Positions 1 through 34,596 of a stretch of 34,596 nucleotides of DNA are shown piece after piece (the stretch's first letter is position 1; every line of letters starts with the position of its first letter). The position numbers were made by a program, and so were the translations under genes. The notes under the pieces were generated by a model. That model had not been told where the DNA came from. It saw only the letters and a program-made list of their open reading frames with translations, and did no database searches. The stretch covers positions 1 to 34,596 of the forward strand of contig NZ_WFKJ01000033.1 of the NCBI RefSeq assembly GCF_009208075.1. Reading direction: 5' to 3'. This DNA is from Poseidonibacter ostreae (GTDB lineage Bacteria; Campylobacterota; Campylobacteria; Campylobacterales; Arcobacteraceae).

Positions 1-1
1 T

Positions 2-142
2 GTACTTATTGAACATGCTCCAAAGTTCAAGTCTTTTTGGAACAAGTTCAAAAGTAGTAAAAACTGCTCCAAATATAAGAGGTTGAAGAAGAGACTGTTC
101 TAAATTTTGTGTCCTATTTAGGGTATCAGTATCACTCCTTCT
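2..142 (-). pseudogene. Open frame running off the left edge, no start codon seen
   Basis: On the minus strand the frame stays open from about 142 to the window edge and reads like real protein, with the segment PLIFGAVFTTFELVPKRLEL in the middle. It has no ATG, GTG or TTG before an ATG near 19, and a TGA lies just upstream at 143-145. It overlaps the end of the 118-378 gene in the -1 frame. It may be the second half of a frameshifted gene whose first half is 118-378, or an unrelated gene with an unusual start. I do not recognise the family. Confidence 0.35.
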
Positions 143-378
143 TCAAGTTGACTCAAAGATTGTTTTTGATTTTGTAGATTTTCTTTAAATTCATTCATAA
201 AAGACTTTTCTTTTTCAAAGTAATAATAAACCAACTCATTAAGCCATTTAGCTGCACTTATACGACCTCTCTTATATTTATCAGATGAATTCTCTTCCAT
301 TTTTGTAAAAGTGTAATACGTCTGGTGTTGGCTTAATAGTGTTGAGATATCTTTTAATTTAGAAATGGATGTTTTCAT
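118..378 (-). CDS. Hypothetical protein, 86 residues
   Basis: This is a small, charged, mostly helical protein with no signal peptide or membrane segment. A stretch near residues 35-60 (KYKRGRISAAKWLNELVYYY) is basic and aromatic and could bind nucleic acid, but no known motif is visible. It lies downstream of transfer operon 1 on the same strand, across a 117-base AT-rich gap, so it may have its own promoter. The open frame after its stop (see 2-142) raises the possibility that this is the 5' part of a frame-disrupted longer gene. Function unknown. Confidence 0.5.
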   Translation of the reverse strand: MKTSISKLKDISTLLSQHQTYYTFTKMEENSSDKYKRGRISAAKWLNELVYYYFEKEKSFMNEFKENLQNQKQSLSQLEEGVILIP

Positions 379-495
379 TTTGAATATTAACCTAGAAATA
401 TTAAAAATATTAAAAATATGTCATATTGTAATAATATATAATGTCAAATACTAAATATAATTAAATTTTATAGACAAAATAAATTATTAAAGAAA

Positions 496-1755
496 TTAAT
501 TCGTAATATTACAAATCATATCTTTAACAACTTTTTCCATTGTATTAAGTGCTGCAATACCTTGATTAATTGATTTATCAAGATTCCCACAATCATATTT
601 TATTGTTTCACTATTAAGTACAGGACATATATTGTTGTACTCACCTGTACAAAGTCTTGATTCACTTTTTTTTGTTTGGGTAAGACCAGAAGCACTTACA
701 CCTCTTACATTATTATCAGTAGTAACACTTGTATAAGTTTCATACCACTCTACCATGCAATATTCAGGATCAATATGTTTAAAATTAACTGATGTAGTAT
801 CATTCTTAGTGATTAAGTTCCCATTCTCATCTTTGTAAACAGAAGTATAGGAAATATCTCTTGGATTATTTGAATCTATACTCACACTTGATTTAGCAAT
901 ACTAGTAACAAGTTTTATATCATCAAGTTCTTCAGCTGCAATAATATTTTTTGATTCATTTACTGCTACTGAAGATAAAAGTAATTTTGATTCATTCGTA
1001 GAAGGTATTAAACTAGCTTGACTAATCAATGTTGCATTACTTGGAATAGAACCATTAGATGAGTTATAAAGAGTACTAGCACTTGAACAATTATCATATT
1101 TTTGTGCATAGATATTAACATATGATGAACTAGGTTCTATTCGTGTAACCATTAAATTTGTAGTTGTTTGAACTAATGCAACAATAGCGCCACCTACATC
1201 ATTTAAAATTTGAGATGAATCAGTAGAATATACTGAACCACAAATATCATTAATACAGTATGGAGAAACAGCATCTTTACTTTCAATTTCGTCAAGTGTT
1301 AATTTAGAACTTAAAGAATAATTCCAATCATAATATTTACATAAAAATAAATTATCACCTGTACAGGTAAAGACACCTTTTGTATGTATACCACCTATAT
1401 TATCAAAAGATAAACTATCTTCAAAATTACCATCTAAATCAATATCAAGTTCTACATTAAGAGTTATATTATTAGTTCCATTAATAGAGATTCTAGATAG
1501 AAGTATGTTATCCCCTGCCTCTGTACAAGTCATATTAATTACACCAGATTTTGAACCATCTAAAGTTTCTATAGATGATTCGGATGTTATAGGTTGAGCT
1601 ATATTCTTGTCAAAGTTATTTACATATGCATCTTTTGCAGTAGCACTTAAAGAAACTGCTAAATCTCTACTGTCCTTTATACTAGAGGATGTATTGACCT
1701 CAGCTTTAAGTGAAACAAAAAAATAGAAAACCAAAAAAATAAATTTTATATTCAT
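496..1755 (-). CDS. Cys-rich exported protein, TraN-like segment, last gene of transfer operon 1
   Basis: The N-terminus is a signal peptide ending near residue 18 (SLKA). The rest is a Ser/Asn/Thr-rich exported protein of 419 residues with about a dozen cysteines, including C77, C131, C139, C167 and C172. The segment PYCINDICGS (166-174) and the pattern CTGDNLFLCKYYDW resemble the Cys-paired region I associate with TraN-type mating-pair stabilisation proteins, but the TraN C-terminal signature is absent. That signature is in the separate 933-residue protein at 29969. The gene starts 10 bases after traH, so it is very probably co-transcribed and works in the outer-membrane part of the transfer apparatus. 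It could be a divided TraN module or an unrelated surface protein. The CDS is firm and the family is tentative. Confidence 0.6.
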   Translation of the reverse strand: MNIKFIFLVFYFFVSLKAEVNTSSSIKDSRDLAVSLSATAKDAYVNNFDKNIAQPITSESSIETLDGSKSGVINMTCTEAGDNILLSRISINGTNNITLNVELDIDLDGNFEDSLSFDNIGGIHTKGVFTCTGDNLFLCKYYDWNYSLSSKLTLDEIESKDAVSPYCINDICGSVYSTDSSQILNDVGGAIVALVQTTTNLMVTRIEPSSSYVNIYAQKYDNCSSASTLYNSSNGSIPSNATLISQASLIPSTNESKLLLSSVAVNESKNIIAAEELDDIKLVTSIAKSSVSIDSNNPRDISYTSVYKDENGNLITKNDTTSVNFKHIDPEYCMVEWYETYTSVTTDNNVRGVSASGLTQTKKSESRLCTGEYNNICPVLNSETIKYDCGNLDKSINQGIAALNTMEKVVKDMICNITN

Positions 1756-1765
1756 TTACAATCCT

Positions 1766-3208
1766 TTATCGTAGAGTTTGTCTTCTATTTTGAGGGATAT
1801 CTCTATTTAATAAGTTATCTATTCTTGTTTTATATGTTGGAATACTTAATAAATATTTATTTTTTTTTAATAAAAGATTTTGCTCTTTAACATTGTCTAA
1901 TACCTTATTATATTTATCTTTTATTTTTGGATTTGAAGTACTTATCTTTTGTAATTCATTAATATATTGATTCAAAGATTCAAAAGCAAAATCTAATATT
2001 AAAGTCATTTGAAATTTAACATTCTCAAGTGCAATATACTTAGCATAGTCTTCAACTGACAAAGATGGTGACTCACCTCTCATTGCAAAGTGATTTAATA
2101 TTCTTATTCCATTGTAAGGTAAAGCTTGAAGGTATAGAAGGTCATCACTATCTAATGATTTATCTTCTTTTAACTTATCTAATACAATTTTTATACTCTC
2201 TTCAATTTTATATGTCCAATTTTCTGTACCTGTAGAAAATATTATGTCTGAAGCATCAAAAGTAACTTCAAAACCTTTAGGCATATTTTCTAATTTTACT
2301 TCACTCCAATCATTAGTGTTTCCAACTAAATCAACAGTAGTTTTTTTGAATACACCATTCTTTTCTCCAATTAGAAGTTCGACTAAATCATTTATATTAT
2401 GAATAGGAGTGATAGCTACATAGGTATCTTGCATATCATTATCTTGATCCATATATCCTACTACATCACCTACTAAACTTCTTGTAAGTTGTACGTAGTC
2501 TTTAGGGTCATAACCATTCAGTGTTGGAATTTTTTTAAGTCGAAGATTATTTAGAAAAGATCCATAAGCTTTAACTTTTTCTAATTTTAAACTTTTTCCA
2601 TTAACTGTATCACTCCAACTATTAATCATGTCTGTAACACTATTAATGTTAAAATCTTTTTTATTAGTATTTCTTGCTTTCTGTGCGGCATAAGAATCAG
2701 AATATCTTGAATTGTTAGAATTAGCTAAAGATTCACCTATAGAATTACCTATATTTTCAGATATACCACAAGCGTCTAGAGAAAAATTGTTTATTGCTTC
2801 AACAACTTCTTCTATATCTTGCATAATAGTTGAACATTGTGAACATGCAGTATCTATTGCCATTTTAAAAGCAAAAGCAGGAGCTTGAGAAGCAATTAAT
2901 TTTAATTTTTGTACTAGGTTATCAAAATCTAGAAATGAGATAGAACCAAAACCTATTTCTACACCATTACAACCAACTGAAAACTTTGGTGTTTCTGCAT
3001 GAATAAGACTAATATTACCTAAATTCTTCCATTGTACTCTAGCTCCACCACCAGAATAAGAGTTTGTAAGTGATGTTTGTAATGAAGTGGCATTAGTAGT
3101 CTGTACCGCAACTTGACTATCTGCATAATTTTTCCAACCTCCATATGATAAAGATGAACTAAGTAATAGTCCAATAGTTACATGAGTTAATTTTTTTACA
3201 GCTTCCAT
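1766..3208 (-). CDS. traH: F-type T4SS assembly protein TraH
   Basis: TraH is a periplasmic or outer-membrane-associated factor needed for pilus assembly in F-type T4SSs. The 480-residue length fits the family. A signal sequence covers about residues 1-23. The diagnostic region is clear: FGSISFLDFD (87-96), then KLKLIASQAPAFAFKMAIDT (101-120), then ACSQCSTIMQDIE with the CxxC pair C122/C125, and C147 in LDACG. The start at 3208 has GGAAAA about 8 bases upstream and overlaps the end of the S26 peptidase gene by 13 bases, which suggests translational coupling. The conserved cysteines imply that it depends on periplasmic disulfide enzymes such as those encoded at 14129 and 24334. In canonical F order traH lies late, near traG; here it follows traC and the peptidase. 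Confidence 0.93.
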   Translation of the reverse strand: MEAVKKLTHVTIGLLLSSSLSYGGWKNYADSQVAVQTTNATSLQTSLTNSYSGGGARVQWKNLGNISLIHAETPKFSVGCNGVEIGFGSISFLDFDNLVQKLKLIASQAPAFAFKMAIDTACSQCSTIMQDIEEVVEAINNFSLDACGISENIGNSIGESLANSNNSRYSDSYAAQKARNTNKKDFNINSVTDMINSWSDTVNGKSLKLEKVKAYGSFLNNLRLKKIPTLNGYDPKDYVQLTRSLVGDVVGYMDQDNDMQDTYVAITPIHNINDLVELLIGEKNGVFKKTTVDLVGNTNDWSEVKLENMPKGFEVTFDASDIIFSTGTENWTYKIEESIKIVLDKLKEDKSLDSDDLLYLQALPYNGIRILNHFAMRGESPSLSVEDYAKYIALENVKFQMTLILDFAFESLNQYINELQKISTSNPKIKDKYNKVLDNVKEQNLLLKKNKYLLSIPTYKTRIDNLLNRDIPQNRRQTLR

Positions 3209-3741
3209 ATGGCTTTTCCAATAATATCTTTTTTATCAACAAAACCCCAATATCTACTATCATAACTTTTAACATATGGAGTCCATACAAAATATTTATC
3301 TTTAGGTACTTTTCCTTTATATTTAAACTGTTTTAATACATTACCTTTTCCATCAATTTTTAGTGCAGATCCATAGTATTTTTTATTACATTTTATTTGA
3401 GATGAATCAACTACTAAATCATCACCTTGCATGCAAATAACGTATTTAATAAAATTTTCACCTTTATCAAAATAAATAGAATCTTTTTCTTGAAAAACAA
3501 AACCAATTAAATCTTCTCTTACTAATGTATCAAGATTAGTAAACTTATCAATAATAAATACTCTTTCATGTAATGAAGGTGTAAAATTAAGCCCTACGAC
3601 ATAATTACTTTTAAAAACAGTTCTAATAATTATTGATAAAACTATAATTATTAGAACAGAAACTATTGAGTAAATAATAAACTTTTTTTTGCTATTTTTA
3701 TAAGAGCTTTTAATTTTAGATAATAATCTAGCTTTATCCAT
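3196..3741 (-). CDS. S26-family conjugal transfer peptidase (TrhF/RP4-TraF type)
   Basis: This is a membrane-anchored signal-peptidase-like protein. A single transmembrane segment lies at about residues 21-40. The catalytic Ser motif LNFTPSLHE matches the N-x-T-x-S-L pattern of RP4 TraF and TrhF (Ser about 56). The general-base Lys lies in FIKYVICMQGD (Lys about 99). The C-terminal DSRYWGFV...IIGKA block is typical of S26 enzymes. I chose the ATG at 3741 because GAGG sits 9 bases upstream; an in-frame TTG at 3756 would extend it by 5 residues, but with poorer context. It overlaps the end of traC by 8 bases. In RP4 this family cyclises the pilin, and in R27/SXT-like systems TrhF is required for transfer. 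The substrate here is presumably the pilin at 10276. Confidence 0.88.
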   Translation of the reverse strand: MDKARLLSKIKSSYKNSKKKFIIYSIVSVLIIIVLSIIIRTVFKSNYVVGLNFTPSLHERVFIIDKFTNLDTLVREDLIGFVFQEKDSIYFDKGENFIKYVICMQGDDLVVDSSQIKCNKKYYGSALKIDGKGNVLKQFKYKGKVPKDKYFVWTPYVKSYDSRYWGFVDKKDIIGKAIWKL

Positions 3742-6262
3742 TTTCTTGATCCTCAATAATTTTTTTAATAGCTTCTATTTTTGTAAGATTGTTATTAGTC
3801 ATATATGAATTAATAAGTTTTTTATCTGCACCATCTGTTGTTGTAAGATAATAGAAGAATGTAGGCATTAATAGTCTAAGTGACATTTTTACATTTGATG
3901 AATTTATACAAAAAATTTCTGAATATTCTCTTTTTTGAGTTCTAATCTTTCTAATGATCTTTTTATCTATTTCATTAAACGAAAATATTCCAGAATTTAG
4001 TAAAAGGTTAGTAGATGTTTCTTGTTGGTTCATAAAAAACTTCCATGCACTATTATCAATAATTGTTTTACCTGCACGACTTAAACCACCATCACTATCA
4101 TAAATATCAGAAAAACCTTGAGTTGCTAAAATAATTGAACCATTAAATTTTCTTGCTCGTCTATAAGCCTGTTCAATAAAATCATCCATTCTTGGATTTT
4201 TTCCTAAAAATCTATGTGCTTCATCAAATATAATTTGAATTCTTGGTTTATTTGTATCTGTTGAATACATAACTTTACCAATATGATACAGAAGTAACAT
4301 AACTAATGGATCTCTTAATTCTGGATGATTTTCAACACCTTTAAATTCTACAGCCATCATATCTTTATCCATTGAGAATTGGCATCTTCCAGAAAACCAT
4401 TTTTCATAAATCCCACCTTGACAATAAATGTCTAATTGTCTTGAGAAGTCACTAAATCTTCTATCATCTTGACCATAATCTTTAAATATTGCATCTCTAA
4501 TATTTGTTATTTCCAATTCATTTCCAAATTGTGCGAATTGTTCTTTTATCACTTGTTGTAATGTATTTGTTATTAGTTTTTCATCTTCTTCTGCACGTCT
4601 AAGAGATTTTGAAGAACCTAGTAAATATATAAATGAAGACAAATAAGGTAACTCATCATTTAACTCATCTTCATTTTTAATATCAGTATAGGGATTAAAT
4701 GAAATTGCATTAAAAGTCGGGTCTAAATCAAGATATTGACCATCTAAATTTTCTACAAGTCCTGTAAATGAATTATCATAATCTAAAACGAAAACTTTAT
4801 CCCCTCTAGCATAAGAATTGTAAGCTAGCATATTTAATAATACCGATTTACCTGCACCAGAAGTTGCAACAAGAAATGCATTAAAGTTTGTACTTGAACT
4901 ATATAAATCTACACCTGCTAAAACACCTCTCCTTGTAGTTAATAATAGATTATGTCCATCACCTTTTGAATCAGCTTCTAATGGAAATAAATGCGCAGCT
5001 TGTGAAGAAAACAATGTTCTAAATTTACCACCTATATTATAAAAATATTCGTTATTCATAGCCATAGGTAATGCAGATAAAAAAGCTAGATGATGAATAC
5101 CTTTGGTTTTTTCAAGTTTTAATTTTGTTAAACCATCATTTGTTTTTTTCCAATATGATTCAATTGTCTGTTGATTTAATAAAGTTTCTTTGAAATCTTT
5201 TCCAGAAACTAATACATCTAAATCGTATTCAAATAAAGTTTCCTTCTTTTCTTGAATTCTATCTATTATCTCTAGTGATTCTTTTTTCTTTGCTTCAAAC
5301 TTTCTAAAAATTGGACCCCAATCTTGAGTGTTAATAAAAGAATGTGTTTTAACAGTTTTTGAAGCAGATTTTTTTGGTTTTCTTTTTATTGTTGCATTAA
5401 TGAGAAAACTATCATTAAATTGATTAGAGTTTAAAGAATCAGATAAATAATCACCTAGTTTTAAACCAAATTCAAAAATATGAGCTTTATCACTTATACT
5501 TTGTAGTGTTGAATTAACCCAACATTTAGTGTCATTAATATTGATATAATCGTCATCTACAACAAATTTTGTATTTTTTGAAACGACTTGTTGATTTAAG
5601 AACTTTTTATCATCATAGAATGGATAATTATCAATTGGAACTTGTGGATTCATTAACTCAAATGATAATTCTAATATATCGTGTTTATCTAGTGTTTTTG
5701 GGTTCATTTTATTTGCATTTAAAATATTAAACATATCAGATTTAAATTTTTTTATTTCTTGAGGGTCTTTATTTATTGGAAATACAACACTAAAAACAAC
5801 TCTAATATCTTTTATGCTTGTTTGCATTTGAGTAGAGCAAGGTTCTTCAGTTTTCTTTAGTATAAAATCACAAATCATATCAATAGAATCATCTACTTCC
5901 TTTCCATCAACAGACTCTTTACCCCTTTCTTTATGCGAATTTCTATAACTACTTAAAAGATGTTTTATATTTTTAGAGCCATAATACATAACTGATAAGT
6001 AAGCATGTTCAGGCATCTTTTCAAATATTTCAATCATTGTACCTGCTGTATCATTTCCAGAACGTGTATGGGGGGATAAAAGTTCAATTGCAAAACTAAC
6101 TGAATCATCATTATTATGAAAAAGTTCAGTAGAATCATCATATGAAGTATATGGAATAAAATCTGATATCTTATTATTCTCAAATAAATTTTTCCAAGAA
6201 TTAGTTGGAATAGAATTAATGGGACCTATATGTGCTTGAAAATATTTCTCAAATAATGACAT
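3734..6262 (-). CDS. traC: T4SS ATPase TraC (VirB4 family)
   Basis: TraC is the cytoplasmic assembly ATPase of F-type T4SSs, equivalent to VirB4, and powers pilus biogenesis. The 842-residue length fits. Walker A is ATSGAGKSVLLNM at about residues 465-476. Walker B is IQIIFDEAHRFLG at about 676-688, with the trailing RARKFNGSIILATQGFSD segment typical of this family. The N-terminal half carries the TraC-type region (for example AYLSVMYYGS and a run with LLTTRRGVLAGVDL just before the P-loop). GGAAAAATAAG lies just upstream of the ATG, and the stop of the preceding gene falls at 6264, so the two genes are effectively abutted. No damage is visible. Confidence 0.95.
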   Translation of the reverse strand: MSLFEKYFQAHIGPINSIPTNSWKNLFENNKISDFIPYTSYDDSTELFHNNDDSVSFAIELLSPHTRSGNDTAGTMIEIFEKMPEHAYLSVMYYGSKNIKHLLSSYRNSHKERGKESVDGKEVDDSIDMICDFILKKTEEPCSTQMQTSIKDIRVVFSVVFPINKDPQEIKKFKSDMFNILNANKMNPKTLDKHDILELSFELMNPQVPIDNYPFYDDKKFLNQQVVSKNTKFVVDDDYININDTKCWVNSTLQSISDKAHIFEFGLKLGDYLSDSLNSNQFNDSFLINATIKRKPKKSASKTVKTHSFINTQDWGPIFRKFEAKKKESLEIIDRIQEKKETLFEYDLDVLVSGKDFKETLLNQQTIESYWKKTNDGLTKLKLEKTKGIHHLAFLSALPMAMNNEYFYNIGGKFRTLFSSQAAHLFPLEADSKGDGHNLLLTTRRGVLAGVDLYSSSTNFNAFLVATSGAGKSVLLNMLAYNSYARGDKVFVLDYDNSFTGLVENLDGQYLDLDPTFNAISFNPYTDIKNEDELNDELPYLSSFIYLLGSSKSLRRAEEDEKLITNTLQQVIKEQFAQFGNELEITNIRDAIFKDYGQDDRRFSDFSRQLDIYCQGGIYEKWFSGRCQFSMDKDMMAVEFKGVENHPELRDPLVMLLLYHIGKVMYSTDTNKPRIQIIFDEAHRFLGKNPRMDDFIEQAYRRARKFNGSIILATQGFSDIYDSDGGLSRAGKTIIDNSAWKFFMNQQETSTNLLLNSGIFSFNEIDKKIIRKIRTQKREYSEIFCINSSNVKMSLRLLMPTFFYYLTTTDGADKKLINSYMTNNNLTKIEAIKKIIEDQENG

Positions 6263-6263
6263 C

Positions 6264-6719
6264 TTATTTTTCCAAAATTGATTTATATTGATCTACAACA
6301 GTATTGTTATTAATAGGATTAGATTTAAGTGCAATTTCTCCATTCTTAACTTTTATCCAAACACTTTGTTGTTCGTGCCAGATATCATCTTTAGTTTCAT
6401 AAGGAAAAATTTCAACTTTTGCAAAAATTGGTTCTGTAAAAATAGGTCTTTGTAAAGAAAAATCAGAAGTTTTATTTTCAATTAGAGAATGACCTACATT
6501 TTTCTTCATGTAGTCAGCATCTTCTTTTAACATCTGCTCATGACCTTTTTTAGCTTGATTGGTCTCTAAATATCTTTGCTTCAAATAATTCATTTTTTCT
6601 TTATAACTACTATTATCAATATTTGTAGTGTCAATAATAGTTTTAGGTTGACTTTTAAATGAACAAGCACTAAAAGATAATGCAATTAGGATTAATGTTA
6701 GGTGTTTTACGTTTTTCAT
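6264..6719 (-). CDS. Lipoprotein resembling the C-terminal half of TraV
   Basis: This is a 151-residue protein with a lipoprotein signal (LSFSAC, lipidated Cys 19). After a helical linker the C-terminal part reads RPIFTEPIFAKVEIFPYETK followed by DDIWHEQQSVWIKV. This resembles the C-terminal block of TraV, in which an Arg-Pro start leads to a Pro-Tyr/acidic turn and then a V-W/Y-V strand. TraV is the outer-membrane lipoprotein of the core complex formed with TraK and TraB. It lies directly before traC and overlaps the preceding lipoprotein gene by 4 bases. The N-terminal Cys motif usual in TraV is absent here but seems to be present in the neighbour at 6716. Together they may form a divided TraV. 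Confidence 0.6.
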   Translation of the reverse strand: MKNVKHLTLILIALSFSACSFKSQPKTIIDTTNIDNSSYKEKMNYLKQRYLETNQAKKGHEQMLKEDADYMKKNVGHSLIENKTSDFSLQRPIFTEPIFAKVEIFPYETKDDIWHEQQSVWIKVKNGEIALKSNPINNNTVVDQYKSILEK

Positions 6720-7225
6720 CTGATTTCCTTATTTTGAGTTTTTAATTCTAAATTCTCTTCATGAAGAATTTCGTTTTTCAATCTCATATATTTAATTAAT
6801 TCTTGAGCATCAAAATTTAAATTATTAGAAGACATATTTTTATTTTTTACCGTATCCTTTATAATCTCTTTTAATTTTTCTTTTGTAGATTCATCAAAAT
6901 CATATATTTCTAAAATATATTTTAATTTTGGTCTACTAAATGAACTTATTTGATACCAATCTAATATTTCATCATTTCCAAAAATAGAGTTTCTAATAAT
7001 TTCTTGTTCATCAAGTTCTTCAACTAAAATTGTCTTTTGTTTATGAGTAAAAGGAATTGTATTTTTATCTAAAAAAGTATCTTCATAATTTTTAGATACA
7101 GATTGACAGTTCCCTGTATTTAAACCTTTGTTACAAACAAATGTTTCTTTATATGGCAATATACATCCTGTAAAATTAATTGATATTACAGCACTTGCAA
7201 TAAGTAAATTGATATTAGTTTTCAT
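6716..7225 (-). CDS. Lipoprotein resembling the N-terminal half of TraV
   Basis: The gene encodes a lipoprotein with NFTGC as lipobox (Cys 21 when started at the ATG at 7225). Just after it comes FVCNKGLNTGNCQSVSKNYE, with C31 and C40. This matches the Cys-paired motif ending in C-x-S-V-S-x-x-Y at the N-terminus of TraV. The remainder is charged and helical and lacks the TraV C-terminal block. I chose the ATG at 7225 because AAAAGG precedes it by about 9 bases; an upstream in-frame ATG at 7246 has a weaker site. It overlaps the end of traB by 11 bases and the next lipoprotein gene by 4 bases, so it sits at the canonical traV position between traB and traC. Confidence 0.6.
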   Translation of the reverse strand: MKTNINLLIASAVISINFTGCILPYKETFVCNKGLNTGNCQSVSKNYEDTFLDKNTIPFTHKQKTILVEELDEQEIIRNSIFGNDEILDWYQISSFSRPKLKYILEIYDFDESTKEKLKEIIKDTVKNKNMSSNNLNFDAQELIKYMRLKNEILHEENLELKTQNKEIR

Positions 7226-8519
7226 CTTGTGTAGCCTTTTCTTCATCTGAAATAAATTTTAGTGCAGTTCTTGAAGTTGATATAAGTTCAGCATTTCTAT
7301 TTGCATCAATTTCAATTACTGGAAATACTTGATCAGCTAATTTTAAATAGAAATCAGCAAGTTTATTTGAACCACTTTCTAAACCTTTATATAGACCTGC
7401 TTTAAATGAATCTGAACTACTTGAACTATTTGCTGTTGTTTGAGTTGTAGAACCTGTAGCTGCTGATATTGAATCAATAATAGTTTGACCTTGATTACCA
7501 AATGCAGTACCCACAGAAGATACAAAACTAGCAATGATTGTTCTAGCTAAAATTGCACCTTGCTTTGATACAACTCTTCCTCTAAGACCTGCTTTACCAT
7601 CTTCACCTGTTACCATTGCTTTAAAAGGCATATCAATAGTTCTACCTGTTTTGCTAACACATGAAATATTATTTGTTCTAATATAAACTCTTTCACTACT
7701 TAAATCTCCATATCCTTCACCCATTACAAAACATTCTTTTAAATCATAATCAAATTTATTAGGGAGTATTGAAAGGTCATTTATCTTCATTAATAATGGA
7801 ATAGGGTTAGTTTTTGCTTTTGACATTGTAGGAGCATCAAAACCATTTAATAAAGTCACTTTTGATATTGTTCCTGTCGGTAAATAATCAATTATCTCTT
7901 TTTTTTTTGATTTCTCATCTTCTTCAAAAACTTCATCTTCTTTAATTTCTTTTACAACTAATGCTTGACTAAGTTTTACATAAGTTTTAGTTGCTTTTTT
8001 AGTTGGTACAAACGTAGATTTTTCTACAAAAGGTTTTGGAAAATCACTAAATAAACCAGAAGAATCTAAATCTTTGCTTTTAGTTTTTGGCATACCAAAA
8101 TATTCTCTACTAGGCATTTTATTACTATCTTTACTTACTGTATTTTCAGTATCTTTTAAAAGCTTTTTATTCTCTTTTTTAGTTTTACCATTGTTGCTTA
8201 AAAAAAGTCTTTTTAAACCCTCAATTTCTTTTTTAAGAATTTCATTGTCTTTTATAATCTTTTGAGTATCCATTCTACTAATATCAATATCACCAGATAC
8301 ATCATTAATCCATTTAGTTTTAACTGTATCGTTCTCATCAACTAATTTAGATGCTTCAAGTTTTGTTTTAACTTCTTGTTGTTGAACATACTCTTGTCTT
8401 TTTGGGTCATTCGTTAATAAAAAAATGATTCCAATAAGAACAACAAATGCAGCACCAAATAAAACAAATTTTACAAGTTTTTGATTTTTCTTAGCAGTAT
8501 TAGGGTTAGAATTTATCAT
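7215..8519 (-). CDS. traB: T4SS core protein TraB (VirB10 family)
   Basis: TraB spans the envelope and links the inner-membrane complex to the outer-membrane TraK/TraV ring. The 434-residue protein has a short cytoplasmic N-terminus, one transmembrane segment at about 17-35, a charged coiled-coil stretch near 80-110, a Lys/Ser-rich spacer, then the VirB10-like barrel. That barrel includes GTISKVTLLNGFDAPT, PIPLLMKINDLSILPN, CFVMGEGYGDLSSERVYIR and the GLRGRVVSKQGAILAR region. A Ser/Thr-rich stretch and amphipathic helix near 330-380 correspond to the outer-membrane-spanning antenna. It is slightly shorter than F TraB (about 475). Neighbours traK upstream and traV-like genes downstream match F order. 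Confidence 0.93.
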   Translation of the reverse strand: MINSNPNTAKKNQKLVKFVLFGAAFVVLIGIIFLLTNDPKRQEYVQQQEVKTKLEASKLVDENDTVKTKWINDVSGDIDISRMDTQKIIKDNEILKKEIEGLKRLFLSNNGKTKKENKKLLKDTENTVSKDSNKMPSREYFGMPKTKSKDLDSSGLFSDFPKPFVEKSTFVPTKKATKTYVKLSQALVVKEIKEDEVFEEDEKSKKKEIIDYLPTGTISKVTLLNGFDAPTMSKAKTNPIPLLMKINDLSILPNKFDYDLKECFVMGEGYGDLSSERVYIRTNNISCVSKTGRTIDMPFKAMVTGEDGKAGLRGRVVSKQGAILARTIIASFVSSVGTAFGNQGQTIIDSISAATGSTTQTTANSSSSSDSFKAGLYKGLESGSNKLADFYLKLADQVFPVIEIDANRNAELISTSRTALKFISDEEKATQDEN

Positions 8520-8521
8520 TG

Positions 8522-9349
8522 TTAGCCTTTGTTAGTGTATTTAATTACTATTAACTTAGCTTCATCATTTGGTAATATTTTATAAATTCTATTACCATAA
8601 TATAATGTGTAAGAAACCAACAATTCTTTTCTATTAACTATTGAATAAAGTATTTTCTTAGTATCTGGTATTGAAAGGATAAAATCATTTGAATTTTTTA
8701 TATTGTATTCATTAATAGTATATTTATAACCATTGTAAGTTCTAAATAAAGTTACATCCATATTTGCTCTAATTTCAGGAATATATACAGAGCCAACTTC
8801 TTTATTAATATCTTTAGTTTCATATCCTCTTAAAGGACTATTGTTTAATATATTTAAAGTAAGGTCGTTTGCAATATGTTTTACAAAACTTGTATCACCT
8901 TTTAAATCTAATTTAATATCTTTTATTTTATTTTTAAATGATTCTGTAATAGTTACAATAGTAGATTCTTGTTTTTTAGGATGTAATATAAAAGAATAAG
9001 TTTTATCTTCTGTAACTACAAATAATTCATTAACCATTGCTTTATTATATACAATATTACTAGTACCTTTTGTAACTGTTTTAGCACCAACTTTAACTTG
9101 TTCTTCTTCTCTATAAGGAGCAAATTTAACAAACATTTCATTACCTGTAACAGTTACTAATAAATCTTTTTCTTGTGAAGATATTTGTTTTTTAATTTGA
9201 CTAGGAAATACTAATCTATTAGTATCACTTCTAGATAAATTAATGTGTTTAGTCGAATTTAAATTATCAATTACTATATTCTTTGCACTTAATGAGCTTA
9301 GAGATACAAGTACTGATAATATAATATTTAGCTTTTTCATCTGTTTCAT
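8522..9349 (-). CDS. traK: T4SS outer-membrane ring protein TraK (VirB9 family)
   Basis: TraK forms the secretin-like ring around TraB and TraV. The 275-residue protein has a signal peptide ending near residue 22 (SLSA). It then carries the family pattern HINLSRSDTNRLVFPSQIKK, followed by a beta-rich body with NEMFVKFAP and the segment ELFVVTEDKTYSFILHP. The stop is 3 bases from the traB start. Two closely spaced starts are possible, ATG at 9349 and ATG at 9340. AAGGA ends only about 2 bases before the first and about 11 before the second, so the true start may be 9340. No cysteines are evident. Confidence 0.9.
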   Translation of the reverse strand: MKQMKKLNIILSVLVSLSSLSAKNIVIDNLNSTKHINLSRSDTNRLVFPSQIKKQISSQEKDLLVTVTGNEMFVKFAPYREEEQVKVGAKTVTKGTSNIVYNKAMVNELFVVTEDKTYSFILHPKKQESTIVTITESFKNKIKDIKLDLKGDTSFVKHIANDLTLNILNNSPLRGYETKDINKEVGSVYIPEIRANMDVTLFRTYNGYKYTINEYNIKNSNDFILSIPDTKKILYSIVNRKELLVSYTLYYGNRIYKILPNDEAKLIVIKYTNKG

Positions 9350-9354
9350 TTTCC

Positions 9355-9918
9355 TTATTCAGTTAAACCATTTAGTTTTAGATTGATAATATAAAATTGT
9401 CCATATTTAACTTCATAATCAATTTCCAAATTAACATCTTTAGTTCTTAATAATTTTGTTGTAATAAAATCAGAAATTGAACCATTAACAACAATTTTAT
9501 TTTTCATATGAGTATTAATTGTACTAATATGAAATGATCTAGATATATCATTACTAATAATATAATTAACCATCTTCTTCAATTCAACTCTTACTGTTTT
9601 GTAAGTACTACTATGTACTAAAGGAATAATATTGCTCACCAATACATTGGCATTATTAACTGATACATTAAGTAAGTTATGTGCAATAAAATTACCAATC
9701 ATCTCTTTATATGATTCTGATACAACATCACCGCTAACCCAAAATTCTTTATAAGTATTTTGTGGTGGCAAAAATACTGTTTTTTTTGAATTACTATTTG
9801 TTATTACTTGATTTACTAAATAAATGTTACTTACTGTTAAGAGAATCATTGAAAATTTTAGTAAAGCATTTTGTGAAAGAATATTATCTTTCATATTGTT
9901 AAATATTTTAAAATCCAT
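9355..9918 (-). CDS. traE: T4SS inner-membrane protein TraE (VirB8-like)
   Basis: TraE is a bitopic inner-membrane protein that acts as an assembly factor of the F-type machine and corresponds to VirB8. It is 187 residues long, close to F TraE (188). One transmembrane helix lies at about 20-40 after a short basic cytoplasmic tail. The periplasmic part begins with the family-typical KTVFLPPQNTYKEFWVSGD, then SYKEMIGNFIAHNLLNVSV. It sits between traL and traK, with gaps of 2 and 5 bases, matching the F gene order. Confidence 0.92.
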   Translation of the reverse strand: MDFKIFNNMKDNILSQNALLKFSMILLTVSNIYLVNQVITNSNSKKTVFLPPQNTYKEFWVSGDVVSESYKEMIGNFIAHNLLNVSVNNANVLVSNIIPLVHSSTYKTVRVELKKMVNYIISNDISRSFHISTINTHMKNKIVVNGSISDFITTKLLRTKDVNLEIDYEVKYGQFYIINLKLNGLTE

Positions 9919-9920
9919 TT

Positions 9921-10220
9921 TTAGCCTACAAATACTCTTAATTCAGATTTTGGCAATCTGTTCGTTTTTGGTTTCTTCAAACCCAACATATACAAAATAT
10001 GAGTTAAATAACTTTTGTATTTTGTATCTTTTATTTTTTCATTAATTATTAGAAATGATATTCCAAAAAATAAACTCAAATAAACAAATACACCACTAAA
10101 TATAATCGCAAAACCTGCACTTCCTACAGCTATAATAAAAGAATCCATTTCCCAATTCATGACCATAGGCATAGTATCAATGTATTTATTTATATCAATA
10201 TATTTTGACTCTTCATTCAT
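9921..10220 (-). CDS. traL: T4SS protein TraL
   Basis: TraL is a small inner-membrane protein of F-type systems, related to VirB3 and needed for pilus assembly. The 99-residue length fits. It opens with a short hydrophilic segment (YIDINKYIDTMPMVMNWEMD) resembling the family's Y-x-I-P-x-x-L-D start. Two hydrophobic segments follow at about 25-50 and 50-62, then a basic tail. AAAAAGG precedes the ATG by about 6 bases. The gene lies 55 bases after the pilin gene, and a strong hairpin fills that gap. Confidence 0.88.
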   Translation of the reverse strand: MNEESKYIDINKYIDTMPMVMNWEMDSFIIAVGSAGFAIIFSGVFVYLSLFFGISFLIINEKIKDTKYKSYLTHILYMLGLKKPKTNRLPKSELRVFVG

Positions 10221-10236
10221 AATTTAACCTTTTTCC

Positions 10237-10267
10237 AAATAATAAGAGAGGTAATCTCTTATTATTT
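10237..10267 (-). promoter_or_regulatory. Perfect 13-bp hairpin between pilin gene and traL
   Basis: The arms AAATAATAAGAGA and TCTCTTATTATTT are exact complements around a 5-base loop. Read on the minus strand the hairpin follows the pilin stop by about 9 bases and ends before the traL ribosome site. This position suits partial termination or 3'-end protection of pilin mRNA, giving more pilin than the rest of the operon. The pairing is seen; the role is inferred. Confidence 0.75.
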
Positions 10268-10275
10268 AACTTTGT

Positions 10276-10584
10276 TTAGTAAATACCTGCACCAGAGAAT
10301 GAAGCAGCGACAGTTGTAATATTTACTACAATAACTAATAGAACTAATGAAACAATTCCTGAAATATACATTTTTTGGAAAAATAAGAAGATAGAAAAAA
10401 TTAAAATTAACATTCCTACAATACTTGTTACAGCAGGGTCAGCAAACCAACCTTGAACTTTTACCCATGTTGTAGCTAATCCTAAAGCATCTCCTGTACC
10501 AGCTGCAAAAGAACTACCTGCTAATAATACGAAAACAGCTAAGAAAGCTGTGAACATTTTATTTCTTTTAATCCATGACATCAT
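10276..10584 (-). CDS. traA: Major pilin (TraA/TrhA-like)
   Basis: This is the conjugative pilin precursor, 102 residues long. It has a basic start (MMSWIKRNK), a hydrophobic leader and a likely signal-peptidase site near SSFA/AG at residue 27, giving a mature peptide of about 75 residues. The mature part has two hydrophobic helices (about 53-70 and 72-92) separated by a short QKMYISG turn, and a small-residue C-terminus (SFSGAGIY). This is the layout of VirB2/TraA pilins. AAGGAG lies 7-10 bases before the ATG pair at 10584/10581. It is the first gene of transfer operon 1, directly under a copy of the shared promoter element, and the S26 peptidase in the same operon is a likely partner in its maturation. 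Confidence 0.88.
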   Translation of the reverse strand: MMSWIKRNKMFTAFLAVFVLLAGSSFAAGTGDALGLATTWVKVQGWFADPAVTSIVGMLILIFSIFLFFQKMYISGIVSLVLLVIVVNITTVAASFSGAGIY

Positions 10585-10632
10585 AATGTGTCTCCTTGTG
10601 TTTTATATGTTAAGGTTAACCCTTATTTAATA

Positions 10633-10660
10633 GTTCTCATAAAACAAAAAAACCACGTTG
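10633..10660 (-). promoter_or_regulatory. Shared promoter element, copy 1 (pilin operon)
   Basis: On the minus strand the site reads CAACGTG, 13 T-rich bases, then ATGAGAAC, directly followed by TATTAAAT as a plausible -10 box. The pilin ATG lies 49 bases downstream. The same half-sites with identical spacing occur at 13415, 13481 and 21404. The CAACGTG part would sit around -40, and the ATGAGAAC part between the -35 and -10 positions. It could be an activator or repressor site, or a dedicated promoter class. Confidence 0.75.
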
Positions 10661-10698
10661 AAAAATTTTTAAAATTTAGAATTTTATATTCATTAGTG

Positions 10699-10704
10699 TA
10701 TAAT
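10699..10704 (+). promoter_or_regulatory. Candidate -10 box for the regulator gene
   Basis: A perfect TATAAT preceded by AGTG lies about 115 bases upstream of the regulator ATG at 10819, on the plus strand, within the divergent gap to the pilin operon. The -35 region is simply A/T-rich, as usual in Campylobacterota. The shared CAACGTG element is not present in this direction. Confidence 0.5.
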
Positions 10705-10818
10705 CGCTTAAATAAGACACATGATAAATTAATAGGTAGCAAAAGACAGAAACACTTAGGCTATAGAACATTAATAGTAGCAAATTAATAAATTAAATAA
10801 AGCTAGGGCATAAAAATA

Positions 10819-11400
10819 ATGGACGAAATAACCGTTGATAAAAAACAAACAGATGTATGGACTAATAAACTAAAAGATATATTAAATGTAAGCTCTTCTA
10901 AAGATGTAGCAGATGAATTAAATATTTCAGCATCACAATTTTCACAAATGAAAAACAATGGAAAATTTCCGTATGAAAAATTAATAAACTTGATGATAAA
11001 AAAGAAACTATCATTAGATGATTTTTTTGATTTAAAAAACTCTATTGATAAAGAAGGTATAGTTCCTTATTATAAAAATACTGATAAATATATTTTATTA
11101 GATGGAATAGAAAATAGTAAAGATAAGCTAAGAGCTATTAAACAAAATAATAAATTTATTGTCTTTGATACTTCTATAACAGAATACCAAAATGATGGTT
11201 TTTATGCATTTACTCAAAATGATTTTATAATTGTAAGATATTTCAAGTGTAATATAGATGATGAAGATGTTTCAAAAGTAAACTTGGAACTTTCAGCGAT
11301 TGATAACAGAGATGATAAGAAAATTATAGATAGTAAGAATTTAGGAAAAATTAATTTTATTGGAAGAGTTGTTTACATTATTGATAAAGAAGACTTGTAG
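10819..11400 (+). CDS. CI-like transcriptional regulator with degenerate S24 domain
   Basis: This is a 193-residue DNA-binding regulator. Residues about 15-70 form a CI-repressor-type helix-turn-helix (SSSKDVADELNISASQFSQM). The C-terminal half resembles the LexA/CI S24 fold, with QNDGFYAF (about 124-131), FIIVRYF (136-142) and the closing INFIGRVVYIID strand. The usual catalytic Ser region (GDSM) is not evident, and the catalytic Lys position in the VKR-type motif is Arg 140. Self-cleavage therefore looks unlikely, and the domain probably serves dimerisation or ligand sensing. AGGG lies 10 bases before the ATG. It is divergent from the pilin operon and is the only obvious transcription factor in the transfer region, so it is the best candidate to control the shared promoter element. 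Confidence 0.82.
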   Translation: MDEITVDKKQTDVWTNKLKDILNVSSSKDVADELNISASQFSQMKNNGKFPYEKLINLMIKKKLSLDDFFDLKNSIDKEGIVPYYKNTDKYILLDGIENSKDKLRAIKQNNKFIVFDTSITEYQNDGFYAFTQNDFIIVRYFKCNIDDEDVSKVNLELSAIDNRDDKKIIDSKNLGKINFIGRVVYIIDKEDL

Positions 11401-11417
11401 AATCTAAAAGATTCTAC
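11397..11417. terminator. Hairpin between convergent genes
   Basis: GTAGAATCT and AGATTCTAC pair perfectly around a 3-base AAA loop. The stop codons of both convergent genes (TAG at 11398-11400 on plus, TAG at 11414-11416 on minus) are inside the stem. There is no clear U-tract on either side, so it may terminate poorly or may mainly shield both 3' ends. Confidence 0.55.
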
Positions 11418-12229
11418 CTTCTCATAAGTATATTTACTCCCTCACATGTACAATATCTATTAACTTTAGTATTAACATTTCCAATCTTTGAAACAAACTC
11501 CCATTTATCATCTAAACTTTCTTGTAATAAGGAATATCCAGTATTCTCAATATTGTAATTTTTACAAGATTTAATACAAGTATTTGAATAATCACTATTG
11601 TTAATAAAACTTGTATTAAAGATAAATGAATGTGTGCCTGTTCTTTCACGTAGTTTATTAATTTTTATATTTGATAATTCTATCTCTTTTATTTTTTTTT
11701 CATCATCTTTTTTTCTAGAATTAATATTGTCTAAATAATCAATTTTTGAATACTTTGATATATTTATTACATTATCTCTATATCTATCTTTAAATCTTTG
11801 AGTATGACTATTAATTCTAATTAATTCAAGATATTCATCTGTCTTTTCTATATAGCATCCATGTAATGTTGCATAATCTACAATTCTATTGGCTGCTTTT
11901 AAATTACCTTCTAAATTAAGAACTGTAGTTGATCCTAATACAGGAGTGTATTTTTTTAACTTACTATTTTGTAATTTACAAAACTTAAAAACTAAGTTGT
12001 AAGAATTACTAGGAATATATGCATTCATACCTTTTCTATTTTCTTTAACTTTTATAAAATTATAGAATTGTCTAACATTCATTTTTTTTAATTCTTCATC
12101 ACTTATTTGTTTATTTTTTACAGTTTCGACTATTCTATATTCATAGATTTTTTTTGAACATCCACTTACTAAAACTGATAAGAAAATTACTAAAAATATA
12201 TTAAGAAGTGAATTAGATTTATTATTCAT
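11414..12229 (-). CDS. Unknown lipoprotein, 271 residues
   Basis: The signal segment ends with the lipobox LVSGC, so the mature protein is lipid-anchored. A charged helical region follows (ISDEELKKMNVRQFYNFIKV). The C-terminal part carries paired cysteines (CIKSC and CTC) that could form disulfides outside the cytoplasm. I do not recognise the family. It lies between transfer operons, downstream of genes under a copy of the shared promoter element but separated from them by gaps of about 150 and 290 bases. Its placement inside a conjugation region and its lipidation would fit an entry- or surface-exclusion factor, or an accessory of the T4SS core, but nothing in the sequence proves this. Confidence 0.7.
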   Translation of the reverse strand: MNNKSNSLLNIFLVIFLSVLVSGCSKKIYEYRIVETVKNKQISDEELKKMNVRQFYNFIKVKENRKGMNAYIPSNSYNLVFKFCKLQNSKLKKYTPVLGSTTVLNLEGNLKAANRIVDYATLHGCYIEKTDEYLELIRINSHTQRFKDRYRDNVINISKYSKIDYLDNINSRKKDDEKKIKEIELSNIKINKLRERTGTHSFIFNTSFINNSDYSNTCIKSCKNYNIENTGYSLLQESLDDKWEFVSKIGNVNTKVNRYCTCEGVNILMRR

Positions 12230-12515
12230 TTTTTTCCTTTTTATTATTTATTGAAAATTTTAGATTTATAAAGAATCTGTTTTTTAATAACTATTCCTTA
12301 TTTAATTATTTACATTACTAGTAATTAATATAAATAATGTATTGTCTTTAATAAGGATATCTTTTATATTTGTATTAAGAAAGCTTTATTTTAAACTCTC
12401 AAATTACAAATAATTTAACTTACCTCGACTTCTTTTTCTTCTTTTAAGTTTATTAAAGTTAATAAATACTTTTTGATATTACTCTCCACATCTAACAATT
12501 AAAAAAATGTAATAT
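12230..12515. other. AT-rich intergenic region, no gene seen
   Basis: This 286-base stretch between two minus-strand genes has stop codons in all frames and no tRNA-like pattern. It may hold a promoter for the lipoprotein gene, but no copy of the shared 28-bp element is present. Confidence 0.5.
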
Positions 12516-12713
12516 TTAAACCTCTACTCCATTCAAATAATTTCTAATTTCTATATCACCTAATTTTATATCTTCTATTTGAAGATTAGAACTTTTTATT
12601 TCAGATGAATTCATCATCGTCTCACAGACTTTATTATCGATTCCTTTAAAAACTAAAAAGCATAAATCATCAATTGAAAAGGCTTTATAAAAAATTGTAC
12701 TTTTGTTTAACAT
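12516..12713 (-). CDS. Hypothetical protein, 65 residues
   Basis: A short acidic cytoplasmic protein starting MLNKSTIFYK, with no signal peptide or known motif. I chose the ATG at 12713 because an excellent ribosome site, GAGGGG, lies 6 bases upstream. The longer frame from a TTG at 12782 has no such site and would add 23 residues across it. It follows the 149-residue gene on the same strand after about 150 bases, so the two may be co-transcribed. Function unknown. Confidence 0.6.
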   Translation of the reverse strand: MLNKSTIFYKAFSIDDLCFLVFKGIDNKVCETMMNSSEIKSSNLQIEDIKLGDIEIRNYLNGVEV

Positions 12714-12863
12714 TCTTTTCCCCTCAGAAAAATAAAAAGTTATTGTATGTAAATAATTCTTAAAATTATCATTGTAATTCAACTTTTTTTTGTAAAATTT
12801 AATTCAAATATAATAAATATAAATTTTTAAAGTGTATTATTTACAACAAACCTAACTAGCTTA

Positions 12864-13313
12864 TTAAATGCTATTTTTATATTTTGAAAGTATTATTTTT
12901 ATTATTTCTCTAATAAAATTTAAACCATCTTTCGTAGCATTAATTCTACCATCTAAAGCTAGATATTTAACTAGTGCATCACCACTTATTTTTTCCCATT
13001 CTGCAGTAGTGAATTTATCTTTAAAAGATTGAATAGTTTTCGTCTTATCATACAAGTACATTCTATTTCTTAAAGCATCTTTTTCTTTTTTAAATTCATT
13101 TAGATACTTATTCCTGTAACTGAAGAAAAATTTCTTTTTTTTATAATTGTTATCTATATGCATATGTATAAATTGTTTATTGAAGAACTTAGTAATTAAG
13201 ACATTTGTACGTGTTGCCTTTGCTAAATCTTCACCCTTAATAATTGCAGTTAGATATTCTCTTTTCATGAAATTCTTAATTCGTGTTGTATTGTGTTTGT
13301 TTTGTTTTTCCAT
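12864..13313 (-). CDS. Hypothetical basic protein, 149 residues
   Basis: This is a Lys-rich cytoplasmic protein with aromatic residues near the centre (KKKKFFFSYRNKYLNEFKKE) and a helical C-terminus. There is no signal peptide or membrane span. AAGGG lies 5 bases before the ATG. It is the first gene leftward of the divergent promoter region at 13415-13508 and lies under a minus-strand copy of the shared 28-bp element, so it should be expressed together with the pilin and other transfer operons. The basic character would suit DNA or RNA binding. I do not recognise a family. Confidence 0.65.
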   Translation of the reverse strand: MEKQNKHNTTRIKNFMKREYLTAIIKGEDLAKATRTNVLITKFFNKQFIHMHIDNNYKKKKFFFSYRNKYLNEFKKEKDALRNRMYLYDKTKTIQSFKDKFTTAEWEKISGDALVKYLALDGRINATKDGLNFIREIIKIILSKYKNSI

Positions 13314-13414
13314 TTTTTCCCTTAAATTAGATTTAAAATACCGTTGGTAATTTGACCTATATGTTTAATAACTTGTAGCGCGTAATACTTTTTTATCTTT
13401 TGCCTTAAATAGTA

Positions 13415-13442
13415 GTTCTCATAGAATAAAAAAAACACGTTG
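13415..13442 (-). promoter_or_regulatory. Shared promoter element, copy 2 (orphan-gene group)
   Basis: On the minus strand this reads CAACGTG, 13 bases, ATGAGAAC, followed by TACTATTT as a -10 candidate. It points at the 149-residue gene whose ATG is about 100 bases downstream. Copy 3 lies on the opposite strand 38 bases away, so this is a divergent promoter pair with the CAACGT ends facing each other. Confidence 0.72.
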
Positions 13443-13480
13443 AAAAAATTTGAAAAAAACTAATAAAATTTTTAATATAT

Positions 13481-13508
13481 CAACGTAAAAACTTTATTTA
13501 ATGAGAAT
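13481..13508 (+). promoter_or_regulatory. Shared promoter element, copy 3 (transfer operon 2)
   Basis: CAACGTA, 13 bases, ATGAGAAT, then GTATAG as -10 candidate. This copy differs from the others at the last base of each half-site, which may make it weaker. The first ATG of the operon lies 31 bases downstream at 13540. Confidence 0.7.
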
Positions 13509-13539
13509 GTATAGGTAGAGATTAGAAAAAAGGAAGTGT

Positions 13540-13710
13540 ATGCTAAATATCAACATTAAAGAAAAAGGTGCAGAATTAGATATTCAAGTACATGTTGAAG
13601 AAAATTTAGACAAAAGCAAATTAAAAAGTATTGAAAAAATATTAAGTCTGCTGAGTAAGAAGTTTGGTAATTTTGCAAAAAACAAAAATAAAAATAAGGA
13701 AGCAAAGTGA
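13540..13710 (+). CDS. Small protein, 56 residues, leads transfer operon 2
   Basis: The frame runs from ATG at 13540 to TGA at 13710 with a strong ribosome site (AAGGAAG, about 3 bases before the ATG). The protein starts MLNINIKEKGAELDIQVHVE and ends in a Lys/Asn-rich tail. It has no signal peptide. Its stop overlaps the GTG start of the next gene (GTGA), a classic coupled arrangement, which is good evidence that it is real. It sits 31 bases after copy 3 of the shared promoter element. No family recognised; a small regulatory or chaperone-like role is possible. Confidence 0.7.
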   Translation: MLNINIKEKGAELDIQVHVEENLDKSKLKSIEKILSLLSKKFGNFAKNKNKNKEAK

Positions 13711-14129
13711 GAAAGAAAATTCTTGGATTAAGTATTGTTTTAGGATTAAATATTTTACAAGCAAATGAGCTTGAGTTAGTTGGTAAAAATGTTATTAAGA
13801 ATACAAGTGAAATAAAAAAATTATTAATGGAAATTAATCATCTAAAGTCACTTTTAAAATTAAAAAACATAGTATCGGATAATACAAAAATATCTGTAGA
13901 TAATACAAACATAATTGAACAGGATTATATTAAAAATTTTGTGAGAATTACTGCACATTTTTTAAATGTAAGATCAAAACCAAACAATAAAAGTAAAATA
14001 ATTAAAGTTGCCAAAAAAGATGAAATATATGAAATTACAAAAATATATTCTGAAAAAGGTAACAATAAATATTGGATTAATATCGGAAATGGTTATGTGA
14101 ATAAAATTTTTGTTGAAGAGGTTTACTAA
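13707..14129 (+). CDS. Exported SH3b-domain protein
   Basis: The 140-residue protein has a signal peptide (cleavage near LQA, residue 19), a helical central part, and a bacterial SH3 domain at about 80-138 recognisable from ITAHFLNVRSKPNNKSKIIK and YWINIGNGYVNKIFVEEVY. SH3b domains of this type commonly bind peptidoglycan or peptide ligands in the periplasm, so it may position the T4SS in the cell wall. The start is a GTG overlapping the stop of the small gene upstream, with AAGGAAG before it. It overlaps the next gene at TAATG. Confidence 0.78.
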   Translation: MRKKILGLSIVLGLNILQANELELVGKNVIKNTSEIKKLLMEINHLKSLLKLKNIVSDNTKISVDNTNIIEQDYIKNFVRITAHFLNVRSKPNNKSKIIKVAKKDEIYEITKIYSEKGNNKYWINIGNGYVNKIFVEEVY

Positions 14130-14881
14130 TGTTAAAAAGAAAAACAGTCAGTTTAATTGTATTATTATCTATTGTTGTTAATTTAAATGCAGAGATTAAA
14201 AAAGATATAAATCATGAATTTGAATTGATTAAAGAAGTTATTCCAAACACAAAAATTATGAAATACAAGAAGTCAATGATTGATGGATTTTATAATGTTT
14301 ACTTTGAGAATGGTCAAATAATATATGTTAATCCTTACAAAAAAATGATTTTATTTGGTGAAATTTGGAATTCATCTGGATTAAGTTTAACAAATGCAGA
14401 TAGAGAAAAATGGAAAAAAGAGTTAAAAGGTGAAGGAATTACTGTTAGCAAAGAAGATTCTGTTATTGCAGAATTAAAAAAGAATGATGAAGTTCATAAA
14501 GAATGGAATAAAACATTAGTAAAAAATGGTGTAAAGTATGGAAAGGGTGGTAACCAGAAGTATAAAGTAATTGTTGTTGAATCCCCTACATGCCCTTACT
14601 GTAGGAAACTAAATAAATATTTGTCAGAATTTGACAACACTACTTACAAATATTATTCTAATGAAGCTAAATCTATAGATGTATATAAAAATAAGTATAA
14701 AGTAAAAAATCCCAAAGAAGTATTAAAAATACAGGGCGAGATACTTAAAAATAAAATAAATGGAATTGGAGTACCTTTTGGAATAGTTATTGATGAGAAT
14801 AGTGTCGTAGTAGATACTATTTTAGGGTTTTCATCAAGTGATAAAACTAATATTGGGAAATGGAATAAATATTTAAAATGA
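14129..14881 (+). CDS. DsbC-like thiol-disulfide protein with CPYC
   Basis: This is a periplasmic thioredoxin-fold protein of 250 residues with a signal peptide ending near NLNA (residue 21). The N-terminal part (about 30-90) looks like the DsbC dimerisation domain, with YNVYFENGQIIYVNPYKKMI. The active site is CPYC at 155-158 in VVESPTCPYCRKL, and the cis-Pro loop is GIGVPFGIVID. It should isomerise or reduce disulfides in Cys-rich transfer proteins (TraH, TraU, TraN), a role played by plasmid-borne DsbC or TrbB in other F-type systems. It overlaps its neighbours on both sides (TAATG upstream, ATGA downstream). Confidence 0.87.
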   Translation: MLKRKTVSLIVLLSIVVNLNAEIKKDINHEFELIKEVIPNTKIMKYKKSMIDGFYNVYFENGQIIYVNPYKKMILFGEIWNSSGLSLTNADREKWKKELKGEGITVSKEDSVIAELKKNDEVHKEWNKTLVKNGVKYGKGGNQKYKVIVVESPTCPYCRKLNKYLSEFDNTTYKYYSNEAKSIDVYKNKYKVKNPKEVLKIQGEILKNKINGIGVPFGIVIDENSVVVDTILGFSSSDKTNIGKWNKYLK

Positions 14882-15801
14882 AAAAATTAATTTTTTCTAT
14901 ATCATTGATTATAATAAATGTAAATTTGGAACTATACGCATTCAATAATAATTTTTATAATGAAAATAAAGAAGGTTATTTTTATTATAAGGATGAAATC
15001 ATTGAAGAAGAAAAAGTTAAAGATAATAAAATTATTAAAAAAGATATTAGTATTACAGTAAGTGAATATAGTAAAACTGAAGAAATGATGAAGATGTCTT
15101 TTGAAGATGATAAAGAAAGAGAGTTAAGAAAAAAGAGAGAAGACAATTTTATGGCTAATATCCCATTTCATAAATTAGATGAAATGAGTACCGAAGAGAT
15201 TAAAAGATTACTTGATATTACAAGAAATATTTCAACAGGAAGACCTAATAAAGAGTTTGTAAAAAAGTATGCAGCAGTACAAAAATTTTGGGTTGATAAA
15301 TCAGAAAACTTTGCTAAGTCTTGGAGTGTAGCAAATTTAGAAAATCCAGATGAACTTCTTTATAATGATATAGGATGGACTTCTAGAGATAGAGTCAATT
15401 TAAAGAAAAAGAAAGTTAAAGAAGATAAAAAATTCTTCAAGAAAATAAAATCTAGAGCAGGTTATATTGTAATAATTGAAGATAAATCTGATACAGGATT
15501 ACTACAAGATACTAAACTACTTTACGAAAAAGTAAAAAGTCAAACAGGTTTAGATTATTTAATTTATGATTACTATGAAGTTAGTGAAACATTAAAAAGA
15601 CAATTGAAAATTAAATTAGAAACACTTCCCGAAAATATACTTTTATATGTTAATAACAAAAATAAAAAGATTTATAAGAGAGTTGTCCAAGGTTTTAGTG
15701 CTTCTACAAAAATTGTAAATAATACAAAGTTTATTTTTGAGAATGCAATACTTGAAAAAGATAAAAATCCTGAAGATAGAATTAAAAAAGGAAAGAAATG
15801 A
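14878..15801 (+). CDS. traF: F-type conjugal transfer protein TraF
   Basis: TraF is a periplasmic thioredoxin-fold protein required for F-pilus assembly. The 307-residue protein has a signal peptide and an early FYNENKEGYFYYKDE segment typical of the family's aromatic N-terminus. The conserved central piece AVQKFWVDKSENFAKSWSVA is followed by NLENPDEL, and a thioredoxin-like C-terminus starts near AGYIVIIEDKSDTG. It has no cysteine at all, so it cannot be redox-active, as is also the case for the active-site-less TraF of F. Relatively long basic and acidic insertions occur around 45-90. It overlaps the genes on both sides by 4 bases. Confidence 0.85.
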   Translation: MKKLIFSISLIIINVNLELYAFNNNFYNENKEGYFYYKDEIIEEEKVKDNKIIKKDISITVSEYSKTEEMMKMSFEDDKERELRKKREDNFMANIPFHKLDEMSTEEIKRLLDITRNISTGRPNKEFVKKYAAVQKFWVDKSENFAKSWSVANLENPDELLYNDIGWTSRDRVNLKKKKVKEDKKFFKKIKSRAGYIVIIEDKSDTGLLQDTKLLYEKVKSQTGLDYLIYDYYEVSETLKRQLKIKLETLPENILLYVNNKNKKIYKRVVQGFSASTKIVNNTKFIFENAILEKDKNPEDRIKKGKK

Positions 15802-18800
15802 AAAGATATATAATATTAATATTTGTATTATATTCTCAATTGTTTTCTGGTGTTAGTGGTGAAATTTATACTAATGGATATCATGAATATATTGTAAGTG
15901 TTTTAAATGCTATTTCTGGATTAGCTGCAAGTAACAATGAAACACTTATAAAAATAGCAACTTCAATTGCTATATTAATATTAACAATAAAAATTTTATT
16001 TAACCAAAGTGCAAGAGCAGTTGCAGGGTTTGAAATTCTAAAATATGGAACTTTAATACTTGCAATACAAGCACTTTTTATATCAGCACCAGATGATGAT
16101 AATCATGCATATGCAGTTATTGATAAAATATCAAATCAAACTACAGAAGTAAGACAAATACCTAAAGGGATTGGAGAGTTTTTAACAATGTTCTCTAATT
16201 TAGAAGATGGAATTATGAGTAAAATGGAATTATATTTAACAACACCTAATTCATTATCATATAGACAAGCAGGTTTAGGTTTTACTATATCTACTCAAAT
16301 GGAAATTATGCGTTCTGATATAGTTGATGAAAATTTAAAGAAAACATTTCATGAATATATTTTAAACTGTAAAGTTGATGGAGATTTTTCTGCAAATAGC
16401 CAAAATTTAAATGACATTTTATCAAGTGAAGGTGAAGACATAATTAATAAACTTGAATCACCTAAAAGTTTATTAACACTTATATATTCTGATACAAATC
16501 CACTAGGAGAAATTAAAGAATGTAAAGAAGCATGGATTGATATTAAAGCAGGAATAGGTGTTGAATCTATTAATCATATTGAAGCATATTCAAAAGCTAG
16601 AGGATTAATAGCAGCTACTTATTCAGCAAAAGTTGCAGAAGCAGTAATGATTACAGGAAGTAACTCTGCAACAATATCAGCAAAAAAACAATTAGAAGCT
16701 TCAATTGCAAGAAATGCAACACTAGATTCAATAAAAAAAGTTGCAACCTTTAATGGAGTTTCAGATTCACTATTAGCAAAACAAGTTTCTATATCTGAAT
16801 TATCAATGACAAATGCATCTATACTATCAAATTATCAAGCTCAAGGTACATTGCCAATTCTTAAAGCAGTATGTATGTCTTTTCTAATTGTTCTATCGTG
16901 GATAGTAGCAATTTTAGCAATTGCAACAATGAATATACAATACATAAAATTTATTATAATGTTAAATATTTGGTTAATGCTTTGGTCACCATTATTTCAA
17001 GTATTAAATTATGCAATTGATTTAATGGTAGATGATGCATTGTCTTTATATAGTAATGGAATAAGTGCTTCAACTCAAATAGGAGTTTATGAAATACTAG
17101 GTGGTAAATTAGCCGTTATTACAAATCTAGTGTGGTCTGTACCTATTTTAGCTTTTGCAATAGCTAAAGGTAGTGAAATGGGAATGGTAAGTTTTATGAA
17201 TGGAATGTTATCTCCTGTACAAAATGCAGCACATCATGCAGCTAAAACAGATGTACAAAGTGCAACAACAGGAAATGACAGTTATCTTACTTCTGATGGT
17301 TCATTAAGTCAATATGGAGTATCTAGTAACTCACAACTTACAGGAGTAGGTGGTCAAAGTACAAAACTAAATGATGATGGTAACACTATATCAACTATTA
17401 AAGGTACAGGTGTTACTAAAGCATCAAGTGGATTAAATGGTAATTTAGGTGCAGCTATAGATGGTAATGGAAATATTAACGTAAGTAATGATCAAGCAAG
17501 TGCATCATTACAAAATAGTGCATCAACAAGTTTAAGTTTGGCAGAATCTAATGTAAAAAGTATGCAAAGTAGTTTAGTAAAAAGTAATGAAAATGCAGTT
17601 AGTAGTATTTCAAATGTGGGTGAAAATAATACTCTTACTAGAAGTGATGGAAGTGCTTTTAAACTTAGTGAATCTACTTCTGAAACTATTGGTTCTATGA
17701 CAAGTAGTGCAAGTAAAGAAGCATTTGGTGCAAGTTCTAAAAGTGCTTTAGTAGATTCAATTATGGAAAGTTCTGATGCTAAAAATGCATTAAATTTAAA
17801 AGCTGATAGTTCAAGAAGTGTAGTTGGTGCAGCAGTTGCAGGATTATCTGGATTATCTGGTTCTTTAAATAGTGCAGGGCAAGTTAGTTTATCATCAAGT
17901 GATGGAACAAAATTTGAGTTATCAAAAGATTCATCATATGGTCAAGAATATAGCCAAAACTTTAATAAGTCATTATCAAATCAAGTTTCATCTTCAAAAG
18001 AGAATTCATTAGCTTATTCAGATGCATTGAGTGCATTTAAAGGTGAAAGTCAATCAGATAGCAATTCAACAAGTAGAAAAATGCAAGATGCATATAGTGA
18101 ACAAGAGAGTGCTTCACAAACATTTCAAGATACTAAATCATTAGGTTCATCACAAAATGCAAATCTTTTAAATAGTGCTTTTAATAATTACTTTGATAAT
18201 AACAGTAATTGGGATGATGCAAATAATGAAGAAAAATCAAACTTTATGGTAAATCAGATGAAAACTTGGAGTCAAGATATACAAGGTATAAATAATATGA
18301 GTGACTTTATATCTGATAACGCAGGTACTCCTAAATTAGAGAATACTGTAGATACTATTAATAGTATTGATAATAGAAGTAATGATTTAAAAAATGATGT
18401 TGGTTCATTAGATGAGGTTCAATATAATCCAAGTTCAATCAATAATACAAGCAATGAAATCAATGGAACGAATTCAAATATTCAAGGTTCTAGTGCAAGT
18501 AATGGAAATTTAACAAGCCAAGTAAATGGCAATTTAAAAGATGATGGAAGTATACAAAGTACTGTTAACGATAAAACAGATAAAGCAGGGAACTTTATTG
18601 ATTCACATAGAGATAACAATGCAAATAAAGTTGATGAAAGTATCTTGATTAATACAGCTGATGGTATGAACACTTTAGGTGAAGGTGCAAAAGATGTTTA
18701 TAAAAGCATTGCAGGAAAAGATGATCATGTTAATGCTGATTTAAAACAGTATGCAGATAATAATAAAGTAGTAAATGATAGTACTTATTCAAATGCAAAA

Positions 18801-19145
18801 TTAGGTAATAATAACTTAGTAGAACATGGATGGATTAATGATGATATAAATTCAAGTGCTATGCAAAATGCAAGTACTGAAACATTAGCAAGAATATATA
18901 ATCACGATTTAGCTGAAGATACATTAAGTGATAGTTCTAAAAGTAGTTTAAAAAATGAACTTACTGATAGAGGTTATGATACAAATAACAATGAGTTTTC
19001 TAGCAATTATGAAAATCAAACAATAAAAGCAGATTCAATAATTCCAAATGGGGATAATAGTAATGTTGGTTCAAGTATAAAAAGCAATAATGAATTAAAT
19101 AGTATTAAGAGTGACTTTAATAATACATTTAAACCAAGTTTCTAG
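15798..19145 (+). CDS. traG: Mating-pair stabilisation protein TraG
   Basis: This 1115-residue protein has a TraG-type N-terminal membrane domain and a very long C-terminal region. Membrane segments lie at about 5-20 (leader or first span), 50-69, 85-104, 353-378, 382-411 and 439-458. The region TPNSLSYRQAGLGFTISTQM and the MNIQYIKFIIMLNIWLMLWS spans fit TraG. From about residue 480 the protein is dominated by Ser, Asn, Ala and Gly with irregular repeats. In F, TraG acts in pilus assembly and mating-pair stabilisation, and its C-terminus takes part in entry exclusion. The C-terminal sequence is low-complexity and presumably element-specific. It is the last gene of transfer operon 2. Confidence 0.87.
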   Translation: MKRYIILIFVLYSQLFSGVSGEIYTNGYHEYIVSVLNAISGLAASNNETLIKIATSIAILILTIKILFNQSARAVAGFEILKYGTLILAIQALFISAPDDDNHAYAVIDKISNQTTEVRQIPKGIGEFLTMFSNLEDGIMSKMELYLTTPNSLSYRQAGLGFTISTQMEIMRSDIVDENLKKTFHEYILNCKVDGDFSANSQNLNDILSSEGEDIINKLESPKSLLTLIYSDTNPLGEIKECKEAWIDIKAGIGVESINHIEAYSKARGLIAATYSAKVAEAVMITGSNSATISAKKQLEASIARNATLDSIKKVATFNGVSDSLLAKQVSISELSMTNASILSNYQAQGTLPILKAVCMSFLIVLSWIVAILAIATMNIQYIKFIIMLNIWLMLWSPLFQVLNYAIDLMVDDALSLYSNGISASTQIGVYEILGGKLAVITNLVWSVPILAFAIAKGSEMGMVSFMNGMLSPVQNAAHHAAKTDVQSATTGNDSYLTSDGSLSQYGVSSNSQLTGVGGQSTKLNDDGNTISTIKGTGVTKASSGLNGNLGAAIDGNGNINVSNDQASASLQNSASTSLSLAESNVKSMQSSLVKSNENAVSSISNVGENNTLTRSDGSAFKLSESTSETIGSMTSSASKEAFGASSKSALVDSIMESSDAKNALNLKADSSRSVVGAAVAGLSGLSGSLNSAGQVSLSSSDGTKFELSKDSSYGQEYSQNFNKSLSNQVSSSKENSLAYSDALSAFKGESQSDSNSTSRKMQDAYSEQESASQTFQDTKSLGSSQNANLLNSAFNNYFDNNSNWDDANNEEKSNFMVNQMKTWSQDIQGINNMSDFISDNAGTPKLENTVDTINSIDNRSNDLKNDVGSLDEVQYNPSSINNTSNEINGTNSNIQGSSASNGNLTSQVNGNLKDDGSIQSTVNDKTDKAGNFIDSHRDNNANKVDESILINTADGMNTLGEGAKDVYKSIAGKDDHVNADLKQYADNNKVVNDSTYSNAKLGNNNLVEHGWINDDINSSAMQNASTETLARIYNHDLAEDTLSDSSKSSLKNELTDRGYDTNNNEFSSNYENQTIKADSIIPNGDNSNVGSSIKSNNELNSIKSDFNNTFKPSF

Positions 19146-19208
19146 TGAATCATTATTGCTATTAAAATACGAAAATATTGTGGTAGCAGTATTTCGGCCC
19201 CAGCGGTT

Positions 19209-19236
19209 ACAGGTTCGACTCCTGCCAGGCATACCA
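19209..19236 (+). tRNA. tRNA 3'-end fragment (T-arm, acceptor strand, CCA)
   Basis: The sequence has exact tRNA 3' geometry. A T-stem (ACAGG with CCTGC, one mismatch) surrounds the 7-base loop TTCGACT. Then come the 7-base acceptor strand CAGGCAT, a discriminator A and an encoded CCA. The matching 5' acceptor strand ATGCCTG is not found at the expected distance, and no convincing D-arm or anticodon arm lies upstream. It is therefore a fragment, as left when an element integrates into a tRNA gene. The isotype cannot be assigned. Confidence 0.55.
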
Positions 19237-19239
19237 TCT

Positions 19240-19286
19240 AAAAGCCCTATATAATCAATGTTTACAGTGTTTATGTCAGGCTTTTT
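19240..19286 (+). terminator. Possible terminator after transfer operon 2
   Basis: AAAAGCC at 19240 can pair with GGCTTTT at 19279, followed by T-rich sequence. The stem is 7 bp but the loop is 32 bases, so the structure is only moderately convincing. Confidence 0.35.
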
Positions 19287-19469
19287 AAGTTTATATACTT
19301 TCCTTAGAATCACAAGTAAATGCTATTTTAATGAATAATTTTACTAACCAAGAAATAAAAAAATTGAATCTTTATAGTCTATATATTTATATTAACTAAC
19401 TATAAAAATTCTAATTTTATAAATTGAGAATTTTAATATTTTAATAAAGGCTTATTTTCTAGAAATAAA

Positions 19470-20570
19470 TTATTTTGTCCATGAATATCTATCTCTTAGT
19501 GAGGTATATTTATAATCCTTATATGTAATAATTTCTTCATGCATTAATCTTCCCACAATAATAGAAACTTTAATATTATTTGTTTTAGCGAATTTTTGCA
19601 CACTGGATGTTGTAATAGAATTGTTTTTTATAAATTCTTTATATGAATCTTTATCAATTAATGTATTCTTTGCAAAGTTGTTCGCTTCATTCTCTTGTTT
19701 TTCCAAAGAATCATCTGAATATCCATCCTCTAAAAATATTTCCCTTTTATTATGTAATAAGATGTGTCCTATTTCATGAAAAAGGTTAAACCAAAATAAA
19801 TCAGAGAATCCACCTCTGATAGTCATAATAAGAACTGCTTTTTCTTTGTTTGCCCAAAGAGTAGCTCCATAAACTTTTGTCTTTGCAAAGTGAGGTTGCA
19901 TTACAAATGCAACGCCACAATCAGCTAAAGTATTTTTTATCTTGCTAATTGCATCGTTTATATTATCTAAATTCATAAAATTTTTTATCTCAACTAGTGA
20001 ATCATTTAATTTAGTTTTATTAAACACTTTTGTTTCTATTTTTTCTGATAAAAGTACACCAGTTCTAATCCAAGCAGCTATTGCTTCATGTGATATGCTT
20101 TTATGATTTGAAATTCTAAATGCAGGTTCATATGCTTTTACATTGCATAAGTGAGAAAGTTTAGAAACTTTGAAAAATCTTTTTAATTCTTCAACCTTTT
20201 CGATGGCCTTTCTTGTTTCTTTAACTAAACCCATTTTAGATAAATCAAGATATGGAAACTTAACTAGTAATTTTGTTTCTTCCCGTTCTAATTCTCGTTC
20301 CAATTCTTTTGCTAAAACCATTTGATATTCATTTTCTAACCCAGTCCATATATGAGCAGGTACACCTAATACATCTTCCAACTGTAATGCAGTCGTAGGT
20401 GTAATACTTTTCTTACCATTAATTATTTCATTAACCATTTGTGCAGGACGGTCAATTCTATGAGATAAATCAGATTGGCTCATACTTAAATCTTCTAAAA
20501 CTTCTTCTAAGTACTCTCCCGGATGTATTGCTAAATCTGATTGGTAAATATTAGTTTCCATAATGATCAC
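19470..20570 (-). CDS. HigA-type antitoxin fused to ImmA/IrrE metallopeptidase
   Basis: This is a 366-residue two-domain protein. Residues about 12-75 form an HTH_XRE antitoxin domain with the HigA signature IHPGEYLEEVLEDLSMSQSD and a GKKSITPTTALQLEDVLG stretch. The C-terminal half is an ImmA/IrrE (COG2856) gluzincin with FHEIGHILLH at about 260-269 and a downstream Glu ligand in QENEANNFA. The toxin gene lies upstream and overlaps by 20 bases. GAGG lies 6 bases before the GTG at 20570; the ATG at 20561 is an alternative. The HTH domain should repress the operon and bind the toxin. The protease domain could cleave a regulator or the antitoxin itself. The pair acts as a stability module for the element. 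Confidence 0.88.
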   Translation of the reverse strand: MIIMETNIYQSDLAIHPGEYLEEVLEDLSMSQSDLSHRIDRPAQMVNEIINGKKSITPTTALQLEDVLGVPAHIWTGLENEYQMVLAKELERELEREETKLLVKFPYLDLSKMGLVKETRKAIEKVEELKRFFKVSKLSHLCNVKAYEPAFRISNHKSISHEAIAAWIRTGVLLSEKIETKVFNKTKLNDSLVEIKNFMNLDNINDAISKIKNTLADCGVAFVMQPHFAKTKVYGATLWANKEKAVLIMTIRGGFSDLFWFNLFHEIGHILLHNKREIFLEDGYSDDSLEKQENEANNFAKNTLIDKDSYKEFIKNNSITTSSVQKFAKTNNIKVSIIVGRLMHEEIITYKDYKYTSLRDRYSWTK

Positions 20571-20856
20571 TCACTTCCTCTATTTTTGCGATGTCGAAAT
20601 TACCTTCTCCATCATTAGTTATTATAAGTCTCCAAAATCCAGTTAGGCTGATTGCAAATTCCCCTTTTCTATTACCTTTTAAAGGGTGGAATTTCAATCC
20701 TGGTAATGAATACAATTCCTCAAAACTCTTTGCTGTTTTAAGTATAGTTATTCTTTGTATATATTTTCTACCTACTTGGGGTCCATATTCTTTGATTGCT
20801 TCTTTTGATTGTATATATTGTTTCTCTAATTTTTTTGTTTTAAAGTTTACTTCCAA
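20551..20856 (-). CDS. HigB-type toxin (RelE/ParE superfamily)
   Basis: A 101-residue mRNA-interferase-like toxin. The pattern YSLPGLKFHPLKGNRKGEFA then SLTGFWRLII is characteristic of HigB-type proteins, in which the toxin gene precedes its antitoxin, and the C-terminal DIAKIEEVSDHYGN fits the family. HigB proteins cleave ribosome-bound mRNA. The last 20 bases overlap the antitoxin gene, ensuring coupled synthesis. An inverted repeat just upstream (20869-20885) is a likely operator. Confidence 0.88.
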   Translation of the reverse strand: MEVNFKTKKLEKQYIQSKEAIKEYGPQVGRKYIQRITILKTAKSFEELYSLPGLKFHPLKGNRKGEFAISLTGFWRLIITNDGEGNFDIAKIEEVSDHYGN

Positions 20857-20868
20857 TTACTATCCTTC

Positions 20869-20885
20869 TTCACCCCTAAGGTGAA
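20869..20885. promoter_or_regulatory. Inverted repeat, likely antitoxin operator
   Basis: TTCACC and GGTGAA form a perfect 6-bp inverted repeat with a 5-base centre, 13 bases upstream of the toxin start. Short palindromes at this place are the usual binding sites of HigA-like autorepressors. Confidence 0.6.
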
Positions 20886-20985
20886 AATAATACTTTATTT
20901 TGCCTATATTTAAGCTTAAATTAATCCTATCTTCTTATATTTAACTCTATATAAGATGCCACGAAGTTTCTAAATACTTTGTATA

Positions 20986-21018
20986 AACCTCATCAATACT
21001 AAATACATTAATGAGGTT
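20986..21018. repeat. Inverted repeat of unknown role
   Basis: AACCTCAT and ATGAGGTT are exact complements separated by 17 bases, of which AAT/ATT can extend the pairing after one mismatch. It lies in a gene-poor stretch between the toxin gene and transfer operon 3. It has no T-tract, so it is a poor terminator. It may be a relic of a mobile-element end. Confidence 0.4.
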
Positions 21019-21060
21019 ATATGAGCGTGAGGTCGAAGTTTTTAATTAGTAGTGTATTTA

Positions 21061-21189
21061 TTATTTACACCAATCTTTAGACTTCTTTCCTCCATGATAA
21101 GGAATAGCAAGTTTTCTCTTGATCAGTTCATTAGATAAGTTCTTGTCTTGTTCATTGTAGACATTAGCAATTGGAGCGGTAACATGAAT
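21061..21189 (-). pseudogene. Remnant of a nuclease gene (thermonuclease-like C-terminus)
   Basis: On the minus strand a short frame ends with KRKLAIPYHGGKKSKDW and a stop. The pattern of a Leu-Ala followed by P-Y-x-G-G-K-K is typical of the C-terminus of staphylococcal-nuclease-type proteins on mobile elements. The frame is interrupted by a TGA about 43 codons upstream and has no start, so only the gene's tail remains. The rest of 20886-21460 holds no intact gene. Confidence 0.45.
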
Positions 21190-21403
21190 TCATACTCATT
21201 TTTAATCATCACTAAACCCACATTTCATTGTTATGCATATATAATTTCCCTCATTTTATTTTAGCTTCATTTCCATCTAATGTTTTCAAATATCCTGATC
21301 CTATATGTATAAATATTTTTTATAATAATTAATTCTTAATAGTTTACTGATATTACTACCTAACCTAATTTAATCAACTTAAAAATAAATAAATTAAATT
21401 CCA

Positions 21404-21431
21404 CAACGTGTTTTTACAATTTAATGAGAAC
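21404..21431 (+). promoter_or_regulatory. Shared promoter element, copy 4 (transfer operon 3)
   Basis: CAACGTG, 13 bases, ATGAGAAC, then TTATAT as -10 candidate. The first ATG of transfer operon 3 lies 31 bases downstream at 21462, preceded by AAGG. The 31-base distance to the start codon equals that of copy 3. Confidence 0.76.
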
Positions 21432-21461
21432 TTATATGTACAGAGATAAAAAAGGCTTAAA

Positions 21462-22346
21462 ATGAAAAAAAGTTTATTATGTTCATTAATTTTAATCTCA
21501 TATATGAACGCAGATACAGATAAAGAACTGTTTATTGATAAGTATATGAAACAAGATAAAACAGAACAATACAAAAGAGATGCAGAAAGTTTTAGAAAAA
21601 ATTTAAGTACAGATGTAGATATTAAAAAGATGTCTGGAAAAGATTTAGATACAAAACTTGATACTACTATTAAAAAGAATCATAATGTTAAAGATGCTAC
21701 GAAGATAGCTGAAGAAATAAATGGATTAATTAAATCTTCTGAATACAAGAAAAAAGTTACTGAATATAAAGATTATATCTTGAAAGATAAAGAATTGAAT
21801 TTCCAAGAAAAGATGGGTGACTATTCAAAAGAAATTAAAAAATCTCCAAAAAAAGCTTATAGAAATAATTTCTTAGCAAGTGATGAAAGATTAATTGTTG
21901 CTATAAGTGAATTAATACCAAAAGAAGTAATAAAGAATTATTTCAAATCGTTAAGTGAAAATTATGACGATGTTTTATTTGTACTTAATGGGTTTATTGG
22001 AAACAATCCAAAAAAGATAATGCCAACTTTAAAATATGTTAATGACTTACTTAGTAAAGATAATAAAGACGAAAAGGATAAATACTTATTTAGAGTTGAC
22101 GTAAACCCAAAAATATTTTCTAAATACAATTTAACTGAAGTACCTGCAATCATATTTATTAAGAACTATAACCCTTATATGGAAATACAAGGTAATGGAA
22201 AAGATGATAAGAGTAATGAAGATGTATATGTATCTTATGGAGATAGCAATATAAAATATGTTTTAGAAAAAATAAACAAAGATGCAAAGAGTAATGGACT
22301 AACTAAGTTAATTAAAAATATTCAAAAAGGATTCTTTAATGAATAA
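21462..22346 (+). CDS. trbC: F-type conjugal transfer protein TrbC
   Basis: TrbC is a periplasmic factor that works with TraW in F-pilus assembly. The 294-residue protein has a short signal peptide (cleavage near MNA, residue 17), a Lys-rich helical middle, and the diagnostic C-terminal thioredoxin-like part. There LIVAISELIPKEVIKNYFKS corresponds to the family's S-x-S-M-P strand and helix, and VNPKIFSKYNLTEVPAIIFI to the D-P-x-x-F-x-x-Y-x-V-x-x-V-P-T motif. AAGG lies 6 bases before the ATG. It is the first gene of transfer operon 3 and overlaps traW by 8 bases. In F, trbC and traW are also close neighbours. Confidence 0.88.
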   Translation: MKKSLLCSLILISYMNADTDKELFIDKYMKQDKTEQYKRDAESFRKNLSTDVDIKKMSGKDLDTKLDTTIKKNHNVKDATKIAEEINGLIKSSEYKKKVTEYKDYILKDKELNFQEKMGDYSKEIKKSPKKAYRNNFLASDERLIVAISELIPKEVIKNYFKSLSENYDDVLFVLNGFIGNNPKKIMPTLKYVNDLLSKDNKDEKDKYLFRVDVNPKIFSKYNLTEVPAIIFIKNYNPYMEIQGNGKDDKSNEDVYVSYGDSNIKYVLEKINKDAKSNGLTKLIKNIQKGFFNE

Positions 22347-22959
22347 AACAATTTTAGTATTAGTTGCAGCTTTTACACTAAATGCAGAAACAATAACAAC
22401 TTATAAGAATGGACATACTTATGAGATAAAAGAAAGAAATATTATTGAATTATTTAGAAATCATGTTGCAAATAATAAAGATGCAATTAAAAAGAGATTT
22501 ACAGCAGAACGAAACAGAATGATTAAAAAAATAGATAATTATAAACCTAATACTTTAACTTTAGATATACCAACATCAAAAAAAGCAAAAGTATTCTACC
22601 CAGATATTGAATATACAACAAAAAGAGATATAAAAGATTCTAAGGGAAAAATACTATACAAAGAAGGGTTTAAGTTTAATCCTTTGAACTATATCTCTAT
22701 GAATGATAGATATTTATTTATAGATTATTCTGATAAGAAGCAAAGAGCTTGGGTAAAAAGTCAAAAATTTAATGAGGATATTACTACCAGAATTATCATA
22801 ACAAATGGAAAAATTTTTGATGCAATTAAAGATTTTAAAAGAGAGGTTTTTTATGCAAGTGATGTACTGATAAAAAAGTTTGAAATTGAAGCAGTACCTT
22901 CAATTGTAGAACAAGAGCAAGACAGAGTTAAAGTAACACAATTTAAAGCAAAGGATTAA
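22339..22959 (+). CDS. traW: F-type conjugal transfer protein TraW
   Basis: TraW is a periplasmic protein needed for F-pilus assembly and interacts with TrbC. The 206-residue protein has a signal peptide ending in LNA (residue 16), then GHTYEIKERNIIELF, which fits the family's short N-terminal G-x-x-Y-x-I-x-E-x-D/N-x-I element. The core is clear: KVFYPDIEYTTKRDIKDSKG, FKFNPLNYISMNDRYLFIDY and KKQRAWV, matching the R-x-F-x-x-D-P...G...N-P-L...L-x-F-I-D...Q-x-x-W blocks. Length is close to F TraW (210). It overlaps trbC by 8 bases and is followed after 2 bases by a small gene. Confidence 0.9.
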   Translation: MNKTILVLVAAFTLNAETITTYKNGHTYEIKERNIIELFRNHVANNKDAIKKRFTAERNRMIKKIDNYKPNTLTLDIPTSKKAKVFYPDIEYTTKRDIKDSKGKILYKEGFKFNPLNYISMNDRYLFIDYSDKKQRAWVKSQKFNEDITTRIIITNGKIFDAIKDFKREVFYASDVLIKKFEIEAVPSIVEQEQDRVKVTQFKAKD

Positions 22960-22961
22960 GA

Positions 22962-23318
22962 ATGAAGAAAAGAATAGTAGGAGTACTAGTTGTACTTAGT
23001 GCGAGTCTGTATGCTAGTAGTGTACCAAATATTTTACAAGACTATAAACTAATTATTGAACTAATAGATGATTTAGCAAATAAGATTGATTCAAATGAAG
23101 AAAGTCTTAGAACAAGTGACTCAAAATTATCATTAATAAAACAATCTCAAAATTTAATGAGTAATGAAATATCTACAATTAAAGAATCTCAAAATTTAAT
23201 TGAACAAAAGATATTACTATTTAAATCAACAAAAAATATAGAAGTTCAAGAAGGTGTTTATTCAATTGAGAAATTAGATGAAGAAACAAAAAAACAATTA
23301 GTAAATAATTTAAGATAA
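22962..23318 (+). CDS. Small exported coiled-coil protein
   Basis: A 118-residue protein with a signal peptide (cleavage near LYA, residue 18) and a long heptad-like helix (about 30-95) containing two copies of an SQNLM/SQNLI phrase, IKQSQNLMSNEIS and IKESQNLIEQKI, about 20 residues apart. The repeated phrase suggests a regular coiled coil. It lies between traW and traU with tiny gaps, so it is part of the transfer operon, but I do not recognise it as a known tra gene. A periplasmic scaffold is plausible. Confidence 0.65.
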   Translation: MKKRIVGVLVVLSASLYASSVPNILQDYKLIIELIDDLANKIDSNEESLRTSDSKLSLIKQSQNLMSNEISTIKESQNLIEQKILLFKSTKNIEVQEGVYSIEKLDEETKKQLVNNLR

Positions 23319-23322
23319 TAAA

Positions 23323-24315
23323 ATGAAAAAGTTTAAATTATTTACAAACATTAAAATATTAATTCTTATTTCTTTAATTAATGTAAATAGTTATGCCTGT
23401 ATGGAAGATAAAAGTGCATTATTAAAGATGACACAAGATTTGTGTTATGAATGTATGTTTCCTATAACAATAAGTGGATTAACACTTATAAGTGGTCCAA
23501 TGGATGACCCAAACCCATCTTCACGTTCTCCTATATGTATATGTTCAGACCCATTTCCAAGAATAGGTATTCCTGTAAGTTTTTTTGAACCAAATAGGCT
23601 TATTGAAGTTGTTAGTGAACCTTATTGCTTCCCTAGTTTTGGATTTAGTGCAACCTCTAATTTAGGTGGAATGCTAGGTGGGAATAAGCAAAGTGGGGGA
23701 ACGACCTCAAGTAGAAACTTCATGCAGTCACATTATGGTATTTTTCCTGTTTTATCAATTTTAGAATTAATTACTGATTTCTTATGTATGGAAAGTTCTG
23801 GTGTTGATTATGCGTATATAACAGAAGTTGACCCATTATGGAATAGTGATACTTTAGCAGCAATAATATCACCTGAAGCATTACTTTTTGGAAATCCTGT
23901 AACAAACTTAGCTTGTATTGCAGATTCAATTAGTTCTAATTTTGGATATCCAATAGATTTATTATTTTGGTGTATGGGTTCATGGGGAAATTCATATCCT
24001 ATGACAGGAAGTCATTCAGCAAAAAATTCTTATATGGCAGATGTTGCAGGTATTGCATCAAAAATGATTTACAAAATGCACAGAGAATTAATACTTTGGG
24101 GAAGTGTAGGGAATCAAGGATTATGTGGAAAATATCCTATGCCTATATGGCAAAAGACAGCTTACAGATTACAACCTGTTATACCTGTTGCAACTCCAGA
24201 AGCAATAGTTATAGGGCAAACAGGTTTAAATTGGGATTCTTTTAAAAATCCACCAAGTATGTTCAATAATTATTCTTTTATTCTTTTTAAGAAAAGAGAT
24301 TGTTGTGCATTATAA
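23323..24315 (+). CDS. traU: F-type conjugal transfer protein TraU
   Basis: TraU is a Cys-rich periplasmic protein needed for DNA transfer. The 330-residue length equals F TraU. A signal peptide ends at about residue 25 (NSYA). Family-specific blocks follow: CYECMFPITISGLTLISGP, SPICICSDPFPRIGIPVSFF, EPNRLIEVVSEPYCFPSFG, and the C-terminal GLCGKYPMPIWQKTAYRLQ. At least ten cysteines are conserved in type and position, which requires disulfide assistance. The thioredoxin-like gene immediately downstream may serve that purpose. It is intact. Confidence 0.95.
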   Translation: MKKFKLFTNIKILILISLINVNSYACMEDKSALLKMTQDLCYECMFPITISGLTLISGPMDDPNPSSRSPICICSDPFPRIGIPVSFFEPNRLIEVVSEPYCFPSFGFSATSNLGGMLGGNKQSGGTTSSRNFMQSHYGIFPVLSILELITDFLCMESSGVDYAYITEVDPLWNSDTLAAIISPEALLFGNPVTNLACIADSISSNFGYPIDLLFWCMGSWGNSYPMTGSHSAKNSYMADVAGIASKMIYKMHRELILWGSVGNQGLCGKYPMPIWQKTAYRLQPVIPVATPEAIVIGQTGLNWDSFKNPPSMFNNYSFILFKKRDCCAL

Positions 24316-24333
24316 TCTGAACAAAGGAAAAAA

Positions 24334-24726
24334 ATGAGAAATTTATTAATACTACTAATGATATTCATTAGTGGACTAAATGCAGATAGTACTTTGAATA
24401 TATATGAAGCATTTCAAAAAGCAAAAGAAACAAATAGACCACTTTATTACATAGTAACAAGTGCATCTTGTGAGCATTGTTATAAACATCTTAAAAATAC
24501 TATTATTCCAAATAATGAATTAATTAGGAAAGACTTTGTATTAGCTATTAGTGATTTAAGTAAAGGGGATAAAGTACCAAATGACTTTCCTTTTGATGGT
24601 TATACACCAACTACGTATATTATTGCACCAACAGGTGAGTTAATGATTAGTCCATTAAGAGGGAATTTTGATGAAAATTTTTTATATCAAATTTTACAAA
24701 AAATATATAATGCATATGGAAATTAA
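24334..24726 (+). CDS. Exported thioredoxin-like protein with CEHC
   Basis: This is a 130-residue periplasmic protein with a signal peptide (cleavage near LNA, residue 17) and a compact thioredoxin fold. The active site is CEHC (46-49) in TSASCEHCYKHL, and the cis-Pro loop is YTPTTYIIAPTG. It resembles thioredoxin_7/DsbD-gamma-like proteins and the TrbB-type oxidoreductases found in F-type transfer regions. Its place directly after traU suggests that it acts on TraU and other Cys-rich components. AAAGGAAAAA precedes the ATG. The next gene begins one base after its stop. Confidence 0.82.
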   Translation: MRNLLILLMIFISGLNADSTLNIYEAFQKAKETNRPLYYIVTSASCEHCYKHLKNTIIPNNELIRKDFVLAISDLSKGDKVPNDFPFDGYTPTTYIIAPTGELMISPLRGNFDENFLYQILQKIYNAYGN

Positions 24727-25263
24727 ATGACAGCTAAAAGCCACTTAACTACAACACTAGTTGTAGGATTTATTCCTTTATTCATTTTTAAGAATGATTT
24801 GATTCATTTAGTTGATTATGTAGCTGTTTATCTAATTGGCTTAACAACAGGAACATTGTTCCCAGATATTGATGAAAGTAGATCTTCTATAGGAAGAAAA
24901 GTTCCATTAATTTCTGGCTTTATAAATAAAACTGTTGGACATAGAAATTTAACTCATAATATATTTTTATATATACCATTTATGATTTATGCATATTATA
25001 TGGGAACACAGACATATAAATTAGAATATATATTAATTTTAGGGTTTTGTTTTGGTGCAATTTTACATATATTAGAAGATTGTCTTACTAATAGTGGAGT
25101 GAGTAATGCAATGAAGCCTTTATTATCTAATTTTGTAATATTAGGAAAAAAATATAGATTTAAAACAAATGAAAGATTTGAAAACTATGTGTTTTATCCC
25201 ATAGTTTCATTAATATTAATAGTTGAAATAGACTTATTTGTTCATTTTATTCTATTTAATTGA
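24727..25263 (+). CDS. YdjM-like membrane-bound metal-dependent hydrolase
   Basis: A 178-residue inner-membrane protein with about four hydrophobic segments and the motifs of the YdjM/DUF457 family: KSHLTTT at the N-terminus, FPDIDESRSSIG at 45-56, GHRNLTHN at 71-78 and a later ILHILEDCLTNSG. The His and Asp residues are the presumed metal ligands. The E. coli relative YdjM is an SOS-regulated membrane protein; its biochemical substrate is not established to my knowledge. Here it sits inside a conjugation operon between a thioredoxin gene and the topoisomerase fusion, so it may act on lipid or envelope during transfer, but the role is open. Confidence 0.78.
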   Translation: MTAKSHLTTTLVVGFIPLFIFKNDLIHLVDYVAVYLIGLTTGTLFPDIDESRSSIGRKVPLISGFINKTVGHRNLTHNIFLYIPFMIYAYYMGTQTYKLEYILILGFCFGAILHILEDCLTNSGVSNAMKPLLSNFVILGKKYRFKTNERFENYVFYPIVSLILIVEIDLFVHFILFN

Positions 25264-25276
25264 AGGTAGGGAAGTT

Positions 25277-28234
25277 ATGAAGAATTTATTAATAGTAGAA
25301 TCGCCAAATAAAGCAAAAACAATTAGACAATGGTTAGGTAATGATTGGTATGTGATAGCATCTGGTGGACACATTAAGAATCTACCTAAAAATTCATATT
25401 CAATAGAAAAAGCAAAAGATAAGTTTTCTGCAACTTGGGAAGTAATGGATAATAAGAAAAAGCTTCTATCTGATATAAAAAGCAAAATAAAAGATGTTCA
25501 ATATATTTATATTGGAACTGATGATGATAGAGAAGGTGAAAGAATTGGTTTTGATATTGTTGAGCATTTTAAAATAAAAGACTACTACCGAGTAATTTTT
25601 CATGAAATTACTAAAGAAACAATATTTGATTCATTAAAGAATGGACTTTATATAGATAAGAATAGAACTAATGCACAATTTGCAAGAAGAGTTATTGATA
25701 GAATAATTGGTTATCCAATATCAAGTGCTATTAGAGATAAATTCAAGAAAGATAAAATTGCAGATGATGAATCAATTAAGAACTTAGGTATAGGTAGAGT
25801 AACTGCACCTGCATTAAATATTATTGTTCAAAATGAAAGAAGAATACAAAAATTTATTCCTAAGAAATATAAAAAAATATACATTACTTATATGCATGAA
25901 GGTTTACAATTTAATGTAAGTAATGGAATGAAGTTTTATGAGGAACAATATGAAGAACTTAGTTTATTACATACAATGGTTAATGATGGAGAGATTGAGC
26001 ATGTAGTTGAAAAGTATAAAGAAGATACTAGGGATGTTGCACCTTATGCGCCTTTAATTACAAGTAGAATATATAGAAACATGAATTATCTTTATCATCT
26101 TGACCCTTCACAAACAAAGAAAATTCTCCAGAAACTATTTGAGGGTATTGAAATTGTTAACAAAGAATCTGGTGTAAAAGAAATTATTGGATTAATTACT
26201 TATCCTAGAACTGATAGTTTTAACATATCTGAAAAAGCAATAGATGCAATAAGAAGCTGCTTATATGAAAAATATGGAAAAGAATATGTAACCCAAACAG
26301 CTAGAGTATTTAAAAATAAAAGTAAAACTGCACAAGAAGCACATGAAGCAATTAGACCTACATCATTTAGCAAAGAATTCTTTCCTAAAAATTTAAGAAA
26401 TACATTAACAAAAGAACAATTTAGTGATGAAGAGTTTCTAGTATATGAATTTATCTTTTATAGAACATTATCAACTCAAATGAAAAATTCAATATATGAT
26501 AATAGTAAGCTAATTATTAATATAGGTGGTAACAAGTTTCAATGTATTGGTAATAAACAATTATTTGATGGATGGGAAAAACTTCTAGGTGACAAAATAA
26601 AGAAAGCTGAAGATGAAGATGAACATGAAATTGTAGAAGTTCCTAAAAGTCTAAAAGTAGGGGATATATTAGGTACAAGAACAATTTCTTTAAGTGAACC
26701 TAAAAATGATAAGACACCACCCAGAATTGGATTAGGTAGATTTATTACAATATTAGATGAAAAGAACATTGCAAGACCTAGTACTATTGGAGATGTAACA
26801 GACTTACTTATAAAAAGAAAATTAATAAGTGTTTTAAATAACATGCTAATACCGACAGAACTTGGAATAAGTTTAGTTACCTTTTTAGAAGAGCATGGAG
26901 AATGGTTAATAGATATTGATCATACAGAAGAGTTTGAAAAACAGCTTGATGAAATAGAAGAGGGTGGAGAACCTAATAAATTAATATATGAATACGACAA
27001 GTTGAAAGATGAATTCTTAGATAAGCTTGGATTTAATTATAACGATAGTAATCAACCTCAAGAATGGTTAATTGATAAAGCTAATAATATTGCATTAAAA
27101 AAGAATGAAGTATTAGATGAAGCTATTAAAACAGATATCAAGAAACTAAAGAAATATATTCTAGAACATGAAAAGACAACTAAAATTGGTAAGTGTCCAG
27201 AATGTAAGAAAAATGATATTCATGAAAGAGAGAAAACATATTCATGTAAAAACATAGCTTGTGATTTTACTATTTGGAAAAATAGTATTATTAAGTTTTT
27301 TGAGAATTTTGAAAAGCATATGCCTGTAACTACTCATAAAGATTTATTAACTCATATATTAAAAAATAAAAAAATATGGTTTGATGATTTATATAGTAAA
27401 AAGAATAAAAAAACATTTTCAGCATTTGTAATTTTAGAAAAATCTACTAATGGTAAAAGTCATCAACTTGCATTATCTTTCTCAAGAACCAATATGAAAA
27501 GTATTGATGATAAATATTTATTTAATGCTGATAACTATGAAGACATAAAAGTAATAGATGTACATGATGAAAATACAATTATAAATGAAGAAGAATATCA
27601 TGAATCAAATATAAATGTTGTTGAAGAAAACACAGCTACAAGTGAAAATAAATATAAGGAATCTAATATTGAATTACTTAAAAAAGTTGATGATTTAAAA
27701 AAAGAAAGAAGACTACTAATATTAGAAAATCAAAAAGATAAATTAACTAGGGTTTATAATAGAGGAAAGTTTGAAGATGATTTAAACAAGATATGGGATG
27801 ATAGCTATACTGATTTAACAATAGGATTTATAGATTTTGATAAGTTCAAAATGATTAATGATAAATACGGACATCAAGCAGGTGATGAGGTATTAATAAA
27901 GATATCTAACCTAATACATGAAACAGTAAGAAACTTTGATATAGAGCTTTATAGATATGGTGGTGAAGAGTTTTGTCTAATTTCTAAAGAAAATAGAAGT
28001 TTATCAAATGAAATATTTGAATCTCTAAGAAAAGACATTAGAAAATATCCATTTATCTTCAATAATATTAAAGTAAATGTAACTATTTCAATTGGTGTAA
28101 CCTTTAGAAATGAAGAGGATTCTACTCAAACATTTATTAAGAGAGCTGATGCAATGGTTTATCAAGCAAAAGCAAAAGGAAGGGATAGAATTGCAATTGC
28201 AATTGATGAAGAAGTAGAGGAACTATTATGGTAA
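25277..28234 (+). CDS. DNA topoisomerase IA fused to a GGDEF diguanylate cyclase domain
   Basis: This is a 985-residue fusion. Residues 1-130 form a TOPRIM domain (LLIVESPNKAKTI and TDDDREGE at 81-88). The topoisomerase IA core follows, with GRVTAPAL at 173-180 and the catalytic Tyr 309 in GLITYPRTDS. A C4 zinc ribbon (CPEC near 640, then C and C) and a topoisomerase C-terminal segment come next. After a helical linker (about 765-820), residues 821-975 are a complete GGDEF domain: DKLTRVYNRGKF, FIDFDKFKMINDKYGHQAGD, YRYGGEEF (GGEEF at 895-899), TISIGV and RADAMVYQAKAKGRDR. All metal- and GTP-contact residues appear present. An RxxD (RNFD) lies near the I-site but is offset by one residue. I chose the ATG at 25277 for its GGTAGGGAAG ribosome site. 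It overlaps the next gene by 7 bases. Confidence 0.93.
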   Translation: MKNLLIVESPNKAKTIRQWLGNDWYVIASGGHIKNLPKNSYSIEKAKDKFSATWEVMDNKKKLLSDIKSKIKDVQYIYIGTDDDREGERIGFDIVEHFKIKDYYRVIFHEITKETIFDSLKNGLYIDKNRTNAQFARRVIDRIIGYPISSAIRDKFKKDKIADDESIKNLGIGRVTAPALNIIVQNERRIQKFIPKKYKKIYITYMHEGLQFNVSNGMKFYEEQYEELSLLHTMVNDGEIEHVVEKYKEDTRDVAPYAPLITSRIYRNMNYLYHLDPSQTKKILQKLFEGIEIVNKESGVKEIIGLITYPRTDSFNISEKAIDAIRSCLYEKYGKEYVTQTARVFKNKSKTAQEAHEAIRPTSFSKEFFPKNLRNTLTKEQFSDEEFLVYEFIFYRTLSTQMKNSIYDNSKLIINIGGNKFQCIGNKQLFDGWEKLLGDKIKKAEDEDEHEIVEVPKSLKVGDILGTRTISLSEPKNDKTPPRIGLGRFITILDEKNIARPSTIGDVTDLLIKRKLISVLNNMLIPTELGISLVTFLEEHGEWLIDIDHTEEFEKQLDEIEEGGEPNKLIYEYDKLKDEFLDKLGFNYNDSNQPQEWLIDKANNIALKKNEVLDEAIKTDIKKLKKYILEHEKTTKIGKCPECKKNDIHEREKTYSCKNIACDFTIWKNSIIKFFENFEKHMPVTTHKDLLTHILKNKKIWFDDLYSKKNKKTFSAFVILEKSTNGKSHQLALSFSRTNMKSIDDKYLFNADNYEDIKVIDVHDENTIINEEEYHESNINVVEENTATSENKYKESNIELLKKVDDLKKERRLLILENQKDKLTRVYNRGKFEDDLNKIWDDSYTDLTIGFIDFDKFKMINDKYGHQAGDEVLIKISNLIHETVRNFDIELYRYGGEEFCLISKENRSLSNEIFESLRKDIRKYPFIFNNIKVNVTISIGVTFRNEEDSTQTFIKRADAMVYQAKAKGRDRIAIAIDEEVEELLW

Positions 28235-29529
28235 ACGATGGATTACTACTAGCAACAGGATTGGTATATAAACAAGAAAAATTTACATTGAATCTAGATG
28301 CAAAAGAAGTCAACAATCCACACTTAATACTTATTGGGGAAAGTGGATCTGGAAAAACTACATTAATGTTGAAATTAATAATGGAAATGTATTTAAAAGG
28401 TAAAACTATATTTCTAATAGATTTTCATGGTGATATGAAAATTAATGGAGAAAACTATATTAAATATACTCCAAGAAATTCACCTTATGGAGTTAATCCT
28501 TTTGAGTTAGAAATAGATGAAGATTGTGGTGGGGTAAATATTCAAGCTGAAGTTATGACTGTAATGTTGAATCAGTACTTCATGGATAATAAATTAGGTA
28601 AAAAACAAATTAATATATTAAAACAGCTAATAATTGATACTTATAAGATTAATGGAATTGTTGATAAAGATATAAATACGTGGAGTAATAAAGTACCAAG
28701 AATGGATGATTTGGGAAATCTTGTTAATTATATAAAAAAGATTATAAATACAGGTATACCTTGTAATAAAAAACTACTTGAAGAATCTATTGAAAACATT
28801 AAAAGATATTTACCAAAAGAACTTGCAAAAGATGCAAAAGAAAGTATTGAAAAGATTGAAGAAACAATTGATGGAATAGAAACAAATGAAAACAAAAATA
28901 AGTTTGAAGCGATAGATATAAATTTTTATCTTAGTTCTTCAGTTAAAAGAGTATTTGAGGGATTATATGTTTATTTAGAAGATATCACAAAAATGACAAT
29001 CTTCAATGGAGAAAAACCAAAAATAATAAAAGGTATTAATAGATTAGATTTTTCTGCATTTACTCAAGTTAACAAACCTTTAATAGCAAAATTCTTAGCT
29101 GAATTTACTGCACAAAAACTATTTAGAGCATCAATGCTAAGAGGTCATTATTCTGATTTAAGTAATGTACCAGAGGGAAGTAAATTTGATAGAGTTTTAG
29201 TATTTGATGAAAGTAAGTTAGCATTACCACATGGAACAGAAAAATCTAACTCTTTCAATATTTTTAATAGACTAATTACTGAAAGCAGAAAGTTTGGACT
29301 TGCTTTGTTCCTAGCAAGTCAACGAGTAGAACACTATAGTGATGAAATACTTTCAAATGTATTTACTAAAATTATATTAAAGGTAAAAGCAAACAATTAT
29401 AAATCAATTGCAAAAGTTTTAGGTGTGAAAGAAGACTTTATTGCAGATACGTTTAATAGAACAAATGGAAGACCTGCAATTATAGAAACAAATGGTAATA
29501 AACATAGTTACCTAATAGAAAACTTTTAA
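28228..29529 (+). CDS. P-loop ATPase of the HerA/VirB4/TraD superfamily
   Basis: A 433-residue cytoplasmic ATPase with no membrane span. Walker A is GESGSGKTT at 37-45. A first strand-end motif is FLIDFHGDM. Walker B is RVLVFDESKLALP at about 322-334, and the sensor-like LFLASQR lies near 360. The helical insertion between 120 and 270 is Lys/Glu-rich. The fold and the FxxR-R style C-terminus (FTKIILKVKANN, then GRPAIIE) fit DUF87/HerA-like ATPases and VirD4/TraD coupling proteins lacking their membrane anchor. Its ATG lies inside the end of the topoisomerase-GGDEF gene, so the two are made together. A role in DNA delivery to the T4SS or in DNA handling with the topoisomerase is inferred. Confidence 0.78.
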   Translation: MVNDGLLLATGLVYKQEKFTLNLDAKEVNNPHLILIGESGSGKTTLMLKLIMEMYLKGKTIFLIDFHGDMKINGENYIKYTPRNSPYGVNPFELEIDEDCGGVNIQAEVMTVMLNQYFMDNKLGKKQINILKQLIIDTYKINGIVDKDINTWSNKVPRMDDLGNLVNYIKKIINTGIPCNKKLLEESIENIKRYLPKELAKDAKESIEKIEETIDGIETNENKNKFEAIDINFYLSSSVKRVFEGLYVYLEDITKMTIFNGEKPKIIKGINRLDFSAFTQVNKPLIAKFLAEFTAQKLFRASMLRGHYSDLSNVPEGSKFDRVLVFDESKLALPHGTEKSNSFNIFNRLITESRKFGLALFLASQRVEHYSDEILSNVFTKIILKVKANNYKSIAKVLGVKEDFIADTFNRTNGRPAIIETNGNKHSYLIENF

Positions 29530-29540
29530 AAGGTATTAAC

Positions 29541-29972
29541 ATGAAATATATATTTTTAATTCTAATATTTATCAACTTTTCTCAAGCTGCAAAAGTGAAT
29601 TATTTTGAGGAAGTAGGTAATCATTTTGGAATTGATCCTCTTTTATTATGGTCAATAGCAAAAGTAGAAAGTAATCATAATCCTAAAGCAATTAATTTTA
29701 ATAGTAATGGAACAAAAGATATTGGAATTATGCAAATCAATACAATTCATATTCCTACATTAAAAAGATTAGGTTTTCAAAAAGAAGATTTATGGAATCC
29801 GAGAATAAATATTTATATGGGTGGATGGGTATTAAAAAGATGTCTTAAAAAACATGGTCTTACTGTTAATGGAGTTACATGTTATAACGGAAGAATTAAT
29901 AATAATCCATATGGGTTAAAAGTAATAAAACAGTTAAAAAAAGTTTATTCTAAAAAGAAAAAAGATACATGA
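29541..29972 (+). CDS. Lytic transglycosylase (VirB1/TrbN-like, SLT fold)
   Basis: A 143-residue exported muramidase. The signal peptide ends near SQA (residue 16). The SLT domain covers nearly all the rest: FGIDPLLLWSIAKVESNHNP with catalytic Glu 43, then DIGIMQIN and a closing CYNGR motif. It cuts peptidoglycan locally so that the transfer channel can cross the wall, as VirB1 and P19 do. AAAGG precedes the ATG. It overlaps the traN gene by 4 bases. Confidence 0.9.
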   Translation: MKYIFLILIFINFSQAAKVNYFEEVGNHFGIDPLLLWSIAKVESNHNPKAINFNSNGTKDIGIMQINTIHIPTLKRLGFQKEDLWNPRINIYMGGWVLKRCLKKHGLTVNGVTCYNGRINNNPYGLKVIKQLKKVYSKKKKDT

Positions 29973-32770
29973 AAAGAATATTATTCATATTATTAATTAC
30001 GTACATGGAAATGTTAAGTATTGATTGTAATAGTATTAGTAGTGTTGAACAGTATAATAATCATTACTATGCTAAAACATACCAAAGAACTAGTTATGAA
30101 GTTGCTAGAATATCTGCTATTAATGAAAATGGATATCTTGCAATTCCTAATGATAGTGGAGAAAATGAGTTCATTAGAAAATTGGTAGGTGGTAATACAG
30201 AAGCTTGGATTGGAATTCTTGATCCAAATAATACAACAAATTATTGTTATGATAATAGTACATGTGCCTTTAATGATTCAAGATTTAAAGATGTATTAAA
30301 CAATGGTTTGACATTTAAAAAATGGGCTAATCTTGAACCAAACAATTATATTGAAGCTTCAGATATTGAAGATGGTAAAGCAGTAGTTGATCCATTAGGT
30401 GAAAATTGGGTTATTATCAATGGAAATAATGGAGAGTGGCATGATGTGGGGAATCACAAAAGTTCAAATCAAAATCCAAGAAAACATATTTCGGTTATTG
30501 AATTTGATACAAAGCCAAGTTGTTTTTTTGAAGATGATGGGGTAAGTGAAACTGATTTTGACGAAAGAGTATGCAACACAAAAGTTTTTGATGATAACAT
30601 AGCAAATGCAAGTGAAGGAATAGAAGCTAAATGTTTATTTGATATTAATGGAAAAGAATATTGTCCTCAAGATTTAGCTCCTGCTGATTGGTTCTGGAGC
30701 TATATAGATGGTGAATCTGTAGAAACTGTTAGTACCGTTACAGATTATGCACAAGGAGAGTATCAAGAACTTACTACAACAGTAAGAGATTTTGCAAATA
30801 GTGATTCTAGTACACAGAATACAGGAACAGTTGTTGATTATGATAATGGTGAGAGTGCAACTTATACAGGGGTTGTAACAGATTATACTTCAATGACAAG
30901 CCCATTATTAACAGCAGACCCAATTGTATTAGGTGCATATACTTATAATTGGTGGAATTGTGATTCATGTGGAATTATGCCAATTGGATATTTAAGAACG
31001 ACAATAAGAAAAGCAGGTGGTTCAGGAAATAGTTTATCAGGTGGTGGAGTTCTAAATGATTCTCCAAATACTATTCAAGTAGGTATAAATAGCTCTTATA
31101 TAAATGTATCCCCTGGACAGATAGCAATTGTACAATATAAAAAAGTAGGTAATAAAAGTACAGGAGTATATAGGTCAGCAGGTGGAAAACCTACAATTAG
31201 GCTAAAAGCAACTACAAGTTGTTTAAATTGGGGAATAGAACAAGGAACAAAAGATTATCCTACCCATAAATATTGTAAGGATAGTGGTTCAAATAATTAT
31301 ACCTCTTGCCCTAGTGGATATCAAAAAGGAACTAATGCAGTAGGTCAATTCTATTGTTATAAAGATGTTTATCCTTGTCCTAGTAGTTATACAATTGAGG
31401 GAAGTGTATGTAAAAAAGATATTAACTTTAACTACTATTCATATTCTTGTCCTGTTGGATATACAATTGATAATCAAGGATTCTCAACTTTTGAAAAAAC
31501 AGACCCAGATGGTAATGTAGTCAATTGGGTTACTCTTGATGATAATGTAAATGAACCAACACCACCAATAGGAAACTGTACTAAGGTTATAGATTATGAC
31601 TACTACACTTATGGATGTGAAGATGGTTACACAATAGTTGATGAAGGATTAGATACATGTTATAAGACAGATAATGATTTAGATGGAGTAAGTAATGATT
31701 TAGCAAATGATTGTAATAACCCAATTCCACCAGAATCGAATTGTTATAAGGATATAGATTACAATCACTATACTTATGGATGTCCTGCTGATTATGCAAT
31801 TGCAAATTTTGGGTTAGATACATGTGCTAAAACAGACCCAAATGTTACTATCAATAATGAAAATACATTAATTGATAGTTGTAATGAAAAGATTCCACCT
31901 GTAGGAAATTGTTCAAAAAACATTGATTACTCATCTTATGAATATATATGTACATCTGAACAAAATGTATTTAATGAAGATTATAATCCTGTTAATGAAG
32001 GATTAAAAGGATGTCTAAAAACTGATGATGATTTAATTAATACTAATGCAGAACTAGGAGATAATTGTAATGATGCCGAATCACCTGTAAATAATTGTAA
32101 AACAACGGATTACGCTTGTAATAGTGAGATAAGAGAACCTGTATGGTTAGATGACCAATGGAAATGTAGCCCTTATCCTTGTTATGGAAATGAGAATGTA
32201 GAAGATTTAAGTGGTAATGTCGGTACATTAGATAAACAAGATAATGGATGGACTGAAGATGGTAAATGTGATGGAGAAATTTATATCTTTAATGGTGAAT
32301 CCCAACAATGTCGAAGTAGTGATAAATTCTTTGGTTTAGCAGGTGGTGGTTGTTGTAATGATGATAAATTCGCATTAGGCTTATTAAGTTGTAGAGCTGA
32401 AGAAAAAGAATTACAAATAAAAAAAGAAAATGAGAAATGTCATTATATAGGTGAATACTGTTCTAAAAAAGTAAACTTAGGATTTAGTAAAATTTGTGTT
32501 AGAGAATCAAAATCATATTGTTGTTTTAACTCACAATTAGGTAAATTAATTGCAGTACAGGGAAGAGAACAATTAACGGATATTCTTTGGGGTTCACCAG
32601 AAAATCCAAACTGTAGAGGTTTTACAATTGAAGAATTTCAAAGATTGGATTTAGGGCAAATGGATCTAAGTGAGTTTAGTGATAATATAACATTACCAGA
32701 TGTAGAAAATCAACAAAATACTATTATTCAAAAAGTTAATTCACATATGAACTTAATTAAAAACCAATAA
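29969..32770 (+). CDS. traN: TraN-type adhesin with C-type-lectin-like N-terminal domain
   Basis: A 933-residue exported protein. The C-terminus has the unmistakable TraN signature: CHYIGEYCSKKVNLGFSKIC, SYCCFNSQLGKLIAVQGREQ and CRGFTIEEFQRLDLGQMDLS. TraN is the outer-membrane mating-pair stabilisation adhesin. The N-terminal part (about 30-180) resembles a C-type lectin fold, with AWIGILD (79-85), KKWANLEPNNY including an EPN triplet at 123-125, and GEWHD (156-160). Between these lie about four tandem Cys-repeat units of some 55-60 residues (31380-32100), each with a pattern like Y-x-C-P-x-x-Y-x-I...GLDTCxKTD...C...PPxxNC. It ends transfer operon 3, followed by a strong hairpin. Confidence 0.9.
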   Translation: MKRILFILLITYMEMLSIDCNSISSVEQYNNHYYAKTYQRTSYEVARISAINENGYLAIPNDSGENEFIRKLVGGNTEAWIGILDPNNTTNYCYDNSTCAFNDSRFKDVLNNGLTFKKWANLEPNNYIEASDIEDGKAVVDPLGENWVIINGNNGEWHDVGNHKSSNQNPRKHISVIEFDTKPSCFFEDDGVSETDFDERVCNTKVFDDNIANASEGIEAKCLFDINGKEYCPQDLAPADWFWSYIDGESVETVSTVTDYAQGEYQELTTTVRDFANSDSSTQNTGTVVDYDNGESATYTGVVTDYTSMTSPLLTADPIVLGAYTYNWWNCDSCGIMPIGYLRTTIRKAGGSGNSLSGGGVLNDSPNTIQVGINSSYINVSPGQIAIVQYKKVGNKSTGVYRSAGGKPTIRLKATTSCLNWGIEQGTKDYPTHKYCKDSGSNNYTSCPSGYQKGTNAVGQFYCYKDVYPCPSSYTIEGSVCKKDINFNYYSYSCPVGYTIDNQGFSTFEKTDPDGNVVNWVTLDDNVNEPTPPIGNCTKVIDYDYYTYGCEDGYTIVDEGLDTCYKTDNDLDGVSNDLANDCNNPIPPESNCYKDIDYNHYTYGCPADYAIANFGLDTCAKTDPNVTINNENTLIDSCNEKIPPVGNCSKNIDYSSYEYICTSEQNVFNEDYNPVNEGLKGCLKTDDDLINTNAELGDNCNDAESPVNNCKTTDYACNSEIREPVWLDDQWKCSPYPCYGNENVEDLSGNVGTLDKQDNGWTEDGKCDGEIYIFNGESQQCRSSDKFFGLAGGGCCNDDKFALGLLSCRAEEKELQIKKENEKCHYIGEYCSKKVNLGFSKICVRESKSYCCFNSQLGKLIAVQGREQLTDILWGSPENPNCRGFTIEEFQRLDLGQMDLSEFSDNITLPDVENQQNTIIQKVNSHMNLIKNQ
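31430..32110 (+). repeat. Tandem Cys-rich repeats within traN
   Basis: About four diverged units are visible at the protein level. Recurring phrases are IDYDYYTYGCEDGYTI / IDYNHYTYGCPADYAI / IDYSSYEYICTSE, each followed by GLDTCxKTD-like and PPxxNC-like phrases. The number and spacing of cysteines are kept while linker lengths vary, as expected for disulfide-stapled modules of an extracellular stalk. Confidence 0.7.
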
Positions 32771-32781
32771 TAACTTCTTAT

Positions 32782-32813
32782 AAATAGTGAATTTATTATT
32801 TAATTCACTATTT
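32782..32813 (+). terminator. Perfect 12-bp hairpin after traN
   Basis: AAATAGTGAATT and AATTCACTATTT pair exactly around an 8-base loop, starting 12 bases after the traN stop, with T-rich DNA following. This is the likely end of transfer operon 3. Confidence 0.75.
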
Positions 32814-32932
32814 ACTTCTCTAAAGAACTATTACCTATTATTAATCTAAATGTATAAATAGTTAATTAAAATTAATAAATTATAAATAAATATAGTATAT
32901 AATTAACTTAAAGTTAACATATTAGGATAATT

Positions 32933-33241
32933 ATGAGTAAAAATAATATAAAAATAAATAGTAATATTAAAAATGAATGTATAGAATTATTTAAAAAGAT
33001 GAACATTAATGTTAAGGAATTTGAAACTAGAGGTCATCATATTTTGTTTAATTATGAGAACTTATTTATTGTTTGTAAAAGTAATAAATTTGAATTATTT
33101 GATTTTATAGAATTTACAGATAAAAATGCAGCTAAAGAATTCTTTCTAAAACAGAGAACTACAAAGAACATACAACCTACAAAAATGATAAGAACAAGAG
33201 AAAATGAAATCTGCATTAGAACATTGTTTAAAAATATATAA
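32933..33241 (+). CDS. Hypothetical protein, 102 residues
   Basis: A small cytoplasmic protein, basic overall, with a hydrophobic beta-like middle (HHILFNYENLFIVCKSNKFE). It has no signal peptide or membrane span. AGGATAA lies about 4 bases before the ATG, and an AT-rich promoter-like stretch with TATAGTATATAAT lies upstream. It lies beyond the terminator of transfer operon 3 and lacks the shared promoter element, so it is probably not part of the transfer regulon. Family not recognised. Confidence 0.55.
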   Translation: MSKNNIKINSNIKNECIELFKKMNINVKEFETRGHHILFNYENLFIVCKSNKFELFDFIEFTDKNAAKEFFLKQRTTKNIQPTKMIRTRENEICIRTLFKNI

Positions 33242-33313
33242 AAAATTTACTTAAATACAATTATTATTATTTTATGCTAAAATCAAAAATAAAATCTATT
33301 AATAAGAATAACT

Positions 33314-33994
33314 TTGTCAAAAAAAAAATTACCTAAAACAAAATCAAATAATATACAAAAGCAAAAGTACTTAAAAACATACTTATTACAAAAACGATAC
33401 ACATTAAAAGATTTAAAATGTGAAGTTATTTTAATGATTTGTGATATGTTAATCGATAACTATATAAAAGCTGAAGATGATGGAAAGAATGAAAAACTTA
33501 TTGAAGAATTAACTGCTACAGAAAAGATATTAATTTATACTAATATGAAAAATTTACAAGAAGATATACAAAAAAATATTCTAACTATTGATAAAATTCA
33601 ATATATCATTGATAATCAATCAAAAGATAAAAATAGTTTAATAGAAGCTAAATTAATAGATAGTTGTCATTATTTTTACAATTTATGTGCTACAAAATTA
33701 AAGTCTGCAATTATTTCTAGAACAAATAATGAAAATGAATTAAAATGGATACCAGATTTAATTGCTATTCTTTTAATTCAGGATATGAAAGAGAAGGGTT
33801 ATTCTTTTAACAAGTTTAAGTTTATTGAAGAATATGATTTTGATAGATTATTCAGTGTGTATATGAAAACTAATATTTTATTGAAGCAGAAAAACAAGAT
33901 ATCGTTATTCTCAAAAGAAAAAACAATAATAAATATTATGGAAAGTGTTTCTTATGAAATTGTAAAAGAACTAATAAATAGTAAATATAGATAA
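33314..33994 (+). CDS. Hypothetical protein, 226 residues, TTG start
   Basis: A helical, Lys-rich cytoplasmic protein with no recognised motif. The only early start in frame is a TTG at 33314, with a weak AAGAATAA site before it and a run of nine A just inside the gene (lysines 3-5). The length and charged composition without stops support a real gene. It lies 72 bases after the 102-residue gene in the same direction, so the two may be co-transcribed. The A-run could cause slippage. Function unknown. Confidence 0.55.
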   Translation: MSKKKLPKTKSNNIQKQKYLKTYLLQKRYTLKDLKCEVILMICDMLIDNYIKAEDDGKNEKLIEELTATEKILIYTNMKNLQEDIQKNILTIDKIQYIIDNQSKDKNSLIEAKLIDSCHYFYNLCATKLKSAIISRTNNENELKWIPDLIAILLIQDMKEKGYSFNKFKFIEEYDFDRLFSVYMKTNILLKQKNKISLFSKEKTIINIMESVSYEIVKELINSKYR

Positions 33995-34486
33995 CTTATT
34001 ATTTTGTTACTTTAAATTAAAAAACACCCAAAATTGGTGCTTAAAAATATATCATAGTTAAATAGTTAAGTTTAAAATTTAGAGAAAGTTCCAAAAACTA
34101 CAATATTATGAACAATTAGTATATATTAAAACTTTATTCAATGATTGAAAATCTCTTAACTATAAAAGATTTTATGGAACATGTATTATTAAGCTAGTAT
34201 AATTGATAAATATGATTATTAGAAAAACAAATTGAATTGAGAAAAAACTCTAACTATATCTGTAGATATACTTTATGATGAGTGTCTTAGTACGGGTATA
34301 GAAACATTTGAGTTGTCAGAATATAAATATGGCAAAGACTTACAAAAATGGTTTGACCGTAATCTTTAGATAAAAGTAGTAAGTCAGTTTTTTGGGCAAA
34401 TTATATGCTTATAAATATTGTCTCATTAATAGGTTGATTTGCAATAATCTTTTTGTTTCTCTAAAATCTACAGATAGGCAAGTTGT
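33995..34486. other. Gene-poor region with short frame remnants
   Basis: No intact gene is visible here. A 42-codon frame on the plus strand (34241-34369) ends with KYGKDLQKWFDRNL and a stop. It lacks a start codon after its upstream TGA and looks like the tail of a decayed gene I cannot identify. The remainder is non-coding A/T-rich DNA. Confidence 0.45.
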
Positions 34487-34596
34487 ATGATTTATAGTTT
34501 TTCAACAGTACTTTTCATTTATAATTCATTTCGCCCATTCAACTTAGAAATGCAACACCAATCCTAAAATTATGCTGATAATTTCCTTTGTAAAAT
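34487..34596 (+). pseudogene. Transposase C-terminal remnant, frameshifted
   Basis: A short frame reads FIYNSFRPFNLEMQHQS and then meets a stop. One base over, the frame continues PKIML to the window edge. The combined pattern Y-N-x-x-R-P-x-x-L-x-M-Q-x-x-P is the usual C-terminal ending of IS3-type transposases (Y-N-x-x-R-P-H-x-x-L-x-x-x-T-P). It appears to be a broken insertion-sequence gene that runs past the right edge. Confidence 0.35.

Follow-up and report, generated by a model that had tools for sequence, protein, structure and literature searches.

Campylobacterota TraN proteins carry a constant C-type-lectin-like domain and an exchanged middle segment

The traN gene and its transfer region

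The window analysed in this study is the entire contig NZ_WFKJ01000033.1 (34,596 nucleotides) of Poseidonibacter ostreae, from an assembly of 2.96 Mb (GCF_009208075.1). It contains an F-type transfer region in which TraC, TraH, TraB/TrbI, TraK, TraE, TraG, TrbC, TraU and TraF were all recognised, and traN lies within this region (Table 1). The start of traN overlaps the 3' end of a lytic transglycosylase gene by 4 nt. Its C-terminal part was matched by PF06986 with 91 bits (1.2e-25), the curated cut-off being 23 bits, and NCBIfam TraN models also matched the open reading frame, over the C-terminal part only. No PDB entry similar in sequence to the whole TraN was found. The open reading frame is the F-type TraN of an Arcobacteraceae conjugative element.

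Table 1. Features of the window (positions on the contig; residues are those of TraN)
Feature	Position	Strand	Basis
First F-type tra cluster (TraH, S26 peptidase, TraC, TraB/TrbI, TraK, TraE among others)	496..10584	-	
S26 signal peptidase within the first tra cluster	3196..3756	-	
Second tra cluster (DsbC-like isomerase, TraF, TraG, TrbC, TraU)	13707..24315	+	
HTH + M78 (ImmA/IrrE-like) protein	19470..20570	-	
DNA topoisomerase I with C-terminal GGDEF, 998 aa	25238..28234	+	Toprim, Topoisom_bac
Lytic transglycosylase (SLT)	29541..29972	+	PF01464, 2.2e-16
traN, putative F-type mating-pair stabilisation protein, 933 aa, 43 Cys	29969..32770	+	Intact ORF, PF06986
Signal peptide, residues ~1-18 (approximate boundary)	29969..30022	+	Hydrophobic start, starts of aligned relatives
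C-type-lectin-like domain (CTLD), residues ~28-183	30050..30517	+	Lectin_C, AF2, Foldseek/VIA
WIG of the CTLD core, residues 80-82	30206..30214	+	W/F-I/L-G in 17/17 aligned domains
EPNN, long-loop triplet, residues 123-126	30335..30346	+	QPDN in 14/17 aligned domains
GE, residues 144-145, Glu at the site-2 Glu position	30398..30403	+	Invariant, 17/17
WHD, residues 157-159, in the place of WND	30437..30445	+	Asp invariant, Asn absent, 17/17
Second conserved N-terminal stretch, residues 184-257, four Cys	30518..30739	+	
Variable, exchanged middle segment, residues ~258-647, candidate tip	30740..31909	+	
About four Cys-rich repeats of ~55 residues, residues ~484-705	31418..32083	+	By eye
F_T4SS_TraN domain, residues 697-886	32057..32626	+	PF06986

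The Cys-rich repeats are also visible in the DNA as two copies of 122 nt (31550-31671 and 31715-31836), which are spaced by 165 nt and 70% identical. The unit is found once in the relatives and about four times in the window TraN, the last copy being the shared one. As a result of this multiplication, the middle segment of the window TraN reaches 388 residues, whereas that of full-length relatives has 111-213. Asp-rich stretches within the units (DNDLDGVSNDLANDC in the window, DTNGDGIGDSC in relatives) resemble calcium-binding thrombospondin type 3 motifs, a likeness without a Pfam score.

Identification of a C-type-lectin-like domain

The Lectin_C profile (PF00059) was missed in a scan of the whole TraN protein. 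It was recovered when the CTLD was scanned alone (25.2 bits for a cut-off of 22.6) and in a six-frame scan (25.9 bits, above the cut-off), and it matched 17/17 aligned TraN domains. Searching the PDB with phmmer, 30 of the 31 matches listed were proteins with the C-type-lectin fold, the best being human MBP with an E-value of 0.02. A profile built from the 17 aligned domains detected C-type lectins of the PDB at E-values of 9e-12 to 2e-8.

The structure of residues 18-262 was then predicted with AF2, giving a core pLDDT of about 90 and the strand order of a CTLD: beta1-beta1'-alpha1-alpha2-beta2-long loop-beta3-beta4-beta5. Using this model as a query, the matches listed by Foldseek were CTLDs throughout (collectins, MBP, SP-D, ASGR, MGL), from an E-value of 6e-8. 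Alignment to collectin-11 with VIA-align yielded a Z-score of 15.6 and an rmsd of 2.4 over 123 residues at 25% identity, many other C-type lectins scoring around 15. A model of the full-length TraN (mean pLDDT 43, pTM 0.27) was confident in the CTLD part only.

The N-terminal CTLD fold of TraN is not in doubt, and the domain, motifs and repeats observed lie well beyond chance. A preliminary description of this stretch, made from its letters alone, had proposed a TraN with a lectin fold at its N-terminus, tandem Cys-rich repeats and the conserved TraN end, and had assumed a Campylobacterota host. All of this holds, the host belonging to the same family as Aliarcobacter, and the structure prediction and fold comparison that it had called for agree with it. 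The WIG, EPN and W-x-D motifs that it had read were also recovered, with EPN at the correct place in the long loop.

Distribution of the domain among TraN proteins

The domain was searched in 397 genomes from the Campylobacterota class and the host family. The 15 intact, well-scoring TraNs of this sample all carry it (15/15). It is absent from the C-terminal TraN fragments of the sampled genomes and from four distant proteins that PF06986 matches only weakly (20-25 bits). Among plasmid records, the domain was found in five, all from Campylobacterota (Campylobacter iguaniorum, C. upsaliensis, C. coli, Nitrosophilus labii and Aliarcobacter cibarius); phage records gave no match. Outside the phylum, Lectin_C was detected in none of ten sampled TraNs, originating from Klebsiella, Mixta, Glaesserella, Protochlamydia, Desulfosarcina, Photobacterium, Pseudomonas (two), Sphingomonas and Proteus. 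A search for related loci with a tighter alignment set returned 7 loci, and the same kind of search in IMG/VR returned none. The CTLD is a fixed component of Campylobacterota TraN.

Some particular cases were noted. In the C. coli plasmid NZ_OU532557.1 (L010:3914-6087), an interruption in the middle of traN has led to its annotation as two genes, one with the CTLD and the other with the TraN end; uninterrupted copies occur elsewhere. A contig filed under Flavobacteriaceae UBA6231 (L057, DJWL01000083.1) encodes a TraN near-identical to that of Campylobacter iguaniorum and is probably mis-binned. The Malaciobacter mytili plasmid pAMYT (L090:2777-5026) encodes, in a conjugation-type neighbourhood, a TraN-like Cys-rich protein of 749 aa; the second N-terminal stretch and the Cys-rich region are present in it, the CTLD and a PF06986 match are not. 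Finally, two short TraNs of about 400 residues (L040 and L041) have hardly any middle segment, the TraN end following the CTLD nearly at once; in these proteins the CTLD would be the sole candidate adhesive part.

Constant and exchanged parts of TraN

Mean pairwise identity was highest in the C-terminus (0.58) and the CTLD (0.51), lower in residues 184-257 (0.33) and lowest in the middle segment (0.19). The dN/dS of the CTLD, computed for six pairs, ranged from 0.03 to 0.14, which corresponds to purifying selection. CTLD identity correlated with C-terminal identity (r 0.63; r 0.69 for the two halves of the C-terminus against each other), while its correlation with the identity of the middle was r 0.16 (p 0.13). 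Individual pairs illustrate this behaviour. L048 and L050 are 82% identical over the CTLD and 83% identical over the C-terminus, and their middles have no detectable similarity. Conversely, the CTLDs of L007 and L050 are only 43% identical for middles at 77%, and those of an Aliarcobacter (L007) and a Campylobacter (L008) are 47% identical for middles at 60%. The CTLD is constant and evolves in concert with the C-terminus; the middle is the part swapped among relatives.

Published TraNs have a conserved base, interrupted by a tip in the middle of the protein that determines species specificity and lies approximately at residues 205-354 or 305-457 (PMC13104618). These tips are dominated by beta-sandwiches and their known receptors are outer-membrane proteins (PMC13104618, PMC10516633). 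A tip that chooses recipients is expected to be an exchanged module, variable among close relatives; this is what was found for the middle segment and not for the CTLD. Since the middle segment has the place and behaviour of the published tip, it is the candidate recipient-choosing part, and the CTLD is unlike such a tip. By analogy with the tips of IncF, IncA/C and IncH TraN, recipient choice most likely resides in the middle segment.

Hypervariation of the sugar loop, of the kind known from targets of diversity-generating retroelements, was rejected for the TraN CTLD, the identity being 0.50 in the long loop and 0.51 in the rest of the domain, with dN/dS values of at most 0.22.

Motifs and calcium-site residues

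In animal C-type lectins, a triplet EPN (mannose, fucose, glucose) or QPD (galactose) acts together with WND at calcium site II (PMC7618208). Within the 17 aligned TraN domains, the long-loop triplet is QPD in 14, DVE or DIP in 2 and EPN in the window sequence only, so the EPN of the window is one state among several, QPD being the usual one in this family. Two residues never vary, the Glu of GE and the Asp of WxD; the middle residue of WxD is A, S, H, R or W, never N. Compared with a canonical calcium-dependent CRD, the window domain therefore has the EPN/QPD triplet but lacks WND. Three CTLDs of the same class that do not belong to TraN (L091, L093 and L094) lie in very large ORFs, one of them seen whole as a 2519-residue protein, and keep EPN, GED and WND in 3/3 cases. 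Loss of the Asn thus belongs to the TraN lineage and not to the phylum.

Five ligand-type residues in or around the long loop are invariant: D85, N126, D132, E145 and D159 of the window TraN (D61, N102, D108, E121 and D135 in the numbering of alignment A1). On sequence grounds, the TraN CTLD keeps most calcium-ligand positions, the WND Asn being lost, and it may retain a modified metal site. The candidate ligands in the window domain are these five residues together with E123 and N125 of the triplet.

These residues bear on the main alternative explanation, in which the CTLD would belong to the donor base, as a structural module or one for protein-protein contacts, with no role in glycan binding: it might anchor TraN to the outer membrane or to a further Tra protein, and calcium, if bound, would do no more than stiffen the loop, as in tetranectin. 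We consider this possible but rather unlikely. Loss of the WND Asn in 17/17 domains, when the three other CTLDs of the class retain the full set, is in its favour, as is the co-variation of the CTLD with the C-terminal base; tetranectin moreover provides an example of a CTLD that has kept calcium and lacks canonical sugar binding (PMC13359685). However, a pure structural role would not need the site-2-type residues that are conserved here (E and D in 17/17, QPD or EPN in 15/17), and the TraNs of other phyla function without any CTLD.

Glycan context and recipient recognition

The oligosaccharyltransferase STT3/PglB was found in 11 of the 15 hosts of a CTLD-TraN and in none of the four Arcobacteraceae genomes searched, which include that of the window. 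All 11 PglB-positive hosts have a QPD triplet. The three non-QPD sequences all come from Arcobacteraceae, and the two of their genomes that were searched lack PglB. Two PglB-negative Arcobacteraceae hosts (G014 and G023) nevertheless have QPD. Because of these two hosts and of the confounding by phylogeny, we regard the relationship between triplet and PglB as a lead only.

This pattern is what a galactose/GalNAc-type (QPD) lectin directed to a glycan that Campylobacterota have in common, such as the pgl N-glycan, might produce, the EPN of the window then being a specificity switch in a host devoid of that glycan. The human QPD lectin MGL is indeed involved in the detection of Campylobacter jejuni; it also offers a precedent for the binding of LOS at a second, calcium-independent site (PMC7618208). 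With QPD in two hosts lacking PglB, a triplet pattern that follows phylogeny and WND missing, we judge this explanation quite improbable. For the window host itself, reading of the pgl N-glycan by the CTLD was dropped, no STT3 being present in its own genome.

The preliminary description had gone further than the fold, taking EPN as the mark of a mannose-type calcium site and the CTLD as a sugar-binding tip that would choose recipients by their surface glycans, in keeping with rich glycosylation in Campylobacterota. The real CTLD on a Campylobacterota TraN, with EPN in place, stood up to analysis; the three interpretations drawn from it were not supported. EPN does denote the mannose type in animal lectins (PMC7618208), but a lineage-conserved EPN, as expected for a mannose-type CRD, was not observed (1/17, against QPD in 14/17), WND is lost in 17/17, and the CTLD is a constant framework where the middle is the variable and swapped part. 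The fit with glycosylation failed in a search limited to the N-glycosylation enzyme, STT3/PglB being absent from the window genome and three other Arcobacteraceae. A mannose-type tip selecting recipients is accordingly very unlikely, the least probable of the explanations considered.

The best explanation, to which we give about an even chance, assigns recipient choice to the middle segment and makes the CTLD a constant, probably calcium-stabilised module binding a shared component of Campylobacterota envelopes. TraN in the donor outer membrane would present a constant N-terminal CTLD and a separate, exchangeable middle segment, the latter being the tip that selects the recipient if it works as in IncF, IncA/C and IncH TraN. 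The long loop of the CTLD may be held by calcium at a non-canonical site, as its residues suggest. Its ligand would be common to Campylobacterota envelopes, perhaps a sugar of the outer core/LOS or a conserved protein of the cell surface, and the CTLD would give a generic, non-discriminating hold during mating-pair stabilisation. That this ligand is constant we infer from the constancy of the CTLD alone. The short TraNs L040 and L041, nearly devoid of a middle, count against this explanation. A more specific version, in which TraN would be a two-receptor adhesin, the CTLD holding a shared surface glycan and a swapped second tip choosing, with one sugar and one protein contact, is doubtful when taken as one joint claim with phylum-wide use and with EPN/QPD switching between lineages as in animal lectins.

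Comparison with known systems

F-type TraNs (TraN alpha-delta of IncF, TraN-M/L/V of IncA/C, those of IncH and of A. baumannii) share with the window TraN the C-terminal domain and the tra-cluster setting. They are likewise Cys-rich, are assigned to outer-membrane mating-pair stabilisation and combine a conserved frame with a variable middle insert. Unlike them, Campylobacterota TraN has a CTLD in the place of the classical N-terminus. Profile alignment of the CTLD-type N-terminus with classical TraN gave no match (probability 0.6%); by sequence, the CTLD is thus not a diverged classical N-terminus.

With the animal C-type lectins (MBP, collectin-11, ASGR1, MGL) and tetranectin, the TraN CTLD shares the fold, at Z-scores around 15.5 and 20-30% identity. 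The WIG core, the EPN/QPD triplet and the Glu and Asp of site 2 are common to both, whereas the TraN CTLD lacks the WND Asn and the Cys after GE (GE[H/N]W), and its loop is longer between the triplet and the Glu. Tetranectin, which retains calcium and not canonical sugar binding, would be the nearest functional parallel as far as the residues can tell. The other CTLDs of the class are set apart by their complete canonical set. Finally, the PilV adhesins of IncI plasmids (R64) are, like TraN, plasmid-encoded and act in mating, but they are proteins of the type IV pilus tip, bind LPS and switch by a shufflon (PMC10516633).

No TraN with a CTLD was described in the literature searched, which mostly excluded subscription journals and preprints. 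The parts are of known kinds; what is new is the combination of CTLD and TraN, with a constant CTLD separate from the swapped middle. Work on TraN specificity has dealt with plasmids of Enterobacterales, Acinetobacter and similar hosts, and Campylobacterota TraN is a separate type, formed by a constant lectin-fold module and an exchangeable middle. If the proposed split is true, the holding part and the choosing part could be addressed separately and the use of envelope sugars in conjugation could be tested. For this phylum, to which Campylobacter belongs, it would also be of help in predicting the host range of plasmids.

Other genes of the transfer region

Three further genes of the region were noted (Table 1). 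The first tra cluster comprises an S26 signal peptidase; S26 signal peptidases of such a kind serve pilin maturation in some F-like systems. An HTH protein with an M78 (ImmA/IrrE-like) domain, possibly an antitoxin or a regulator, is encoded between tra genes. Lastly, a DNA topoisomerase I inside the transfer region is fused to a C-terminal GGDEF domain, a diguanylate cyclase domain whose GGEEF motif is intact. No plasmid record covered 80% of this fusion. Within the listed matches from 104 family genomes, the window alone aligned over the full length, topoisomerases and GGDEF proteins being matched separately elsewhere.
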